A stretch of DNA of 64,000 bases, taken from positions 62,001-126,000 of the forward strand of contig FNPA01000004.1 in NCBI GenBank assembly GCA_900107185.1, read 5' to 3'. A model generated the notes under the pieces. That model saw only the letters and a list, made by a program, of their open reading frames with translations. It had not been told where the DNA came from and did not search any database. This DNA comes from Ruminococcaceae bacterium YAD3003 (GTDB lineage: Bacteria; Bacillota; Clostridia; Saccharofermentanales; Saccharofermentanaceae). Numbering within the stretch: the stretch's first letter is position 1; every line of letters begins with the position of its first letter. Positions 1-64,000 of this stretch are shown here, piece by piece. Position numbers and translations under genes: made by a program.

Positions 1-122
1 TCGCAGCAAGACTCACAGGCTTCAAGATCGATATCAAGAAGGAATCTGATGAGAGCGTAGAAGCTACAAAGACACTTATCGATGACTTTACAGTCGTTGA
101 TGATGAAAACGGCGAAGGCTGA
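1..122 (+). CDS. nusA: Transcription termination/antitermination factor NusA, C-terminal end (partial)
   Basis: The window opens inside a gene whose last 39 codons and stop are visible, with the reading frame beginning at base 3. The residues AARLTGFKIDIKKE match the end of the second KH domain of NusA, which binds nascent RNA and RNA polymerase in pausing, termination and antitermination. A short acidic tail follows. The order nusA-ylxR-ylxQ-infB is the classic Firmicutes operon and supports the call. The gene is cut by the window edge, so its domains cannot be checked. Confidence 0.85.
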   Translation, partial: AARLTGFKIDIKKESDESVEATKTLIDDFTVVDDENGEG

Positions 123-142
123 TAAGCAAGGCATTTAATGTT

Positions 143-418
143 ATGAAGAAGAAGCCGCAAAGAAGTTGTGTATCCTGCAGGACAGTAAGAGAAAAGAAAG
201 ATCTCTTACGTGTTGTAGTAACACCCGAAGGGGATGTTGTATACGATCCGTCCGGTAAGATGGCCGGAAGAGGCGCATATCTCTGCCCCAACGAGGAATG
301 CATAACACAGGAACTTAAGAAGGCAGCAAAGCTTTCCAAGGGACTTAAGAAACCTTTGACCGAAGAAGAGATCAAAGCGTTGGCACAATCACTTTTGGGG
401 AGCATAAAAGAGAGCTGA
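143..418 (+). CDS. ylxR: YlxR (DUF448) RNA-binding protein, RnpM type
   Basis: A 91-residue protein of the YlxR/DUF448 family, described in Bacillus as RnpM, a partner and modulator of RNase P RNA. The family signatures are visible: CVSCR at residues 9-13 and GRGAYLC at 42-48. Cysteines 9, 12, 48 and 53 look like a possible metal site, which I infer only from their spacing. The C-terminal half is lysine-rich, as expected for an RNA binder. It lies 20 bases after nusA, and its TGA shares one base with the ATG of ylxQ, so the two are probably translationally coupled within the nusA-infB operon. Confidence 0.9.
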   Translation: MKKKPQRSCVSCRTVREKKDLLRVVVTPEGDVVYDPSGKMAGRGAYLCPNEECITQELKKAAKLSKGLKKPLTEEEIKALAQSLLGSIKES

Positions 419-747
419 TGACGAGTAAAGACAGAGTATACGGAATGTTAGGACTTGCGATGCGCGCAGGCAAACTGGTTTCAGGAAGTGACGCCGTTAT
501 CGGCGCGATCCGTTCGGGCGGTGTGGAACTCCTGATAATCACTAAAGACATTTCCAGAAATTCTCTGGAAAAGATCCTGAAGAACACAGGCGATAAAGAA
601 ATAACCTGTTACAGTTTCGGAACTTCTGAAGAACTTGGATATGCATTAGGCAAACCAGACAGAACAGTAGCGGCAATTATGGACAAAAGCTTTGCGGAAG
701 GCGTTTCCGCCATACTCGAGAATATCAACGAGGAGGAAGATACTTGA
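418..747 (+). CDS. ylxQ: L7Ae/L30e-family ribosomal-protein-like YlxQ
   Basis: A 109-residue protein of the L7Ae/L30e/S12e family, whose members bind kink-turn RNAs. The N-terminal segment [17 protein letters not shown] and the following [13 protein letters not shown] stretch are typical of YlxQ. Its position between ylxR and infB is diagnostic. An AGGAGG sequence near the 3' end (732-737) is the ribosome-binding site of infB, so the stop of ylxQ overlaps the start region of the next gene. The exact RNA target of this paralogue is unknown. Confidence 0.88.
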
Positions 748-3572
748 TGAGTGAAGATACTGAGAATAAAAAGAAAGATTTAACAGTCGGAGGTGTATCC
801 GGCAGCAAGAAAATGAGACTCGGCCGAGTACACAAGAAGAAGACTGACGAAGGAGAGGCTCCTGCGGCAGCACCAGCTGTTGAGGCTGCAGCTCCTGTAA
901 CACCTGCTCCTGCACCGGTAGAAGAAGCTAAGCCGGTTAAGAAGACAGCTGCCAAGAAGGTTGCTGAGCCTAAGGCTGAAGAACAGCCTGCAGAAGAAAA
1001 GAAGCCTGCCAAGAAGACAACTGCTAAGACTGAAACTGCTGCAAAGAAGACGACAAAGAAGGCAGCAGAGAAAAAGGAAGCAGCTGCTGAGGCTGAAGAT
1101 ACAAAGGCTGAAGTAAAAGAGGAAAAGAAAGCAACTAAGAAAACTACTACTAAAAAGGCTAAGGCTGAAACAGCTGAAGTAAAGGTTGAAGAACCTGAAA
1201 AGAAGGAGCCCGAGGTTAAGGAAGAGGTTAAGGAAGTTAAGCCTGAACCAGCACCTGCACCCGAGCCGGTTGTTGAAGAAAAGAAACCTGAACCCAAGCC
1301 TGAGGTTAAACCGGAACCTAAGCCGGAGACAAAGCCCAGACTCTCTTCTGCTGTTATCTCTCTTCCTGACGTTCCCGCAAGAGGCGAGACAATCAGAAGC
1401 TCAACTGTAATTACTTATACAGGCAGAGACAAGAAGAGCCCTATGAGATCCGGCGGACAGGGCGGCTATAACAATAACAGAGGCGGCTACCAGGGCAACA
1501 AAGGCGGCGGCGGATTCGATAAGGACAAGGATGATGATAACCAGCGTCCGCAGTTCAAGAGAGCACCCAAGCCGAGAGCTGAGGCTCCTATCGAAGATGC
1601 AAAGAAGAGCAGATCTTCTTATGCTGAAAAGAGTGCTTTCGATAAGAAGCACAACAATGCCGACAGAAGAGACGGCGAGAAGAATACAAATATTGATAAG
1701 AGAAAGCAGTCACGTACCGCACAGTTCACAGGACGTGTTAACAGCGACGGTGATTATGATGATTTCTCATTCAAGAAGAAGAAAAAGAAGCAGGAGACAC
1801 AGCAGGCTGTTGTTGAGCAGGTAATCACTGAGATCAAGATCCCTGCATTCATTACAGTTAAGGAATTTGCTGAAGGTATCGGCAAGAAGAGTTCTGACAT
1901 CATCATGGCTCTCATGAAGCTCGGTGTTATGGCTACTATCAACCAGGAACTCGATTTCGATACAGCATGCCTTGTTGCAGACAGCTTCGGCATTAACGCT
2001 GAACTCCTTGAGGAGAAGACAGAGGAAGATATCCTCTTCGTTGATGAGGATAATCCGGAGAACCTCGAGACAAGACCTCCGGTTGTCGTTGTTATGGGTC
2101 ACGTTGATCATGGTAAGACATCACTCCTCGATAAGATCAGATCTTCCAATGTTACCGAAGGCGAAGCCGGCGGTATCACACAGAAGATCGGTGCTTACAC
2201 CGTAAGACTCAAGGGACGTCAGATCACATTCCTTGATACTCCTGGTCACGAAGCATTCACTACGATGAGAGCAAGAGGTGCACAGTTCACGGATATCGCT
2301 ATTCTCGTAGTTGCTGCAGACGACGGTGTAATGCCTCAGACAATCGAAGCTATTAACCACGCTAAGGCTGCTAACACAGAGATCATTGTTGCTATCAACA
2401 AGATCGATAAGCCGGGCGCAAATCCTGACAGAGTTAAGCAGGAACTCACTCAGTATGGTCTCATCTGCGAAGAGTGGGGTGGCCAGACGATCATGGTTCC
2501 TATCTCTGCAAAGCAGGGTACAGGTATTGATGAACTTTTGGAGAACGTATTGCTCACAGCAGACGTTATGGAGCTTAAGGCAGATCCTAAGAGCCAGGCA
2601 AAGGGTGCCGTTATCGAGGCTAAGCTCGATAAGAACAGAGGTCCTGTTGCTTCCGTACTCGTACAGCGCGGTACATTGAGACAGGGCGATACAGTTGTAT
2701 GCGGTCCTATCCTTGGTAACGTAAGAGCTATGTACGATGACAAGGGTGTAGCTATCAAGAAGGCAGGTCCTTCAATTCCTGTTGAGATCTTAGGTCTTCC
2801 TGAGGTTCCTCAGGCAGGTGAGATCCTCTTCGCAGTATCTGACGATAAGACAGCAAGACAGCTCGTTGAAAAGCGTAAGATCAAGCAGAGAGAAGAGCAG
2901 CTCCACAGATCATCCAAGATGAGCCTTGATACTCTCGCAGCTCAGATGGCAGCAGGCGATGTTAAGGAGCTCAATATCATCATCAAGGCAGACGTACAGG
3001 GTTCTGTAGAGGCCGTTCAGCAGTCCTTGGAGAAGCTCTCTAATGAGGAAGTTAAGATCAACGTCATTCACGGCGGTGTTGGTGCTATCAATGAATCCGA
3101 TATCGTACTCGCTGACGTATCTAACGCAATCATCATCGGCTTCAACGTAAGACCTTCACAGATGATTACCGATAAGGCAAAAGAGACAGGCGTTGACGTA
3201 AGACTCTACAGCGTAATCTACAACGCAATCGAAGATGTTGAGAATGCTATGAAGGGTATGCTCGCACCTAAGATTGAAGAAGTTGTCTGGGGTCATGCAG
3301 AAGTCAGACAGCTCTTCAAGGTCAGCGGTATCGGTACTATCGGAGGCTGCTATGTTACTGACGGTAAGATCCAGAGATCTTCCAATGTCAGAGTTATCAG
3401 AGATGACGTTGTTGTTTACACAGGCGTCCTCGGATCTCTGCAGCATGAGAAGGACTCAGTTAAGGAAGTAGTTTCCGGACATGAGTGCGGTCTTACAGTT
3501 GAGAAGTATAACGACATAAAGATCGGCGATGTTATCGAAGCATTCGGCAACATCGAAGTTAAGAGGGACTGA
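747..3572 (+). CDS. infB: Translation initiation factor IF-2
   Basis: GTPase that positions initiator tRNA on the 30S subunit. The N-terminal ~350 residues are low complexity: Lys/Ala/Glu/Pro repeats, then a Gly/Asn-rich and basic linker, longer than in many Firmicutes. An IF2-N domain (about 365-420) follows. The G domain has the P-loop GHVDHGKT near residue 450, DTPGHE (G3) and NKID (G4). Domains II, III and the C-terminal tRNA-binding domain are intact to residue ~941. I chose ATG at 747, nine bases after AGGAGG; an in-frame TTG at 744 would add one residue. The start overlaps the stop of ylxQ by one base. Confidence 0.97.
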
Positions 3573-3573
3573 T

Positions 3574-3984
3574 ATGAAAAACAGAAGACCTGAGATAGTC
3601 GGAGATGAGATGCAGAAGGTCATCTCTACGATTATTGCTACGAAGTTAAAGGATCCGAGAGTTCCCATCATGACTTCTGTAACGTCTGTAAAGATGAGCC
3701 GCGACTTATCTCATGCGACTGTGTTTATATCTGTCTATGGCGATGAGAAAACCCAGAAGGAAGCTATGCAGGCAATTGAGCATGCGAAAGGTTTCATTCG
3801 CTATGAGACAGTGCAGGAGATCAACCTGAGAGTTGCTCCGGAATTGAGTTTCAAACTTGATAACACTCTCAACGAAGCACTCAGAATGGAGTCTTTGATT
3901 GAGAAGACGATCAAGGAAGATGAAGCCAGAAGAATTGCCAGAGAAGAACGCGAAGGCAAAAATGAAGAGAGCGGAGAATCATAA
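3574..3984 (+). CDS. rbfA: Ribosome-binding factor A
   Basis: A 136-residue KH-type protein that binds the 30S subunit during late 16S rRNA maturation. Recognisable segments are RRPEIVGDEMQKVIS at the N-terminus, KDPRV in the first third, and APELSFKLDNTL near residue 95. The charged C-terminal tail is typical. The ATG at 3574 lies one base after the infB stop. An upstream in-frame extension inside infB exists but would add unrelated residues. The stop overlaps the start of the next gene by one base, showing a tight operon. Confidence 0.95.
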   Translation: MKNRRPEIVGDEMQKVISTIIATKLKDPRVPIMTSVTSVKMSRDLSHATVFISVYGDEKTQKEAMQAIEHAKGFIRYETVQEINLRVAPELSFKLDNTLNEALRMESLIEKTIKEDEARRIAREEREGKNEESGES

Positions 3985-5051
3985 TGAGAGAACGCTATAA
4001 AGAAGGAAGTTCAAGAAGCGCTAAGAACATCTTAAGCGTTGTAGAGAAAACCAGGGAAAACAATGAGGTTATCCTGGTCTTCCTTCACAGGAGCGTTGAC
4101 GGAGATTGCGTAGGATCAAGCTCCGGAATTGTAAGTATGATAAGGGCCCTGGGAGGCGACGCATATGTCGCCATCCCGGAGGACTTACCTGAGAATATGT
4201 CTTTCCTCAAAATTGATGAGTTGTTCTTCCATCCTAATTCTGATTCTGAACTGGCCAGAGAATTCAGGGCGCAGGGAACCATCGGTGGTAAGAAGGTCGG
4301 CGCAGCTATTGCGACTGATTGTTCGGAAGGATCCAGAATGGGTCTTTGTGGTGAGATCTTCGATTCAATTGAACCTAAGATAGTAATTGATCACCATGCT
4401 TCTGTAACAAGCAGATCAGATAACTTCTGGATAGATCCGGATGCATCTTCAGCATGTGAAATGGTTTTCTATGTTGCAGAGCAGATATCTCTTATGACCG
4501 GTAAGGAAATGAGGGAGATCCTTTGCCCTAACGCAGCGAAAGCAGTACTCGCCGGAATAGTTACGGATACAGGAAGATATACATTCAAAAATACCCACCC
4601 TGAGACACTCGAGTCATCAGGTCTCCTGATCGATCTCGGCGGTGATATTTCTGAAGTCTGCTATAACCTTTTTGACCGCAAGACAAAGCAGAAGTTTTTA
4701 TTGTCTGCTAAGGCCAGATCCGAAGTACAGTTCTATTGCAACGAGAAGTTTGCACTGACTGTTGTTCCTTATGAACAGTTCAAAAAATATGGTGCAGGTC
4801 CTGACGGCGTTGACGATGTTGTATCAGCTATGCGCGATATCGACGGCGTTGAACTCGCAATTGTTTTAAGACAGTTAGAGACAGGTGAAGTTAGAGGAAA
4901 CATCAGATCCCAGGAGTATTTTGATTGTTCTAAATTCGCTGAAGTTTTTGGTGGCGGCGGACATGTAAGAGCGGCCGGATTCACTGTCAAAGAAGGCGAT
5001 ATCAATGAGATCGCCGAAGAAGTTATAAAGAGAGTCAAGGAAGCCTTATGA
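3984..5051 (+). CDS. nrnA: DHH-family phosphoesterase, NrnA-type oligoribonuclease/pAp phosphatase
   Basis: A 355-residue DHH/DHHA1 phosphoesterase. NrnA-type enzymes degrade short RNA oligonucleotides and dephosphorylate pAp. The N-terminal metal motif reads SVDGDCVGS near residue 35, the DHH motif IDHHAS lies near residue 135, and the C-terminal DHHA1 signature GGGGHVRAAGF lies near 320. Position between rbfA and truB matches NrnA in many Clostridia. Its ATG overlaps the rbfA stop by one base, and its end overlaps truB by four. A c-di-NMP-directed activity is possible but cannot be told from sequence. Confidence 0.9.
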   Translation: MRERYKEGSSRSAKNILSVVEKTRENNEVILVFLHRSVDGDCVGSSSGIVSMIRALGGDAYVAIPEDLPENMSFLKIDELFFHPNSDSELAREFRAQGTIGGKKVGAAIATDCSEGSRMGLCGEIFDSIEPKIVIDHHASVTSRSDNFWIDPDASSACEMVFYVAEQISLMTGKEMREILCPNAAKAVLAGIVTDTGRYTFKNTHPETLESSGLLIDLGGDISEVCYNLFDRKTKQKFLLSAKARSEVQFYCNEKFALTVVPYEQFKKYGAGPDGVDDVVSAMRDIDGVELAIVLRQLETGEVRGNIRSQEYFDCSKFAEVFGGGGHVRAAGFTVKEGDINEIAEEVIKRVKEAL

Positions 5052-5995
5052 TTCAGGACGGATTCATCCTTGTAGATAAGCCTGAAGGATGGACTTCCTT
5101 TAAGACTGACCGCTTTGTAGGCAAACTCCTCGGAACACGTAAAGTAGGACACTTGGGAACGTTAGATCCGTTTGCAACGGGTCTTTTGCCGGTGTTTGTA
5201 GGTAAGGGTCTGAAGTATTTAAGATTCTGCGAAGGATTCGACAAGGGTTATTCCTGCAAATGTATTTTTGGTGCGACAACAGACACGATGGATAAGATGG
5301 GTGAGATAACATCTGAGAATTATCCTTCATCAGAAGATATATCTGAGCTAGAGAAAACTGATTACGAACTTATCCGCAAAGCCGCTGAGAAAGTTAAGGC
5401 TACAAAAGAACAGCTTCCGCCGGCTTATTCTGCGAAGAAGATCGACGGTGTCAAAGCATATGAACTCGCGAGAAAAGGTGAGACGCCTGATCTCAAACCT
5501 GCACCCGTAACCATTTATTCACTTGATATTACTGATATCTCAAAATTGGAAAAGGGAATTGCCGTTGGTTTTGACTGCATGTGTTCCAAGGGAACGTACA
5601 TCAGAACGATCTGTTCTGACTTAGGTGAGATTACAGGATACGGTGCATATGCCGATTCTTTGAGAAGAACGGTTAATGGACAATTTAACGTTAAGGATGC
5701 ATATACTCCTGAGCAGCTCGAGAAGATGGCTTCTCAAGAAGATTTTTCTTTCGTGCGAGATGCATCAGAAACTGTAAGTTTTCTGCCTGAGATAAAACTC
5801 GATGAAAAGCAGACAAAAGATATTAAATTCGGAAGAAAGATTGCTTTTCCAATTAATGTTGATCATGAGATCTCAGACGAAGCACGTCTTTATTACAGGA
5901 CTACTTTTGAAGGAAAACTCATTGCGGTAGTTTTCCCGGCGATGGAAAAGGGACAATTAACAATGAGAATAGAGAGGCTTTACGCTCATGATTAA
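5048..5995 (+). CDS. truB: tRNA pseudouridine(55) synthase TruB
   Basis: A 315-residue pseudouridine synthase that makes pseudouridine 55 in the T-loop of tRNAs. The catalytic aspartate is D40 in GTLDPFATG. KPEGWTS at the N-terminus, PPAYSAKKIDGVKAYELAR in the middle, and KGTYIRTICSDLG are standard TruB motifs. A C-terminal PUA-like region follows. The start overlaps nrnA by four bases (ATGA type) and the end overlaps ribF by eight, the usual arrangement in this operon. Confidence 0.96.
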   Translation: MIQDGFILVDKPEGWTSFKTDRFVGKLLGTRKVGHLGTLDPFATGLLPVFVGKGLKYLRFCEGFDKGYSCKCIFGATTDTMDKMGEITSENYPSSEDISELEKTDYELIRKAAEKVKATKEQLPPAYSAKKIDGVKAYELARKGETPDLKPAPVTIYSLDITDISKLEKGIAVGFDCMCSKGTYIRTICSDLGEITGYGAYADSLRRTVNGQFNVKDAYTPEQLEKMASQEDFSFVRDASETVSFLPEIKLDEKQTKDIKFGRKIAFPINVDHEISDEARLYYRTTFEGKLIAVVFPAMEKGQLTMRIERLYAHD

Positions 5996-6920
5996 AGTTT
6001 GCACCACATATACACTTAATGATCTTCCTTTGGGAACAAAGGGAAGAGTCATTGCCTTAGGTGCTTTTGACGGACTTCATCAGGCACATTTAGACATAAT
6101 CAGGAAGGCTGCAGAGATTGCTGAACGTGACGGGCTCACTTCAACTGTCCAGACATTCAATAATCTCGATAAATACGATAACAAATCTTTATACACATCT
6201 GTTGAGAGAACAAAACTTATCGGTGACGTTGGTGTCGATGAGATACTTGTTCTTGATTTTGATTCGGTCAAAGATATGGAACCCGAGCAGTATCTTACGG
6301 ATATAATTCTGAACCGTGCGATTGCCGATACACTCGTAATGGGTGAAGACTACAGGTTCGGCCGTAATGCCAGAGGCGATGTCTCTATGATCAGAGAGTT
6401 TGCCAAGGTAAATGATATCCGTGTAATTGTAGTCAGTGACCGCCTTCTCGAGGGTACTGATAAAAAGATCTCAACCACATGGCTCCGTCAGGCTCTTACT
6501 GATGGTAATGTTGATCTCGCGAGAGCATTGTGCGGCGGCAGGGATTATTCTTATTCTGGCCGTGTTGTTCAGGGTAAGATGCTCGGAAGAACACTAGGAT
6601 TTCCTACTGCGAACATCAATATTCCTGAAGAGAAGTTCGTCGTCAGAAGAGGCGTTTATGTATCCCGTGTTCATCTGGGATCCGGAGTTCTCTATGGCGT
6701 AACCAACATCGGCAGGAGACCTACCGTTGAAAATGCGGTAAATGATGTCGCCGAAACTTTTATCTTTGATTTTGATGAAGATATATATGGTGCAAATATT
6801 ACCGTAGACCTGTTGCATTTCTTAAGGGCGGAAGAACACTACAACTCCCAGGATGAGCTGGTAAATGCGGTAAATATCAATAAGAAGCAGGCTCTGGAAT
6901 ACATCAAAAACCTCAATTAG
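5988..6920 (+). CDS. ribF: Bifunctional riboflavin kinase/FAD synthetase
   Basis: Converts riboflavin to FMN and then FAD. The N-terminal nucleotidyltransferase domain (1-~175) has GAFDGLHQAHLDII, GEDYRFGRN and a late TTWLRQAL motif. The C-terminal flavokinase domain has GRTLGFPTAN and GVTNIGRRPT. The nucleotidyltransferase HxGH motif reads HQAH, with alanine in place of glycine, and the usual ISSTxIR reads ISTTWLR, so the adenylyl-transfer half is slightly divergent. Start overlaps truB by eight bases. It is the last gene of the nusA-ribF operon. Confidence 0.94.
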   Translation: MIKVCTTYTLNDLPLGTKGRVIALGAFDGLHQAHLDIIRKAAEIAERDGLTSTVQTFNNLDKYDNKSLYTSVERTKLIGDVGVDEILVLDFDSVKDMEPEQYLTDIILNRAIADTLVMGEDYRFGRNARGDVSMIREFAKVNDIRVIVVSDRLLEGTDKKISTTWLRQALTDGNVDLARALCGGRDYSYSGRVVQGKMLGRTLGFPTANINIPEEKFVVRRGVYVSRVHLGSGVLYGVTNIGRRPTVENAVNDVAETFIFDFDEDIYGANITVDLLHFLRAEEHYNSQDELVNAVNINKKQALEYIKNLN

Positions 6921-7017
6921 ACCGCGAATTGAACACTTCGAAAGTTATATACTTCATTTTGTGGTAATATATCAAGGATTTATATGACCCACTGTAGGGC
7001 ATGGAGGATAAGGATAC

Positions 7018-7905
7018 ATGACGAATTTTGTTGAAGTTAAGTTTCCCGGACTGGGAATTAACGTTAACGTAAGCCCGGTTGCTTTTAAGATCGGCAGCAT
7101 AGAAGTTTACTGGTACGGCCTTTTGATTGCATTGGCTCTGGTACTGGCAGTAGTACTCGCAGTTAAGCAGGCTAAGAAACATAACTTCCCCGAGAGTCTC
7201 GTTTACGATACGATCCTTATGACAATTCCATGTGCCATCATCGGTGCGAGAATATATTTTGTTGCCTGCAACTGGGATTACTATGGTAAGAACCTTAAGG
7301 CAATATTCGATTTGAGATCAGGCGGACTCGCTGTTTACGGCGGTGTTATCCTCGTATTCATTGGCGGCATTGTAATGTGCCATATCCGTAAGATTCCTTT
7401 CAGAGAACTCGCTGATTACTGTGTTGTATATCTTCCTTTGGGACAGGCTATCGGCAGATGGGGCAACTTCTTTAACCAGGAGTGCTTCGGAACAACAACT
7501 ACACTTCCCTGGGGAATGACCAGCTCAACAGTCGAGAGCTATCTGAGCATGAACTGCCCGACACTCGTATCAACAATGCCGGTTCATCCGACATTCCTAT
7601 ACGAATCACTTGCAGATCTCGCGATCTTTTTCATCCTTCTTTACATCAGAAAGCATTCAAAGGTTTCTTTCGAGACTTCATGTGCTTATTTTGCTCTCTA
7701 TGGAACAGCAAGATTCTTCATCGAAGGTATGAGAACAGATTCACTTTATATTGGTCACACAAGCATCAGGACTTCACAGCTCCTGTCTCTTATTTTTGTA
7801 ATTGCTGCACTTCTCTACATTGCTTATGCAAGATATAAGAAGATCGAGAAGAAGCCGTTCCCTGCAGCTCTTTATGCTGAGGCTGGAGAAGGAAAGAAGA
7901 AGTAA
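7018..7905 (+). CDS. lgt: Prolipoprotein diacylglyceryl transferase
   Basis: A seven-helix membrane enzyme that transfers diacylglyceryl from phosphatidylglycerol to the lipobox cysteine of prolipoproteins. RSGGLAVYGG near residue 100 (the HGGL-like motif) and GRWGNFFNQE near 145 are the family signatures. It fits the several lipobox proteins in this window. The 97-base gap upstream has an AT-rich stretch but no clean promoter that I can defend. A GGAGGAT ribosome site precedes the ATG. It runs into rodA with a one-base overlap. Confidence 0.95.
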   Translation: MTNFVEVKFPGLGINVNVSPVAFKIGSIEVYWYGLLIALALVLAVVLAVKQAKKHNFPESLVYDTILMTIPCAIIGARIYFVACNWDYYGKNLKAIFDLRSGGLAVYGGVILVFIGGIVMCHIRKIPFRELADYCVVYLPLGQAIGRWGNFFNQECFGTTTTLPWGMTSSTVESYLSMNCPTLVSTMPVHPTFLYESLADLAIFFILLYIRKHSKVSFETSCAYFALYGTARFFIEGMRTDSLYIGHTSIRTSQLLSLIFVIAALLYIAYARYKKIEKKPFPAALYAEAGEGKKK

Positions 7906-9032
7906 TGGATAGAGCTGGTTCCGGCGTTGTCAGACTTCGCGGGAAAGACGGCCTTAAGTCCGTCGACTATTATCTTGTCGTGCCGATCCTGGCTATGACG
8001 ATAATTGGTCTCTATGTATTACAGAGGGTTTTATCCAAAGGCTATGCCGCTTATCCCGGAAACTACTACAGACAGATAGTTGCTACTGTCGGTGGTATTA
8101 TCGGTGCCCTGATCATCGGTCTTCTTGATGCGCATTTTATGAAGATTGTCGGCCGTATCATTTACGGCGTTTCCTTGTTCCTTTTGGTCCTCGTTCCTAT
8201 CGACGGTTATTCCCTCGCAGGAACATGGGGTGCAGACTCATGGCTCAATCTTCCTATCATCGGTAACTTCCAGCCTTCCGAGCTCGCGAAGATCGGACTC
8301 GTTATGGTCGCTGCCGATATTTTCGAGAAGATGAAGACGAAGGAGTATTCGATCCTTAAGGGATTTACCAGAATGGCTGCTGTTTACGCGCCGCCTATGC
8401 TCCTTATTTTGTTACAGCCTGACTTTGGTACTGCGATGGTTATCGCATTTACGTTTGTCTGCATGCTTTTTGCCTGGGGCGTAAGATACAGATACTTCCT
8501 TCTGGCTTTCTCTACATTCGTAGTTATCGTTATCCCTGCGGTCTGGACGTTCTATCTTGAAACATATCAGAAGAACAGAATCCTCTCGCTGGTATTCCAG
8601 GGTTCAGACCCGAGATCTGAGTATAACCTCATGCAGTCCAAGGCAGCTATTGCTTCCGGCGGTCTTACCGGTAACCACACGGGAATCCTGACATCAGTTC
8701 CGGTTAAGGAGAGTGACTTTATTTTCGCTGCCATATCGGAGCACATGGGATTTATTGGGACGACGACGGTAATAATCCTCGCGTTCTTCTTCCTGTGCAG
8801 ATGCCTTTATGTAGCTGCCAGGATCCCTTCGAAAACAGCTTCTTATACAATTACCGGACTTACCGGATATTTTGCTTTCCACTTTATCGAGAACATGGGA
8901 ATGGCTGTTGGCCTTCTTCCTATCACAGGTATTCCGCTCCCGTTTATCAGCCTGGGAGGCACGGCGATGCTGATCAATTATCTGGCGTTCGGCGTAATAC
9001 TGAACTATTCGATGTCACGGAATGTCCTCTAG
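7905..9032 (+). CDS. rodA: SEDS peptidoglycan glycosyltransferase RodA
   Basis: A 375-residue polytopic SEDS-family protein that polymerises lipid II during elongation, together with a class B penicillin-binding protein. QPSELAKIG near residue 125 and the C-terminal GIPLPFISLGGT are SEDS signatures. I call it RodA rather than FtsW because a second SEDS gene lies in the dcw cluster at 16967 and this one pairs with lgt. ATG overlaps the lgt stop by one base. A terminator follows at 9067. Confidence 0.9.
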   Translation: MDRAGSGVVRLRGKDGLKSVDYYLVVPILAMTIIGLYVLQRVLSKGYAAYPGNYYRQIVATVGGIIGALIIGLLDAHFMKIVGRIIYGVSLFLLVLVPIDGYSLAGTWGADSWLNLPIIGNFQPSELAKIGLVMVAADIFEKMKTKEYSILKGFTRMAAVYAPPMLLILLQPDFGTAMVIAFTFVCMLFAWGVRYRYFLLAFSTFVVIVIPAVWTFYLETYQKNRILSLVFQGSDPRSEYNLMQSKAAIASGGLTGNHTGILTSVPVKESDFIFAAISEHMGFIGTTTVIILAFFFLCRCLYVAARIPSKTASYTITGLTGYFAFHFIENMGMAVGLLPITGIPLPFISLGGTAMLINYLAFGVILNYSMSRNVL

Positions 9033-9066
9033 CGGTTTATTTTTTCTATATAAATACTGAATTAAT

Positions 9067-9098
9067 AAAACTGACACGCATTATGTGTCAGTTTTTTA
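9067..9098 (+). terminator. Intrinsic terminator after rodA
   Basis: The arms AAAACTGACAC (9067-9077) and GTGTCAGTTTT (9085-9095) are perfect complements around a seven-base loop and end in a T-run. It closes the lgt-rodA unit and separates it from the dcw promoter. Confidence 0.9.
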
Positions 9099-9191
9099 TT
9101 GCGCCCGGAGCTCTTTTTGAGGCGTTTTTAGGGCACTGAAGACATAGAGAAAAAATTTTTAACAAATTTCCAGGAAATTACAAAAAACCTC

Positions 9192-9220
9192 TTGCGTTAA
9201 AAGAATGTTACGAATAAAAT
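9192..9220 (+). promoter_or_regulatory. Sigma-A type promoter of the dcw cluster
   Basis: TTGCGT at 9192-9197 and TAAAAT at 9215-9220 are separated by exactly 17 bases. It is the only strong promoter-like pair between the rodA terminator and mraZ. The mRNA leader would be about 100 bases and contains the MraZ boxes just downstream of the -10. The rest of the 298-base gap holds nothing else I can name. Confidence 0.8.
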
Positions 9221-9228
9221 ACAGTTGT

Positions 9229-9275
9229 GTGGTGATTTTGGGAGATATTTCCCATTCTGGTGGAGCAAAGTGGCT
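9229..9275 (+). promoter_or_regulatory. MraZ-binding box array (two pairs of GTGG repeats)
   Basis: GTGGTG (9229) and TGGGAG (9239) are spaced ten bases apart, and GTGGAG (9260) and GTGGCT (9270) are again ten bases apart. MraZ is known to bind direct GTGG-type repeats with this helical period upstream of its own gene and to repress the dcw cluster. The array sits immediately downstream of the -10 box, a good place for autorepression. The four-repeat pattern is seen in the sequence; binding is inferred. Confidence 0.75.
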
Positions 9276-9330
9276 GAAATTTATCAGACGGGTCCAACTA
9301 TACCACAAATCTAGCTAGCAGAGACTCAGA

Positions 9331-9762
9331 ATGAGAGACATTAAGAAAGTAGACGCCAAGGGAAGATTCTTTATCCCTTCAAAGCAAAAAGAATTGCTCG
9401 GCACAGAGGTTGTAGTGACAAACAGCCTTGATGTCGGCTATTTGTGCGTTTACTCAAAGGATCATTTTGAGAATGTTGTAAAAACACAGCTCGGCAAGCT
9501 CAATACCATGGACGCCAATGCCCGTAAGATCAAGAGAGCGATTATCGGTGAAGCTTGTGAAGTTAATGTAGATTCACAGGGACGTATTTCCGTAAACAGC
9601 GAGCTCTGGGATAGAATCGGCGCTAAGCCCGGTGATGAGATTTGCGTCTTTAACGATGACGGTAAATTAGATATCTGCACTAAGACATTCTATGACAACG
9701 AAGATCACGACTTAAGCGGCATAGAAGGATTGGAGACGAAGTATTATGTTGAAGGTCTCTGA
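9331..9762 (+). CDS. mraZ: Transcriptional regulator/division protein MraZ
   Basis: A 143-residue double SpoVT/AbrB-like DNA-binding protein, first gene of the dcw cluster and its autorepressor in species studied. The two signature motifs are DAKGRFFIP near residue 8 and DSQGRISV near 84. The N-terminus is a few residues shorter than usual (it lacks the typical GEY lead), but an in-frame TAG at 9316 rules out an earlier start. No strong Shine-Dalgarno precedes the ATG. Its 3' end overlaps rsmH by 17 bases. Confidence 0.92.
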   Translation: MRDIKKVDAKGRFFIPSKQKELLGTEVVVTNSLDVGYLCVYSKDHFENVVKTQLGKLNTMDANARKIKRAIIGEACEVNVDSQGRISVNSELWDRIGAKPGDEICVFNDDGKLDICTKTFYDNEDHDLSGIEGLETKYYVEGL

Positions 9763-10714
9763 TTTTGACCACATCCCGGTACTCCTTTATCAGACTGTTG
9801 ACGGCCTGAATGTCAGACCTGGCGGAACATATGTGGATTGCACAGCCGGAGGCGGCAGCCACAGTGCTGAGATTGCAAGAAGAATGAAGGGCCAGGGTAT
9901 TCTTGTATCGATCGATAAGGATGACGCGGCACTTGCAGCCTGCATGGAGAGAAGAGAATGCTTTGAAGGCATCAACTGGATGCCTGTTAAGTCAGACTAT
10001 AAAGATATAGATGATATTATCCGCAGCCTGAAGATCGGTAAGGTTGACGGCATCATGGCGGATCTCGGTGTTTCTTCATATCAGCTCGACACTGCTGAGA
10101 GAGGTTTCTCGTATATGAAGAATGGCCCTTTGGATATGAGAATGGACCCTAACGAGTGGCTGACGGCAGCAGAAGTAGTTAACAGATATTCCAGAGATGA
10201 TCTCGAAAGAATATTCAGAGAATACGGTGAAGAACATCACGCAGGAAGAATCGCTGACGGAATCTGTGAGAGAAGAAAGACAAAGCCTTTCACAAGAACT
10301 ACCGAACTGGCAAATGCTATCAAGGAGTATATGCCCGGTCACGGAAGAGGTGAAGACCAGCATCCTGCAAAGAGATGTTTCCAGGCGATAAGAATCGAAG
10401 TTAACCATGAGCTGGACGGACTGCAGTCATTGCTGACAGACGGAATAAGAAAACTTAAACCGGGCGGAAGATTCTGCGTTATTTCTTTCCATTCTTTGGA
10501 AGACAGAATCGTAAAGGAAGCGTTTAGAACAGCAGAGAGTCCCTGCACATGTCCCCGTGATTTCCCTGTATGCGTTTGCGGTAAGAAATCATTGGGAACA
10601 GTAATTACAAAGAAACCGATCGAACCTGAGCAGGAAGAGATCGAGATCAATCCGAGATCGAGAAGTTCAAAGCTCAGAATTTTCGAGAGAAACGATAACG
10701 AACAGTACAACTGA
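9746..10714 (+). CDS. rsmH: 16S rRNA (cytosine(1402)-N(4))-methyltransferase RsmH
   Basis: A 322-residue SAM-dependent methyltransferase (MraW) that modifies C1402 in the 30S decoding centre. HIPVLLYQTVDGL at the N-terminus, the SAM-binding VDCTAGGGSHS near residue 30, ADLGVSSYQLD near 105, GPLDMRMD, and RCFQAIRIEVN near 212 are all present, as is ISFHSLEDRIVK. The start lies inside the 3' end of mraZ, indicating coupled translation. Confidence 0.97.
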   Translation: MLKVSDFDHIPVLLYQTVDGLNVRPGGTYVDCTAGGGSHSAEIARRMKGQGILVSIDKDDAALAACMERRECFEGINWMPVKSDYKDIDDIIRSLKIGKVDGIMADLGVSSYQLDTAERGFSYMKNGPLDMRMDPNEWLTAAEVVNRYSRDDLERIFREYGEEHHAGRIADGICERRKTKPFTRTTELANAIKEYMPGHGRGEDQHPAKRCFQAIRIEVNHELDGLQSLLTDGIRKLKPGGRFCVISFHSLEDRIVKEAFRTAESPCTCPRDFPVCVCGKKSLGTVITKKPIEPEQEEIEINPRSRSSKLRIFERNDNEQYN

Positions 10715-10732
10715 TTAAGGTAAGAATAGTAA

Positions 10733-11404
10733 ATGGCAGTAGCATCAAGAAGAAAAGCACATAGCTTTGATATCGGAGTGGAAGATAAGACACTCCAGGA
10801 AGTGCTGTCTGCAAATAAGACAAATCTTACTTATAAAGACGGTGAATTCTCACAGACAGAAAACCTCATAATCGAAGAAGAGCCTCTGACAATTGAGCCG
10901 GAGAATGAACTCTTTACTTATGAGGATGTTCACGAGAGAGCTGTACAGTATGCAATTGAGCATGAAGATGCCAATGCAAAATTAGAGCAAAAGAAGAAGA
11001 CTAGAAGACTTACCAGAAGAAAGCTTTTCGAGACGATCATTTCAATCGGATTAGTTATCCTAATGGGATGTTTTGTAATGCTGCTTCTTTATCCTCAGAC
11101 TGAGATCTCAGAACTCGCAAGAGATAATTCAAATCTCAAGGATCAGATCAATACAACAAAACGAGAGATCGTAAATGCTGAAGAGAATGCTAACGGTATC
11201 GCTGACATGGACGTTATCCGTGCACAGGCAATCGATCTCGGCATGCAGGATCCTAACCAGAATCAGGTTATTAATCTTCCGATTCCTAATACTGATTCGT
11301 TGAAGACCAGAACAAATTACAACATCGACGGAATCAGTGATGAAGCGTACAAGGATTCCAAGGATGCATTGGCTGATTACTATGCAGCACACCCCGATAA
11401 GTAA
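10733..11404 (+). CDS. ftsL: FtsL-like septum protein
   Basis: A 223-residue bitopic protein in the ftsL slot of the dcw cluster. It has a long charged cytoplasmic N-terminus (~95 residues), a single transmembrane segment (about 97-118, preceded by a basic RRLTRRK stretch), a short leucine/asparagine-rich coiled coil and a polar tail. FtsL proteins are poorly conserved, so the call rests on topology and on position between rsmH and the penicillin-binding protein. It would join DivIC and DivIB/FtsQ at the septum. The N-terminal region is longer than in Bacillus FtsL. Confidence 0.78.
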   Translation: MAVASRRKAHSFDIGVEDKTLQEVLSANKTNLTYKDGEFSQTENLIIEEEPLTIEPENELFTYEDVHERAVQYAIEHEDANAKLEQKKKTRRLTRRKLFETIISIGLVILMGCFVMLLLYPQTEISELARDNSNLKDQINTTKREIVNAEENANGIADMDVIRAQAIDLGMQDPNQNQVINLPIPNTDSLKTRTNYNIDGISDEAYKDSKDALADYYAAHPDK

Positions 11405-11411
11405 CAGCAAA

Positions 11412-11428
11412 GGCCCCGTTAAGGGGTC
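11412..11428 (+). promoter_or_regulatory. Hairpin that overlaps the ribosome-binding site of the penicillin-binding protein gene
   Basis: GGCCCC (11412-11417) can pair with GGGGTC (11423-11428) across a five-base loop, giving five G-C pairs and one G-U. The right arm contains the AAGGGG-like ribosome site, six bases before the ATG at 11433. There is no T-run, so it does not look like a terminator. Translational control is an inference. Confidence 0.5.
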
Positions 11429-11432
11429 TGAT

Positions 11433-13856
11433 ATGTTCCGCAAAGAATCGAATCAGGAACAGCTCCCGCAGACAGAAAATGCGGAGCCTAAAAAGAAGCT
11501 GCGCATCAAGCCTTCTGTATTTGCAAAAGGCTGGATCGTTGTAGTAGCTGTCTTTGTTGTTTTATATCTGGGTTATGTTACATATAATCTCTATCAGACT
11601 ACGGTAAAAGATTACGATAAATATGCGAGAGCTGCTGCAGATGAGCAGTGGACTCTTATGACATATTCTGCAAATAGAGGAATGATCTACGATTCTAATA
11701 TGGTTCCTCTGGCATCCAATTCTTACGACTACACAGTAATCTGTTCACCTAAGATGGTTACTTCCACTGAACTTACCAGAGAACAGATCCTGACAGCTGT
11801 TGTTGAATATCTTGGAGTTTCATATGAGAAGATCGATTCGATAATTCCTGTTGATCCGACTGATACGAACGATCCGAAAAATGCAGTTGAAGGATGCGAC
11901 ATCATCAAAAATGTTCCTGTTGAGACGAAGGAAGCTTTTGAAAAGTATTTGAAAGATAATAAGGTCAAAGGCTTTGGTTTTGTTGCTGTTCCGCAGAGAT
12001 ATTACAACTACGGAAGTCTCGCATCACAGGTTATCGGTTACGCTAAAAATGATGGCGTGAGCCTTAACGGTCTCTATGGTCTCGAAGCTTATTATAACGA
12101 TGTCTTATCCGGTACTGACGGTTACAGATATTCAGAGACAGACGAAATCACAGGCGGTGTATTACCGTATTCTGATGCTACATCAGTTCCTGTAACTGAC
12201 GGAAAAAATATTGTTACCAACATTGATATCAGTATCCAGAGAATTGCGGAAGAGGCAGCTAAGGAAGCATACGAAAAGTACGATCCTATTGACGGTGTCT
12301 GTGCCATCGTAATGAATCCTTATACCGGTGCGATCTACGCAATGGTTTCACTTCCAAACTTCGACTGTAACGACCCTTACGCCAGACCGTTCGGAACAGG
12401 TGAGGAAGCATGGAATTACATGAGCGCTGATGACCGTGTCCAGTACGTTATGGCTAATGCTTGGCGTAACAGATGCGTATCTGATACTTACGAGCCTGGT
12501 TCAACATTTAAGTCGCTTACAACATGTATGGCATTTGAGGAGAATCTCGCAAACGAAGAAGAGTTGTTCAGTGATGAGCCTATCGCGGTATCCTCAACAC
12601 ATACGATCTCCTGCTGGCTCCAGAAATCCGGTGGCTATAACCACGGTATGGAAACACTCGAGAAAGCGTTCCAGAACTCCTGTAACCCTGTCTTTACACA
12701 GCTCGCTTACAGAATCGGAATTACCAAGTATTATTCATATGTACGTATGCTCGGTTTCTACGATAAGACCGGTATCGATCTCCCTGCTGAAGGTAAGGGA
12801 ATCTTCCATAAGAATCCTACATCGGTCGACATGGCGGTTTTGGCATACGGAGAGTCTTCAACGGTTACACCTATCCAGCTGATCACTTCATATTGCGCCA
12901 TCATTAACGGTGGTAACCTTATGGTTCCGCACATCGTAAAATACATCACGGATTCACAGGGAAATATCGTCGATGAGATCGAACCTGAAGTTGTACGTAC
13001 GGTGTTCTCTGAAAATACATGTAAGCGTGTAAGAACCCTGATGGAAGGCGTTGTAACCGACGGTACAGGTTCTGCAGGTAAAGTTGCCGGTTATTCTGTA
13101 GCTGGTAAAACATCTACATCTACAATCGACGTTGGTGACCTTAAGGGTGCACACGTTCTCTCATTCTCATGCTATGCTCCTTCTTACGACCCTAAGATCG
13201 CAGTCCTCGTTGTAATTAACAAGCCGAGAGACTTCTCAGTAGGTTCATCTTCTGCGGCTTCAACTGCAGCAAAGATCGTTGAGGGTACATTATCTTACAT
13301 GGGCGTTGAGAGAAGATTTACATCAGAAGAATACGACCAGCTCCTCAAGCAGTGGTATGTACAGAAGGTTGACGGATTACCTGCAGCACAGGCTGCTTCA
13401 AGGATCTCCGTAAACGGACTTTCCACACTTTACGGAACAATGGATATGAAGTCAGATACTATCGTTGCTACAACACATCCTGACTATACATATATGCTCT
13501 ATAAGACAGGAATTGTTGTTCTTTATCCTGAAGGAGTAACAAAGGATGAGTGGCTCACAACGAGAGTTCCGAATATGACAGGCATGTCAGCTGTCGAGTG
13601 TATTGAGGCATGTCTGAAAGTAAATCTCAACTGCAAGATAGACAGTGAGAGTGATATCACGGGAATCTGTTATGAACAGAGCATCACATCAGGATCGATC
13701 GTCTATGCGGGAGATATTGTCTACGTAAAACTCTCGAATACGATAACACCTTCATATCAGCAGGCAACGCCTACACCTGTTGATACATCAAGCGGAAGCG
13801 ATGAAGACGGAAGAGTTGCTTTGCCGCCGGAAAATCACGACGACGAAGACGACTAG
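11433..13856 (+). CDS. Class B penicillin-binding protein with PASTA domain (FtsI/SpoVD family)
   Basis: An 807-residue septal transpeptidase. There is a short cytoplasmic tail, one transmembrane helix (about 28-50), a dimerisation domain, the transpeptidase domain and a C-terminal PASTA-like domain (about 700-765). Active-site motifs are STFK (S357, K360), SCN near 415 and, in place of the usual KTG, KTS near 557. A Ser/Asp/Glu-rich tail ends the protein. ATG 11433 is preferred because an upstream in-frame extension overlaps ftsL and reads as non-homologous sequence. It is the only class B PBP here, so it could serve division, sporulation or both. Confidence 0.92.
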   Translation: MFRKESNQEQLPQTENAEPKKKLRIKPSVFAKGWIVVVAVFVVLYLGYVTYNLYQTTVKDYDKYARAAADEQWTLMTYSANRGMIYDSNMVPLASNSYDYTVICSPKMVTSTELTREQILTAVVEYLGVSYEKIDSIIPVDPTDTNDPKNAVEGCDIIKNVPVETKEAFEKYLKDNKVKGFGFVAVPQRYYNYGSLASQVIGYAKNDGVSLNGLYGLEAYYNDVLSGTDGYRYSETDEITGGVLPYSDATSVPVTDGKNIVTNIDISIQRIAEEAAKEAYEKYDPIDGVCAIVMNPYTGAIYAMVSLPNFDCNDPYARPFGTGEEAWNYMSADDRVQYVMANAWRNRCVSDTYEPGSTFKSLTTCMAFEENLANEEELFSDEPIAVSSTHTISCWLQKSGGYNHGMETLEKAFQNSCNPVFTQLAYRIGITKYYSYVRMLGFYDKTGIDLPAEGKGIFHKNPTSVDMAVLAYGESSTVTPIQLITSYCAIINGGNLMVPHIVKYITDSQGNIVDEIEPEVVRTVFSENTCKRVRTLMEGVVTDGTGSAGKVAGYSVAGKTSTSTIDVGDLKGAHVLSFSCYAPSYDPKIAVLVVINKPRDFSVGSSSAASTAAKIVEGTLSYMGVERRFTSEEYDQLLKQWYVQKVDGLPAAQAASRISVNGLSTLYGTMDMKSDTIVATTHPDYTYMLYKTGIVVLYPEGVTKDEWLTTRVPNMTGMSAVECIEACLKVNLNCKIDSESDITGICYEQSITSGSIVYAGDIVYVKLSNTITPSYQQATPTPVDTSSGSDEDGRVALPPENHDDEDD

Positions 13857-14000
13857 TATATTGACGCACAAACATAAGACAGCCTTGCTATATAATTTCA
13901 TTCTTTTTGCCACATAAGAGATTGCATATTTTGATTTAATATAGTTGTCGGTCAAATATACAAAACCAATTGGTTACTGAAATAAAAGAGGAAGTTAGAA

Positions 14001-15509
14001 ATGCTGCTCGAGAGCGTTCTTAACAATATCGAATATAAGCTTATATCCGGGGATCTTGATAAAGAGATCACTTCTGTTGAATTTGATTCACGTAAGGTTG
14101 TTCCGGGTTCTCTTTTTGTTTGTGTAGCGGGCTTTACTGTAGACGGTCATTCCTTTGCTGTGAAGGCTGCTGAACAGGGTGCTTCTGCCGTTGTAGTTGA
14201 TACAAACAGACAGTTGCTCAGTAACGAAGAATTGATCAAGATCAGCCAGCAATTTGACATAGCTGTCGTGGAAATAGAGCATACTCATAAATACTTATCT
14301 GATCTGTGTGCTAACTTCTACGGGCATCCTGAGAATAAATTGGCCGTATTTGGAATTACCGGAACTAAGGGTAAGACAACTACGGCTTTTATGTTGAGAG
14401 AAATTCTCGAGAAGAGCGGTAAAGAAACAGGTCTTATCGGCACGGTCTGCAACATCATTGCAGGAGAAAAGATCCATGCCGCACATACGACTCCTGAATC
14501 AAAAGATCTCTATGAGATGATGGGTACTCTTGTTTCTAAGGGTGCTGATTCCCTTGTTATGGAAGTATCATCCCAGGGCCTTAAACTCGACAGAGTAAGA
14601 GGCATCAGATATAGGACAGCAGCATTTACAAATCTTTACGAAGATCACATCGCGCCTAATGAGCATCCTGATATGGAAGACTACATTTCATGTAAGCTCA
14701 AGATCTTCGATAACTGTGATACCGGAATACTTAACGCTGACTGCAGTGTAGCTGACAGAGTAACAGGTTATTGCGATGGCAGAGTTGATCTTATTACATA
14801 TGGTATCGACAGAGATGCTGATTTCGTGGCAAGGAACCTCAGACCTGAGAGAAGAGGACATGTAACAGGAACGGTTTTCGAGCTCGATTCCGAATACTAT
14901 AAGGGCGATATCTTCGTAGCACTCCCGGGCAAATTTAATGTATACAACGCGCTCTGTGCTATTGTTACGGCATACAAAGAAGGAATTGATATCGAAGTTG
15001 TTAAGAGTGCGTTGGAAACGATCAGTGTTCCAGGAAGAATGCAGCCTGTCGAAAACAATTTCGGAGTGAATATTCTTGTTGATTATGCCCACAATGCCGC
15101 AGCATTGGAGAGCGTGCTTAATACACTCAAAGAATATACGGAAGGCAGGATAATTACTGTCTTCGGATGCGGAGGAAACCGTTCCAGAACGAGGCGTTTT
15201 GAGATGGGCGAAGTATCCGGAAATCTGTCTGACTACACGATAATAACATCCGATAATCCGAGAAACGAGGAGCCGGATGCGATCATAACGGATATCGTAA
15301 CAGGTATATCCAAAACAGAAGGAAAATACGAGATCGAATCTGACAGGAGCAAAGCAATCAGATTGTCTGTTTCAATGGCAAATGCAGGCGATACAGTTCT
15401 TATCGCAGGCAAGGGTCACGAGGACTATCAGATTTTTGCAGACAAGACCATTCATTTCGATGACTGTCAGCAGGCACGTGAAGCCGTATTGGAGCGAGAA
15501 GGAAAATAA
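14001..15509 (+). CDS. murE: UDP-N-acetylmuramoyl-tripeptide synthetase MurE (meso-DAP type)
   Basis: A 502-residue Mur ligase that adds the third stem-peptide residue. The P-loop GITGTKGKTTT lies near residue 117, TTPESKDLYEMM follows, and DNPRNEEP near residue 418 is the DNPR motif that selects meso-diaminopimelate over lysine. This predicts an A1gamma-type, DAP-containing wall. A GAGGAAG ribosome site precedes the ATG. The 144-base gap upstream has a TATAAT at 13891 but no matching -35, so I list no promoter. It overlaps murF by one base. Confidence 0.96.
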   Translation: MLLESVLNNIEYKLISGDLDKEITSVEFDSRKVVPGSLFVCVAGFTVDGHSFAVKAAEQGASAVVVDTNRQLLSNEELIKISQQFDIAVVEIEHTHKYLSDLCANFYGHPENKLAVFGITGTKGKTTTAFMLREILEKSGKETGLIGTVCNIIAGEKIHAAHTTPESKDLYEMMGTLVSKGADSLVMEVSSQGLKLDRVRGIRYRTAAFTNLYEDHIAPNEHPDMEDYISCKLKIFDNCDTGILNADCSVADRVTGYCDGRVDLITYGIDRDADFVARNLRPERRGHVTGTVFELDSEYYKGDIFVALPGKFNVYNALCAIVTAYKEGIDIEVVKSALETISVPGRMQPVENNFGVNILVDYAHNAAALESVLNTLKEYTEGRIITVFGCGGNRSRTRRFEMGEVSGNLSDYTIITSDNPRNEEPDAIITDIVTGISKTEGKYEIESDRSKAIRLSVSMANAGDTVLIAGKGHEDYQIFADKTIHFDDCQQAREAVLEREGK

Positions 15510-16963
15510 TGATGTTTACACTTGAGGAAGTCAAGAAAGCTGTCGGCGGAAAACTGGTTTCAAAGACCGGTGAAAATGTTTTCGCCACATCAATAGATGT
15601 AACCGGGGTATCTACAGATACAAGAACGATTCAGAAAGGTGAATTGTTTATTGCCCTGCAGGGAGAGAATTTCGATGGAAACAAGTTCCTCTCAAAGGCA
15701 ATGGAACTGGGTGCTTGCGCAGTTGTAACCAACGATGAACAGGCAGTACCTGATGGCGCTATTGCGATTATCGTAAGTGATACTGTCAGGGCACTGGGTC
15801 TTCTTGCAAATCATTACAGATTTAAACTCGGATGCAAGGTAATTGCAGTTACAGGTTCAGTCGGTAAAACATCTACAAGAACCATGATTACCGAAGTGTT
15901 GAAGACAGGTCTTAAAGTTCACTCGACAACAGCCAATAACAATAACGAGATCGGTATGTCAAAGACGATTCTCTCTGCACCTGAAGATTCAGAAGTTATT
16001 GTTGTTGAGATGGGTATGAGAGGCTTAGGTCAGATTTCATATCTTACAAAGATCGCTCGACCAGACATCGCAATAATTACTAACATCGGTTATTCACATA
16101 TCGAAATTCTCGAGAGCAAAGACAATATTATGAAGGCCAAGATGGAGATCTGCGAAGGTCTTACTGACGGCGGTATCGTTGCAGTTAACAGCGACGACAG
16201 AAAGCTTTTCGATACATGTGTAAAAGAATTGCCTATCAATAATTTCATTGCAGGTATTCAGGTAAGAGAAGATGATGATCTTCCTTGTCCTCTCGTTGTT
16301 TCCGCATGCAATGTCAAAGAAACTGACAGCGGTATGTCTTTTGGCGCGAGCCTCAACAGAATGGGTGAGAGATCAGAATTCACTGTTCCGCTCAGCATCG
16401 GAACATATGGTGAGAGCTATATCAGAAATGCTCTGTTTGCAATCTTTTGCGCATACATGACAGGTATTACGAAGACTCCTGAAATGCAGCAGAAAATTGC
16501 CAAGGTCATTAATGACAGAAGTGCCATGGACGGAAGAGGAGCCATTACAGAGACAGCTAAATATCTCGTCATGAATGATGCTTATAATGCATCACCTGAA
16601 TCAATGGAAAACGCGTTCCTTAATTTCTCTAAGAAGGCAAAGGGACACCGTAAGGTTCTTGCGCTCGGCGGCATGTTGGAACTCGGCAAATTTGCTCCGG
16701 GCCTTCATGAATTAACAGGAAAATCCTGTGCTTCGTATGACTTCGACAGAGTGTTTGTAACCGGTGATAATGCTGATGACTTTATCAGAGGCGCTCATAT
16801 GGTTGATATGAAGTTGGAAATAGTAAAATGTAAGGATACAGATGACGTCAAAAGACGTCTTGAAGAATATGTAAGAGACGGTGATGCATTGCTGTTTAAG
16901 GCATCACACGGATTTGGATTTGAGAAGGTAGCTAAGAGCTTTATCGAGAAGGGAAACGCATAA
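15509..16963 (+). CDS. murF: UDP-N-acetylmuramoyl-tripeptide-D-alanyl-D-alanine ligase MurF
   Basis: A 484-residue Mur ligase that adds D-Ala-D-Ala to the UDP-MurNAc-tripeptide. VSTDTRTIQKGELFIAL in the N-terminal domain, the P-loop VTGSVGKTST near residue 113, NNNNEIG and VVEMGMRGLGQI are MurF hallmarks, as is NDAYNASPESM near 350. The start overlaps the murE stop; a second ATG three bases later is also possible. murF is followed directly by ftsW, skipping the mraY and murD genes expected here. Confidence 0.96.
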   Translation: MMFTLEEVKKAVGGKLVSKTGENVFATSIDVTGVSTDTRTIQKGELFIALQGENFDGNKFLSKAMELGACAVVTNDEQAVPDGAIAIIVSDTVRALGLLANHYRFKLGCKVIAVTGSVGKTSTRTMITEVLKTGLKVHSTTANNNNEIGMSKTILSAPEDSEVIVVEMGMRGLGQISYLTKIARPDIAIITNIGYSHIEILESKDNIMKAKMEICEGLTDGGIVAVNSDDRKLFDTCVKELPINNFIAGIQVREDDDLPCPLVVSACNVKETDSGMSFGASLNRMGERSEFTVPLSIGTYGESYIRNALFAIFCAYMTGITKTPEMQQKIAKVINDRSAMDGRGAITETAKYLVMNDAYNASPESMENAFLNFSKKAKGHRKVLALGGMLELGKFAPGLHELTGKSCASYDFDRVFVTGDNADDFIRGAHMVDMKLEIVKCKDTDDVKRRLEEYVRDGDALLFKASHGFGFEKVAKSFIEKGNA

Positions 16964-16966
16964 GAA

Positions 16967-18391
16967 ATGCCTGAAAAGACCAGACATATTATTCCGCCCA
17001 CAGATGCTTCCGGTCACGTAACTAAACCGGAAGAGAAAAAGGCTGTAATTACGGATATCGATAGTCTTATCGAACCTCCGTCAAAGCCTTCTCTCGAAGG
17101 TATTAATGTTGCCAAGATCGAGAAGGCGGTGAGATCTGCCGACATCGGAATGATCATTATGATCTTCATAATGCTCGTGTTCGGTCTCGTAATCCTTTAT
17201 TCGGTTTCCGGTCCTGACGCTTACGGTCAGTTCCAGGATTCATCATGGTTCCTTACAAGACAGATCAGATTTACAATTGCCGGAATTGTAATGATGTTTA
17301 TCGTTTCATTTATTCCAATCGAATTCTTTGGTCAGAAATGGATCGCCATATCAGCTTTCATCTTAAGCCTCGGCCTCGCGTTCGCAACGTTGGCGATGGG
17401 CGTAGGACGTGAGCACGGTGCGAGCCGCTGGATCAACATCGGACCTATCCAGCTCCAGAGTTCTGAGATTATCAAGGTCGCTCTTATCGTTGCCTTTGCA
17501 GGTTACCGTGCCACTATCACAAAACTCCGTGCAGACGGTAAGATCAAACAGCCTAAATCTGACCTGGCAAAGCTTCTTAAGAACACCATGATCGATTTCA
17601 TTTTCCCTATCGGAATGTGTGTTCTCGTCGATATCGTCATCGTATTACAGCCGCACGTTTCATGCTTCATCATCATTGCTGCCGTTATCTTTATGTGCGC
17701 TCTCATTTCAGAGATTCCGATTAAGTCCTGGTTAGTCGGAATGCTGGCAATGGTTCTCGTCGGCGGAGCTGTCGGTGCGATGGTACTCGCTCTGTCTCCT
17801 GCTGATACGCGTGATAGATTCATGAAGAACTACGCACACGTTTTCAAGCGTATTCAGATCTTCAATGCAGACGAAGAGACAGAAGAAGAGGAGAGCACAC
17901 TTACAAAGGACGATACCCGACAGGTTGATAACGCCCATAATGCTTTGGGTTCAGGTGGAATGTGGGGTGTAGGACTCGGCAATTCCAGATCTAAATACAA
18001 TTACGTTTCTGAGGCTCAGAACGACTATATTTTCTCTATCTATATCGAGGAGACAGGCTTTGTGGGAGGTGTCATATTGATACTGATGTATCTTGTGATG
18101 TTCCTAATGTGCCTGAGGGTATGCTGGCGGGCCAAAGACGTGTTCTCGCGAACTATCGCTACAGGGTGTACAGCGCTCATTTTCGTTGAAGTTCTGATGA
18201 ACTTCTCGGTTGAGCTGCAGATCATTCCTTCCACCGGCGTAACGCTTCCTTTTATCAGTTACGGCGGAACGGCGCAGATTTCACTTCTTATCGCATATGG
18301 TCTCATAATGTCTGTTTCCAGAAGTGGAACTATACGTCCTTCCAAGAAGAAAGAGCAGCTCTCAGCCAGAGCTGTCAGGACAGGAGCATGA
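16967..18391 (+). CDS. ftsW: SEDS septal peptidoglycan polymerase FtsW
   Basis: A 474-residue SEDS-family membrane protein, the septal glycan polymerase that works with the PBP encoded at 11433. The first ~55 residues are a polar, proline- and lysine-rich cytoplasmic extension. About ten transmembrane helices follow, with a charged extracytoplasmic loop (EETEEEES) near residue 305. Signatures are IQLQSSEIIKVALI near 163 and LPFISYGGTAQ near the C-terminus. It starts three bases after the murF stop. The basic tail is serine/lysine-rich. Confidence 0.93.
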   Translation: MPEKTRHIIPPTDASGHVTKPEEKKAVITDIDSLIEPPSKPSLEGINVAKIEKAVRSADIGMIIMIFIMLVFGLVILYSVSGPDAYGQFQDSSWFLTRQIRFTIAGIVMMFIVSFIPIEFFGQKWIAISAFILSLGLAFATLAMGVGREHGASRWINIGPIQLQSSEIIKVALIVAFAGYRATITKLRADGKIKQPKSDLAKLLKNTMIDFIFPIGMCVLVDIVIVLQPHVSCFIIIAAVIFMCALISEIPIKSWLVGMLAMVLVGGAVGAMVLALSPADTRDRFMKNYAHVFKRIQIFNADEETEEEESTLTKDDTRQVDNAHNALGSGGMWGVGLGNSRSKYNYVSEAQNDYIFSIYIEETGFVGGVILILMYLVMFLMCLRVCWRAKDVFSRTIATGCTALIFVEVLMNFSVELQIIPSTGVTLPFISYGGTAQISLLIAYGLIMSVSRSGTIRPSKKKEQLSARAVRTGA

Positions 18392-18395
18392 TCTT

Positions 18396-19508
18396 ATGGA
18401 AAGACGGTATATGATCACAGGCGGAGGCACGTCGGGACACATCAACCCGGCTCTTGCTATTGCAGGTCTCTTACAGGATGATGCTGAAGCAAATGGTGAT
18501 ACATGTAAGATCATATTTACCGGCAGGAAAATCGGTCTTGAAGGTGAGCTCGTACCTAAGGCTGGTTATGAGTTTAAAGATGTTGAAGCATTGCCGATGC
18601 CTTCTAAACCGTCGCCTAAATTGATCAAAGCATATGCAGCTTTGCAGCGTGGTAAGAAGCAGTGTATCTCACTCATAAAAGAGTTTAATCCCGAATGTGT
18701 TATCAGCACCGGCGGCTATGTCAGCGGACCGCTTCTTTCTGCTGCTAAAAAACTCAATGTGCCTATCATGATCCATGAGGCAAATGCGTTCCCGGGAAGA
18801 GCAAACAAATTCTTATCCCGTGGTGCAGCGCTTGTAATGACAGGATTCCCCGGACAGGAAGCAATTTTTTCTAAAGCGAAAAAAGTTGTATATACAGGTA
18901 ACCCTGTAAGAAACATGATGTTCGGCAGAACAAAGGAAGAGTCCAGAAAAGAACTCGGAATAGATCCTGACCGCAAGATGGTATTTACCATGGGCGGATC
19001 TCTCGGCTCTGCAACGCTTACGAATTTTGTTTTCGAGGCGGCTAAGAAACCCGAAAACAAAGATGTCTATTTCTTTATTTCCGTAGGAAAACATAACTCA
19101 GTTGAGATCACTCCGGAAATACTTGCCATCCCGAATCTTGAGATAAGAGAATACATCGACAGACCTGACCTCTATATGTCAGCAGCCGATTGTTCCATTC
19201 TTCGTGCAGGTGCGGTTACCTGCGCAGAGATTACCGCAACAGGTGCGTGCGCAATCATGGTTCCTTATCCTTTCGCTGCTCATGACCATCAGACATATAA
19301 TGCTAATTCACTTGCTCAAAAGGGTGCAGGAATTGTTGTCAGTGACGATGAAGTAAAACAGGGAAAACTCGAAAGTGTTTTGCGTGATCTGTTAAACGAT
19401 CCTGTCAGACAGGAGAATATCAGAAAGGCGAGCGAAAACCTAGCAATTAAGGATACCGGTAAGCGTATAACCGATGCCATAAAGTCAGCCCTTGGGAATA
19501 ACCGGTAA
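18396..19508 (+). CDS. murG: Undecaprenyl-PP-MurNAc-pentapeptide GlcNAc transferase MurG
   Basis: A 370-residue GT28 glycosyltransferase that converts lipid I to lipid II on the inner membrane face. The N-terminal GGGTSGHINPALAI loop, ISTGGYVSGPLL near 100, HEANAFPGRANK, and the C-terminal domain with TMGGSLGS and RAGAVTCAEI are all present. ATG 18396 follows GGAG (18383-18386) and gives the correct N-terminus; a longer in-frame reading would overlap ftsW. The step before it, MraY, is not encoded nearby. Confidence 0.96.
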   Translation: MERRYMITGGGTSGHINPALAIAGLLQDDAEANGDTCKIIFTGRKIGLEGELVPKAGYEFKDVEALPMPSKPSPKLIKAYAALQRGKKQCISLIKEFNPECVISTGGYVSGPLLSAAKKLNVPIMIHEANAFPGRANKFLSRGAALVMTGFPGQEAIFSKAKKVVYTGNPVRNMMFGRTKEESRKELGIDPDRKMVFTMGGSLGSATLTNFVFEAAKKPENKDVYFFISVGKHNSVEITPEILAIPNLEIREYIDRPDLYMSAADCSILRAGAVTCAEITATGACAIMVPYPFAAHDHQTYNANSLAQKGAGIVVSDDEVKQGKLESVLRDLLNDPVRQENIRKASENLAIKDTGKRITDAIKSALGNNR

Positions 19509-19526
19509 ACTGATACAATATAGTTT

Positions 19527-20780
19527 ATGGATGACAACGAATTAGACAGATTATTCGGAAATGATGCCGGGGCAGAAGATAATGCCGCGGAAGAATCAGT
19601 CAAAGAATCCGATAAGGAGACTGAGAAGAAGGATGCCGTTGAACCGGAGCCTTCTGACGAAGTTGCCGATGCAGGTCCTTTCGTAGTCAGCGAATCCCCT
19701 AAAAACGAAGAAGAATCCGAAGAAACAGAAGGCGATGACGATCAAGACGAAGAGCCTTCCGAAGATGATATAGACACCGATGAAGATGCTGAATCAGACG
19801 AAGAAGAGGAGTCTGAAGAGCAGGAAGAAGACGGTGAAGAAACAGCTGAAGAAGGATCAGAGGAGGAAGCCGAAGATTCTGAAGAAGATGCTGAAGAAAA
19901 AGTTCACGTAAAAGAAGTTCAGAAGAAGGCGAGACCTAAGAAAAAGCCTGTTGAGAAAAAGCCCTTGTCAGAGGTTATTCCTCTTAACGGCAAGAGTATA
20001 GCGGCAATTATCTTGGCCGTTGTTGTGGTGGTTATGGTTTGCCTCGTAATGTTCCTTCCGGCATTCCGTGTAAGAAACTGCCATGTTGAAGGAAATGTTG
20101 TTCTGACTGACCAGGACGTATTGAAGGCGGTCGGCCTTGAATACGATGCCCATCTCATGAGTGGCGTCAGCGGAAATATATTCGATATCATCAGACTGGA
20201 TTACGGAAAGACCGAAGAGAGAATAAAGAAAGAGAATCCCTACATTGAGGATATCAGAATTACCATTAAACTCCCTTCTACAGTAGATATCACCATCAAG
20301 GAGAGAAGTAAGGTCTGCTATGTCAGAACACCTGACGGATATGCTGCACTCGATAAGGACGGCATAGTTTTGGAACTCTCTTCTTTTGATAAGAACAGAA
20401 CCGTACAGCCGGTTATCTGCGGTCTTAATATCACATATGCCGAACTCGGAAAACCCGTAAGAATAAGCAACATGAACGATTACAAGAAGGCGATAATCGT
20501 TCTTGGAGCCATACTGGCTGCTGATAATGCCAGTGTAGGCGGTGATTATAGCATGTTTGAGAATACTTCAGAGGTAAGGATCCTGCCGAGCGGATATATA
20601 TTCCTGACAATCTATTCGCCGAGCGGCAACCTCATTCAGATAAAACTTAACGGCACCGACTCGATAAGTGACGATATGGCATGGCTTTTGTATGCATTTA
20701 ATGCCGATGCTTTCGATAAAGTTACTGTTGATGGCGCGTTGGATATGACCGGTGATGAGTACACTTTCAGGGAATACTAA
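19527..20780 (+). CDS. ftsQ: Cell division protein FtsQ/DivIB with long acidic cytoplasmic tail
   Basis: A 417-residue bitopic division protein. Residues 1-~135 are extremely acidic (runs of Glu, Asp and Ser), then comes a Lys/Pro-rich patch and one transmembrane helix (about 153-176). A POTRA domain follows, beginning at FRVRNCHVEGN and including DVLKAVGL, with an FtsQ-type beta domain after it. The acidic extension is far longer than in Bacillus DivIB. DivIB/FtsQ binds FtsL-DivIC and regulates septal synthesis. It starts 18 bases after murG. ftsA, expected next, is absent. Confidence 0.88.
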   Translation: MDDNELDRLFGNDAGAEDNAAEESVKESDKETEKKDAVEPEPSDEVADAGPFVVSESPKNEEESEETEGDDDQDEEPSEDDIDTDEDAESDEEEESEEQEEDGEETAEEGSEEEAEDSEEDAEEKVHVKEVQKKARPKKKPVEKKPLSEVIPLNGKSIAAIILAVVVVVMVCLVMFLPAFRVRNCHVEGNVVLTDQDVLKAVGLEYDAHLMSGVSGNIFDIIRLDYGKTEERIKKENPYIEDIRITIKLPSTVDITIKERSKVCYVRTPDGYAALDKDGIVLELSSFDKNRTVQPVICGLNITYAELGKPVRISNMNDYKKAIIVLGAILAADNASVGGDYSMFENTSEVRILPSGYIFLTIYSPSGNLIQIKLNGTDSISDDMAWLLYAFNADAFDKVTVDGALDMTGDEYTFREY

Positions 20781-20789
20781 TTAAATAAC

Positions 20790-20819
20790 TTGATTTCAGC
20801 TATTTAATGTTAATATAAA
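20790..20819 (+). promoter_or_regulatory. Candidate upstream ftsZ promoter
   Basis: TTGATT at 20790-20795 and TATAAA at 20814-20819 are separated by 18 bases. It lies in the 199-base gap between ftsQ and ftsZ and suggests that ftsZ is also transcribed on its own. Confidence 0.5.
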
Positions 20820-20864
20820 TATGAAAGTTTCTTTACATTCGGGCAGTAAATACCTCTGTCCGTA

Positions 20865-20893
20865 TTGATTGAAACTTCTGTTTGGGTTAAAAT
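20865..20893 (+). promoter_or_regulatory. Candidate ftsZ-proximal promoter
   Basis: TTGATT at 20865-20870 and TAAAAT at 20888-20893 are spaced 17 bases apart, a good sigma-A pattern, giving a leader of about 80 bases. A strong GGAGG ribosome site lies before the ftsZ ATG. Confidence 0.65.
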
Positions 20894-20979
20894 TTTGAAT
20901 GGTTAATAATATTTTTAATCAAGAAATTATTTTTTACTGTTGAAATTTTACAAGTTTACAGATACGGAGGAACAAAAGG

Positions 20980-22365
20980 ATGTCTGAGAGCAAGCACAGC
21001 TATTCAATGGACGAATCTAATGTTGCAAGCATTAAGGTAATCGGCGTAGGTGGAGGCGGAAGCAACGCTGTAAACCGCATGGTCGAGAGTGGTGTTCAGG
21101 GCGTCACGTTCATCGCTATCAATACTGATAATCAGGCTCTTGCACGTAACAAGGCAGAGATTAAGATACAGATTGGTGAGAAGGTTACCAGAGGTTTAGG
21201 ATGTGGAGCTGACCCGAGCGTTGGTGAGAAGTCTGCTGAAGAATCCAGAGATGAGATCGCTGAAGCTATTGCTAACACAGACATGCTCTTCATCACAGCC
21301 GGTATGGGCGGTGGTACAGGAACAGGTGCTGCTCCTGTAGTTGCTCAGATCGCAAGAGACCTCGGAATCCTTACAGTAGCTGTAGTTACCAGCCCTTTCA
21401 CTTTCGAAGGCGCTAAGAGAGCAGCTAACGCAGAGCGCGGAATCAGAGAACTCCAGAAGTCAGTAGATTCCCTCATCGTTGTTTCTAACGATAAGCTCCT
21501 TGACGTTGTTGATGACAACACAAGCTTCGAAGAAGCATTCAATATGGCAGACCAGGTATTGAAGTTCGGTGTAGCAGGTATTTCTGACCTCGTTGCAATC
21601 CCCGGACTCATCAACCTCGACTTGGCAGACGTTACACGTGTCATGAAGGATGCAGGTATCTGCCACATGGGTATCGGCCGTGCTTCAGGCGAAGACAGAG
21701 CTCAGGTTGCTATTAAGCAGGCTATCAATTCACCTCTCCTCGATACAACAATCGAAGGTGCTACAGGTGTTATCCTTAACTTCACAGGCGGAAGAGGAAT
21801 GCGTCTTTCTGAGATTGATGCAGCTTCTTCAATCGTTCGTCAGGCAGCAGCTCCTGAAGCAGAGATCATCGTTGGTGCAGTCGTTGATGATTCACTCGAA
21901 GATGAACTCATGATCACAGTTATCGCTTCAGGTTTTGACGGAACAGTTAATGCTTCTGCAGGACACAGAGCCAGCACATCAGTTCTCTCCAGAGAGAACC
22001 CTACACTTATCACATCAAGACAGCCTGTTGCTCCTCAGCCGAGAACTGACTATACACCGAGACAGGCAGAGCCTGCTCCGGCACCCGTTCCGGTACAGAG
22101 AGCACAGCCCGGTTTCAGATTCGGTGACGATTCTGTAGCTCAGCCTGCACCCGCACCTGCTCCTGTAGCTCCGGTACAGCCTCAGCCCGTTCAGCAGACA
22201 GCTCCTGTTCAGCCCGTACCTGTACAGCAGGCACCTGTTCAGCAGGCTCCTCAGCAGCCTGTTCAGATGGGTGGCAGACCGCAGGCTAATGTTGCTCCCA
22301 CAACTGATGAGAAGGCACAGAAGTCAGCTAAGCCTTGGTTCATGTTCGGTAAGGACGGACAGTAA
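20980..22365 (+). CDS. ftsZ: Cell division GTPase FtsZ
   Basis: A 461-residue tubulin homologue that forms the Z-ring. The N-terminal GTPase domain has [13 protein letters not shown], the tubulin signature [11 protein letters not shown] near residue 110 and the T7 loop NLDLADV near 211. After about residue 330 a long Pro/Gln/Ala/Val-rich linker follows, ending in [11 protein letters not shown]. The usual conserved C-terminal peptide (IPTFLRxR type) is not recognisable. Two candidate promoters lie upstream. With no adjacent ftsA, membrane tethering may rely on SepF or another partner. Confidence 0.97.
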
Positions 22366-22383
22366 TTAAGGGGTTAATTATAA

Positions 22384-22857
22384 GTGATCTGTCCCAAATG
22401 TGGCGCGAACGATGATAAGGTCTTAGATTCAAGACCGACAGATGACGGTTTTGCTGTCAGAAGAAGACGTGTATGTCTTGTTTGCGGTGCGAGATTCTCA
22501 ACTATTGAGAAGATCGAAGGTTTGAAGCCGATGGTCGTTAAGAAAGACGGTTCGAAGCAACCTTACGATCCGGATAAGATTTTACGGAGCCTCGATGTTG
22601 CGTGCCAGAAACGCGGAGTATCACAGCAGGTTAAAGAGAATATCTGTTCCGATATTACGCACATTGTGGACGAGAGGTTTAATAAAGAGATATCCTCGTC
22701 AGAGATTGGCGAGTTTATTATGCAAAAGCTCAAGGATATAGATCGTGTATCTTATGTCCGCTTTGCATCGGTATATAAGAATTTCACAGACTTGGATTCT
22801 TATACTGCCGAGATCAATAATTTCGACATCGGAAGCGTTGCTCCCGTTGAAGAATAA
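22384..22857 (+). CDS. nrdR: Transcriptional repressor NrdR
   Basis: A 157-residue ATP-cone repressor of ribonucleotide reductase genes. The zinc ribbon has C3, C6, C31 and C34 with the RRRRVC segment between, and an ATP-cone domain (about 48-138) follows. The start is GTG at 22384, which places the first CPKC correctly. It lies 18 bases after ftsZ, an association common in Clostridia. No nrd gene is in the window, so its targets must lie elsewhere. Confidence 0.95.
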   Translation: MICPKCGANDDKVLDSRPTDDGFAVRRRRVCLVCGARFSTIEKIEGLKPMVVKKDGSKQPYDPDKILRSLDVACQKRGVSQQVKENICSDITHIVDERFNKEISSSEIGEFIMQKLKDIDRVSYVRFASVYKNFTDLDSYTAEINNFDIGSVAPVEE

Positions 22858-22860
22858 AGC

Positions 22861-22879
22861 TTTGTAACACTGTTACAAA
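22861..22879. promoter_or_regulatory. Perfect 19-bp palindrome upstream of the response regulator gene
   Basis: TTTGTAACA-C-TGTTACAAA is a perfect inverted repeat centred on one base, lying 38 bases before the response regulator ATG. A one-base centre cannot form an RNA hairpin loop and no T-run follows, so a protein-binding site is the best reading. A near copy lies at 36614-36628. The cognate regulator is unknown. Confidence 0.55.
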
Positions 22880-22916
22880 CCGGAAAACCTAGAAGTTATT
22901 GGACAGGGGTGATCAA

Positions 22917-23636
22917 ATGGCTGCTAACAAGGTTTTGCTCGTAGATGACGATCAGGGCATTATTGAAGTTCTCAAACTCTACTTTGAGAAAGAAGGCTAT
23001 CAGGTTTCAACATGCATGCAGGGTGATAAGGCCGTAGGCGCTTTCCAATCCTTTGCACCTGATATCGTAATTTTGGATCTCATGCTTCCCGGTATGGACG
23101 GTAATGATATTTGCCGTGAGATCAGAAAGACATCTGATGTTCCGATTATCATGTTGACAGCACGTACCGATACGCTCGATAAGATTGTTGGTCTTGAGCT
23201 CGGTGCAGATGACTACATTCCGAAGCCGTTTGAACCTAAGGAAGTCCTTGCCAGAGTTAAGGCAGTTTTAAGACGTACAGATAAGAGAGACAGCGCAGCT
23301 GCATCTTCTGAGAGTAAAGAAGTTGCTACTGACGTTATCACGTATCCGGGCTTTTCAGTTGATAAGATCCGTTACGTTGTAAGTGTTGACGGTAACGAGA
23401 TCTATATGCCGCCCAAGGAACTTGAACTTCTGTTCTTCCTCGCATCCAACCCTAACAGAGTTTTCACAAGAGAACAGCTCTTGGAGAACGTTTGGGGATA
23501 CGATTTTTACGGAGAATCACGTACTGTTGACGTTCACATTAAGCGTATCAGAGAGAAGATCGAGAACCCCGACAGAGAGCAGAATTGGAGCATTAAGACT
23601 GTCTGGAGCAAGGGATATAAGTTCGAGACGAGGTAA
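22917..23636 (+). CDS. OmpR/PhoB-family response regulator
   Basis: A 239-residue two-domain regulator. The receiver domain has D10-D12, the phospho-acceptor D54 in ILDLMLPGMDG, and the conserved lysine in PKPFEPKE. The C-terminal winged helix (about 145-237) has the PhoB-type ELELLFFLASNP and SRTVDVHIKRIREK motifs. ATG 22917 follows AGGGGTGA; a longer in-frame start at 22899 is less likely. It is paired with the kinase six bases downstream. The signal and targets are not evident; a 19-bp palindrome sits just upstream. Confidence 0.93.
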   Translation: MAANKVLLVDDDQGIIEVLKLYFEKEGYQVSTCMQGDKAVGAFQSFAPDIVILDLMLPGMDGNDICREIRKTSDVPIIMLTARTDTLDKIVGLELGADDYIPKPFEPKEVLARVKAVLRRTDKRDSAAASSESKEVATDVITYPGFSVDKIRYVVSVDGNEIYMPPKELELLFFLASNPNRVFTREQLLENVWGYDFYGESRTVDVHIKRIREKIENPDREQNWSIKTVWSKGYKFETR

Positions 23637-23641
23637 GCTTT

Positions 23642-25192
23642 ATGTCGTCGAGGTCTGACGGTAAACAAGTATCGGCAGGCTTTGCCGTTTTCCTGATTAC
23701 ATTTCTTGTATTAACGACAGTGATTGTATTTGCAGTCTTGTTGTTTCTTTCATATGAGAATATGTATAACAACCTCATCATCAGGGTTGAGTCCGGAACT
23801 CAGTCCGCCGCTGATGATCTGGCTACGGATATAACCTCGATTACTTCACTTCAGGCTGAACCTTTCGAATATGTCATTAACGATGACGGTTCGGAGAATT
23901 TTAAGAATTCCAGATTAATCGATAAGTTTGTTAACTCACAGACATACCGTTCATATGGTGCTGTCTATATCACTGACAAGGATGGAAGGATCTATTCCAG
24001 AAATTCCCTTGTTTACGATGTGGAAGATAACCTTCTGACTACTGAGGACGGACCTCTTTATATCGCACAGCAGGATGTATTGGATCTCTTAGAGAGAGCT
24101 GATGTTCTTGGTTTTGCGAGAACAGGTTCCAATAATACGGGAAGAGTCATTTCCATTAGTTGCGTTAGAATCTCAGGTACTCCTTATTTTGCAATCGTAA
24201 GTAACAGCGAAGGCACAGAGCAGACCAGATCAGAGTATTTAAACGTTATCTTTGTTCCTGCAGTTATCGCGATGATCATTGCAATAATCCTCTATGCAGT
24301 ATTCGTATATTTGAGCCTTAATCCTGTACGTGATATCTCACATGCAATCTCGAAAGTTGCTGAAGGTGACTACTCAGTAAGAGTAAGCCCCAAGTATTCT
24401 GACCCAAATGATTTCACGACTTTGGCAGTATCTTCCGAATTCACCGAGATGGGACGTACCGTCAATAATATGATTGAATCTCTCGAGAACCAGGAACGTG
24501 ACAGAGAGATGTTTATATCTTCTATTGCGCACGATATCAGAACTCCTCTTACATCGATCAACGGCTTCGTAACCGCAATGCTCGACGGTACTATTCCTGA
24601 AGAGAAGAGACAGCATTATCTTGAACTCATTAAGCAGCAGACAGACAGAATCAGAACTCTCGTAACACAGATGACAGAAGCATCATCTTTGTCTCATCCT
24701 GATCCTGATATGATGGAAGAATTCAATATCAATGACATGATTAATGACATCATTGATAACCTTGAAGCGCAGCTCACAGATAAGCAAATCAGAATAATTA
24801 AGTCATTAGATCCCGGTCCGGGAATTATTGTATACGGTGAAGCACAGCAGCTTTGCCGTGTAATTATTAATATAATCACCAACGCTATTAAGTTCACACC
24901 TCAAAACGGTGAGATCAAGGTTTCAACTGAATCCAATCCCAAACAAAGAAAGGTAATAATCTCTGTAGAAGATTCCGGCGCAGGCGTTGAAGAGTCAAAG
25001 AGACAGAGAATATTTGAGAGTTTCTATCAGGCTGATTCTTCACGTAAATCTGAAGGTTTTGGTCTCGGACTTTATATCTGCAAGCAGATCCTTGCAGGTC
25101 ATGGTCAAACGATCATCTGTGATGAAGGCAGAGAATTAGGTGGCGCGAGATTTGTATTCTCATTCCCTTATCCGCCGGAGAATCAGGAGTAA
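23642..25192 (+). CDS. Sensor histidine kinase with HAMP domain
   Basis: A 516-residue membrane kinase, partner of the preceding response regulator. A first transmembrane helix (about 15-38) and an extracytoplasmic sensor domain (about 40-200) precede a second helix (about 200-222). A HAMP linker beginning at LNPVRDISHAI follows, then HisKA with the phospho-acceptor in SIAHDIRTPLTS (H~297), and a HATPase domain with NIITNAIKFTP and GFGLGLYICKQI. The architecture resembles Firmicutes ResE/PhoR/WalK-type kinases, but the sensor region is too variable to name the signal. Confidence 0.92.
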   Translation: MSSRSDGKQVSAGFAVFLITFLVLTTVIVFAVLLFLSYENMYNNLIIRVESGTQSAADDLATDITSITSLQAEPFEYVINDDGSENFKNSRLIDKFVNSQTYRSYGAVYITDKDGRIYSRNSLVYDVEDNLLTTEDGPLYIAQQDVLDLLERADVLGFARTGSNNTGRVISISCVRISGTPYFAIVSNSEGTEQTRSEYLNVIFVPAVIAMIIAIILYAVFVYLSLNPVRDISHAISKVAEGDYSVRVSPKYSDPNDFTTLAVSSEFTEMGRTVNNMIESLENQERDREMFISSIAHDIRTPLTSINGFVTAMLDGTIPEEKRQHYLELIKQQTDRIRTLVTQMTEASSLSHPDPDMMEEFNINDMINDIIDNLEAQLTDKQIRIIKSLDPGPGIIVYGEAQQLCRVIINIITNAIKFTPQNGEIKVSTESNPKQRKVIISVEDSGAGVEESKRQRIFESFYQADSSRKSEGFGLGLYICKQILAGHGQTIICDEGRELGGARFVFSFPYPPENQE

Positions 25193-25198
25193 TTAGAA

Positions 25199-25840
25199 TT
25201 GGGTTCCCGGAACACAAAGGGAAAGGCACTCGCCTTGAAGACATACGAGACACTGTCCTTCGCTTTTCCGGACAGTATTTGTTCATTAGAGACAGATTTC
25301 CCCGAAAGATTGGCAATTAGAGGCATTTTGTCCGCGCAATGCACTGATAAAAGGGTTAATATTACTGCCAGAGAACTTTTCGATAAGTTCCCTGAAATGA
25401 AGGATATAGCAGCGCAGGATCCTGAAACGATCGCAGAGATTATTAAGCCTTGCGGTCTGACTAAATCAAAAACAAAATCTGTTATTGCCTTCGCAAAGAA
25501 AATGACTGACGAATGGGCAGGCGTTGTTCCCAATGATGTCGATCTTCTTATGGAGGTTCCCGGCATTGGACGGAAGATTGCAAATCTCATAGTCGGTGAG
25601 ATATATGGTACGCCTGCTGTAGTTGTTGATACACACTGCAAGCGTGTTATGAAGAGAATAGGTATAACAGACAGCGCAGATCCTGCTAAGGTTGAGAAGG
25701 ACATAATGAAGGTATTTCCTGAGGAATATTGGATTAAGATCGGACATTTATCAGTAGATCTCGGAAGGAAGTATTGCACGGCACAGTCTCCTAAGTGTGA
25801 TGAGTGTCCGCTTGCATCTTTCTGTGCAAGGAGGATCTGA
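25199..25840 (+). CDS. nth: Endonuclease III (DNA glycosylase/AP lyase)
   Basis: A 213-residue HhH-GPD glycosylase that excises oxidised pyrimidines. ILSAQCTDKRVN near residue 42, the helix-hairpin-helix with the catalytic lysine in VPGIGRKIANLI, and the catalytic aspartate in VVDTHCKRV are present. The four C-terminal cysteines (C-X6-C-X2-C-X5-C) bind a 4Fe-4S cluster. The start is TTG at 25199, nine bases after AGGAG; a shorter start is possible. It lies six bases after the kinase gene and three before recG. Confidence 0.93.
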   Translation: MGSRNTKGKALALKTYETLSFAFPDSICSLETDFPERLAIRGILSAQCTDKRVNITARELFDKFPEMKDIAAQDPETIAEIIKPCGLTKSKTKSVIAFAKKMTDEWAGVVPNDVDLLMEVPGIGRKIANLIVGEIYGTPAVVVDTHCKRVMKRIGITDSADPAKVEKDIMKVFPEEYWIKIGHLSVDLGRKYCTAQSPKCDECPLASFCARRI

Positions 25841-25843
25841 TAT

Positions 25844-28021
25844 ATGTCAGCAGTTCATTTGTCCAATCCTGTAACTGACCTGTATGGTATCGGTCCTGCA
25901 GCAGAAGAAAAACTTGCAAAGCTCGATATTTATACCATCTACGATCTTATTGCTTTTATACCCTGGCGCTACGATGACTGGTCTTCCGTAGGTACGATCG
26001 GATCATTTGATATAGGCAGCCGCCTTGACGATAACACCGGTTATGACCTGTCATTCAGAGGGACGGTTTCTACCAATCCTTCAGTTAATATCACAAACCG
26101 CAAAAAGCCTCTGACGTTTTTCGTTACTGATGGCACGGGAAGAATTAAACTTACGTTTTTTAATTCACCTTATCTGGCAGGAAAATTCTCGTTAGGTGAC
26201 GAGTGTTTTGTGCATGGTTCAGTTACTCTTTTTAACGGCCAGATGCAGATGGTAAATCCTTATATTGAGAAGGCTGAGAAGATAGAAGATAATGCGCTCA
26301 TCAGACCCGTTTATCATTTAACAGCAGGAATAACATCCAACAATATTTCGAAGTGGGTTAAGACTGCACTTAAGTTGTGCGGAAGTGAACTGATGTCATG
26401 CATTCCGGCAAAGATTGCTGAGGAAAAAGGATTTGCAGATCCATTGAGAGTTTATGAGATGGCACATTTTCCTGCGACTCTTGATGAGGCCCGTAAAGCC
26501 CGTGAACAATTGGCTTATGAGGAATTGATCCTTCTCGGAATCGGCATGAAATTATACAGCCAGGGACATGGTGTAAAAGAGATTGCAGATCAGGTTATTC
26601 CTTCCGGTCCTAACGGCATAGACAGAAATAAACTCGCAAAATGGAATCAGATCAAGGGTAATCTAGGCTTTGCTCTTACGGCAGACCAGACAGCTGCTTT
26701 CCGTGATGTTCAGACAGATCTCATGTCGACTGTTCCAATGAACAGATTGATCCAGGGTGACGTTGGTTCGGGTAAGACAATGGTAGCTGCATTATCAATG
26801 ATCATCACTGCTCTGATGGGTAAGCAGGCAGTGCTTCTTGCACCTACGTCGGTTCTTGCAACACAGCACTATAAGACGATTTCCAGGCTTATGCAGAACA
26901 GCGGAATAGAACCTGTTTTGCTCCTTGGTAAGACAAAGCCCTCCGAGAAATCAGAGATAAAAGAGAAGATTGCTGACGGCAGCGCGAGAGTGATTATCGG
27001 AACACATGCGCTCCTTACGGATGATATCAGATATAAGGATCTGGCACTGGTAATAGCAGACGAGCAGCACCGTTTCGGTGTTAAGCAGAGAGAAAAACTG
27101 TTGTTCAAAGATACTGCAAAAGATGGCACGGTTAAGAGCGTCCATAACCTTATCATGACTGCTACTCCTATTCCGAGAACACTTGCGATGGTTATCTATG
27201 GAGACATGGCTACTTCTGTTATCAGACAAAAGCCTATGGGGCGTCAGGAGATAACTACATGGTTTGTTAATTCCAAGAAGAGTAAAGCAATAGAAGAGAT
27301 GATGAGCATCAAACTCTCAGCCGGTGAACAGGTCTATATCGTCTGTGCTAAGATCGATAAGGATGAGACGGAATCCGGTATGGATAACATGGTCGGCGAA
27401 CCTGTATCAGGTGATGACAGCGTAACCAGTGTTTTCGAGATGAAGAAGATCATCGATTCAATGAGTGATCTGTCACAGTATTCGAGTGCGGTCCTTTATG
27501 GTTCCATGAAGGAAAAAGATAAGCTCGAGACCATGGAAAGATTTATCTCCGGAGACATAAAGATCCTTATTTCCACTACAGTTATTGAGGTCGGTGTTGA
27601 TAACCCCAATGCGAATGTCATGATCATCATGGATGCTGACAGATTCGGTCTCTCCACACTGCATCAGTTAAGAGGAAGAATCGGAAGAGGTGATAAGAAG
27701 TCTTTCTGTCTACTAGTTTCAGAATCACGTTCTGAACTGGCTCTGTCCAGAATGAAGATGATGTGTGAATCTTCTGACGGTTTTGCATTAGCGGAAAAAG
27801 ACCTCGAATTAAGAGGTCCTGGTGATTTTTATGGAACAAGACAGCATGGTATTCCGACACTTCGCGCAGCAAACCTGTATACTGATATGAAGATTGCCAC
27901 AGAGGCCTGTGAAGCAGTCAACAGGATAATAGAAGAGGGCGGAGAAGAAGCAGAACGTCTTAATGAATCGATCAAGAAGATGTTCGAGTTAAGATTCGCC
28001 AGAAAAATGGAGCAGATCTGA
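25844..28021 (+). CDS. recG: ATP-dependent DNA helicase RecG
   Basis: A 725-residue SF2 helicase that remodels stalled forks and Holliday junctions. The N-terminal wedge/OB region (about 1-250) precedes the helicase core with Walker A GDVGSGKT, DEQH box ADEQHRFG, motif III TATPIPRTL and motif VI QLRGRIGRG. C-terminal GPGDFYGTRQHG is the RecG TRG-type motif. Length fits the family. It overlaps rsmD by one base and belongs to a repair/housekeeping run with nth. Confidence 0.97.
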   Translation: MSAVHLSNPVTDLYGIGPAAEEKLAKLDIYTIYDLIAFIPWRYDDWSSVGTIGSFDIGSRLDDNTGYDLSFRGTVSTNPSVNITNRKKPLTFFVTDGTGRIKLTFFNSPYLAGKFSLGDECFVHGSVTLFNGQMQMVNPYIEKAEKIEDNALIRPVYHLTAGITSNNISKWVKTALKLCGSELMSCIPAKIAEEKGFADPLRVYEMAHFPATLDEARKAREQLAYEELILLGIGMKLYSQGHGVKEIADQVIPSGPNGIDRNKLAKWNQIKGNLGFALTADQTAAFRDVQTDLMSTVPMNRLIQGDVGSGKTMVAALSMIITALMGKQAVLLAPTSVLATQHYKTISRLMQNSGIEPVLLLGKTKPSEKSEIKEKIADGSARVIIGTHALLTDDIRYKDLALVIADEQHRFGVKQREKLLFKDTAKDGTVKSVHNLIMTATPIPRTLAMVIYGDMATSVIRQKPMGRQEITTWFVNSKKSKAIEEMMSIKLSAGEQVYIVCAKIDKDETESGMDNMVGEPVSGDDSVTSVFEMKKIIDSMSDLSQYSSAVLYGSMKEKDKLETMERFISGDIKILISTTVIEVGVDNPNANVMIIMDADRFGLSTLHQLRGRIGRGDKKSFCLLVSESRSELALSRMKMMCESSDGFALAEKDLELRGPGDFYGTRQHGIPTLRAANLYTDMKIATEACEAVNRIIEEGGEEAERLNESIKKMFELRFARKMEQI

Positions 28022-28584
28022 TGCCTAGAGTAGTAACAGGAAGATTCAGAGGCGCGATACTTCAGGCGCCCGAAGGTGATAAGACCAGACCTACGACTGA
28101 CAAAGTTAAAGAGGCCCTGTTCTCGATCATCCAGTCATCTGTTCCGGATTCCGAATTCCTCGATCTGTTTGCAGGATCGGGCCAGATAGGAATTGAGGCG
28201 TTGAGCCGCGGAGCTAAACGAGTAACTCTCGTTGAGAGGAGCGGACAGGCTGCATCCATAATTGCCAAAAACATCAGCAAGATAAGGATGGAAGGCTCCG
28301 ATGAGATCAGATTTCATAAAAAGAGCGTAGCCCAGGCTCTGGAGCTCTTGGGGCAAGCAGGCGAGAAATTTGATATTATATTCATGGATCCTCCCTATAA
28401 GGATGTACCCTTAAGGCTCGAAGAGGCTGCAAAGCTGATTCATGACTACGATATGCTTGCTCCAGGCGGAATGCTCATCGTTGAGCATGACAAAGACTGT
28501 GAGATGCCTGAGGAAATAGGCGGTCTTAAGTGTGTTCGTTCTTGTAGTTATGGGATTACAGTGATAACATTTTTTAAGGTATAA
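28021..28584 (+). CDS. rsmD: 16S rRNA (guanine(966)-N(2))-methyltransferase RsmD
   Basis: A 187-residue SAM-dependent methyltransferase. N-terminal GRFRGAIL, TRPTTDKVKEALFS, the SAM-binding LDLFAGSGQIGIEALSRGA, and the catalytic MDPPY near residue 122 identify it. The recG-rsmD-coaD order is common in Clostridia. The ATG overlaps the recG stop by one base, and a GGAGG site for coaD follows. Confidence 0.94.
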   Translation: MPRVVTGRFRGAILQAPEGDKTRPTTDKVKEALFSIIQSSVPDSEFLDLFAGSGQIGIEALSRGAKRVTLVERSGQAASIIAKNISKIRMEGSDEIRFHKKSVAQALELLGQAGEKFDIIFMDPPYKDVPLRLEEAAKLIHDYDMLAPGGMLIVEHDKDCEMPEEIGGLKCVRSCSYGITVITFFKV

Positions 28585-28602
28585 ATTTCGGAGGACAGTC
28601 GT

Positions 28603-29097
28603 TTGAAGGTTATGCTCTTTCCGGGGACGTTTGATCCCTTCACAAGAGGCCATAGAGACATTGCCAGAAGAGCTTCCAGGCTCTGTGATAAGCTGGTTGT
28701 TGCTGTTATGGAGAATGCTGCCAAGACACCTCTGTTTACTCCGGAAGAGAGAGTTGAACTTATCAAGCTCTCGTTGAAGAACGATGGCCTGGAAAATGTC
28801 GAAGTAGTGGCATGGGGTGGACTCCTTGTTGACCTCTACCAGCAGCTCGGATGCTGTGCCTCGGTAAGAGGAATCAGATCAGAGTCTGACTTCAGATATG
28901 AATCCGAGCACGCACTCGCCAACCGCCTTCTCTATTCAGGCTATGACGCAGTGCTCCTGCCTTGCAGAGACGATCTGTCACTTATCAGTTCTTCAATGGT
29001 AAAGGAAGTAGGATCATATGGCGGAGACATTTCAAAGATGGTTCCGGCTGAGATAATAGATTTGGTTAAGGAAAAACTTTTGAAAGGAAGGAATTAA
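28603..29097 (+). CDS. coaD: Phosphopantetheine adenylyltransferase CoaD
   Basis: A 164-residue nucleotidyltransferase, the penultimate step of coenzyme A synthesis. GTFDPFTRGH carries the HxGH-type motif at the N-terminus, RGIRSESDF lies near residue 88 and ISSSMVKE near 127. The start is TTG at 28603, preceded by GGAGG; this gives the standard N-terminus just before the GTFDP loop. It follows rsmD by 18 bases and is followed two bases later by a coiled-coil gene. Confidence 0.95.
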   Translation: MKVMLFPGTFDPFTRGHRDIARRASRLCDKLVVAVMENAAKTPLFTPEERVELIKLSLKNDGLENVEVVAWGGLLVDLYQQLGCCASVRGIRSESDFRYESEHALANRLLYSGYDAVLLPCRDDLSLISSSMVKEVGSYGGDISKMVPAEIIDLVKEKLLKGRN

Positions 29098-29099
29098 TA

Positions 29100-29594
29100 A
29101 TGGAGAACAGTAATTTCAATCAGGGTGGACAGCGTTACGACGCTATCAAGCATATCGACTATCTTATCGATATGGTTAAGGATGCATCCAGCGTTCCTTT
29201 CTCAGATAAGTGCTCCATCGAGAGAACAGAGACTATCAATTCGCTCCAGATCCTTAAGAATAATCTTCCTGCAGCAGTTGCTCAGTCTAACGATATCGTT
29301 GCAAGAGCTCAGGATATTATCAGTACAGCTAGAGAGAAGAATAAGAAGATCATCGATGATGCTAACCGTATGTATGCTATGAAGGTTAACGATCACGAGA
29401 TCACAAGAGGAGCAAGAGAAGAAGCTGCCCAGATCATTGCAAATGCTGAGGCCCAGGCTGAAGAACTCAGAAGAAATGCTCACATTTACGTTAAGTCCTT
29501 GCTCGAGAATGTTAACGATACTCTTTCCGAGAATATGGCAAAGATCCAGACAAATCTTTCTGAGATCAACACAACTCTTGACGAGACCGAGTGA
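29100..29594 (+). CDS. Coiled-coil protein of unknown function downstream of coaD
   Basis: A 164-residue soluble protein rich in Ala, Asn, Glu, Gln and Ile. Long amphipathic stretches (about 55-160), with repeated IIxxAxxxA-type patterns such as EEAAQIIANAEAQAEELRR, predict a helical coiled coil. Similar patterns occur in DivIVA-like proteins and F0 b-type stalks, but there is no transmembrane segment and I cannot assign it to either. It sits two bases after coaD and ends at a terminator. Function unknown. Confidence 0.8.
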   Translation: MENSNFNQGGQRYDAIKHIDYLIDMVKDASSVPFSDKCSIERTETINSLQILKNNLPAAVAQSNDIVARAQDIISTAREKNKKIIDDANRMYAMKVNDHEITRGAREEAAQIIANAEAQAEELRRNAHIYVKSLLENVNDTLSENMAKIQTNLSEINTTLDETE

Positions 29595-29638
29595 CACTTT
29601 AAGGTTAACATTTCAGATTGTCAGTATGAAAGCATCTA

Positions 29639-29671
29639 CGGCCGCGTGAGTATTCCGCGGCCGCATTTTAT
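29639..29671 (+). terminator. GC-rich hairpin after the coiled-coil gene
   Basis: CGGCCGCG (29639-29646) pairs perfectly with CGCGGCCG (29656-29663) over a nine-base loop, followed by CATTTTATA. The T-run is short, so termination may be partial. It separates the coaD unit from the ATPase gene. Confidence 0.65.
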
Positions 29672-29686
29672 AGGAGGTAATGTTCC

Positions 29687-30886
29687 ATGATTCTTGGTAT
29701 TGAATTATTGAATTTCGATGTTTTTGATGACGACAAGGCAGGAATCCTGATTGATGACTATATCGCATCGAAAGAAACCGGCAGCACTGTAAATGCGCTC
29801 CGTGGTCTTAATGCGTTCATCGGCCGCAATAATACAGGTAAGACATCTTTTATGGGATGCTTGGCTTTCCTAAAAGATACCATTACCCAAGGCTGCGCTG
29901 TTGCCTCTATCATTTACGGCAGACCGGGTTTTGCCAACATGACTCCTGACATAACAAAGCCTTCCGTTTTTAAAGTATTCTTCAAGCTTGAAGATAAGGA
30001 ATCGGGCAAAGCGAAACTTATACAATACGAACTCTCGATTGTTACGAGCAAGTTCAAGAGCCCTGTAATCTCCAGCGAGAAAGTGATGTTAGTTGTTAAC
30101 GATGATGGTGTTATCAAGCCTGTCACAATATTGGATATGAAAGAAGGCTTAGGCAGCATCATTAATTTTGAAGATGGTGATAATAAGGCAGAAGTCGGTG
30201 TTGAAGATGAACACCTTACCGCCTTAAGTCTCTATGGAAAAATAACAGGATACAAGGATTTTGTCCTTCTTTATAAAGAGATTTCCCATTGGTTTTTCTG
30301 CAGTTTCTCATCAGAAGAGCAGAGCTCATACTACTACGAAGGCGGCGCTCCCGGTGGACACAAACATCTTAACAGCACCGGTTCTAATGTAGGAAATGTT
30401 CTTGAATATATAAAGATGGAGAACGAAGAAAAATACGAGCGTATTGTTGGCGAGATCAAAGATAAGATTCCTGCAATGAAGCATAAGAAGAATCTTCCGC
30501 AGGCACTCAAAGAGAGCCCGAATAAGCTATTCCTGTACCTGCTCTTATTAAGGGATTCCAAACCCCGTTCAACGATTTTTATTGAGACACCTGACAAGGA
30601 TCTCTATCACGATATGGTTGATGTATTAAGTGATGAGATGCGTGAATACACAATGAAGAATCACTATTGTCAGATAATGTTCTCAACACACAATCCGTAC
30701 ATTATCGAGACGCTGTCACCTAAGGAGATATGGATCTTTGAGAGATCTTTTAAAAAGGATGAAGGCGATGTCTCGATCCGTTGTGCAGGTGAAGATCCGC
30801 TCGTTATGGAAATGTTCCACCAGGGCATAGGAATGGGCGCTATCTGGTATGGCGGACATCTTGATGCTAAATCTGAAGACGACTGA
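29687..30886 (+). CDS. AAA/ABC-type ATPase (AAA_21/OLD-like), partner of a TOPRIM-like protein
   Basis: A 399-residue SMC/OLD-like ATPase. Walker A is GRNNTGKTS (46-54). The Walker B-like strand reads IFIETPDKDLY near residue 300, with the glutamate (E300) followed by Thr rather than the common DEP pattern. The H-loop STHNPYIIE lies near 335. The ABC signature is degenerate (ESPNKLFLYLLLL in that place). No nuclease domain is fused. A strong AGGAGGT precedes the ATG. The next gene, 14 bases on, encodes a TOPRIM-like protein, the arrangement seen in split OLD-like and PARIS/AbiL-like defence pairs. A defence role is inference; DNA metabolism is the alternative. Confidence 0.8.
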   Translation: MILGIELLNFDVFDDDKAGILIDDYIASKETGSTVNALRGLNAFIGRNNTGKTSFMGCLAFLKDTITQGCAVASIIYGRPGFANMTPDITKPSVFKVFFKLEDKESGKAKLIQYELSIVTSKFKSPVISSEKVMLVVNDDGVIKPVTILDMKEGLGSIINFEDGDNKAEVGVEDEHLTALSLYGKITGYKDFVLLYKEISHWFFCSFSSEEQSSYYYEGGAPGGHKHLNSTGSNVGNVLEYIKMENEEKYERIVGEIKDKIPAMKHKKNLPQALKESPNKLFLYLLLLRDSKPRSTIFIETPDKDLYHDMVDVLSDEMREYTMKNHYCQIMFSTHNPYIIETLSPKEIWIFERSFKKDEGDVSIRCAGEDPLVMEMFHQGIGMGAIWYGGHLDAKSEDD

Positions 30887-30900
30887 TAAAGGCGATACTT

Positions 30901-31581
30901 ATGCTTATAGAAATACTTTCAGAAGATAAGTCCGGAGCAGTCGTCGTTGAGCGTCTTGCCCGCAGGATTACACAAATTGAAGGACTGGATATAGAAGTAA
31001 ATGTCCATCCGCACAGAGGCTGTGGCAGTCTTCCAAAAGACATGACGGCAAAGCCGCCTAAGTTTGCGAGTTCTTTATTAGACCTCCTGCCGTCAGAACT
31101 CCGTGCATATAACAAGATTTATAAAGGTAAAGATCTCATCCTGATAATCGCATTGGATTCCGATGACAAGAATCCGCAGGAATTAAGACAGGAAGTCTAT
31201 ACTGTTGCGTCCAGATTCGCTCCTGATATAAGAAGCATTGTCGGATTAAGCACAGAAGAAATAGAGGCATGGATTCTTGGAGACAGGGCTGCGATATTGG
31301 AGGCATATCCTGACAGCAGGGAAGATGTCCTGGATTCTTACGAACAGGATTCTGTATGCGGTACATGGGAATATCTTTGCCGTGCGATAAGCGAGAATGC
31401 AGAGGAACTGATTGATATCGGATATCCTGCTATCGGCCATTACAAGGCTTTGTGGGCCGAGAATATATCGAGATATATGCAGCCGCAGAGAAACGTGTCA
31501 CCGAGCTTCAAGACGTTTAACATGGCCCTCTCAACAGCGCTTAAAAATCCAGTGCCGATTTACCGCAAGAGAGAATTCTGA
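30901..31581 (+). CDS. DUF4276-type TOPRIM-like protein, putative effector nuclease
   Basis: A 226-residue protein with a TOPRIM-like layout: an acidic residue (E8) at the end of the first strand in EILSEDKSG, an acidic cluster after a later strand in IIALDSDDK (D86, D88, D89), and the DUF4276-typical STEEIEAWILGD (117-128). These would hold metal ions for nucleic-acid cleavage. It follows the AAA ATPase by 14 bases, and its TGA overlaps the hemW ATG by one base, so it is co-translated with a housekeeping gene. Family assignment is from motif memory, not a search. Predicted effector of the pair. Confidence 0.7.
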   Translation: MLIEILSEDKSGAVVVERLARRITQIEGLDIEVNVHPHRGCGSLPKDMTAKPPKFASSLLDLLPSELRAYNKIYKGKDLILIIALDSDDKNPQELRQEVYTVASRFAPDIRSIVGLSTEEIEAWILGDRAAILEAYPDSREDVLDSYEQDSVCGTWEYLCRAISENAEELIDIGYPAIGHYKALWAENISRYMQPQRNVSPSFKTFNMALSTALKNPVPIYRKREF

Positions 31582-32783
31582 TGGCCAGACATATCTACGT
31601 CCATAACCCTTTTTGTGCACGCAAATGTCCATACTGTGATTTCTATTCAGTCACCGATTCTTCATGCATCGAAGAGTTTTATAAAGCAGCAATAAAAGAG
31701 ACAAAAATGATTGCTTCAGCAATCACGGATAAGACTGCTTCTAATCCTCTTACCGATATCGACGGTAAGGATACGATATATTTCGGAGGCGGTACTCCGT
31801 CGTTACCTGACAGCAGATTAATTACCGAATTATTGAAAGAGGTCTTAAGCACCTTTAATATCGCTTCTGACGCAGAGATAACGATAGAAGCTAATCCGTC
31901 ATCAGTTGATGAGAGGAAGCTTACAGAGTACCTTCAGGCGGGTTTTAACCGCATATCGTTAGGTGTACAGTCATTAGATGATGAGGTGCTGAAAACTCTC
32001 GGCAGACTTCACGATTCCAAAGGTGCTATGGAGGCGATCAGTCTTGTTTCCAGAGCCGGCTTTAAAAATATATCTGCAGACCTGATTACCGGTGTTCCCG
32101 GAGAAACGCTCGAAGGCGTTAAGCGGGATATCGATACATTTTTCCAGAGTGGTGTAAAACACATCAGCACGTATTCTCTTTCGCTGGAAGAAGGTACGCC
32201 TTTTTATGTTAAATACAACAAGACTATAGAAGATCTGATGCCTCCTGATACTGAACGCGAGATGTATCACGGAACACGTGAATATCTTCAGAGTCTTGGC
32301 TATGAGACTTATGAGATATCCAACAGTGCTTTGCCCGGATACAGGAGTCTTCATAATTCATCTTATTGGAATTCATGTGAGTATTTTGCGATTGGTGCAG
32401 GATCTTACGGATTCATCGGTGACATAAGATACGGTCACCGCAACGATGTTGCTGCATACATAAAAGACATGAATTCCATTACGGAAAAAGACTATAAAGA
32501 TTTCGTTGAAGGGAAGACGATCGACTCTCATTCCCTCTATGTTGAAGAAGTCTTATCAAGAGACGATAAGATGCGCGAAGTACCTTTCTTAAGACTCAGA
32601 ACTACGGAAGGAATCTTGCTCGATGAATTCTATAAAGTATTCGGTGTAGAGTTCGAAGATGTTTTCGCTGATATCGTAAAGAGCAATATCGAGAAGGGTT
32701 TATTGGAGCGCAAACAAAGAACGCTCCGTTTAACACGGAGCGGTCTTGATTTTGCTAATGCTGTAATGGAAGATTTTCTCTGA
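31581..32783 (+). CDS. hemW: Radical SAM haem chaperone HemW
   Basis: A 400-residue radical SAM protein related to coproporphyrinogen III dehydrogenase. The 4Fe-4S cluster cysteines are C12, C16 and C19 in NPFCARKCPYCDF. The glycine-rich FGGGTPSLPD follows near residue 68, then the C-terminal HemN-like domain. The motif lacks the extra cysteine of true HemN, which favours the HemW haem chaperone. It is coupled to the DUF4276 gene by a one-base overlap. It ends exactly where the convergent acyl-CoA synthetase gene ends. Confidence 0.9.
   Translation: MARHIYVHNPFCARKCPYCDFYSVTDSSCIEEFYKAAIKETKMIASAITDKTASNPLTDIDGKDTIYFGGGTPSLPDSRLITELLKEVLSTFNIASDAEITIEANPSSVDERKLTEYLQAGFNRISLGVQSLDDEVLKTLGRLHDSKGAMEAISLVSRAGFKNISADLITGVPGETLEGVKRDIDTFFQSGVKHISTYSLSLEEGTPFYVKYNKTIEDLMPPDTEREMYHGTREYLQSLGYETYEISNSALPGYRSLHNSSYWNSCEYFAIGAGSYGFIGDIRYGHRNDVAAYIKDMNSITEKDYKDFVEGKTIDSHSLYVEEVLSRDDKMREVPFLRLRTTEGILLDEFYKVFGVEFEDVFADIVKSNIEKGLLERKQRTLRLTRSGLDFANAVMEDFL
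32711..32742 (-). terminator. Possible minus-strand terminator inside the hemW coding region
   Basis: CGCTCCGT and ACGGAGCG (32722-32729 and 32735-32742) form a perfect 8-bp stem with a five-base loop. On the minus strand it is followed by TTCTTTGTTTG, a U-rich tract, about 40-75 bases past the stop of the acyl-CoA synthetase gene. The convergent genes leave no intergenic space, so this is the only place I see for ending that transcript. Confidence 0.5.
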
Positions 32784-34490
32784 TCAGCCCTGCTGAGCTG
32801 CCTTAGCCTGAGCTTCTCTGTATTTCTCTTCGTCGGCTTTTCTGATTGCAGTACGCATGATCTTGCCGCTTGTTGTCTTAGGAAGTTCATCAACGAACTC
32901 GATAACTCTCGGATACTTGTAAGGTGCTGTAGCGTTCTTAACGTGATTCTGGAGTTCCTTTACGAGTTCAGGTGAAGCCTTCTCCTTATATGCTTTAGTA
33001 AGAACGATAGTTGCCTTAACAACCTGGCCTCTCATCGGATCGGGAACCGCAGTAACTGCGCATTCGAGAACTGCATCGTGTGTCATGAGAGCGCTCTCAA
33101 CTTCGAAAGGTCCGATACGGTAACCGGAGCACTTGATAACGTCGTCGTTTCTTCCAACGAACCAGATATAACCATCAGGATCTCTCCATGCGGTATCACC
33201 TGTGCTGTAATCTGCGCCAGGCCACTGGTCAGCCATTGCCTCAGGATTCTTGTAGTATTCACGGAAGAGTCCCGTGGGTTTTGAAGAAGCGTTCTTGATA
33301 ACAATATTTCCTACGATACCATCTTCTACCGGAACACCATTGTCGTCAACTAACTGAATGTCATAGATAGGTGTGGGCTTGCCTGTGGATCCGGGCTTAA
33401 CGTCGAGCCAGGGGAAGTTAGCGAAAAGAACGCTTCCTTCTGTCTGACCGAATCCTTCACGGATCTCAAGACCTGTATACTTCTGCCACTTGTAGAATAC
33501 TTCAGGATTCAAAGGCTCGCCTGCCATTGAGCAGTGCTTGATGGAAGAGAAGTCGTACTTTGTGAGATCTTCCTGAATAAGATATCTGTAGATAGTGGAA
33601 GGTCCGCAGAATGAGTTGAGCTTAAGCTTCTCCATTATCTCGAGCATTCTTGCTGCCTTGAACTTCTGTGTATCGTAAGTAACGTTAACTGCACCGCAGA
33701 TCCACTGACCATAGATCTTACCCCAAGCGAACTTTGCCCAGCCTGAGTCAGCCTGTGTTAAATGTCTGCATCCATCGTAAACCTGCTGCCAATACTTAGC
33801 AGTAACGATATGTCCCAAGGGGAGTGTATAGTCGTGAAGGATCATCTTAGGCTCACCAGTAGTACCTGATGAGAAGTAGATGAGCATCGGGTCATATGCG
33901 TGTGTAGCTTCGTCACCTGTGGGGCGCTCGAAAACAGGAGATGCATTGTCGATGTCATCAGTAAGTGATCTCCAGCCTTCAGGTGCCTCTCCGATAACGC
34001 TGCAGTACTGAACTGTCTTGCAGTCGGGACGTGCCTTATTTACATGCTCAATGATCTGCGGATCATCGGCGCAAACGATCATCTTAACGTCTGCAGCATT
34101 GCAGCGGTAAACGATGTCATGATAAAGAAGCTGGAAGGTAGCAGGGATAACGAGTGCACCGAGCTTATGAAGACCAACCATGGTGAACCATACTTCAGGA
34201 CGCTGGCGGAGCATCATGAGGACTCTGTCGCCCTTCTTAATGCCAAGGTTCTTGAACATGTTGGCAACGCGGTTGCTCTTCTCGCTTATATCCTTAAAAG
34301 TAAAGTGTCTTTCGTTGCCGTCATCATCGCACCAGATAAGAGCTTCCTGATCAGGAGCTTCTTTTGCATATACATCTACAACATCAAAGCCGAAGTTAAA
34401 ATCTTCCGGAACAATGATCTTGAAATTCTCTTTAAAATCCTCGTAACTATCGAAATCAATTCTGTTAACAAATCTGCTTAATAAATCCAT
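32784..34490 (-). CDS. AMP-dependent acyl-CoA synthetase/ligase
   Basis: A 568-residue ANL-superfamily adenylate-forming enzyme that activates a carboxylic acid with ATP and CoA. The P-loop YFSSGTTGEPK lies near residue 190, the A5 motif EGFGQTEG near 340, STGDTAW and GRNDDVIKCSGYRIGP near 430-455, and the catalytic lysine in TTSGKIMR near 545. It resembles acetyl/medium-chain acyl-CoA synthetases more than long-chain ones; the substrate is unknown. It lies 59 bases downstream of a cupin-type regulator on the same strand, a pairing frequent in Clostridia. Confidence 0.9.
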   Translation of the reverse strand: MDLLSRFVNRIDFDSYEDFKENFKIIVPEDFNFGFDVVDVYAKEAPDQEALIWCDDDGNERHFTFKDISEKSNRVANMFKNLGIKKGDRVLMMLRQRPEVWFTMVGLHKLGALVIPATFQLLYHDIVYRCNAADVKMIVCADDPQIIEHVNKARPDCKTVQYCSVIGEAPEGWRSLTDDIDNASPVFERPTGDEATHAYDPMLIYFSSGTTGEPKMILHDYTLPLGHIVTAKYWQQVYDGCRHLTQADSGWAKFAWGKIYGQWICGAVNVTYDTQKFKAARMLEIMEKLKLNSFCGPSTIYRYLIQEDLTKYDFSSIKHCSMAGEPLNPEVFYKWQKYTGLEIREGFGQTEGSVLFANFPWLDVKPGSTGKPTPIYDIQLVDDNGVPVEDGIVGNIVIKNASSKPTGLFREYYKNPEAMADQWPGADYSTGDTAWRDPDGYIWFVGRNDDVIKCSGYRIGPFEVESALMTHDAVLECAVTAVPDPMRGQVVKATIVLTKAYKEKASPELVKELQNHVKNATAPYKYPRVIEFVDELPKTTSGKIMRTAIRKADEEKYREAQAKAAQQG

Positions 34491-34549
34491 GGGTATATAC
34501 TTCCTTTTTCTACTTCAAATTTTCCGTGAGTTGGGGTAGAACTGCTAAA

Positions 34550-35095
34550 TCACTCGTTGATAATCGTGAGGAACTTAGCAGTCTCCGTCACGGCTCTCTG
34601 TCCGTGAGGCTTCTCAGGATTGAAGTAAATGGAATCTCCTGCCTCAAGAGTGAATTCCCTGTCACCCACGACAACCTTGATGGCGCCTTCGATGACATAG
34701 TTGAACTCCTGTCCGCCGTGGCGAACGAGCTCAGCTGTCTCTGATTTAGACAGAGTAACGATCATAGGATCCATCTGTCTGTGCTTGTAGTTGAACGCCA
34801 GAGCGCTGAATGAATAGCCGGGATAACGCTCGACCTTAACGCCGTTGCCGCCTCTTACCACTGTATAATCGTCCATTCTCGGGACGTCACCTGTCATCAG
34901 TACAGTAGGATCTACCTTGAAAATGCTAGCAACCTTGTAAAGGATGCTGATCGGGATCTCTTTCTCGCCGTTCTCATATGCTAAATACTCTTCCTTGCTC
35001 ACGCCGCAGCCGGAAGCGACTTCTTCTGCAGTCAAGTCAAGGATGTCTCTAAGCTCTCTGATTCTGTCAGATATCTGCTTAATGTATTCGTTCAT
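34550..35095 (-). CDS. XRE-family regulator with cupin sensor domain
   Basis: A 181-residue regulator. An N-terminal XRE helix-turn-helix (about 10-65) includes LTAEEVASGCGVSKEEYLAYENG. The C-terminal cupin_2 barrel (about 105-178) includes EFNYVIEGAIKVVVGD and AGDSIYFNPEKPHG. GGAGG precedes the ATG. A TATAAT on the minus strand (35144-35149) lies in the upstream gap without a clear -35. It probably controls the downstream acyl-CoA synthetase in response to a small ligand bound by the cupin; the ligand is unknown. Confidence 0.9.
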   Translation of the reverse strand: MNEYIKQISDRIRELRDILDLTAEEVASGCGVSKEEYLAYENGEKEIPISILYKVASIFKVDPTVLMTGDVPRMDDYTVVRGGNGVKVERYPGYSFSALAFNYKHRQMDPMIVTLSKSETAELVRHGGQEFNYVIEGAIKVVVGDREFTLEAGDSIYFNPEKPHGQRAVTETAKFLTIINE

Positions 35096-35253
35096 ATTGG
35101 CCTCCTGATGATTAAGTAGCTTTGATACTTATAGCGATTGAGTATTATACAACATTTTACGCGTGCTTGCTTATTTATAATATAGGCGGATAAACAGACA
35201 TTTTGTATTCGAAACCCCGTTTTTCTGTGTTTCAGACATAAAATATCCTGATG

Positions 35254-35267
35254 TTAGAATTGACTAA
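35254..35267. promoter_or_regulatory. TTAG-N6-CTAA palindrome over the -35 box of the mntP promoter
   Basis: GTTAG-AATTGA-CTAAC contains the same 14-bp palindrome found at the iron genes. It overlaps the -35 TTGACT. It lacks the C after TTAG seen in most of the other copies, so it is the weakest member and could be chance. Confidence 0.4.
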
Positions 35268-35289
35268 CTGTAATCTGTGTTGCTAAAAT
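35260..35289 (+). promoter_or_regulatory. Promoter of the mntP riboswitch transcript
   Basis: TTGACT (35260-35265) and TAAAAT (35284-35289) are spaced 18 bases apart and would start transcription at about 35296, the first bases of the riboswitch. The remainder of the 341-base gap between 35096 and 35250 shows only a minus-strand TATAAT. Confidence 0.75.
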
Positions 35290-35294
35290 TCTGT

Positions 35295-35413
35295 CTATTG
35301 AGGGAGTAGCAGACGTTATATAAGCGTTGTTTAAGTCAACATACTGGTAATACCTGGCTTAATCTTCCATTGCGAGACTCAAGGCAAATATAGTGGCCTT
35401 GGGTTATTTTTTT
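35295..35413 (+). ncRNA. yybP-ykoY manganese riboswitch with terminator expression platform
   Basis: The conserved loop elements are present in order: AGGGAGTAGC (35301), GTCAACATAC (35335) and TTGCGAGAC (35370). P1 can form between TTGAG (35298-35302) and CTCAA (35378-35382). The same 3' strand starts a terminator: ACTCAAGGC (35377-35385) pairs with GCCTTGGGT (35396-35404), followed by a seven-T run. P1 and terminator exclude each other, the layout of an ON switch: manganese binding stabilises P1 and lets transcription reach mntP. The gene downstream is a manganese exporter, which confirms the class. Confidence 0.93.
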
Positions 35414-35436
35414 GCCCGGGCAGAGAGGATAATATT

Positions 35437-36039
35437 GTGTTTCAACTGGTCTTTAATGCAGTCCTTTTAGGTGCAGGTCTTGCGATGGATGCATTCTCCG
35501 TTTCCATAGCTAATGGCATTGTTGAGCCCAAAATGAGAAAGCCCCGGATGCTGAAGATAGCCGGCGTTTACGCATTTTTCCAGTTCCTGATGCCCATGCT
35601 CGGCTGGTTTCTGATAGTAACTCTTGAGGAAATATTTAAATCGTTCAGCAAGTTTATTCCGTGGATTGCACTTATCCTGCTCCTTTTCATAGGTGGCAAG
35701 ATGATTTTCGAAGGAATAAAGGAAAGTAAAGGTAAGCAAAAAGAAGAGGAGACGGATAAGGCTCCTGCAAAGCTTACGTGGACAGCTCTTATAGTCCAGG
35801 GCATTGCCACTTCGATAGATGCGCTTTCAGTAGGTTTTACGATCTCCGACTATTCTGCTTTGCGTGCTTTTGCCTCATCTTTGATAATCGGTGTTGTAAC
35901 TCTTGTGATATGCTTAATTGGGTTGGTTTTTGGTAAGAAGATCGGCTCGAAAGTATCAAGCGTTGCCACGATAATCGGAGGAGCAATTCTTATTTTTATC
36001 GGAATAGAGATTTTTGTTAAAGGCATATTCGGCCTGTAA
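35437..36039 (+). CDS. mntP: Manganese efflux pump MntP
   Basis: A 200-residue six-helix membrane protein (DUF204/YebN) that exports manganese. Two inverted-repeat signatures are GLAMDAFSVSIANG near residue 14 and ATSIDALSVGFTI near 122, with the acidic residues that line the ion path. The start is GTG at 35437 after GAGAGG. It is controlled by the yybP-ykoY riboswitch directly upstream and possibly by a metalloregulator site at the promoter. A DJ-1 gene follows 15 bases later, probably in the same transcript. Confidence 0.95.
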   Translation: MFQLVFNAVLLGAGLAMDAFSVSIANGIVEPKMRKPRMLKIAGVYAFFQFLMPMLGWFLIVTLEEIFKSFSKFIPWIALILLLFIGGKMIFEGIKESKGKQKEEETDKAPAKLTWTALIVQGIATSIDALSVGFTISDYSALRAFASSLIIGVVTLVICLIGLVFGKKIGSKVSSVATIIGGAILIFIGIEIFVKGIFGL

Positions 36040-36054
36040 GAACGGAGGATAGAT

Positions 36055-36618
36055 ATGGCAAAAGTTGCAGTATTTATAGCAGACGGCAGTGAAGAGGTTG
36101 AGGCTATTACACCTGTTGACCTCTTGAGAAGAGCCAAGGTTGATGTAGATGTAGTTTCCGTTATGGATTCACTCGAGATAAGTGCTTCCAGAGATGTAAA
36201 GATAACAGCAGATAAGCTGATCGGTGAAATTAATTTCGATGATTATGATCTCCTGGTCCTCCCGGGCGGTGTAAGAGGCACAAATAACCTTAATGCTTGT
36301 GAAGTGCTCAAAAAGCAGCTTGTCCGCTTCAATGACCAGGGTAAGGGAATCGCAGCTATCTGTGCTGCTCCTACGGTGTTTGCAGGACTCGGCCTTCTTA
36401 ACGGCAAGACATCCACATGCAATCCAGGTTTTTGGGAAGAACTGAGAGCAAACGGTGCAGATGTCATTGAAGATTCCAAAGTTGTCGTAAACGGCAATAT
36501 CATCACCAGTCAGGCAATGGGAACATCTGTTGATTTTGGTCTGGAGCTTGTCGGCTATCTCTGTGGTGAAGAAGAGAAGGAATCTTTGCGCAAAAACATC
36601 AGATTTGGTGCGATTTAA
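36055..36618 (+). CDS. DJ-1/PfpI (ThiJ) family protein
   Basis: A 187-residue protein with the DJ-1 fold. GSEEVEAITPVDLLRRA carries the conserved glutamate near residue 15, and AAICAAP near residue 105 carries the nucleophilic cysteine. Relatives are glyoxalase III/deglycase-like or stress proteins; which activity applies here cannot be decided. It lies 15 bases after mntP and so may be manganese-regulated with it. Confidence 0.9.
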   Translation: MAKVAVFIADGSEEVEAITPVDLLRRAKVDVDVVSVMDSLEISASRDVKITADKLIGEINFDDYDLLVLPGGVRGTNNLNACEVLKKQLVRFNDQGKGIAAICAAPTVFAGLGLLNGKTSTCNPGFWEELRANGADVIEDSKVVVNGNIITSQAMGTSVDFGLELVGYLCGEEEKESLRKNIRFGAI

Positions 36619-36628
36619 CATTGTTACA
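36614..36628. promoter_or_regulatory. Near copy of the TGTAACA-N-TGTTACA palindrome
   Basis: TTTAACA-T-TGTTACA spans the stop codon of the DJ-1 gene. Read on the other strand it is TGTAACA-A-TGTTAAA, one mismatch from the core of the perfect palindrome at 22861. It may be chance. Confidence 0.3.
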
Positions 36629-36640
36629 CAGCCTGTTTAG

Positions 36641-36669
36641 TTGAATAATCAGAACTTATCAATTAAAAT
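36641..36669 (+). promoter_or_regulatory. Promoter of tRNA-Ser
   Basis: TTGAAT (36641-36646) and TAAAAT (36664-36669) are spaced 17 bases apart and end 10 bases before the tRNA. Confidence 0.7.
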
Positions 36670-36679
36670 AGGCGGGCTT

Positions 36680-36770
36680 GGAGACGTATCGAAGTGGTCA
36701 TAACGGGGCGCACTCGAAATGCGTTTGCTGGGCAACTGGCACGAGAGTTCGAATCTCTCCGTCTCCGCCA
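36680..36770 (+). tRNA. tRNA-Ser(CGA)
   Basis: A class II tRNA with acceptor arms GGAGACG and CGTCTCC, discriminator G and an encoded CCA. The anticodon stem GCGCA/TGCGT holds the loop CTCGAAA, so the anticodon is CGA (36715-36717), reading UCG serine codons. A long variable arm (around 36725-36741) and the T-arm GAGAG-TTCGAAT-CTCTC fit a serine tRNA. It stands alone between its own promoter and terminator. Confidence 0.96.
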
Positions 36771-36775
36771 GCAAT

Positions 36776-36813
36776 AACCTCTCAGACATAGTGTTTGAGA
36801 GGTTTTTCTTTTT
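36776..36813 (+). terminator. Intrinsic terminator after tRNA-Ser
   Basis: AACCTCTCA (36776-36784) pairs perfectly with TGAGAGGTT (36796-36804), followed by a T-rich tract to 36813. Confidence 0.92.
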
Positions 36814-36958
36814 CCCAATCCACGGACGCATTCAGGGATCATTAAGGCATGTGAGTTTTTTGGAAGTTTCAGTAAGAAAAAAAGAAATACCAGGCACTGA
36901 ATTTTCTGATAATAAACAGACAAAAATATGTAATTACGATGATTATCGGCCACTGTTA

Positions 36959-36986
36959 TTGAAAACGCAGAATTGTAAAATATAAT
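36959..36986 (+). promoter_or_regulatory. Promoter of the hybrid kinase/binding-protein operon
   Basis: TTGAAA (36959-36964) and TATAAT (36981-36986) are 16 bases apart, a near-consensus sigma-A promoter. Transcription would start near 36993, so a GTG at 37001 would lie almost at the 5' end. This supports the ATG at 37031 as the start. I see nothing else in 36814-36958. Confidence 0.8.
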
Positions 36987-37030
36987 TAATATATAAGAGT
37001 GTGCTTTCTGAGGAGATACCGGTTCAGCGT

Positions 37031-39565
37031 ATGAAGAAGTTCTGGATAGTTTTAGTCAACATTGCCATTATGGCAGCTATATTGACCTTCGTTGTATTAT
37101 ACGCAGGATATGAGAACAGGGATTCCTACCGCAGGCAGATAGAGAACTTCGAGAATACTACAGTCACCATGGAACGTGTGACTGAGAATTATCTTGAAGG
37201 TGAGCAGAGGATCTGCGACGTATGGGCGCAATATATCAACAACAGTAATATGACGATGGAAGAAGCGGCTGAATATATCCGTTCCTCTCATGTTCTCGAA
37301 AACACATCTGCACATATTATTTCAACGGATACTCTTACAGGTCTTTCCACGCGTCCGGGAATCGGTACGGCCGATGAATACGAGGTGTCTTATCAGAGGC
37401 TTGATCTCCTGAAGAATACTGACTGGATAGATGAGATCGGCAAGTCGATTAACATAACACGTGCCTATACCAACCCGATGAATGGCGAGCAGTCACTGGC
37501 CTTCTGCAACATGGTAACGCTGCGTAATCCTGACAGTGATACTGCTGAGACGGCAGTCCTTTTGCGCGTAATCCCGATTTCGGATCTGGAACAGAAATGG
37601 GTATTTCCTCAGACGGAGCTCGTAAATGCAGAGCTTTCAATGATCGATGCCGGCGGCGATTATATCCTTAAAGGTCACAACTATAAGAATTCCAGCTTTT
37701 TCGAATTTTACAAATCCTATAACCAGACGGATCCGGAGTCTTCGAAGGAACTCTTTGATAAGATTACTTCCTCTACGGGTTCCGTGTCTATGATCAACTC
37801 TCACGGTCAGGAGTGCATCCTTGCATATACACCGCTCTCTGCTACATCAGGCTGGACAATGTTGGGACTTGTTCCTGCTGATGATCTCAAAGTCGATACG
37901 GAAAACCATGTGTTGTTTATAGTCGTATCTGTAGGACTTCTTATCCTGTTCCTCAGTGACCTTTTCTATATGCGTTACTTGAATAAAAAACTTCAGATCG
38001 CGGCAAGGAAGGCTGAGTCCGCCAATAAAGCCAAGACTGATTTCCTTTCCACAATGTCACACGATATACGTACTCCGATGAATGCAATTGTCGGTCTTAC
38101 CACCCTGGCCGAGAAGAATCCGGGTGACGTGGAGTCAACAAAGGAGAGCCTTCGTAAGATCAGTCTTGCGAGTAATCATCTGCTGACCTTGATCAACGAT
38201 ATTCTTGATATCTCCAAGGTCGAAAGCGGAAAACTGAAGCTGAGTCCTTTAACGTTTTCCATTGTTGAGACGGTCGAGAATCTTGTTAATATTTCCCAGC
38301 CGATGATCAAGGAGAAGAATATCGAATTCAGTTTCCATATCAATCAGTTCGAGAAGGAGTACCTCTATACAGATCAGCTCCGTCTTAATCAGATTTTTAT
38401 CAATATCCTTTCCAATGCCATCAAATACACTGAACCCGGAGGACGTGTCAGTGTTGATCTGCGCGAGGAACACAGTGATGTAACAGGCTGTATAAAGCTT
38501 ATCTATGTTGTATCGGATACTGGTATAGGAATGAGTCCCGAATTCATGGAGAACATGTATAAGCCGTTCTCACGTCAGGTGGACAGCCGTGTAAACAGTA
38601 TTCAGGGTACAGGTCTCGGACTTGCAATAACAAAGCAAATGGTTGATCTGATCGGAGGTATGATCGATTGTCAGAGCGAGCAGGGAAAGGGAACGACCTT
38701 TACTGTTACTCTTGATATTCCTGTTGCCGACAGGCAGCGCGAAGACATGAAGCTTGAACCTATAGATGTTCTTATCGTTGATGACGATGAGACGATGCTT
38801 CAGACTGCGACAGATACGCTTACATCTCTCGGCGCTAATGTTGAACAGGCAAATAACGGACTTGAAGCTCTCGGAATGATAGAGCACAGACACCTTTCAG
38901 GCCGTGATTACACTGTTATAATCATCGACTGGAAGATGCCTGACATAGACGGAATTGAGACAATAAAGCGGATCCGTTCTGAGATAGATTCGCAGATCCC
39001 GATCTTACTGATCTCGGCATATGATTGGTCGGATATCGAGGATAAGGCAAGAGCTGCAGGAGCAAACGGTTTTGTCAGCAAACCGCTTTTCCGCTCGACC
39101 CTCTATGACAAGATCAACGGTCTCATTGGTAAAGAATCCGGTTCTGTTGAACCAGAGGATGATTATTCGGATCTCAACGGGATTAATATTCTTGTGGCCG
39201 AGGATAATGACATTAACTGGGAGATCATATCAGCTTTGCTCGCCATGTTTGGAATAACCACTGAACGAGCAGAGAACGGACGTGTATGCGTAGATATGTT
39301 GAGCAAGGCAGAAGAAGGAAGCTATGAACTGATTTTTATGGACGTGCAGATGCCTGAAATGAACGGACTTGATGCTACAAGGACTATCCGTAAACTGGAG
39401 AATCCGTGGGCAGCATCGATTCCGATCGTTGCCATGACGGCGGATGCATTCTCGGAGAACATCATGGAGTGTCTTGATGCGGGTATGAACGGACATATTG
39501 CAAAGCCGGTGGATATAAAACTGGTAATCAAAGAGATTAGGAGAATCAGGGAAGGAAGGGTATGA
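37031..39565 (+). CDS. Hybrid sensor histidine kinase with two receiver domains
   Basis: An 844-residue kinase. An N-terminal transmembrane helix, a large extracytoplasmic sensor domain (about 35-290, Cache-like) and a second helix (about 293-312) lead into HisKA with TMSHDIRTPMNAIVGL (H~344) and a HATPase domain. Two receivers follow: one with VLIVDDDE and IIIDWKMPDIDG, one with ILVAEDNDIN and IFMDVQMPEMNG. No output domain is attached. AGGAG lies 15 bases before the ATG, unusually far. It overlaps the solute-binding protein gene by four bases, so the two are probably functionally linked. Confidence 0.92.
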   Translation: MKKFWIVLVNIAIMAAILTFVVLYAGYENRDSYRRQIENFENTTVTMERVTENYLEGEQRICDVWAQYINNSNMTMEEAAEYIRSSHVLENTSAHIISTDTLTGLSTRPGIGTADEYEVSYQRLDLLKNTDWIDEIGKSINITRAYTNPMNGEQSLAFCNMVTLRNPDSDTAETAVLLRVIPISDLEQKWVFPQTELVNAELSMIDAGGDYILKGHNYKNSSFFEFYKSYNQTDPESSKELFDKITSSTGSVSMINSHGQECILAYTPLSATSGWTMLGLVPADDLKVDTENHVLFIVVSVGLLILFLSDLFYMRYLNKKLQIAARKAESANKAKTDFLSTMSHDIRTPMNAIVGLTTLAEKNPGDVESTKESLRKISLASNHLLTLINDILDISKVESGKLKLSPLTFSIVETVENLVNISQPMIKEKNIEFSFHINQFEKEYLYTDQLRLNQIFINILSNAIKYTEPGGRVSVDLREEHSDVTGCIKLIYVVSDTGIGMSPEFMENMYKPFSRQVDSRVNSIQGTGLGLAITKQMVDLIGGMIDCQSEQGKGTTFTVTLDIPVADRQREDMKLEPIDVLIVDDDETMLQTATDTLTSLGANVEQANNGLEALGMIEHRHLSGRDYTVIIIDWKMPDIDGIETIKRIRSEIDSQIPILLISAYDWSDIEDKARAAGANGFVSKPLFRSTLYDKINGLIGKESGSVEPEDDYSDLNGINILVAEDNDINWEIISALLAMFGITTERAENGRVCVDMLSKAEEGSYELIFMDVQMPEMNGLDATRTIRKLENPWAASIPIVAMTADAFSENIMECLDAGMNGHIAKPVDIKLVIKEIRRIREGRV

Positions 39566-40857
39566 ATATGAAAAAAGCTATTAGTTTACTTTTAACGGCA
39601 ACAATGGGTCTTGGCATGGTTGCGTGCACAGGACCGAAAGCTGATGTCGATAAAGGCTTCAGTCCTTCGTTGGACAAATCGACCAGTTGTCATATTACCA
39701 TTGCCGGAGGATACGATAACTTCGAAGCACTGGAAACGGAATTTGACCGGTTTAATGAGTACTATCCGAATGTGGAACTCGTGTTTACGAAGGTTGATGA
39801 TTATAACAACATGATCGGCACCGTCCTTAACGGAAACGATGCTCCTGATATTTATGTTAATTATTCATGGATGTACGGCAGGGAACAGTATGCATCCTGT
39901 ATCGATCATGCCGAGAATCTGGCAGATCCCTCGCTCAATATTAATTTTAACTGCATCCGTGGCAATATCATTTTGAATACAGATGACGGCACTCTTCCGA
40001 TGGTGCCTGTTTTCGCAAATACATATGGCATGCTCGTGAACAAAAAGCTGTTCGAAAAGGAGGGCTTGAACGTCCCGACGACTTATAAGGAACTTGTGGA
40101 TGTCTGCAATGCTTTCCGTGAAAAAGGCTATGCAAATCCCATGATGGGTTTCTCGCAGAAGGAGACAACATCGCTTTTCTCATTGACAATCTATCCGTAT
40201 TTTTGCGGAACAGTTGCGGGTGATGCAGAGGCTGTTAAAAAACTCAATTCGCTTGATCCTTCGGCAGGCGAATACCTAAGACCTTCTCTTGAGAAAGTAA
40301 CTCAGTTTATGAATGATGGCTGTGTTGATCTTGACAGCTGTGAACAGATCGAGAACAACTATGATGCCGTTATCCTCCGTTTCTTTGAAGGTGACATTCC
40401 GATGATGACATGCTCCGGAGATACTGTCTCAGGTACAAAGAAGCGTGAGAGCCGTTCCGAAGCGTTTATTGCCAATCCATTTGATTATGCCTTTGTACCT
40501 ATCCCTGTGTCAGATGATGGAGCTTATTTCCTTGATATGCCTAATCTCCAGTTCTCGGTCAACAAGGACAGTGCAAATCTCGATATGGCCAATGAGTTCA
40601 TGCGTTTTCTTATAACTTCACGTGAGCTGAATCAGATGGCAATGAACAAGGGCCTCATGTCACCGACAAAGGATCTTTCGTTCAATAACATGTATGCTGC
40701 ATTCGGAAATATTCCTGAATCACGAATACTGTCACCAGAAGTAATCGGACTGACGGATGATGCGGTCATTCAGATGAGACAGGCAGTTTACCTCGTCGGA
40801 AAGGGTGAGATGACAATAGATGAAGCGGTCGCTGCCTATGGGACCTTTACACAGTAG
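39562..40857 (+). CDS. Extracellular solute-binding lipoprotein (sugar-type)
   Basis: A 431-residue lipoprotein with a lipobox ending in GMVAC (C22 lipidated). The mature part has the layout of ABC substrate-binding protein family 1: FNEYYPNVELVF, VNYSWMYG, GMLVNKKLFEKEGLNVPTTY and FFEGDIPMMTCSG. No permease or ATPase is adjacent; it is joined by a four-base overlap to the hybrid kinase. It may therefore be a sensory partner of the kinase rather than a transporter subunit. ATG 39568 is an alternative start. Confidence 0.9.
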   Translation: MNMKKAISLLLTATMGLGMVACTGPKADVDKGFSPSLDKSTSCHITIAGGYDNFEALETEFDRFNEYYPNVELVFTKVDDYNNMIGTVLNGNDAPDIYVNYSWMYGREQYASCIDHAENLADPSLNINFNCIRGNIILNTDDGTLPMVPVFANTYGMLVNKKLFEKEGLNVPTTYKELVDVCNAFREKGYANPMMGFSQKETTSLFSLTIYPYFCGTVAGDAEAVKKLNSLDPSAGEYLRPSLEKVTQFMNDGCVDLDSCEQIENNYDAVILRFFEGDIPMMTCSGDTVSGTKKRESRSEAFIANPFDYAFVPIPVSDDGAYFLDMPNLQFSVNKDSANLDMANEFMRFLITSRELNQMAMNKGLMSPTKDLSFNNMYAAFGNIPESRILSPEVIGLTDDAVIQMRQAVYLVGKGEMTIDEAVAAYGTFTQ

Positions 40858-40963
40858 CTACGCTGATTACCTGTCTTAGAATTATTGAATAATCGAAATC
40901 GCTCTGCTTGTCTTCGATGTTATCATTTGGATACTGATAATATTAATTGGGGTAGAGGCATTA

Positions 40964-41638
40964 ATGATCAAAGCAGTAGTATTCGATATGTTTGAGACAC
41001 TGGTATCGATTTTTTCGGGTGATACTTATTTCAGTGAACATATAGCATCGGACCTAAATATTCCTGTTGAGGTTTTCAGGACCGTGTGGCATGACACCGA
41101 GAAAGGCAGAAGCAGCGGGAAATACACCATTCCTGAAACAATAAAGATTTGCCTTGAAAAACTTGGCTGTTACAGTGAAGAATCAGTACAGCTTGTCGTT
41201 GGACACAGAAGGAAAAATCTTGAAGGTGTATTTGCCCGCACGCCCCAAGAGACTATCGATCTGCTAAAAGAACTCAGAGCCCGTAACATTAAGATCGGCC
41301 TTATAAGCAACTGCTATTCTGATGAGGCTCAGGCCATTAAGGAGAGTGTTCTCTATCCGTTTTTCGATGCGGCTGTTTTATCTTACGAACAAGGCATAAC
41401 TAAACCTGATCCCGAGATTTTCAGAAGAGCGTTAGAGATGCTCGGCGTAGATGCAGATGAATGTCTGTATGTTGGTGATGGCGGTTCGAAAGAACTCTAT
41501 GGAGCAAGGGACTCCGGCATGAAGGCAGTGCAGGCGCGTTATTTCGCACACCTCGCATATGAACCTCATGTTCCATGTGGCAGACTCGAAGAGTTTGACT
41601 CCGCTGATACGCAGATGGATGTCTTGAAATATCTTTGA
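40964..41638 (+). CDS. HAD-superfamily hydrolase
   Basis: A 224-residue HAD hydrolase. Motif I is VVFDMFETLV; the nucleophile D8 is kept, but the residue two positions on is Phe rather than the Asp of phosphatases. This pattern is closer to haloacid-dehalogenase-like members, which have an aromatic or other residue there. Motif II is IGLISNC, motif III lysine is in ITKPDP and motif IV is YVGDGGSKE. A GGGGTAGAGG site precedes the ATG. Substrate unknown. Confidence 0.85.
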   Translation: MIKAVVFDMFETLVSIFSGDTYFSEHIASDLNIPVEVFRTVWHDTEKGRSSGKYTIPETIKICLEKLGCYSEESVQLVVGHRRKNLEGVFARTPQETIDLLKELRARNIKIGLISNCYSDEAQAIKESVLYPFFDAAVLSYEQGITKPDPEIFRRALEMLGVDADECLYVGDGGSKELYGARDSGMKAVQARYFAHLAYEPHVPCGRLEEFDSADTQMDVLKYL

Positions 41639-41676
41639 TGGTTGAGGAAGCAAAAAGGCAGAGTAACTTTTTAGAG

Positions 41677-41710
41677 TCTGGAACGTGGTAAGTTCCAGAT
41701 ATTTGTTATC
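41677..41710. terminator. Hairpin between the convergent HAD and lipoprotein genes
   Basis: TCTGGAAC (41677-41684) pairs perfectly with GTTCCAGA (41692-41699) over a seven-base loop. It is followed by TATTTGTTAT on the plus strand. The U-tract is weak; the position between convergent genes suits a shared terminator. Confidence 0.55.
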
Positions 41711-41757
41711 AGATGCCATTTGTTCCTCTTCTGATTTTTAGCAAATGTCCTTATCTG

Positions 41758-42135
41758 TTATTTAATTGGTGTAACAAGAAAGTTGATGGAAGTTTTTAAG
41801 TGATCATCGTAATCTACGATTTTTACAATTACGGTCTGTCCCTTGTGTATGCCTGTATAATCCTGATCCAAATGCAAAGTGTTCGAATCGGTATAGATTC
41901 CAACACCGACGTTGGCGCCGACACTTATATCTGTCTGTGTATAAATGAATCCCAGTGTTACATCTTTGTCAGCGACAACTTTCATGGTCTTACCGATAAT
42001 GTTTTCACCTGACTGTTGAGCAACGATTGCATCATGAGGGCTGGCATAATCGGGCTTGTCTGCGCATCCGGTTGAAGGAATCAGGAATGCGAAAAGCATT
42101 ATGGTAACTAACAGAATGGACATTGTTTTCTTCAT
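41758..42135 (-). CDS. Small secreted lipoprotein, unknown function
   Basis: A 125-residue protein with a signal peptide and lipobox PSTGC (C24). The mature ~100 residues are rich in Val, Asp and Thr and look like a compact beta domain (GKTMKVVADKDVTLGF, GQTVIVKIVDYDD). No family is recognised. An extended -10 (TGC-TATAAT, minus strand, 42173-42178) lies upstream. It is divergent from the next cassette. Confidence 0.78.
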   Translation of the reverse strand: MKKTMSILLVTIMLFAFLIPSTGCADKPDYASPHDAIVAQQSGENIIGKTMKVVADKDVTLGFIYTQTDISVGANVGVGIYTDSNTLHLDQDYTGIHKGQTVIVKIVDYDDHLKTSINFLVTPIK

Positions 42136-42241
42136 GATATTTCTCCCTTATTCGAAAAGTATTCCAACGACGATTATAGCATAGCATTTAAATAACATTG
42201 GTATAGTTTTCAGACGCGTAGGAGTGTATTTGTCAAAAACA

Positions 42242-42270
42242 TTGCGGTAAATTGAGCTCTTTGCTAAAAT
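42242..42270 (+). promoter_or_regulatory. Promoter of the three-gene cassette at 42363-44081
   Basis: TTGCGG (42242-42247) and TAAAAT (42265-42270) are 17 bases apart, about 90 bases before the first ATG. The leader has no structure I recognise. Confidence 0.65.
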
Positions 42271-42362
42271 TGTGAGGATTCTTATAAGTAAGGGTTTAAA
42301 ATGAAAAAAGTAAGAATCATTTTGGAATAACGGAATCTGCTTTCAGATAGGTTAATTGGATC

Positions 42363-42701
42363 ATGATTACCAAGAACATATATACAGTAAGAGTGCTTGA
42401 TTCAGGTGACTTGCCGGCTATTCTTAGCGGGACAGTTGGAAAACTGGAATATCTCATTGTAGTGCAAAAAGATGCACAGTGGTCTGCTGAAGCCGTAATC
42501 CCGGATTTTTCTGTTACTGATCAGTTTGATTTGGATATTATATTTGATGACGAATTCAGAAAAATAACCGAAGTAAATGTTGGTGATATATTCAATGTGG
42601 ATTTCAGTATAGCTGATAAGAAGGCAGGCTTACGTGAAGCCCAAGTGTTGAATATCCGCAAAGATAAACCGATAAATCATCTTCAGAATAAAGAGGAATA
42701 A
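42363..42701 (+). CDS. Hypothetical protein
   Basis: A 112-residue acidic protein with no signal peptide or transmembrane helix. It has alternating hydrophobic/polar strands (LEYLIVVQKDAQW, FDLDIIFDDEF, VGDIFNVDF) and may be a small beta-barrel. I recognise no family. It lies five bases before a nucleotidyltransferase-like gene, so they are probably in one operon. The ribosome site is weak. Confidence 0.65.
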   Translation: MITKNIYTVRVLDSGDLPAILSGTVGKLEYLIVVQKDAQWSAEAVIPDFSVTDQFDLDIIFDDEFRKITEVNVGDIFNVDFSIADKKAGLREAQVLNIRKDKPINHLQNKEE

Positions 42702-42706
42702 ATAAT

Positions 42707-43531
42707 ATGGCAATCGGTTTATCTAGAGAACGGATGGAAGAATTATTCCTTCAATATCTGGTTGAGGTTTTCGCTCATGCGGAGATAAGCAGTGCGTGTG
42801 TGAAAGATATCGTTATTACACGCGAGAAGGTGTCTGAGGCCGGTAGGAAAGCGTTTGCGGCATGCTTCCATGACCTGTACAGTGATATCGATATGTCACT
42901 AAGAGTTTGTCTTCCTAAAAACAGTTCAGTTACTCCTGAAGATTATTTGAAGAGAATAGACCGTTTCGGCGTAAATGAAGATACTGCTCTCGGATGGATG
43001 TTTGTTCCGGTAACTCAGGTTTACAGAATTATATTCAAAAACGGAATGCGCTATGACCTGGTTTTCGATTTTGAATATTCAGACGATGCGGTGCTGGATA
43101 TTGGAGAGATAGATACACTGGAAGAGAATCCTAATTGGCCCATGGATAATATCAACCGTTTTTGGTTTATACAGATTCAGGCACTCGGGAAAATATACCG
43201 CAATGATTATCTGATAGGCGCGCATCTGGCGAATATGAATTGCAACGATACTCTGGTCATGCAAATGATCATGAGAGATTTAGAACATGGTACGAGCCAT
43301 CACAGATATGGTTATTCCGAAGAATTGGAATATGTTAAGGCATTGGGTAAATGTCCGTATAAGTCAGACGGTCCGACGTTTACAAGAATTGCTGACAGCA
43401 TATATGCGGCTGCCTTGGCTTATGACAGACTGGCTAAATATTTCTATCCGCAATACCTGGACAGAAGTGATTCCTTCTTTGATATTTGGGAATGGTATGA
43501 GTCTTATGAACGAGCAACAACTGATCAGTGA
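42707..43531 (+). CDS. Nucleotidyltransferase-like protein
   Basis: A 274-residue soluble protein. DLYSDIDMSLRV near residue 60 matches the DxD metal motif of the aminoglycoside 6-adenylyltransferase-type nucleotidyltransferase fold, and YDLVFDFEY near 122 could supply the third carboxylate. The C-terminal half is helical with aromatic residues, like the ANT(6) substrate domain. The N-terminal GS-type motif is poorly conserved, so activity and substrate are uncertain. It overlaps the following HD gene by 26 bases. Confidence 0.6.
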   Translation: MAIGLSRERMEELFLQYLVEVFAHAEISSACVKDIVITREKVSEAGRKAFAACFHDLYSDIDMSLRVCLPKNSSVTPEDYLKRIDRFGVNEDTALGWMFVPVTQVYRIIFKNGMRYDLVFDFEYSDDAVLDIGEIDTLEENPNWPMDNINRFWFIQIQALGKIYRNDYLIGAHLANMNCNDTLVMQMIMRDLEHGTSHHRYGYSEELEYVKALGKCPYKSDGPTFTRIADSIYAAALAYDRLAKYFYPQYLDRSDSFFDIWEWYESYERATTDQ

Positions 43532-44081
43532 TGCAATAGAATACGTTTCTGAAATATTGGGAAACAATTCAGGCGGGCATGATACCGCACATTCGCTGCG
43601 CGTTTATAAGAATGCGCTTAAAATCTCAGAAATAGAATCAGGTTGTAATCATACTGTTGTCTCATTGGCTGCTATTCTCCATGATGTAGATGATCATAAA
43701 CTGTTTGATCACGAGAACAACGAGAATGCACGTGCCTTCTTAAACGCTAATGGTATTTCAGATGAACTGACTGATGAGATCTGCAGAGTGATCAATTCAG
43801 TATCGTTTAGTAAGAACCGTGGCAAAAAGCCGCAAACAATTGAAGGTGAGATCGTCCAGGATGCCGACCGCCTGGATGCGTTGGGTGCGATAGGAATCGC
43901 CCGTACTTTTGCATATGGCGGAGAGCACGGACGAAGCATAGAAGAATCTGTTCAGCACTTTTACGATAAGCTTCTGCTTCTTAAAGATGAACTCAATACA
44001 GACGCTGCCAAAGCTATCGCAATTAGAAGGCACGAATTCCTGGAATCTTATATTGCAGAACTGAATGAAGAGATTCGATAA
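43506..44081 (+). CDS. HD-domain phosphohydrolase (YpgQ/YedJ-like)
   Basis: A 191-residue HD-superfamily protein. The metal ligands are visible: GHDTAHSLRV (first His), LHDVDDHKL (HD) and VQDADRLDALGAIGIART (final Asp). This is the pattern of the YedJ/YpgQ group, some members of which hydrolyse nucleotides. I start at ATG 43506; ATG 43497 would add three residues. Its 5' end lies inside the nucleotidyltransferase-like gene in another frame, indicating coupling; the pair may make and remove the same modification, but that is speculation. Confidence 0.85.
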   Translation: MNEQQLISDAIEYVSEILGNNSGGHDTAHSLRVYKNALKISEIESGCNHTVVSLAAILHDVDDHKLFDHENNENARAFLNANGISDELTDEICRVINSVSFSKNRGKKPQTIEGEIVQDADRLDALGAIGIARTFAYGGEHGRSIEESVQHFYDKLLLLKDELNTDAAKAIAIRRHEFLESYIAELNEEIR

Positions 44082-44116
44082 GATATTGAATCTAAAGGGT
44101 TTAGAGTAATAGAGAA

Positions 44117-44144
44117 GGGGCTGTCTCATCACCGAGGCAGCCCC
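44117..44144. terminator. Hairpin between the convergent HD and feo operons
   Basis: GGGGCTGTCTC (44117-44127) pairs with GAGGCAGCCCC (44134-44144), with one G-U pair and a six-base loop. Strong stem, but no good U-tract on either strand, so its efficiency is unclear. Confidence 0.55.
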
Positions 44145-44175
44145 AAAAAGTATTTATGGCATATGAGGGATTTGT

Positions 44176-44352
44176 TTATTTATGCTGGCTGTGACATTTT
44201 CCGGCCATTGCACAGTGAGAACAATTGCAACCGCATGAACTCTTGCCGGCTTTCTTGTCTTTTATCAGGCTGCGTGCGGCAAAGAATACGGCAACAGCTA
44301 CCAGAGCTATAACCAATATGTTTATCCAGTTTGCAGCGAGCCAGTTAATCAT
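44176..44352 (-). CDS. FeoB-associated Cys-rich membrane protein
   Basis: A 58-residue protein. One N-terminal transmembrane helix (about 9-28, INILVIALVAVAVFFAA) is followed by a basic linker and a C-terminal CGCNCSHC...C cluster (C40, C42, C44, C47, C53) with histidines. This is the layout of the FeoB-associated Cys-rich membrane protein family, found next to feoB in Firmicutes and thought to aid ferrous iron transfer or membrane assembly. It lies ten bases after the feoB stop on the same strand. Too short for most gene finders; the motif makes it convincing. Confidence 0.92.
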   Translation of the reverse strand: MINWLAANWINILVIALVAVAVFFAARSLIKDKKAGKSSCGCNCSHCAMAGKCHSQHK

Positions 44353-44361
44353 ATAACACCT

Positions 44362-46785
44362 TTACTTTGTTGCCTTTTTTACTGGTCTGACAAGAAGGTA
44401 GATAAGACCTGCGAGTACCAGAATTGCGAATATCAATCCGATTACGTTAACACTTCCAGTGAAGAGGAGACCTAACTGGTATACGATGAGCGCGATTGCA
44501 TAAGCAAATACGCACTGGTAACCAATTGCGAACCATGTCCACTTGGCGCTGTTCATCTCTCTCTTGATAGCACCGATAGCTGCAAAGCAGGGTGCACAGA
44601 GGAGGTTGAAGATGAGGAAAGCGAAGCCAGAGAGCTGGTTCAAGCCTTCGAAATCGAGGACACCAAATACGCCGACAACTTCTTCCTTTGCTACAAGGCC
44701 CATGATCGTAGCGATAGTTGCCTTGATATTAGCGAAGCCCAAAGGAGCAAAGATCCACTTGATCGCATTACCGATGATTCCGAGGACTGATGATTCGAGT
44801 TCCATATCAGGATTGAATCCGAATCCGTCACCTGTGTTTCCGAATACTGATCCGAGCCAGATAGCGATGGAGGAGATCAGGATAACTGTTCCTGCCTTCT
44901 TAATGAAGGACCAGCCGCGCTCCCACATGGATCTCAAGAGGTTTCCGAGTGTCGGCCAGTGGTATGCAGGGAGCTCCATTACGAACGGGGCAGGATCACC
45001 TGCGAAAGGCTTTGTTTTCTTAAGGATGATACCTGATATAACAACTGCGGCTACACCGATGAAATAAGCCGAAGGTGCTACCCATGAGCCGCTGAATGCG
45101 GTGTGACGGAACAAAGCAGCTGTGATCAAAGCGATGATAGGGAGCTTGGCGCCGCAGGGGATGAATGTTGTTGTCATAATGGTCATTCTTCTGTCACGCT
45201 GATTCTCAATCGTGCGTGATGCCATGATACCCGGAACGCCGCATCCTGAAGATACGAGCATAGGAATGAATGACTTACCGGAAAGACCGAATCTTCTGAA
45301 GATACGGTCGAGCACGAATGCTACACGTGCCATGTATCCGCAGGACTCAAGGAATGCGAGGAGGAAGAAGAGTACGAGCATCTGGGGAACGAAGCCCAGA
45401 ACTGCACCGACACCGCCGACGATACCATCAACGACAAGTCCTGTAACGAATTCGTTTGCACCGGCTTTTTCGAGCAAACCGGAAACCATATCAGGGATGG
45501 AAGGAACGAAGACAGCACCTTCAGTCTCATCCATGCCGGGTGTTGTAAATTCACCTTCTTCATCGAGGGCACCTGATTCTGTCAGAGGTGTTTCGATGTC
45601 GTAGCCCTTGTCCATGAGTTCTGCTGCATAGAATCCGTAGTCTTCTTCGAAAGCGCCGAAGTCAGCATCTTCGAAGTCTGCCTGAAGGTTCTCTGCACCT
45701 GTTACGTCATTGTCAGCTGCTTCGTCGATAACAGCCTTCACACCATCAACGAAAACCGCTTCCCCGGCCCAGTTATCAACGTCTTCGTCGTACTGCTTCT
45801 GGCCGATGCCGAAGAGGAAGAAACCATCACCGAAGAGGTTGTCATTAGTCCAGTCGGTAAGATTTGCACCGAATGTGGTCATTGCGATGAAGTAAACGAG
45901 CCACATGATGAGCGCAAAAATAGGAAGACCAAGGATACGGTTGGTTACGATCTTATCGATCTTGTCTGATGTGGAGAGCTTAGCTTTGGATTGTTTCTTG
46001 TAGCAGCTCTTGATAATGGAAGCGATATAGACATAGCGCTCGTTTGTGATAATTGATTCAGCATCGTCATCAAGTTCTGTTTCGGCTGCTTTGATGTCAT
46101 TTTCAATATGATCGAGTTTTTCTTTTGAGATTCCGAGTTTCTCGATTACTTTCTCATCGCGCTCGAAAACCTTGATTGCATACCATCTCTGCTTATCAGC
46201 GTCCATATCGTGCAGACAAGCTTCCTCGATATGTGCGAGAGCGTGTTCGACCGGACCTGAGAAAGAGTGGGGAGGTACAGTCTTGGTTGTTTTGGCAGCA
46301 TTGATGGCTTCTTTTGCAGCTTCCTGAATGCCTGTTCCTTTGAGAGCTGAGATTGCAACTGCCTTGCATCCCATCTGTTTGCCGAGCATATCAAGATTGA
46401 TCTTGTCACCGTTCTTTTCTACGACGTCCATCATGTTGACAGCCATTACGACAGGAATGCCTAACTCAGTGAGCTGTGTTGTAAGATACAGGTTACGCTC
46501 AAGGTTAGTACCGTCAACGATATTAAGGATCGCATCAGGCTTCTCATCAATGAGATAGTTACGTGCAACAACTTCTTCTAATGTATATGGTGAGAGGGAG
46601 TAGATACCCGGAAGGTCCGTGATGGTCACTCCGTCGTGCTTTTTGAGTTTTCCTTCTTTTTTCTCTACAGTTACGCCCGGCCAGTTACCGACGAACTGAT
46701 TGGAACCCGTAAGAGCATTAAAGAGTGTAGTCTTACCGCTGTTAGGGTTACCTGCTAATGCGATTTTAATGTTTGAATCAGCCAT
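44362..46785 (-). CDS. feoB: Ferrous iron transporter FeoB
   Basis: An 807-residue Fe(II) transporter. The N-terminal G domain has P-loop GNPNSGKTT (12-20), NWPGVTVEKKEG, DLPG and NMMD; a helical spacer domain follows to about 270. The first membrane helix (about 284-306) is followed by an acidic extracytoplasmic stretch (about 318-428, many Asp/Glu) before the next gated helices, larger than in typical FeoB. The Gate motifs SCGYMARVAF and SSGCGVPGIMASR, with the conserved cysteines, are present. It is third in a feoA-feoA-feoB-Cys-rich operon under TTAG-N6-CTAA operators. Confidence 0.96.
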   Translation of the reverse strand: MADSNIKIALAGNPNSGKTTLFNALTGSNQFVGNWPGVTVEKKEGKLKKHDGVTITDLPGIYSLSPYTLEEVVARNYLIDEKPDAILNIVDGTNLERNLYLTTQLTELGIPVVMAVNMMDVVEKNGDKINLDMLGKQMGCKAVAISALKGTGIQEAAKEAINAAKTTKTVPPHSFSGPVEHALAHIEEACLHDMDADKQRWYAIKVFERDEKVIEKLGISKEKLDHIENDIKAAETELDDDAESIITNERYVYIASIIKSCYKKQSKAKLSTSDKIDKIVTNRILGLPIFALIMWLVYFIAMTTFGANLTDWTNDNLFGDGFFLFGIGQKQYDEDVDNWAGEAVFVDGVKAVIDEAADNDVTGAENLQADFEDADFGAFEEDYGFYAAELMDKGYDIETPLTESGALDEEGEFTTPGMDETEGAVFVPSIPDMVSGLLEKAGANEFVTGLVVDGIVGGVGAVLGFVPQMLVLFFLLAFLESCGYMARVAFVLDRIFRRFGLSGKSFIPMLVSSGCGVPGIMASRTIENQRDRRMTIMTTTFIPCGAKLPIIALITAALFRHTAFSGSWVAPSAYFIGVAAVVISGIILKKTKPFAGDPAPFVMELPAYHWPTLGNLLRSMWERGWSFIKKAGTVILISSIAIWLGSVFGNTGDGFGFNPDMELESSVLGIIGNAIKWIFAPLGFANIKATIATIMGLVAKEEVVGVFGVLDFEGLNQLSGFAFLIFNLLCAPCFAAIGAIKREMNSAKWTWFAIGYQCVFAYAIALIVYQLGLLFTGSVNVIGLIFAILVLAGLIYLLVRPVKKATK

Positions 46786-46803
46786 GTTATTGCCCCTCCT
46801 TAA

Positions 46804-47025
46804 TTATTCAACTTCAACCATTTCGGCATCGTTCTTTCGAAGTGACAATTCATAACCTCTGACTGTGATCTCTACCGGATCCCCCAGAGGTGCTACTTTG
46901 CGGACATAGATCTCAACACCCTTGGTAATGCCCATGTCCATGATCCTGCGCTTAACTGCGCCTTCACCGTGGAGCTTTACGACCTTAACGGTCTGTCCAA
47001 CCTTAACCTCTTTTAGTGTTTTCAT
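46804..47025 (-). CDS. feoA: FeoA-family protein (second of two)
   Basis: A 73-residue SH3-like FeoA protein. Motifs GQTVKVVKLHGEGAVKRRIMDMGITKG and VTVRGYELSLRK-like segments match the family. FeoA binds and modulates FeoB. It lies 18 bases upstream of feoB and 55 after the other feoA. It could also be the FeoC-like accessory partner, but sequence favours FeoA. GGAGG precedes its ATG. Confidence 0.92.
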   Translation of the reverse strand: MKTLKEVKVGQTVKVVKLHGEGAVKRRIMDMGITKGVEIYVRKVAPLGDPVEITVRGYELSLRKNDAEMVEVE

Positions 47026-47080
47026 ATAACCCTCCTCTAAATAAATAACGACTAATAAAGCGGCTCTATGACAAATCTGA

Positions 47081-47293
47081 TCAGACCATGATCTTCATAG
47101 CCATATCTTTGTTTAATGCAATACGGGATTCCTTTACTTTGAGAATGACGTTGCCGTCGTTAACTGTCACCAGGGTAACGAGTCCGCCGGGAACGATACC
47201 GAGATTCTCAAGATGAAGTTTTACTTCAGGGTTTCCGCCGACTCTCCTTACGATCATTTCCTCGCCTGCGTCGGCAACTGTAATAGGCATCAT
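47081..47293 (-). CDS. feoA: FeoA-family protein (first of two)
   Basis: A 70-residue FeoA protein, first gene of the feo operon. Segments AGEEMIVRRVGGNPEVKLHLENLGIVPGG and ESRIALNKDMAMKI fit the SH3-like fold. Two tandem feoA genes before feoB are frequent in Clostridia. It is read from the minus-strand promoter at 47380-47407, with two abutting TTAG-N6-CTAA operators between promoter and gene. Confidence 0.92.
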   Translation of the reverse strand: MMPITVADAGEEMIVRRVGGNPEVKLHLENLGIVPGGLVTLVTVNDGNVILKVKESRIALNKDMAMKIMV

Positions 47294-47350
47294 GTCTACC
47301 TCTCAATCTGTGTGGAAAAACAATATGAAATAAATGGTATATTACAAATA

Positions 47351-47378
47351 TTAGCCACACCTAATTAGTCTTGGCTAA
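47351..47378. promoter_or_regulatory. Two abutting TTAG-N6-CTAA operators of the feo operon
   Basis: TTAG-CCACAC-CTAA (47351-47364) and TTAG-TCTTGG-CTAA (47365-47378) follow one another with no gap, a 14-base repeat. They start one base past the minus-strand -10 box, a natural position for repression at the transcription start. A DtxR/IdeR/MntR-like metalloregulator is the likely reader. Confidence 0.75.
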
Positions 47379-47379
47379 C

Positions 47380-47407
47380 ATTATATCTTTCATTCATGAT
47401 TCTGCAA
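47380..47407 (-). promoter_or_regulatory. Promoter of the feoA-feoA-feoB operon
   Basis: Read on the minus strand, TTGCAG (47407-47402) and TATAAT (47385-47380) are 16 bases apart. This is the only strong promoter-like pair facing feoA in the 306-base divergent gap. Confidence 0.8.
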
Positions 47408-47468
47408 GGGGAAACTTGAAAAATGTCAATCTGCACAAGGGTTACAAGAAAAATAACTGACTTTTGTG

Positions 47469-47497
47469 TTGACAGATTAGCTAAAACTAACTATTAT
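47469..47497 (+). promoter_or_regulatory. Promoter of the ECF transporter operon
   Basis: A consensus -35 TTGACA (47469-47474) and TATTAT (47492-47497) are spaced exactly 17 bases. The spacer is almost entirely filled by a TTAG-N6-CTAA operator, so the promoter cannot be open while a protein sits on it. Confidence 0.88.
47477..47490. promoter_or_regulatory. TTAG-N6-CTAA operator inside the ECF promoter spacer
   Basis: TTAG-CTAAAA-CTAA lies between the -35 and -10 boxes of the ECF operon promoter. Confidence 0.78.
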
Positions 47498-47509
47498 GTT
47501 TTGCGAATA

Positions 47510-47523
47510 TTAGCTGAGGCTAA
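47510..47523. promoter_or_regulatory. Second TTAG-N6-CTAA operator of the ECF operon
   Basis: TTAG-CTGAGG-CTAA lies 12 bases past the -10 box, covering the likely start region. It is 33 bases from the spacer operator, about three helical turns, so both sites face the same side of the DNA. Confidence 0.75.
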
Positions 47524-47599
47524 TAAAAATTAATCTTGTCACTTTTAATGATATATCTTTGTTAAAAAGAGAATCATTAAAGAAATTGCGGGAGGATAT

Positions 47600-48196
47600 A
47601 TGGAAAATAAGAGTAATAAACTCAAAGCAAAAGACTTTATAACTATCGGTATCTTTACAGCAATTCTTTTTGCGGTTGAATTCGCTTTCGGAATGCTCGG
47701 ATACATTCATCCGTTTATTGTTGCGTCATACGTGGTCATTTTGCCTCTGGCAAGCGGCATTCCCATGATGCTCTTCTATACGAAGGTTGAGAAATTCGGC
47801 ATGATAACGATAGTTTCCGTTCTCTTAGCAATCATCATGTTTATCGGAGGCATGGGATATCTCGGAGCGCCGCTCATCATTATTTCAGGCCTTGTTGCTG
47901 ATTTAATAGCTAAATCAGGAAAATATAAGAGTTTTAAGAAGACGGTTTTGAGTTTTGGTGTATTTAATCTTTGGATCTGCGCTAATTATTTTCCAATCCT
48001 CATTACAGCAGATGCATACCGACAGGATCTTATCGACGGCGGATATTCTGCTGAATACGTTGAAAACCTGTTCCTTGCAATCAATGTAAAGACAATCGGA
48101 ATCCTTGTTGTTCTCGCGTTTGCATTCGGCTGTCTCGGAGCAGTTATCGGTAAGGCAGCAGTTAAGAAACATTTTGAGAAGGCCGGAATCGTATAA
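47600..48196 (+). CDS. ECF transporter substrate-binding S component (MptD/Trep_Strep type)
   Basis: A 198-residue, six-helix membrane protein. DFITIGIFTAILFAVEFAFGMLG at the N-terminus and GGMGYLGAPLIIISGLVADLIAK in the middle match the Trep_Strep/MptD-like S-component family. Related S components sit in iron- or haem-linked loci in streptococci. GGGAGGA precedes the ATG. It is followed at once by T and A genes, so it is a dedicated group I ECF system. With iron-type operators upstream, haem or an iron chelate is the likely substrate, but this is inference. Confidence 0.83.
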   Translation: MENKSNKLKAKDFITIGIFTAILFAVEFAFGMLGYIHPFIVASYVVILPLASGIPMMLFYTKVEKFGMITIVSVLLAIIMFIGGMGYLGAPLIIISGLVADLIAKSGKYKSFKKTVLSFGVFNLWICANYFPILITADAYRQDLIDGGYSAEYVENLFLAINVKTIGILVVLAFAFGCLGAVIGKAAVKKHFEKAGIV

Positions 48197-48198
48197 TA

Positions 48199-48894
48199 AT
48201 GAAACTCGATCCGCGCACTAAATTGTTCATGATATTGGTTGTATCTCTCATAGTCATGATGAGTGCGACAACACCGTTTCTTTGGGCGATAAGGCTCTCG
48301 ATAACACTGATACCGATAGTGCTTCTTATATTGGAGAAGAAGTATGCCTCGGCACTGCGTTTTCTGCTTGCATATAGTACGGCTCTCGTACTGACATTCT
48401 TCTTTTTGTCGGCTGAATCAGAGGGAATCGTAGCTTCGCTTCTTATTGGGTATTGCGGCATAGTGGTTCAGTTTATGCCTGCTCTGATCACTGCCTGGTA
48501 TGTAGTAAGAACCACGAAGATAGGTGAATTCATGTCCTGCATGCAGAAGATGCATATCCCTGACGGAATTGCCGTATCACTTGCAGTAGTCATGCGTTTC
48601 TTTCCGACGATCAAAGAAGAGTATTCTTCTATAAATGATGCCATGAGAATGCGCGGAGTTATGCTCGGAGGCGGTAACGTTCTCAAGATGGTTGAATTCA
48701 GAATGATTCCGCTCCTTTTCTCGTGCGTTAACATAGGCGAAGAACTGTCAGCGGCAGCCATTACAAGAGGTCTTGGAGGAGAGGTCAAGCGGTCAAGTGT
48801 AGTAGAACTTAAGCTTGGCATAGCTGATTATATCCTTATGACATTCCTTGCTGCTGCGACAGTCATCTTCGTTGTTTTTAAGTATTTTTTATGA
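48199..48894 (+). CDS. ECF transporter transmembrane T component (CbiQ/EcfT type)
   Basis: A 231-residue membrane protein with N-terminal LDPRTKLFMILVVS, typical of EcfT. The two coupling-helix Arg-Gly motifs that contact the ATPases are visible as INDAMRMRGVML near residue 150 and AAAITRGLGG near 192. It starts two bases after the S gene and overlaps the ATPase gene by four bases. Confidence 0.92.
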   Translation: MKLDPRTKLFMILVVSLIVMMSATTPFLWAIRLSITLIPIVLLILEKKYASALRFLLAYSTALVLTFFFLSAESEGIVASLLIGYCGIVVQFMPALITAWYVVRTTKIGEFMSCMQKMHIPDGIAVSLAVVMRFFPTIKEEYSSINDAMRMRGVMLGGGNVLKMVEFRMIPLLFSCVNIGEELSAAAITRGLGGEVKRSSVVELKLGIADYILMTFLAAATVIFVVFKYFL

Positions 48895-50387
48895 GTATCA
48901 TCGAGCTCGAAAACATAAACTTCCAATACAAGGGTTCCAGAGACGGATCTCTTCGTGATGTTAACATTAAAATAGAAGAAGGACAGACTGTCCTTCTCTG
49001 CGGTGCATCAGGATCAGGCAAGACATCGATAATCAGACTTATCAATGGTCTTATACCTCATTACTATTCAGGTGAATTGGAAGGTGAAGTTACCGTAGAC
49101 GGCCATGATATTAAAAAGACCGAACTGCACGAACTCGCCGGCACTGTGGGAACGGTTTTCCAGAATCCGAGGAGTCAGTTTTTCTCTGTCGATACAGATG
49201 GAGAGATAGTTTTCGGACCGGAGAACATTGGTCTTGAACCCAAAGAGATTAAGGCGAGAATGAATGATGTCGTAGCCGAGATGAATCTTGAAGAAATCCT
49301 GGGCAGAAGTATTTTCGATCTGTCGGGAGGACAGAAGCAGAGGATTGCATGTGCATCCGTTGCTGCATTGTTGCCTAAGATAATCCTGCTGGACGAACCG
49401 TCGTCAAATCTTGATTTTGATTCCATTGAACTTCTTCGCGGAATAATAACGGAATGGAAGAGACAGGGTAAGACGATCATTATCTCTGAACACAGACTGT
49501 GGTATCTCAAGGATGCCGTAGACCATGTTTTCTATATTGAGAACGGGCAGATAGCAAAAGAATGGAGCGGAGAAGAATTCACTTCATTAAACGAAGATGA
49601 GGTCAAGTCATATAAGCTGAGACCTATAGTTCTTGAAGAAGAGCTCATAAGACAGATCAGAGGCGACTGTGAATCTTCAGTTTGTGAGATCAAAGATGCT
49701 ATTGAATTGCAGAATTTCTATTTCAGCTACAAAAAGAAACCTTATCTGTTATTGAAGAAGAGATTTAAAGAATCAGACGGGGATCTTCTTAATCTGAATA
49801 TATCTGAATTGAGAATTCCCAAAGGTAAAGTCATTGGTCTTGTCGGACCTAATGGCACCGGTAAATCCACATTTTTAAGATGTCTTTGCGGCCTTGAAAG
49901 AGACTGCAAAGGCAGGATCGTGTCAGATGGCGTAACGTACAAAGGACGGCAGCGTCTTAAGCTTTGTTATATGGTAATGCAGGATGTTAACCACCAGCTC
50001 TTTACCGACAGCGTCAGATCTGAAGTTATGCTGTCAATGAAGGAAGATGATGAGGAACGCTGTGATGAGCTCCTTAAAATGCTCGGGCTAACAGAACATA
50101 AAGATACACACCCAATGGCTTTGTCAGGCGGTCAGAAACAACGTGTCGCAATTGCTTCGGCTTTGGCTTCGGACGCACATGTTCTTCTGTTTGATGAACC
50201 TACATCAGGACTTGATTATTCTCATATGGAGAAGGTAGCAGAACTATTGCAGCGGCTTGCTTCTTCAGGTGCATCAGTGATCGTGTCCACGCATGATCCG
50301 GAACTGATCTCGGAATGCTGTGATTATGTATTGGGGCTTAATCACGGAAAAGTGGTATATCTTAAAGAAAACAGGAAGGAGCGTTAA
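48891..50387 (+). CDS. ECF transporter double ATPase (A and A' fused)
   Basis: A 498-residue protein with two complete ABC domains, replacing separate EcfA and EcfA'. Domain 1 (1-~240) has Walker A GASGSGKTS, the Q-loop in VFQNPRSQFF, signature LSGGQKQR and Walker B IILLDEPSS. Domain 2 (~265-498) has GPNGTGKST, LSGGQKQR and LLFDEPTSG. It powers uptake by the S/T pair. It overlaps the T gene by four bases and is followed one base later by a methyltransferase-like gene. Confidence 0.93.
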   Translation: MSIIELENINFQYKGSRDGSLRDVNIKIEEGQTVLLCGASGSGKTSIIRLINGLIPHYYSGELEGEVTVDGHDIKKTELHELAGTVGTVFQNPRSQFFSVDTDGEIVFGPENIGLEPKEIKARMNDVVAEMNLEEILGRSIFDLSGGQKQRIACASVAALLPKIILLDEPSSNLDFDSIELLRGIITEWKRQGKTIIISEHRLWYLKDAVDHVFYIENGQIAKEWSGEEFTSLNEDEVKSYKLRPIVLEEELIRQIRGDCESSVCEIKDAIELQNFYFSYKKKPYLLLKKRFKESDGDLLNLNISELRIPKGKVIGLVGPNGTGKSTFLRCLCGLERDCKGRIVSDGVTYKGRQRLKLCYMVMQDVNHQLFTDSVRSEVMLSMKEDDEERCDELLKMLGLTEHKDTHPMALSGGQKQRVAIASALASDAHVLLFDEPTSGLDYSHMEKVAELLQRLASSGASVIVSTHDPELISECCDYVLGLNHGKVVYLKENRKER

Positions 50388-50388
50388 C

Positions 50389-50889
50389 ATGAAAAACTAT
50401 GTTAGAGAAGGACAGAAACTGCCCCTGTTCGGTATAGGTCCTTATCTCATCTCAAGTGTTTTTCTTGTTACAGCAATTGGCATTATCCTGTCCTGTTATG
50501 TGTTTAAGTTTGGAATCCTTGATGGAATATGGATATGGATATTCAGGATAATCGGAGTACTGCTGATTTCAGGCGGAATCGCAGTATGGTACATAGGTGC
50601 ACTGCGTTCAAATATGGACAGGAATATATCTGAAAACAAGCTTCAGACAGGCGGCATATATGCATGTGTCAGGAATCCGATGTACAGCGGATGCTGGATG
50701 ATCGCATCAGGTTTAGGATTCATGTGGCATAACTGGATCATATTTCCGGTTATTCTTGTCACATGGTTAATACTGACCGTTGTACTGATAAATACGGAAG
50801 AGAAATGGCTCCTAAATCTGTATGGCAGGGAATATGCTGAATACAAGAAACATGTAAACAGATGTGTACCGTGGTTCCCTCGGAAATGA
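50389..50889 (+). CDS. Isoprenylcysteine carboxyl methyltransferase (ICMT/PEMT)-family membrane protein
   Basis: A 166-residue membrane protein with about four helices. LQTGGIYACVRNPMYSGCWMI near residue 90 and EEKWLLNLYGREYAEYKKHVNRCVPW at the C-terminus are the SAM-binding signatures of the ICMT/phospholipid methyltransferase family. GAAGGAG precedes ATG 50389. It is the last gene of the ECF operon. A role with the transported substrate is possible; the acceptor is unknown. Confidence 0.85.
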   Translation: MKNYVREGQKLPLFGIGPYLISSVFLVTAIGIILSCYVFKFGILDGIWIWIFRIIGVLLISGGIAVWYIGALRSNMDRNISENKLQTGGIYACVRNPMYSGCWMIASGLGFMWHNWIIFPVILVTWLILTVVLINTEEKWLLNLYGREYAEYKKHVNRCVPWFPRK

Positions 50890-50960
50890 CCCTGCACAAG
50901 GTTATCTAAAGTCTTATTTTATTGATTCTGATTATCAATATCAGATTTAACATACAAAAA

Positions 50961-50974
50961 TTAGCCAAATCTAA
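50961..50974. promoter_or_regulatory. TTAG-N6-CTAA operator in the 50.9-51.1 kb gap
   Basis: TTAG-CCAAAT-CTAA, about 130 bases before the ABC ATPase gene and just after the ECF operon ends. Confidence 0.68.
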
Positions 50975-51041
50975 CTAAATGACAAAAATCGCACGAATCT
51001 GGCGTTGAATCCTTGTCAAAAAAATATATGTGCCCTAGTGG

Positions 51042-51055
51042 TTAGCGTAGACTAA
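51042..51055. promoter_or_regulatory. TTAG-N6-CTAA operator near the ABC operon start site
   Basis: GTTAG-CGTAGA-CTAAC lies 33 bases before the ABC ATPase ATG. A TTGTCA at 51013-51018 with a weak TAGTGG 17 bases on would put this operator at the start point. The promoter itself is uncertain. The two sites here are about 81 bases apart, centre to centre. Confidence 0.7.
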
Positions 51056-51088
51056 CATTAAGACAGAATATTTATAGAGGTGATAGAT

Positions 51089-51790
51089 ATGTTTATTGAG
51101 ACAAGAGACCTTAAGAAGTCTTATGGTGAAGGCGGTAGTTTTGTTCAGGTATTAAAAGGCATCAGCATTAAGATAAACAAAGGCGAGATGTGCGTAATTC
51201 AGGGAACATCCGGTTCCGGTAAATCCACACTGCTTAACTGCATTGGCGGTCTTGACGACATCGATTCCGGCAATGTCTCCGTAGCAGGAACGTTCGTTGA
51301 AGGTTTAAAGGGAGAAAAGCTATCCGATTACAGAAGAGCTAATCTCGGCTTCATTTTCCAATTTTATAACCTGGTTCCGAATCTTACGGTCAGAGAGAAT
51401 ATTCAGGTTTGTGAGTACCTTACCAAAGAACCTCTCAACATGGATGAACTCATCGATGTTTTGGGACTTACTGAGCATCAACATAAGTTCCCGTCTCAGT
51501 TATCCGGAGGTCAGCAGCAGAGATGTGCAATTGCAAGAGCATTGGTAAAGAATCCCAAAGTTTTGCTCTGCGATGAGCCCACGGGAGCGCTGGATTCTAA
51601 GACATCAAGAGATATTCTCGTGCTGCTCGAGAAAATAAACAAACAGTATGGTACGACAATGCTGATCGTTACCCATAATAATTCAATCAAGAATATGGTT
51701 GATCACGTGATTTATCTCAAGGACGGAGAGATATATAAAGACTATATCAATGAGACGAAGGTTCCGGCTTCGGAATTGGAGGACCTCTGA
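51089..51790 (+). CDS. ABC transporter ATPase, MacB/LolD-like
   Basis: A 233-residue ABC ATPase of the group that partners FtsX-type permeases. Walker A is GTSGSGKST, the Q-loop FIFQFYNLVPNLT, the signature LSGGQQQRCAIARAL and Walker B LLCDEPTGALDS; the H-loop is in IVTHNN. ATG 51089 follows AGAGGTGAT; a GTG at 51080 is in frame but sits in the ribosome site. It works with the large permease one base downstream. Its promoter region has TTAG-N6-CTAA operators. Confidence 0.92.
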   Translation: MFIETRDLKKSYGEGGSFVQVLKGISIKINKGEMCVIQGTSGSGKSTLLNCIGGLDDIDSGNVSVAGTFVEGLKGEKLSDYRRANLGFIFQFYNLVPNLTVRENIQVCEYLTKEPLNMDELIDVLGLTEHQHKFPSQLSGGQQQRCAIARALVKNPKVLLCDEPTGALDSKTSRDILVLLEKINKQYGTTMLIVTHNNSIKNMVDHVIYLKDGEIYKDYINETKVPASELEDL

Positions 51791-51791
51791 T

Positions 51792-54700
51792 ATGGGATGG
51801 ATTTTGTTTAAGAGAGCACTTCGCGATCTTAAAACAGGTTTTGCAAGATATATTGCACTATCACTGCTCATAATATTCTCACTCTTTATCGTTATCAGCC
51901 TCATGGCAGCTGCAGATACGGTCATTGACACTACCGAGATTTCTGACAGGGAGCTCTGCTGCGAAGACGGAGAGTTCTCCGTTTTTGTTCCGCTTCGTGA
52001 TGAAGAACTAAAGAAAATCACCGACCACGGTGTAACGGTCGAGAAGATGTTCTATGCCGATTATGAGATTAATGAGAATCAGGTTTTAAGAGCTTTTAAA
52101 GTAAGAGAGAGCATAAATAAGATTTCTCTCATTGAAGGAACTCTTCCGATATCTGACAGCGAAGCAGTTATTGAGAGAAGATATTCGGAAGTAAACAATG
52201 TTCTTATCGGCGATAAGATCACTATTGGCGAAAAAGAGTTTACTGTTACCGGTATCGGAGCAACACCGGATTACAACACAGTTATTAAGAAAATTTCGGA
52301 TACCGTCGTTGACAGCAGATATTTCGGATTGATTTTTATTACCCCTGAGGCTTATGACGAACTCTACGCTTCAGGTTGTTCTTTGGCTTCCGAAGAATAC
52401 TACTACGCCTATTTACTTAACGATGTAATGAGTGAAGATGAATTGAAAGAAATCCTTGAGGATAATACTTTCGATGTTGATGATGTTGATGATGAGTATT
52501 TCAAAGAATACTGGAACAGAATGACCGAGAGGAAAGACGAACTCTTGGATGGTATCGATGAACTAAAAGACGGTGCTGACGAATTAGCTGATGGAGCTGA
52601 AGAACTTCGTGACGGAATTGACGAATTTCATGAAGGCATGACTGATCTCCATGATGCGGTTCCTGATCTTACAGACGGAATCGAAGCACTCGATGAAGGC
52701 GCGGCTGAATTAGAGAGCGGAGTTAAGGCTTACACATCTGCTGTTGATCAGATCGAATCCGGAGCATCAGAACTTTCTGACGGAGCAGCTCAATTAGCAT
52801 CAGGTGCGTCTGAACTTAACAGCGGTGCTGCACAATATGGTGAAGGTGTTAATGAATTGTCCGGAACTGTTGGAGTGATGGCTCAGAGTGAAGACCCGTA
52901 TATTGCCGGAGTTGCAGCAGGATTCGTTGATCCTGTTACGGCACTGGCAACCGGATATGGTCAGATTCAAAGCGGAATAGCAGGTGTTGATTCCGGTGCG
53001 GCTGCTCTTTCTGCAGGCGCATATCAGCTGTATTCAGGAATCAAAACATTAAATTCAAACAGCGCCGCACTCCGTTATGGTGCCGCTGCTCTTCATGCCG
53101 GAACCACCGAACTCAAAGAAGGGGCTGCAGAATTTGCTGAAGGAATCGATGAGTTGTATGACGGATCAAAAGAGATAAAAGACGGTTCTTCGGATCTTGC
53201 AAAAGGAGCCAGAGAATTGTCTGACGGAGTTAATGAGTTTTCTGATGAAGCGAATGATCTCATTGATGAAGTTTTCAATATAGATCTGTCTAATCTTCGT
53301 ATCTTCATGACAAAAGCAGATAATCCGAGAATCGATTCGGCAGCAGATGATGTGCAGATAAATTATTCCGCGAGCATAATATTCGGAATATTGCTTGTAG
53401 TTCTTTTTGCATACGTTATATCAGTATTTATTGTGCACACTATAGATCAGGAGAGTGCGGTAATTGGTGCACTCTATTCGATGGGAGTAAAAAGAAGAAC
53501 ACTGACTTTAAGTTATGTTGCAGTTCCGGTAATCGTTACGTTCATATCCGGCATTATCGGAACATTGATTGCAGTGTACACTCCGGCCGGAATACCTGCA
53601 CAACTGCAGGATACATTGGGTTATTTCTCGATGCCTAAACTAGATATAATCGTTAAGCCTTTTATACTTATCTATGGGCTTGCTATTCCGCCGGTGACAG
53701 CGTTTATAGTTAATGTTCTTGTAGTAAGAAACAGACTGGTAAGAACTCCGCTGTCTCTTCTTCATAATGAACAGAAAGCAGTACGCGGAAAAGAACTGAA
53801 GATCAAGGGAATGAAATTTATTCCGATGTTCAGATTAAGACAGATAATGCGTGAGATCCGTGCGGGGCTTACAGTTATCTTCGGTCTTTTTATGAGTCTT
53901 CTTATAGCTCTCATGGCAATCAACACGAGTGTATATTGTTCGAATGTGAAGAACAGTTATATTGATCTCACTAAGTATGAGTACATGTATACCTACAAGT
54001 ATCCTACTGAGGAAGTTCCTGAAGGCGGATACGAAGCGGTTGCTGAAGGATTCAAGAAAGAAATCTACGGATATACCTTTGATGTTACAGTGCTTGGTAT
54101 AACAAAGGATAATCCGTTCTTTGATACAGGTGATCTTCCTGATAATGATTCAGATGTTGTATTGAGTTCTTCGGTTGCTAATAAGTATAACCTGACAGTC
54201 GGCGATATCTTCACATTAAGCAATGACAAGGGCGAGAGATTGTATGCCTTCAGAGTAGCAAGAATAACTGATTATACTGCATCAATGTTTGTGTTTATGG
54301 ATATAGACAGGTGTCGGGATATGTTTAACGAAGATGACGATTACTTCAACGTCGTATTCTCTGATCACCCTCTTGATATTGATGGGGGAAGACTCTATTC
54401 CACTGTGTCCAAGGAAGAGATTGCAAGATCTTCGGGTGTCTATGTTGAGATGATGGCTCCGATGGTAACAACCATGTCAGTTGCATCTGCCGTAGTTTTC
54501 CTTGTGGTTATGTATCTCATGGTAAAGATGATGATCGACAGATCAGCGTTCAATATTTCATTGGTAAAGGTGTTTGGATTCAGGAACCGGGAGGTCAGAA
54601 AGATGTACCTTGATGGCAATTTCTACATTGTAGCAATAGGTGCATTGATATCGATACCTCTGTGCAAATTGATCATGGACTATATATATCCGAGATATCT

Positions 54701-54860
54701 TGTGAGCAACGTTGGTGTCGGAGTTACAGCTGATTATCCGCCGGTGTTATTCGCAGCAATATTTGCAGTGATCATTGTCCTTTATCTGGCGATCAACTTC
54801 GTCCTCACAGGAAGAATCAGGAACATCAAACCAGCAGAAGTGCTTAAGAACAGGGAGTAA
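51792..54860 (+). CDS. Large FtsX-family ABC permease with repeat-rich extracytoplasmic domain
   Basis: A 1022-residue permease. After the first helix (about 16-38) comes a MacB-like extracytoplasmic region (to ~245), then about 240 residues of heptad-like repeats rich in LxDGAxEL and SGAxxL units (about 250-495), as in YhgE/Pip-type proteins. Three-helix FtsX domains follow near 530-670 and at the C-terminus (about 900-1010), with a second extracytoplasmic region between. Such transporters export or sense rather than import. The repeat domain probably forms a long helical bundle. It starts one base after the ATPase stop. Confidence 0.88.
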   Translation: MGWILFKRALRDLKTGFARYIALSLLIIFSLFIVISLMAAADTVIDTTEISDRELCCEDGEFSVFVPLRDEELKKITDHGVTVEKMFYADYEINENQVLRAFKVRESINKISLIEGTLPISDSEAVIERRYSEVNNVLIGDKITIGEKEFTVTGIGATPDYNTVIKKISDTVVDSRYFGLIFITPEAYDELYASGCSLASEEYYYAYLLNDVMSEDELKEILEDNTFDVDDVDDEYFKEYWNRMTERKDELLDGIDELKDGADELADGAEELRDGIDEFHEGMTDLHDAVPDLTDGIEALDEGAAELESGVKAYTSAVDQIESGASELSDGAAQLASGASELNSGAAQYGEGVNELSGTVGVMAQSEDPYIAGVAAGFVDPVTALATGYGQIQSGIAGVDSGAAALSAGAYQLYSGIKTLNSNSAALRYGAAALHAGTTELKEGAAEFAEGIDELYDGSKEIKDGSSDLAKGARELSDGVNEFSDEANDLIDEVFNIDLSNLRIFMTKADNPRIDSAADDVQINYSASIIFGILLVVLFAYVISVFIVHTIDQESAVIGALYSMGVKRRTLTLSYVAVPVIVTFISGIIGTLIAVYTPAGIPAQLQDTLGYFSMPKLDIIVKPFILIYGLAIPPVTAFIVNVLVVRNRLVRTPLSLLHNEQKAVRGKELKIKGMKFIPMFRLRQIMREIRAGLTVIFGLFMSLLIALMAINTSVYCSNVKNSYIDLTKYEYMYTYKYPTEEVPEGGYEAVAEGFKKEIYGYTFDVTVLGITKDNPFFDTGDLPDNDSDVVLSSSVANKYNLTVGDIFTLSNDKGERLYAFRVARITDYTASMFVFMDIDRCRDMFNEDDDYFNVVFSDHPLDIDGGRLYSTVSKEEIARSSGVYVEMMAPMVTTMSVASAVVFLVVMYLMVKMMIDRSAFNISLVKVFGFRNREVRKMYLDGNFYIVAIGALISIPLCKLIMDYIYPRYLVSNVGVGVTADYPPVLFAAIFAVIIVLYLAINFVLTGRIRNIKPAEVLKNRE

Positions 54861-54862
54861 TT

Positions 54863-55111
54863 ATGGTTAAGACAACATTGAAAATCGATGGTATGATGTG
54901 CGGAATGTGCGAGTCACATGTTAATGACATTGTTCGCAAAGCTTTCCCGAACGCATCGAAAGTAAAGAGCTCACATAAGAAAGGCGAGTGTTCCTTTTTG
55001 ACGGAAGATGAGGTTGATGGAAACGTTATACAGGATGCTCTTAATGAGATGGGATATAAACTCATTGCGGTTAATTCTGAGAAGTATGAAAAGAGAGGTA
55101 TATTCGGATGA
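54863..55111 (+). CDS. Heavy-metal-associated (HMA) domain protein
   Basis: An 82-residue single HMA domain, CopZ-like, with the metal-binding motif GMMCGMC (C13 and C16) and the C-terminal LNEMGYKLIAV of the family. Such proteins bind Cu(I), Zn or similar soft metals. It lies two bases after the permease and overlaps the next gene by four bases, so it is translated as part of the ABC operon. There is no P-type ATPase nearby; the metal and its target are unknown. Confidence 0.9.
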   Translation: MVKTTLKIDGMMCGMCESHVNDIVRKAFPNASKVKSSHKKGECSFLTEDEVDGNVIQDALNEMGYKLIAVNSEKYEKRGIFG

Positions 55112-55869
55112 CTTTTGATGAAATGGGCAATATGTCAGGTAAAACATTAATGCTCCTTCCGGGAACATGCTGTGACTGGCAGATAAATTTCTCAACTGTA
55201 ATAGACACACTTGCAGAGAAATATCATCTGATACTCGTCAATTACGACGGCTTTGACGGCAGTGATCTTATATTTCCCGACATGATCACAATAACGGAAA
55301 AGATTGAGAAATACATTATTGACAACCATAACGGCAGGATAGACGGCGCGCTTGGATCTTCTCTTGGCGGAACATTTGTCGGTCAGCTGATAATGCGCGA
55401 GAAAGTTCACGTAGACCATGGTATCTTCGGAAGTTCTGACCTTGACCAGAGCGGCGTTTTGTCTGCAAAAATGAAATCCGCACTGATTACTCCCCTGCTT
55501 ACGAGTTTTACAAAGAGCGAGAATAAGAAACAAAAGGCAAAAAAGAAGTTCGTTGAACTTTTTGAGATGGATGAAAAGACCGCAGAAATGTTCCTTGATT
55601 CTTTCTCAAGATTTAAGACAGAGTCAATAAAGAATCAATTCTATACAGACCTGATCACATGCCTCAAGGATGATATCCATGTTGACGGAACAAAGACTCA
55701 TTTTATCTATGCGAACAAGATGGGAGAGAAGTATAAGAAGCGTTACCTTAAGTATTTTCGCGATCCCGAGATCAGGGAATTCAACATGCAGCACGAACAG
55801 TGGCTGTTTGGCGGAAAACAATTCAGGGAACCGGTATTAAGAGCCGTTGATGAATTCATGGGTGTTTAA
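55108..55869 (+). CDS. Alpha/beta-hydrolase-like protein
   Basis: A 253-residue protein with an alpha/beta-hydrolase layout: LMLLPGTCCDW as the oxyanion-type strand-loop near residue 14 and GSSLGG (GxSxG nucleophile elbow) near 90. A C-terminal histidine is plausible in NMQHEQWLFGG. It resembles small esterase/lipase-like enzymes, with no specific family recognised. It overlaps the HMA gene by four bases. In this setting an esterase for an iron chelate is conceivable but unproven. Confidence 0.75.
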   Translation: MTFDEMGNMSGKTLMLLPGTCCDWQINFSTVIDTLAEKYHLILVNYDGFDGSDLIFPDMITITEKIEKYIIDNHNGRIDGALGSSLGGTFVGQLIMREKVHVDHGIFGSSDLDQSGVLSAKMKSALITPLLTSFTKSENKKQKAKKKFVELFEMDEKTAEMFLDSFSRFKTESIKNQFYTDLITCLKDDIHVDGTKTHFIYANKMGEKYKKRYLKYFRDPEIREFNMQHEQWLFGGKQFREPVLRAVDEFMGV

Positions 55870-55909
55870 GCAAAGATCAAACATGAGACTGAGTTATCCG
55901 GGATGCTGA

Positions 55910-56818
55910 ATGAAACACATTGATTTTACAATTGCAAAAGACGGGTTTACCGGTCATCTGGCAGAACCTGATGACGGCTCTGACAGGGCTGTTATCGTTG
56001 TAATGGGTGGAGAACAAAGCATCCTGCCCGGAATTAAGTTTGCTGAACGGTTTGCAGATTACGGCATTACCGGACTTGCGGTTTCTTTGTTCGGTGCAGA
56101 AGGTCTTCCTGATTCACCTGACAGAATACCTCTGGATATGTTTATTCCCGCCGTTAATTATCTGAAACAACATAAGCATATTGAACGCATCAGTGTATAC
56201 GGCCAGTCCATGGGATCGATATTTGCCGTGCTTGCAGCTGTTTATATCGGCGGATTTGAGAATCTTATTCTGGTAAGCCCGACCCATGTTACATTTGAAG
56301 GAACCGCAAAGGATAAGAAGACAATGTCCGGCCACAGTGTTGCTACATATCAGGGATACGAGATCCCTTATGTCAGGGCGGATTTCTCAAAGATAAAGGC
56401 AGCAAAATACTATAAACACCCGGACTGCGGCTATAAAGTTACTGGAATGTGGGTCGCTTATCATGATGCATATGCTGATCAGTCACAGGTATTGCGTGCC
56501 GAATTGCCTGTCGAAAAGACTAATGCCCGCATACTTCTTATCGCAGGCGACGAGGATGAGGCGTGGCCTTCGGAATATTCCGTAAGAATGATCGCGCAAA
56601 GACTTAAAAATACCGGTTACGGTAAGGATGTAAAGGTTATCGTATATCCTCACGGAAGCCATCTTAACGGACTCATGCCAAATAAAGAACGTGAGAAAAA
56701 ACTGTACCGAATGATCCCGCTGATAGGCTTGATGTATAGAACTTTTGGCAAATACAAGAATGAGAACCTCACATATTTTGAAAGAACAGAAAAGGAGATA
56801 ATCGAATGGATCCAGTAA
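55910..56818 (+). CDS. Alpha/beta hydrolase, BAAT-C (acyl-CoA thioesterase/acyltransferase-like)
   Basis: A 302-residue hydrolase. VIVVMGGEQSI near residue 24, the nucleophile elbow VYGQSMGS near 100, the acid in LIAGDEDEAWPS and the histidine in YPHGSHLNG match the BAAT C-terminal domain family. The usual N-terminal BAAT domain is absent. It begins 40 bases after the previous hydrolase gene without a strong ribosome site. It overlaps the next gene by 13 bases. Substrate unknown. Confidence 0.82.
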   Translation: MKHIDFTIAKDGFTGHLAEPDDGSDRAVIVVMGGEQSILPGIKFAERFADYGITGLAVSLFGAEGLPDSPDRIPLDMFIPAVNYLKQHKHIERISVYGQSMGSIFAVLAAVYIGGFENLILVSPTHVTFEGTAKDKKTMSGHSVATYQGYEIPYVRADFSKIKAAKYYKHPDCGYKVTGMWVAYHDAYADQSQVLRAELPVEKTNARILLIAGDEDEAWPSEYSVRMIAQRLKNTGYGKDVKVIVYPHGSHLNGLMPNKEREKKLYRMIPLIGLMYRTFGKYKNENLTYFERTEKEIIEWIQ

Positions 56819-57474
56819 AGCGTAATTCAAAACTGGCTTTAGCCGGAATTATCGGAACCATTGTATATGCAGTTGCTGATATGTTCCTTTATCTCGGAAC
56901 TGACATAGCTTCTGATAATAAGTTATCGCTGTGGCAGGTCCCTGAGTGGCGCCTCATGACATCGATGTGGATCGGTGTAATAGGAAGCATGCTGCTTCTT
57001 CTAGGTTTCATAAGCCTTGCAAGGATGTTTAATAAGGTGTTCGGGAAGGCAGGCAAATTCCTGATCCTTCCTGCGTTCCTTTGTATCGGCGGCGTGCTCT
57101 ATATGCATTTTTCTTTAGGCGTTTACGCACCGCTTACATATAATTCCGCAGTTAAAGCAGGCATTACGGCTGAGCAGTTTTCGCTTCTTCTGGCAAATGC
57201 TGAAAGCTATATGAACCCTCTTACCATTGTATTGGTCATCCTTGGTTACTCAACGGAGATAGTGCTTATCTTCGGTATATTAAGTGGAAAGTTTGGCCTT
57301 CGGAAAAGACTTGTATCATTTATGTTCGGCGGCTACGCACTTGTAATACTGGTGTTTGCTTTAATAGCAAAACTTACCGGTGAATACGGTATCTTAGGCT
57401 CTGTCGAGAGCCTTCTCGAAATGACGTTTTTCATTCCGGCTTATATCTATTGGCGCAAGGAAGAAAAGAAATGA
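56806..57474 (+). CDS. Polytopic membrane protein, DUF6796-like
   Basis: A 222-residue membrane protein with about six helices. It has an N-terminal AGIIGTIVYAVADMFLYLG segment and an inner MTSMWIGVIGSMLLLLG. A second protein of the same layout is encoded at 61350, and the two bracket an ABC exporter pair. I place it with DUF6796 on general pattern, not a search. GGAGATAA precedes its ATG, which lies inside the end of the hydrolase gene. Function unknown. Confidence 0.7.
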   Translation: MDPVKRNSKLALAGIIGTIVYAVADMFLYLGTDIASDNKLSLWQVPEWRLMTSMWIGVIGSMLLLLGFISLARMFNKVFGKAGKFLILPAFLCIGGVLYMHFSLGVYAPLTYNSAVKAGITAEQFSLLLANAESYMNPLTIVLVILGYSTEIVLIFGILSGKFGLRKRLVSFMFGGYALVILVFALIAKLTGEYGILGSVESLLEMTFFIPAYIYWRKEEKK

Positions 57475-57534
57475 TCGTAAATGTTGTTCTTTCATTGATA
57501 GTAGCATTTATTTGCACGTTGTTATGAGGTTTCT

Positions 57535-59280
57535 ATGTTTGATAAACGCCTGATGACAATGTGTCCTGAAAGCAAAAAGTATATCGCCGGCAATATTATC
57601 TGCCAGTGGATAGAATTGCTGATGAATGCAGTCATGATATATGTCGTTTCAAATGTCATCGGAAAAATATATGCCCGACATTTAACATTGTCTTTTCTGA
57701 TTGTTTCTTTAGCTGTTGTCACGGTTACGCTCGTTATTAGGTTCTTCATGACAAAGACAACGACACGGATGAGTTATCTTGCATCGAAGACTGTAAAACG
57801 CGTGCTGAGAGAACACATATACGAGAAACTCCTGAAACTGGGAAGTGCATACAGGGAACATACAACAACAGCTGAACTGGTTCAGGAATCCGTAGAAGGT
57901 GTAGATCAGCTTGAGAGTTATTTCGGTCTTTATGTGCCTCAATTCTTTTATGCTTTTATAGCTCCGGTAACATTGTTCGTCTTTTTTGGAATAGCCGGAA
58001 GCTTTAAAGTTGCAGCTGTCCTTCTAGTATGTGTTCCGCTTATTCCGGGTGCCATTGTTATGGTCCAGAAGATAGCAAAGAAGATCCTTGCTAAATACTG
58101 GGATCAGTACACGAAGCTCGGAAGCACTTTCCTTGAGAATCTTCAGGGAATGACGGCATTGAAGATATATAAGGCCGATGCATATAAGAATAAGCAGATG
58201 AATGAGGAATCCGAGAACTTCCGTAAGATCACGATGAAGGTCCTTATGATGCAGCTTAATTCGATAATCATTATGGACTTCTTTGCATATGGCGGTGCGG
58301 CTCTCGGAATTGCGCTTGCAGGAAAAGGCTTCGTTGAAGGCAATATATCTTTGCAAAGCACAGTTTTCATGATCCTTCTCTCGGCAGATTTCTTCCTGCC
58401 TATGCGAAAACTCGGAAGTTATTTCCACGTAGCCATGAACGGTATGGCAGCAAGTGACAGGATCTTTAAGTTCCTGTCCATGCCTGAACCTAACGAGAAG
58501 ACGGTGATTCTGCCTGAAAAAGGTCTGGATATAAGCCTTTCTGATGTTGATTTTTCTTATGACGGTGAAAAGCAGGTTCTTAAAGCGGTTTCTATTGATA
58601 TTCCTGAAGGTTCTTTTACCGGTATCGTCGGTGAGAGCGGAAGCGGAAAATCTACGATCGCTTCGCTCATTATGGGCAGGAATGTTATAAAGCAAGGTCA
58701 ATTATCTATTGCAGGAAATCCCATATCTGAAATAGACGAAGAAAGCCTGTTCTGGAATATTGATTATGTAGGCTTGGAGAGCACTTTCTTTACGGGAACC
58801 GTTAGAGATAACCTCCTGATGGCAAAGCCTTCTGCTGATGATGATGATCTTTGGCATGTCCTGTCAGATTGTAATATTGCAGAGTTTTTCAGAACCGATG
58901 AGGGTCTTGATACCAGACTTACAGAGAATGCATCTAATCTTTCCGGCGGACAGAGACAAAGACTGGCGCTTGCCCGTGCAATGCTTCACGATGCTAAAGT
59001 CTATATTTTCGATGAGGCGACAAGCAATATCGATATGGAGAGCGAAGAGATCATCTTAAGAGGAATAAGAAAGCTCGCCGAATCAAAGACGGTGATCATG
59101 ATCACTCACAGGCTAATGAATGTCATTGATGCTGATCGGATATATTGCCTTGAGAACGGCGAAGTTGCAGGCAGCGATACACACTCCAATCTGCTTTCAT
59201 CATGCAGGACCTATGCCGATCTGTGGAATACGCAAAGGGAACTTGAAGAATTCGGTAAGGGGGATACTGCTCATGAATAA
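57535..59280 (+). CDS. ABC exporter, fused membrane and ATPase domains (first of heterodimer)
   Basis: A 581-residue type IV ABC half-transporter. Six helices span about 15-310; the ATPase has Walker A GESGSGKST near residue 366, signature LSGGQRQRLALARAM, Walker B VYIFDEATSNID and H-loop ITHR. The layout resembles CydD/IrtA-type subunits. The D-loop and catalytic glutamate are intact, so this is an active site half. It overlaps the next exporter gene by eight bases, which indicates a heterodimer. Iron-island context suggests chelate or haem-related transport; direction and substrate unproven. Confidence 0.92.
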   Translation: MFDKRLMTMCPESKKYIAGNIICQWIELLMNAVMIYVVSNVIGKIYARHLTLSFLIVSLAVVTVTLVIRFFMTKTTTRMSYLASKTVKRVLREHIYEKLLKLGSAYREHTTTAELVQESVEGVDQLESYFGLYVPQFFYAFIAPVTLFVFFGIAGSFKVAAVLLVCVPLIPGAIVMVQKIAKKILAKYWDQYTKLGSTFLENLQGMTALKIYKADAYKNKQMNEESENFRKITMKVLMMQLNSIIIMDFFAYGGAALGIALAGKGFVEGNISLQSTVFMILLSADFFLPMRKLGSYFHVAMNGMAASDRIFKFLSMPEPNEKTVILPEKGLDISLSDVDFSYDGEKQVLKAVSIDIPEGSFTGIVGESGSGKSTIASLIMGRNVIKQGQLSIAGNPISEIDEESLFWNIDYVGLESTFFTGTVRDNLLMAKPSADDDDLWHVLSDCNIAEFFRTDEGLDTRLTENASNLSGGQRQRLALARAMLHDAKVYIFDEATSNIDMESEEIILRGIRKLAESKTVIMITHRLMNVIDADRIYCLENGEVAGSDTHSNLLSSCRTYADLWNTQRELEEFGKGDTAHE

Positions 59281-60922
59281 AGCAAAAGTCCTCCTGAGAA
59301 TGATAAAACTCGTAAAACCGCTCACAGGATGCATGATCCTGGCAGTTTTATTCGGAACAATCGGGTTCTTAACGGCGCAGTTCATCCCTGTGTTAGGTGG
59401 AATGATCATTCTGAACGGCACAGGAGAAGAGACTGCTCTAAGCTTGAAAATGCTTATCGTTTTGTTGCTCTCATTTGCACTGTTAAGGGCAATATTCAGA
59501 TTTGCTGAGCAGAGGATGAATCACTATATTGCATTCACTTTGCTGGCAATAATAAGAGACAAAGTGTTTAAGGCGCTCAGAAAACTGTGTCCCGCAAAAC
59601 TCGAAGGCCGTGACAAAGGCGATCTGATATCCCTCATCACATCAGATGTTGAGCTGTTGGAAGTATTCTATGCGCATACGATATCGCCGATATGCATTGC
59701 GGTCATTACTGAGACGATAATGTGTATATTTATCGGGAGTTACCATCCCGTGTTAGGCCTTGTCGCATTAGCATCTTATCTGCTTGTAGGTTTGGTGCTT
59801 CCGCTTGTCATATCAAAACGCAGCGGCACAACCGGTGATGACTTAAGAAAACAATCAGGTGAACTGTCTGCTCATATGCTTGAAAGTATTAGAGGCATTG
59901 ATGATACGCTCCAGTATTCCTATGGCAAAAAGAGGCTTAAAGAAATAGGCGAGAAGACTACGGCATTATCTGCAAAACAGGCATTCTTAAGTAAACTCAC
60001 AGGAACCAATATGGCGATAGCAAATCTTATGATCCTGATATCCGATATTGTCATGCTCTTTGTTTGTATTTTGCTGTATCAAAACGGACAAATCGGATTT
60101 GACGGGTTCCTGATCCCGCTCATTGCATTGATGTCTTCGTTCGGACCTGTTATTGCTCTGTCTGCTCTTGGAACAACTTTGCAGAGCACTATTGCATCAG
60201 GCTCGAGAGTGCTCGCCATTATTGATGAGAAGCCTGAGACGGAAGATATCACAGGCAAAGATGAAATAGCATTTAGCGGTGCTGATGTGAAGAACCTTGG
60301 TTTTGCATACGGGAATGAAGAAGTACTAAGCGGTGTTTCCGTAACTGTTCCTGAGAAAAAGATAATCGGAATCGTGGGTAAGAGCGGTTGCGGTAAATCC
60401 ACACTTCTGAAACTCCTGATGAGATTCTGGAATGTTAAGCAAGGGCAGATCACTGTATCGAAGCGGAATATCGATGATATCAACACTGATAACCTGAGAG
60501 ACATTGAGAGCTATATGACTCAAGAAACGCAGCTGTTTAAGGATACTATCGCAAACAATGTCCGCATCGGAAAACTCGATGCAACCGATGAAGAAGTGAT
60601 TGATGCATGTAAGAAGGCTTCGATACATGATTTCATCATGACGCTTCCAAAAGGATATGAGACTGAAGTCGGAGAGCTTGGCAGTACTCTGTCAGGCGGC
60701 GAGAGGCAAAGGATAGGTCTTGCCCGTGCATTCCTCCATGATGCACCGTTTATGCTGCTTGATGAGCCCACAAGTAATCTGGATAGCTTAAATGAAGCCG
60801 TGATCCTGAGATCTCTTGATAAGGAAAAAGGTGAGAAGACTATCATTCTTGTGTCTCACAGGCAGTCAACGATGAGGATCGCGGATGAGATCCGTTCAAT
60901 GGATGGTGGACGTCTGTCATGA
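59273..60922 (+). CDS. ABC exporter, fused membrane and ATPase domains (second of heterodimer)
   Basis: A 549-residue ABC half-transporter. Helices span about 20-300; the ATPase has GKSGCGKST, the Q-loop in YMTQETQLF, signature LSGGERQRIGLARAF, Walker B FMLLDEPTSNLDS and H-loop VSHRQS. The D-loop follows the normal pattern. ATG 59273 is chosen over a longer frame that overlaps the first subunit. With the preceding gene it forms an IrtAB/CydCD-like pair. Confidence 0.92.
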   Translation: MNKAKVLLRMIKLVKPLTGCMILAVLFGTIGFLTAQFIPVLGGMIILNGTGEETALSLKMLIVLLLSFALLRAIFRFAEQRMNHYIAFTLLAIIRDKVFKALRKLCPAKLEGRDKGDLISLITSDVELLEVFYAHTISPICIAVITETIMCIFIGSYHPVLGLVALASYLLVGLVLPLVISKRSGTTGDDLRKQSGELSAHMLESIRGIDDTLQYSYGKKRLKEIGEKTTALSAKQAFLSKLTGTNMAIANLMILISDIVMLFVCILLYQNGQIGFDGFLIPLIALMSSFGPVIALSALGTTLQSTIASGSRVLAIIDEKPETEDITGKDEIAFSGADVKNLGFAYGNEEVLSGVSVTVPEKKIIGIVGKSGCGKSTLLKLLMRFWNVKQGQITVSKRNIDDINTDNLRDIESYMTQETQLFKDTIANNVRIGKLDATDEEVIDACKKASIHDFIMTLPKGYETEVGELGSTLSGGERQRIGLARAFLHDAPFMLLDEPTSNLDSLNEAVILRSLDKEKGEKTIILVSHRQSTMRIADEIRSMDGGRLS

Positions 60923-60961
60923 ATGACATTGAGAGTAAAAAAGAAAGGCGAAGATTAGAAA

Positions 60962-61363
60962 GTGGGAATTAAGAGATTATTATTCATTGTTGCCGGCTGC
61001 ATATGTCTTGCTTTGGGAACTGTCGGTGTATTCTTGCCGATACTTCCGACTACACCATTCTATCTTGTAACCCTGTATTGTTTTGCAAGAAGTTCACAGC
61101 GTCTTGAGGACTGGTTCAAAGGAACAAAGCTTTACAAAAAGCACCTGGAATCATTTGTTGAGAAGAAAGGAATGCGGATGTCAACGAAGCTCAGCATTCT
61201 GATTACTGTTACTATACTTATGGGTCTCGGAATATTCTTTATGGCCCGAAAAGGCATATGGATCCCGTGCATAATCCTTGGTGTAGTATGGGTGTGTCAT
61301 TTTATCTATTTTGTGTTCTTTGTAAAGACCCTTAAAGGAGATACAGGAAATGAAGAGTTATAA
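60962..61363 (+). CDS. YbaN/DUF454 family inner membrane protein
   Basis: A 133-residue membrane protein. The hallmark GTVGVFLPILPTTPFYLVTLYCFARSS spans the first helices, followed by W-F-K and two more helices. This is the DUF454 (YbaN) family, which often sits next to iron- or haem-related ABC genes; its function is unknown. The start is GTG at 60962 with a distant AAAGG. It overlaps the next gene by 14 bases. Confidence 0.9.
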   Translation: MGIKRLLFIVAGCICLALGTVGVFLPILPTTPFYLVTLYCFARSSQRLEDWFKGTKLYKKHLESFVEKKGMRMSTKLSILITVTILMGLGIFFMARKGIWIPCIILGVVWVCHFIYFVFFVKTLKGDTGNEEL

Positions 61364-62057
61364 CGATCTCGGAATAGACGGTAAACTTGATAAAGAACGG
61401 ATCGCTCATCTTTTCAAACTGGGTATAGTCGCAAGTCTTCTGGCTTTATCTGCAGATATGATACTCGGGTGGGGCATAGCGGATGAGACTCTTACAGGTC
61501 TCGATCAATACTTTTCAAGATATCTTACAGTATCAGATGCAAGGATCGTTTGGTCGGCCGTTCTGGGTATGATCGGTATAACTGTTGAGACACTCTGCTA
61601 TTTCGGATTGCACAGACTTATCGCTTCTAGATCTGAAAAGCTTGCTCATGCATACAGGGCAGGTCTTATAGGCATGATCGCCTTCGGTCCGTTTACGCAC
61701 GTAATGTGCTGTGCATCGATTTACCATCTGAATGCGTTGAACAGGATAGATCCGGCTTGTGCAGCTGATGGCACCGTGAAGTTTATCTTGTGTTTTCTGC
61801 TTCCCGTTACGGTGATATTCTTTCCGTTTTTTATTACGGCTGCTGTCATTCAGTTTAAAGCCTTTATAAAGAATGAGACACCTTATCCGAAGTGGTGCTG
61901 TATCTTCTCGATCCTTTCAGGGCTTCCTGTTGTTTTGTTGATCAAGCTTATCGGGAATTACCCGGTAGTTTATGCAATATCCACGGGCTGGATAAGCATA
62001 GGAAGTCTGATCGCTTTTTCAGGCCTTCTGATAAACATGAAGAAAGCAGATATGTGA
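61350..62057 (+). CDS. Polytopic membrane protein, DUF6796-like (second copy)
   Basis: A 235-residue protein with about six helices and a short charged N-terminus. The LSADMILGWGI segment and the helix order parallel the protein at 56806 (AVADMFLYLG). Histidine/cysteine residues occur in the middle (FTHVMCCASIYH). It lies in the ABC exporter operon after DUF454 and ends four bases before a convergent gene. Family placement is tentative. Confidence 0.7.
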   Translation: MKSYNDLGIDGKLDKERIAHLFKLGIVASLLALSADMILGWGIADETLTGLDQYFSRYLTVSDARIVWSAVLGMIGITVETLCYFGLHRLIASRSEKLAHAYRAGLIGMIAFGPFTHVMCCASIYHLNALNRIDPACAADGTVKFILCFLLPVTVIFFPFFITAAVIQFKAFIKNETPYPKWCCIFSILSGLPVVLLIKLIGNYPVVYAISTGWISIGSLIAFSGLLINMKKADM

Positions 62058-62061
62058 TATT

Positions 62062-62727
62062 TCAGACAAGAGTGCCTTTGAAGTTCTTGGCCGTATCACT
62101 CTCGTCAGCAACATACCAATAATCACAGCTGTCACTTCCCAATGCGCATGTGTGGGTGCGGATAAGCTTAGCGTGAATGAGCTTGGGGATGATGTGGTCT
62201 GTTGCGCATAAATAGGGAAGAAGATCCATATAGCCGTTAGCTCTCGCATAATCTGCCAGAGGGCAGCCAACCAAGTCAAAGCAAACGCCTTCTTCGGTGT
62301 TTCTCGGATTGATACGTACTCTCCAGGTGTTGCCCCATTGTCCCTGAGCGAGTTTTTCTTCTACGAGTTTTGCATATGGAACATAACGCTTATACATGGA
62401 TTTTCTAAGGGACTTCATCTGGCCTTTGCGGTTGACGTTGATGAACTTTCCTATAAACTTATATTTCTCATAGAGCTCATTAGCCAGTTCGGTTATGGCA
62501 TTGCCGTCTATCCTGTGATCTGAAGCTTCGTAGAAGGAGATTGCAAGTATCATTAGATCGAGGTTATGAGCCATGAGGTTTTCCTTGCCACCAATGTCAG
62601 GTGCTTTGGCAAATAGTACCGGAAACAACTCATCTGCTTTGCTGATGATCGTTGATGCTTCGGCGGGATAGTGCTTTTTTGTATATCTGATAAATGCTTT
62701 CTTAAAGCTTTTTGCCATGGATGCCAT
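62062..62727 (-). CDS. L-2-amino-thiazoline-4-carboxylic acid hydrolase-like protein
   Basis: A 221-residue soluble protein. The C-terminal half has the ATC-hydrolase family pattern: FDLVGCPLADYARANGYMDLL, then LCATDH and RTHTCALGSDSCDYWY, with conserved cysteine and aspartate positions. The named enzyme acts in thiazoline-to-cysteine conversion, but most members are uncharacterised. A second ATG lies at codon 4. Its promoter (minus strand) overlaps a TTAG-N6-CTAA operator, so it seems to belong to the same regulon. It is divergent from the TetR gene. Confidence 0.82.
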   Translation of the reverse strand: MASMAKSFKKAFIRYTKKHYPAEASTIISKADELFPVLFAKAPDIGGKENLMAHNLDLMILAISFYEASDHRIDGNAITELANELYEKYKFIGKFINVNRKGQMKSLRKSMYKRYVPYAKLVEEKLAQGQWGNTWRVRINPRNTEEGVCFDLVGCPLADYARANGYMDLLPYLCATDHIIPKLIHAKLIRTHTCALGSDSCDYWYVADESDTAKNFKGTLV

Positions 62728-62764
62728 ATAAGGTTACTCCGAATAAAAATGAATGATTTAGGAT

Positions 62765-62794
62765 ATTATACAGCACTGTATTAGCATATTCTAA
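62765..62794 (-). promoter_or_regulatory. Promoter of the ATC-hydrolase-like gene
   Basis: On the minus strand, TTAGAA (62794-62789) and TATAAT (62770-62765) are 18 bases apart. The -35 is imperfect, but the -10 is consensus. Confidence 0.6.
62781..62794. promoter_or_regulatory. TTAG-N6-CTAA operator over the ATC-hydrolase promoter
   Basis: TTAG-CATATT-CTAA covers the -35 and the adjoining spacer of the minus-strand promoter. This parallels the spacer site of the ECF promoter. Confidence 0.7.
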
Positions 62795-62813
62795 CTTTTG
62801 TTAGAAAAACCTA

Positions 62814-62842
62814 TTGACAGGATTCGGAACTTACAGTAATCT
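62814..62842 (+). promoter_or_regulatory. Promoter of the TetR gene
   Basis: TTGACA (62814-62819) and TAATCT (62837-62842) are 17 bases apart, directly followed by a TetR-type operator. Confidence 0.7.
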
Positions 62843-62844
62843 AC

Positions 62845-62867
62845 GTTAGCTATCAACGTTAACTAAC
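62845..62867. promoter_or_regulatory. Candidate TetR operator at the regulator's own promoter
   Basis: A 23-bp pseudo-palindrome with ends GTTAG and CTAAC and inner TA/TA symmetry. The left half GTTAGCTATCA recurs inverted at 63553-63563 before the ABC exporter gene. It starts two bases past the -10 box, fitting autorepression. It resembles but differs in spacing from the 14-bp TTAG-N6-CTAA sites. Confidence 0.6.
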
Positions 62868-62886
62868 AAAAGGTGACAACTGTAAT

Positions 62887-63504
62887 ATGCCCAGAGATAA
62901 GACATTAAGCCATGAGAAGGTCAACAGAGCTATCCGTGAAGAATTCTTGGAGAAGGGATTCGAGGGTGCGTCTGTCAGAAGTATCGGCGACAGAGCCGGT
63001 ATGACTTCTGCTGGCCTTTACCGTCATTATCAGGATAAGGCGGCTATGTTCGATTCCATTGTGGAGCCTGTCGTCACTGCTGTCAGGAACTGGACTAAAG
63101 ATCACAGGAAGAACGCATTTCAGCTTGTTGAGGAACGTGATCCCGACAGTGATCTTTTTGCCGAAACGTTCCTGGATCTTATCAGGGATATCATCATTCC
63201 TTATAAGTCCGAATTTAAGCTTCTTCTTACGAGTTCACGCGGTACAAAATACGAGAACTTTGTAAATGATTTTGTCATCGAGAACCAGACTGAGATGATG
63301 AAGATGTTCGGATATCTTAAGAGCAAAGGTTTTCCTGTTAAGGAGATAAGTGAAGAGGAGCTTCACATATTGTTATCAGCATATCTGACGGCATGTTTTG
63401 AACCTGTCGTTCACGGGTTCAGTGATGAACAGATAGAAACGCATCTAGGTACTGTCCGGGAATTCTTCTTACCCGGGTGGAGAAATCTGATGGGAATGAA
63501 ATAG
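62887..63504 (+). CDS. TetR/AcrR-family transcriptional regulator
   Basis: A 205-residue regulator. The N-terminal helix-turn-helix (about 12-55) includes FEGASVRSIGDRAGMTSAGLYRHYQDK, a standard TetR recognition helix. The C-terminal ligand domain is helical and variable. It is followed by a terminator and then an ABC exporter gene with a matching inverted repeat, so it probably represses itself and that exporter. The inducer is unknown. Confidence 0.93.
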   Translation: MPRDKTLSHEKVNRAIREEFLEKGFEGASVRSIGDRAGMTSAGLYRHYQDKAAMFDSIVEPVVTAVRNWTKDHRKNAFQLVEERDPDSDLFAETFLDLIRDIIIPYKSEFKLLLTSSRGTKYENFVNDFVIENQTEMMKMFGYLKSKGFPVKEISEEELHILLSAYLTACFEPVVHGFSDEQIETHLGTVREFFLPGWRNLMGMK

Positions 63505-63526
63505 GAGCCGTAAGGCTCTTTTTTAT
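63504..63526 (+). terminator. Terminator after the TetR gene
   Basis: GAGCC (63505-63509) and GGCTC (63514-63518) with a GTAA loop, followed by a six-T run. It begins on the last base of the TetR stop codon. Confidence 0.75.
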
Positions 63527-63533
63527 TGCTTAG

Positions 63534-63559
63534 GCTATCAATTATCGGTTGATGATAGC
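63534..63559. promoter_or_regulatory. Inverted repeat before the ABC exporter, likely TetR operator
   Basis: GCTATCA (63534-63540) and TGATAGC (63553-63559) are perfect complements around 12 bases, flanked by TTAG and TAAC. The right half extended (TGATAGCTAAC) is the exact inverse of the half site at 62845. Only 35 bases separate the end of the TetR terminator from the next ribosome site. Confidence 0.6.
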
Positions 63560-63597
63560 TAACAAAATACGAAATGTGTAACAAGGAGGAAATAAAC

Positions 63598-64000
63598 TTG
63601 GGAAAGACACCGAAATACGATCACATGAAGCTGATAAGGCAGTTTGCCGGCGGGCATAAGCACCTTATCACTTTAGGAAGGATCCTCGCAGGATTAAGTG
63701 CGGTCATAACACTTATTCCGTTCTATCTTCTCTGGAAGATCATCGCGGTTGCTATTGAAGGAACTGATCTTGATAGGATCACCGGATATGCATGGGGAGC
63801 GGTAATCCTTACCGTATCAGCGCTTCTGGTTTATATCGTGGCGCTTCTTTGCACGCACATTGCGGCATTCAGGGTTCAGGCCAATATGAGAAGCGAACTC
63901 ATGAGAAAGATAATAAAGCTCCCTCTCGGAATTTTCGATGAGGACGGAACAGGTAAGATCAGAAGGATCGTAAGTGATTCAACTGCGGCAACTGAGACTT
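63598..64000 (+). CDS. ABC exporter, N-terminal transmembrane part (partial)
   Basis: The first 134 codons of an ABC half-transporter that leaves the window. The start is TTG at 63598, eight bases after AAGGAGGA; an ATG nine codons later is possible. Two transmembrane helices (about 22-45 and 60-83) are followed by VQANMRSELMRKIIKLPLGIFDEDGTGKIRRIVSDS, the coupling-helix region of type IV exporters. Located after a TetR regulator, it is probably one half of a drug- or chelate-exporter heterodimer. ATPase motifs lie outside the window. Confidence 0.9.
   Translation, partial: MGKTPKYDHMKLIRQFAGGHKHLITLGRILAGLSAVITLIPFYLLWKIIAVAIEGTDLDRITGYAWGAVILTVSALLVYIVALLCTHIAAFRVQANMRSELMRKIIKLPLGIFDEDGTGKIRRIVSDSTAATET

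Follow-up and report, generated by a model that had tools for sequence, protein, structure and literature searches.

Among the importers that bring ferrous iron into anaerobic gut bacteria, FeoB is a main one, and there is to our knowledge no settled view of how Fe(II) gets to its outer mouth. The feo locus described here, found in a window of 64,000 nucleotides (the whole stretch of DNA that was analysed), codes for a FeoB with a long segment packed with aspartate and glutamate directly after its first membrane helix, which raises the question of what such a segment does in an iron transporter. The initial annotation had placed it at 45500-45860 (FeoB residues about 309-429) and had suggested that it is a loop without counterpart in known FeoB proteins, collecting Fe(II) outside the membrane while a companion Cys-rich protein acts on the inner side. 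We therefore considered its composition, its side of the membrane, its distribution, its predicted fold and its possible function.

The feo locus and its FeoB

The features of the locus are collected in Table 1. In Pfam searches the FeoB has its domain set complete, with the GTPase domain, FeoB_Cyto, two Gate stretches and FeoB_C. It scores 513.4 bits against TIGR00437, above the curated cut-off of 315.65, and 480.4 bits against the FeoB equivalog model NF007105 (PRK09554), below the curated cut-off of 683. NFeoB crystal structures match the GTPase domain of its structural model with Z-scores of up to 33.0. None of the FeoB chains that a sequence search recovers from the PDB is longer than 285 residues, and full-length FeoB is thus absent from these matches. 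A second FeoB encoded in the same genome (L217) has a 34-residue loop and shares 41% core identity with the window FeoB. Rfam gave nothing at the gathering threshold over 40000-52000.

Table 1. Features of the feo locus and of the FeoB protein; coordinates are window positions
Feature	Coordinates	Strand	Basis
feoB, 807 aa	44362..46785	-	ORF; TIGR00437 match; FeoB_N, FeoB_Cyto, Gate (2 stretches), FeoB_C
GTPase domain FeoB_N, residues 7-158, cytoplasmic	46312..46767	-	Pfam best stretch
First membrane helix (TM1) of FeoB, about residues 286-306	45868..45930	-	hydrophobic stretch 276-310; model helix 286-320
Whole FeoB insert, residues 316-451 (136 aa)	45433..45840	-	loop lengths on alignment; isolated model
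N-terminal socket flank, residues 316-329 (FGDG..LFGIG)	45799..45840	-	conserved F318, G321
Predicted helical cap, residues 329-403, five helices	45577..45801	-	isolated and full-length models
Acidic linker, residues 404-428	45502..45576	-	sequence; mostly non-helical in isolated model
C-terminal socket flank, residues 427-451 (VPSIP, then helix)	45433..45507	-	conserved V427, P428, P431
First Gate domain, residues 463-556	45118..45399	-	Pfam Gate best stretch
FeoB_C, residues 571-623	44917..45075	-	Pfam
FeoB-associated Cys-rich protein, 58 aa, downstream of feoB	44176..44352	-	PF12669 3.4e-15
FeoA, 73 aa, upstream of feoB	46804..47025	-	PF04023 9.8e-23
Second FeoA, 70 aa, upstream of feoB	47081..47293	-	PF04023 6.6e-14

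The intergenic region (47294-47600) that separates the feo genes from a divergent gene contains four of the five matches in the window to an ATTAGC-N4-GCTAAT-like palindrome, one of them perfect, in a search of the 64-kb window that allowed up to 2 mismatches and for which shuffling gives 3.05 expected in 64 kb. They look like a cluster of iron-regulator boxes of the DtxR-like kind. The genes divergent from feo (47600-50387) encode a Trep_Strep membrane protein, a CbiQ-like protein and a double ABC ATPase, that is, an ECF-type importer, which may share the palindromic boxes of the feo genes and is possibly an importer of iron or haem.

A large acidic insert, probably on the outer side

In its first outer loop the window protein has 136 residues between FeoB positions 315 and 452, in place of the 26-34 seen in insert-less relatives. 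This whole insert (residues 316-451) contains 34 D/E and 4 K/R; its most acidic part, residues 318-428, contains 31 D/E among 111 residues (a fraction of 0.279) and just 3 K/R. A stretch of 111 residues in which D/E exceed K/R by at least 28 occurs in 3 of 238 predicted genes, the window FeoB included, in a set of 320,640 bases made up of the 64-kb window and 19 further stretches of its genome. We also selected, by a pattern of our own, 12 lipoprotein candidates from the same genome: the D/E fraction of their mature parts averages 0.179 with a maximum of 0.214, and the insert is more acidic than every one of them, each measured whole. Since so few genes are this acidic and since 0.279 lies above the lipoprotein maximum, the acidity is real and goes beyond ordinary composition, in agreement with the description of residues 318-428 as a large segment packed with aspartate and glutamate.

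Two other acidic proteins are encoded in the window. A 417-residue protein (19527-20777) has the top acidic excess among the 238 genes, with 59 D/E and 5 K/R in residues 13-123. The other, an FtsX-like permease (51750-54857), has 41 D/E and 7 K/R in the 111-residue stretch that starts at residue 212, an acidic excess of 34 versus 29 for the FeoB stretch.

The GTPase domain of FeoB is cytoplasmic. Between it and the insert lies a single hydrophobic stretch (residues 276-310), and the next one starts at residue 444. Residues 124-275, before TM1, contain 24 K/R, while the insert region (311-443) has 4 K/R together with 35 D/E; a short stretch at 494-504 is basic again (4 K/R, 0 D/E). The counterpart loop of Escherichia coli FeoB is the predicted 'outer loop 1' in the available part of PMC12147183. 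Because one hydrophobic stretch separates the insert from the cytoplasmic GTPase domain, because it has few K/R and because its E. coli counterpart is outer loop 1, the insert is very probably extracytoplasmic. This is the side to which the initial annotation had assigned it, and the topology predicted for the insert does not place it in the cytoplasm. In the full-length FeoB model (mean pLDDT 73.4), residues 287-773 superimpose on the CNT transporter 5l26_C with a Z-score of 17.7 and an rmsd of 4.6 over 325 aligned residues, and the membrane part likewise matches the CNT transporter 3tij (Z 17.4, 326 residues aligned).

Distribution among FeoB proteins

To establish how far the insert extends beyond the window protein, the residues between query positions 315 and 452 were counted in 214 FeoB proteins besides the query, with near-copies and the window's own locus included. 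The Gate/FeoB_C core is matched at E 1e-30 or better in 104 of 128 Clostridia genomes. A subfamily, defined by a core copy at least 59% identical, comprises 45 genomes, of which 44 were measured, the window's genome included, with G129 (an open frame of 550) left out. The loop is long (97-156 residues) in 21 of these, while one has 66 residues, five have 38-46 and 17 have 28-31. By comparison, all 40 FeoB proteins of other lineages, hand-picked from among the matches listed in the Clostridia sample, have 47-58 residues in the region that corresponds to positions 301-459 of the query and counts 159 residues there. The view that the insert lacks a counterpart in known FeoB proteins accordingly holds for the other lineages (40/40 short) and fails within the protein's own subfamily (long in 21/44, the window included). 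The homologue alignment also led us to reject two simpler accounts of its distribution: the insert is not unique to the window protein, being present across a defined FeoB subfamily, nor is it found in most clostridial FeoB proteins, as it occurs in 21 of the 44 subfamily copies measured and in none of the 40 others examined. The acidic outer insert thus appears to belong to one FeoB subfamily of gut and rumen Clostridia.

Profile searches extend this picture. A profile of the insert matches 78 of 391 Clostridia genomes at E 0.001, own genome counted, many of the lower-end matches covering the flanks only, and 9 genomes exceed 130 bits over its whole length; in a phylum-wide sample it matches 7 of 299 genomes at E 1e-4, own genome counted. 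Among the matches listed, those in Clostridia sit in open frames that span 399-895 residues, the sizes that intact or truncated FeoB genes would give. The profile hits one place in the window's own genome, namely the window FeoB, and no second copy of the cap elsewhere in it. Within the window's own genus the loop measures 28 (G010), 30 (G023), 37 (G013) and, in the window, 136 residues. Two records titled Bacteroides sp. and Treponemataceae (L073 and L075) contain a FeoB with an insert of the T0 type defined below, which may reflect misbinned contigs or gene transfer.

A conserved socket with different caps

The insert can be divided into a socket, formed by the conserved flanks (the extended end of TM1 and the C-terminal flank), and a cap, the centre of roughly 60-115 residues. 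Nine of 11 loops of 37-46 residues have both an FG(D/E)G start and a PGIP-like end with almost nothing between them, and both flanks are present, by a somewhat looser pattern, in 150 of 152 long loops. After removal of near-copies, 109 long loops remain, which fall into the types T0 (66, window included), T1 (28), T2 (7) and T3 (5) and three singles. When part of the flanks is kept, clustering unites 108 of the 109 loops in one group, and the types separate when the flanks are trimmed. In hhalign comparisons the probability is 99.7-100% for whole loops of different types, versus 0.5%, 0.4% and 0.1% for the T0 centre against the centres of T1, T2 and T3 and 4.1% for T2 against T3; the T1 centre shares an element with T2 (92.6%) and with T3 (83.4%). 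On these alignments the same socket would be occupied by two or more caps with no common ancestry that can be detected, and very fast divergence from one ancestor may also have produced the types.

On a FastTree phylogeny of 167 FeoB proteins built with the loop excluded (starred at 57 of its 164 inner branches, with a long-branch warning for L001 and L197), the distinction between long and not-long loops takes 12 changes, and well-supported (starred) branches force 11 of these, a result that points to repeated gain or loss of the cap. T0 lies in one supported clade of 68 rows, of which 66 are long and two shorter (77 and 37 residues). Its rows are dominated by loci found with patterns, two of which lie inside the insert; such loci are biased to carriers and were excluded from prevalence.

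Predicted fold and conservation

When residues 316-451 were folded alone with 66 relatives, the best model reached a mean pLDDT of 91.1 and a pTM of 0.75, the other four having pLDDT values of 78.2-85.4. Its helices (329-343, 347-358, 364-372, 376-392 and 398-403) are identical in the isolated and full-length models. The models hence predict a folded, helical domain in place of a loose loop, and the term 'loop', used for the insert at first, does not fit. No Pfam family matches the window insert; across 67 insert members nine weak families appear, each matched by one member (best E 0.0028). The insert profile finds no PDB sequence at E 1 or better, and comparison of the cap with PDB structures gives nothing above noise (Foldseek best E 1.4; VIA-align best Z 3.7 over 63 residues). 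The modelled cap fold has no recognised relative in these Pfam and PDB comparisons, where absence of a match does not amount to proof of a new fold.

The dN/dS ratio of insert residues 330-425 is 0.03-0.19 in 13 of 15 close relatives, two being saturated; for the G domain it is 0.02-0.07 (12/15 relatives) and for the core (455-620) 0.01-0.13 (15/15), all these ratios being rough, as for most relatives dS is close to 1 or higher. Nine positions are invariant in 67 insert rows (F318, G321, A356, G363, A364, F379, E381, L438 and L450), G319 and D320 are nearly so, and V427, P428 and P431 are found in 90-97% of rows; at the end of TM1, T310, D311, N314 and D315 are invariant in 52 rows. Judged from these coding sequences, the cap is under purifying selection, and the low dN/dS together with the invariant positions suggests that it is kept mostly through hydrophobic, glycine and alanine positions.

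Possible functions of the cap

Collection of Fe(II) by an acidic outer domain is plausible, and the reading that we prefer, if tentatively, is that the acidic cap is a weak, many-site Fe(II) antenna. According to this proposal the first outer loop would form an extracytoplasmic module, in which the conserved socket holds a folded, highly acidic helical cap located above the outer entrance of an FeoB that is CNT-like and probably trimeric. The dense negative charge would raise the local concentration of Fe(II), or of a similar divalent metal, which would then be passed to D311, D315 and D320, conserved acidic residues where TM1 ends, and on to the pore; the cap would work by weak electrostatic attraction at many sites and not through one defined binding site. 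Most in favour of an electrostatic role, at the place where divalent cations enter the transporter, is the acidity shared by all caps, including those with no detectable homology to one another: the loop net charge is -17 to -32 in T0 (66 rows), -22 to -39 in T1 (28), -8 to -24 in T2 (7) and -23 to -29 in T3 (5), with a mean of -2.2 in 45 short loops. We further count in favour of the antenna the charge itself and its rarity (3/238), the predicted fold, the dN/dS values, the invariant residues at the end of TM1 and the CNT-like membrane part. By analogy, yeast Ftr1 depends for its function on the DXXE acids of its extracellular loop 6, as given in the available text of PMC11817551.

Against the antenna we count that T2 is less acidic than the other cap types, that the stretch in the FtsX-like permease is even more acidic, that 17 of 44 genomes manage with 28-31 residues, and that some Firmicutes Feo systems cluster with a Mn transporter (from the accessible portion of PMC8749426), which leaves Mn conceivable as a substrate. 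Acidity may be a general surface trait. The under-dispersion ratio of D/E counts (0.65) is no stronger than that of hydrophobic (0.63) or polar (0.66) residues, so that these counts do not show selection on total charge. The T0 insert has no conserved ExxE, no two of the 18 positions that are D/E in at least 80% of 67 T0 rows being three apart, and no His or Cys conserved at 85% or more; the single His-rich position, 323, is His in 45 of 67 rows and Phe in the window, whose insert offers no His/Cys ligand.

The same facts are read differently if the cap is a module for docking, subunit stabilisation or wall spacing, with an acidity that is ordinary extracytoplasmic surface chemistry and no direct role in iron handling, a serious contender that we nevertheless regard as doubtful. 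A folded domain with invariant glycine, alanine and aromatic positions (A356, G363, A364 and F379) and with no conserved ligand motif found in it is what such a module would look like, and the high average D/E fraction of the 12 lipoproteins and the still more acidic permease stretch favour an ordinary origin of the charge. This reading has to contend with an insert more acidic than each of these whole lipoproteins, with the acidity common to caps lacking detectable homology, and with the finding of no insert-specific neighbour, where the Cys-rich gene alone was looked for.

The Cys-rich gene had been proposed as the inner partner of the insert. By a criterion of our own, a small membrane protein with clustered Cys is encoded within 1,200 bases downstream of feoB at 20 of 20 loci with loops of 28-46 residues (one of them 800 bases away) and, by the same criterion, at 16 of 17 testable loci with long loops; one lacks it, and 2 of the 19 loci end too near the gene. 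PF12669 is matched by 9 of 10 companion candidates (five from each group), the tenth, beside a 30-residue loop, matching nothing. We rejected a link between insert and companion, which is equally present beside short or medium loops (20/20 versus 16/17), and a two-sided pairing finds no support, the companion being there with or without the insert. The accessible part of PMC8749426 describes the Cys-rich protein as spread in Firmicutes and Bacteroidetes.

Returning to the antenna, it is conceivable, if unlikely, that the modular outer socket of FeoB in gut Clostridia has repeatedly been fitted with unrelated, folded acidic caps that converge on charge but not on sequence, and so with a built-in, exchangeable Fe(II) antenna. 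If true, such an antenna would play for a Gram-positive FeoB the part that other importers leave to a separate substrate-binding protein.

The 12 changes on the FeoB tree (11 forced) and the unrelated-looking centres could also reflect a changing surface shield against phage, bacteriocins or antibodies, whose sequence turns over while the transporter core stays; the relatives L009-L012 have identities of 0.67-0.75 in the insert versus 0.89-0.90 in the G domain. The retention of acidity across caps and the insert dN/dS of 0.03-0.19, with positive selection not seen in a whole-region test, make this improbable. We find it harder still to credit the cap as a metal sensor or gate regulator that signals outer Fe(II) to the pore or GTPase domain: it does follow directly on TM1, which itself follows the GTPase part, and the kinase BqsS is proposed, in the available part of PMC12666569, to sense Fe(II) in its extracytoplasmic domain via ExxE, but T0 has no conserved metal-site motif. 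Least credible of all is the view that a permissive loop tolerates the insertion as a nearly neutral one; this would explain the repeated gain or loss and the wide length range and is at odds with purifying selection, a confident predicted fold and retention in a supported clade (66/68 rows long).

The natural series of loops of 28, 38, 66 and about 130 residues, in sister lineages and in the window's own genus, makes the role of the outer face directly testable by loop swaps, and the isolated cap may be soluble enough for study.

Comparison with known systems

FeoB itself is well known. In the open-licence literature, including the available parts of PMC8749426, PMC10353542, PMC4847171, PMC12147183 and PMC10781979, we found no description of such an insert, and we read the acidic-insert form as an undescribed FeoB variant. 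The closest arrangement of genes is the feoAABC operon of Faecalibacterium duncaniae, which like the window has two FeoA genes, FeoB and then a small gene (there feoC); it is iron-repressed, and its FeoB is abundant in a human faecal metaproteome (according to the accessible portion of PMC10781979). E. coli FeoB resembles the window FeoB in combining GTPase, FeoB_Cyto, Gate and FeoB_C in one protein, and differs in having as outer loop 1 a predicted nine residues (INIGGALQP, as given in the available part of PMC12147183) where the window protein has 136. Yeast Ftr1, with loop 6, provides another acidic outward loop of an iron permease (PMC11817551, in the part available). However, Ftr1 is an unrelated protein that handles Fe(III) and relies on a short conserved DXXE with mutational proof, whereas the window FeoB has a large domain without such a motif. 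The CNT nucleoside transporters (5l26 and 3tij, Z 17.7 and 17.4) are like FeoB in the fold of the membrane part, a link that Pfam's name for Gate, 'Nucleoside recognition', already implies. They have no GTPase domain, and their substrate is different from that of FeoB.
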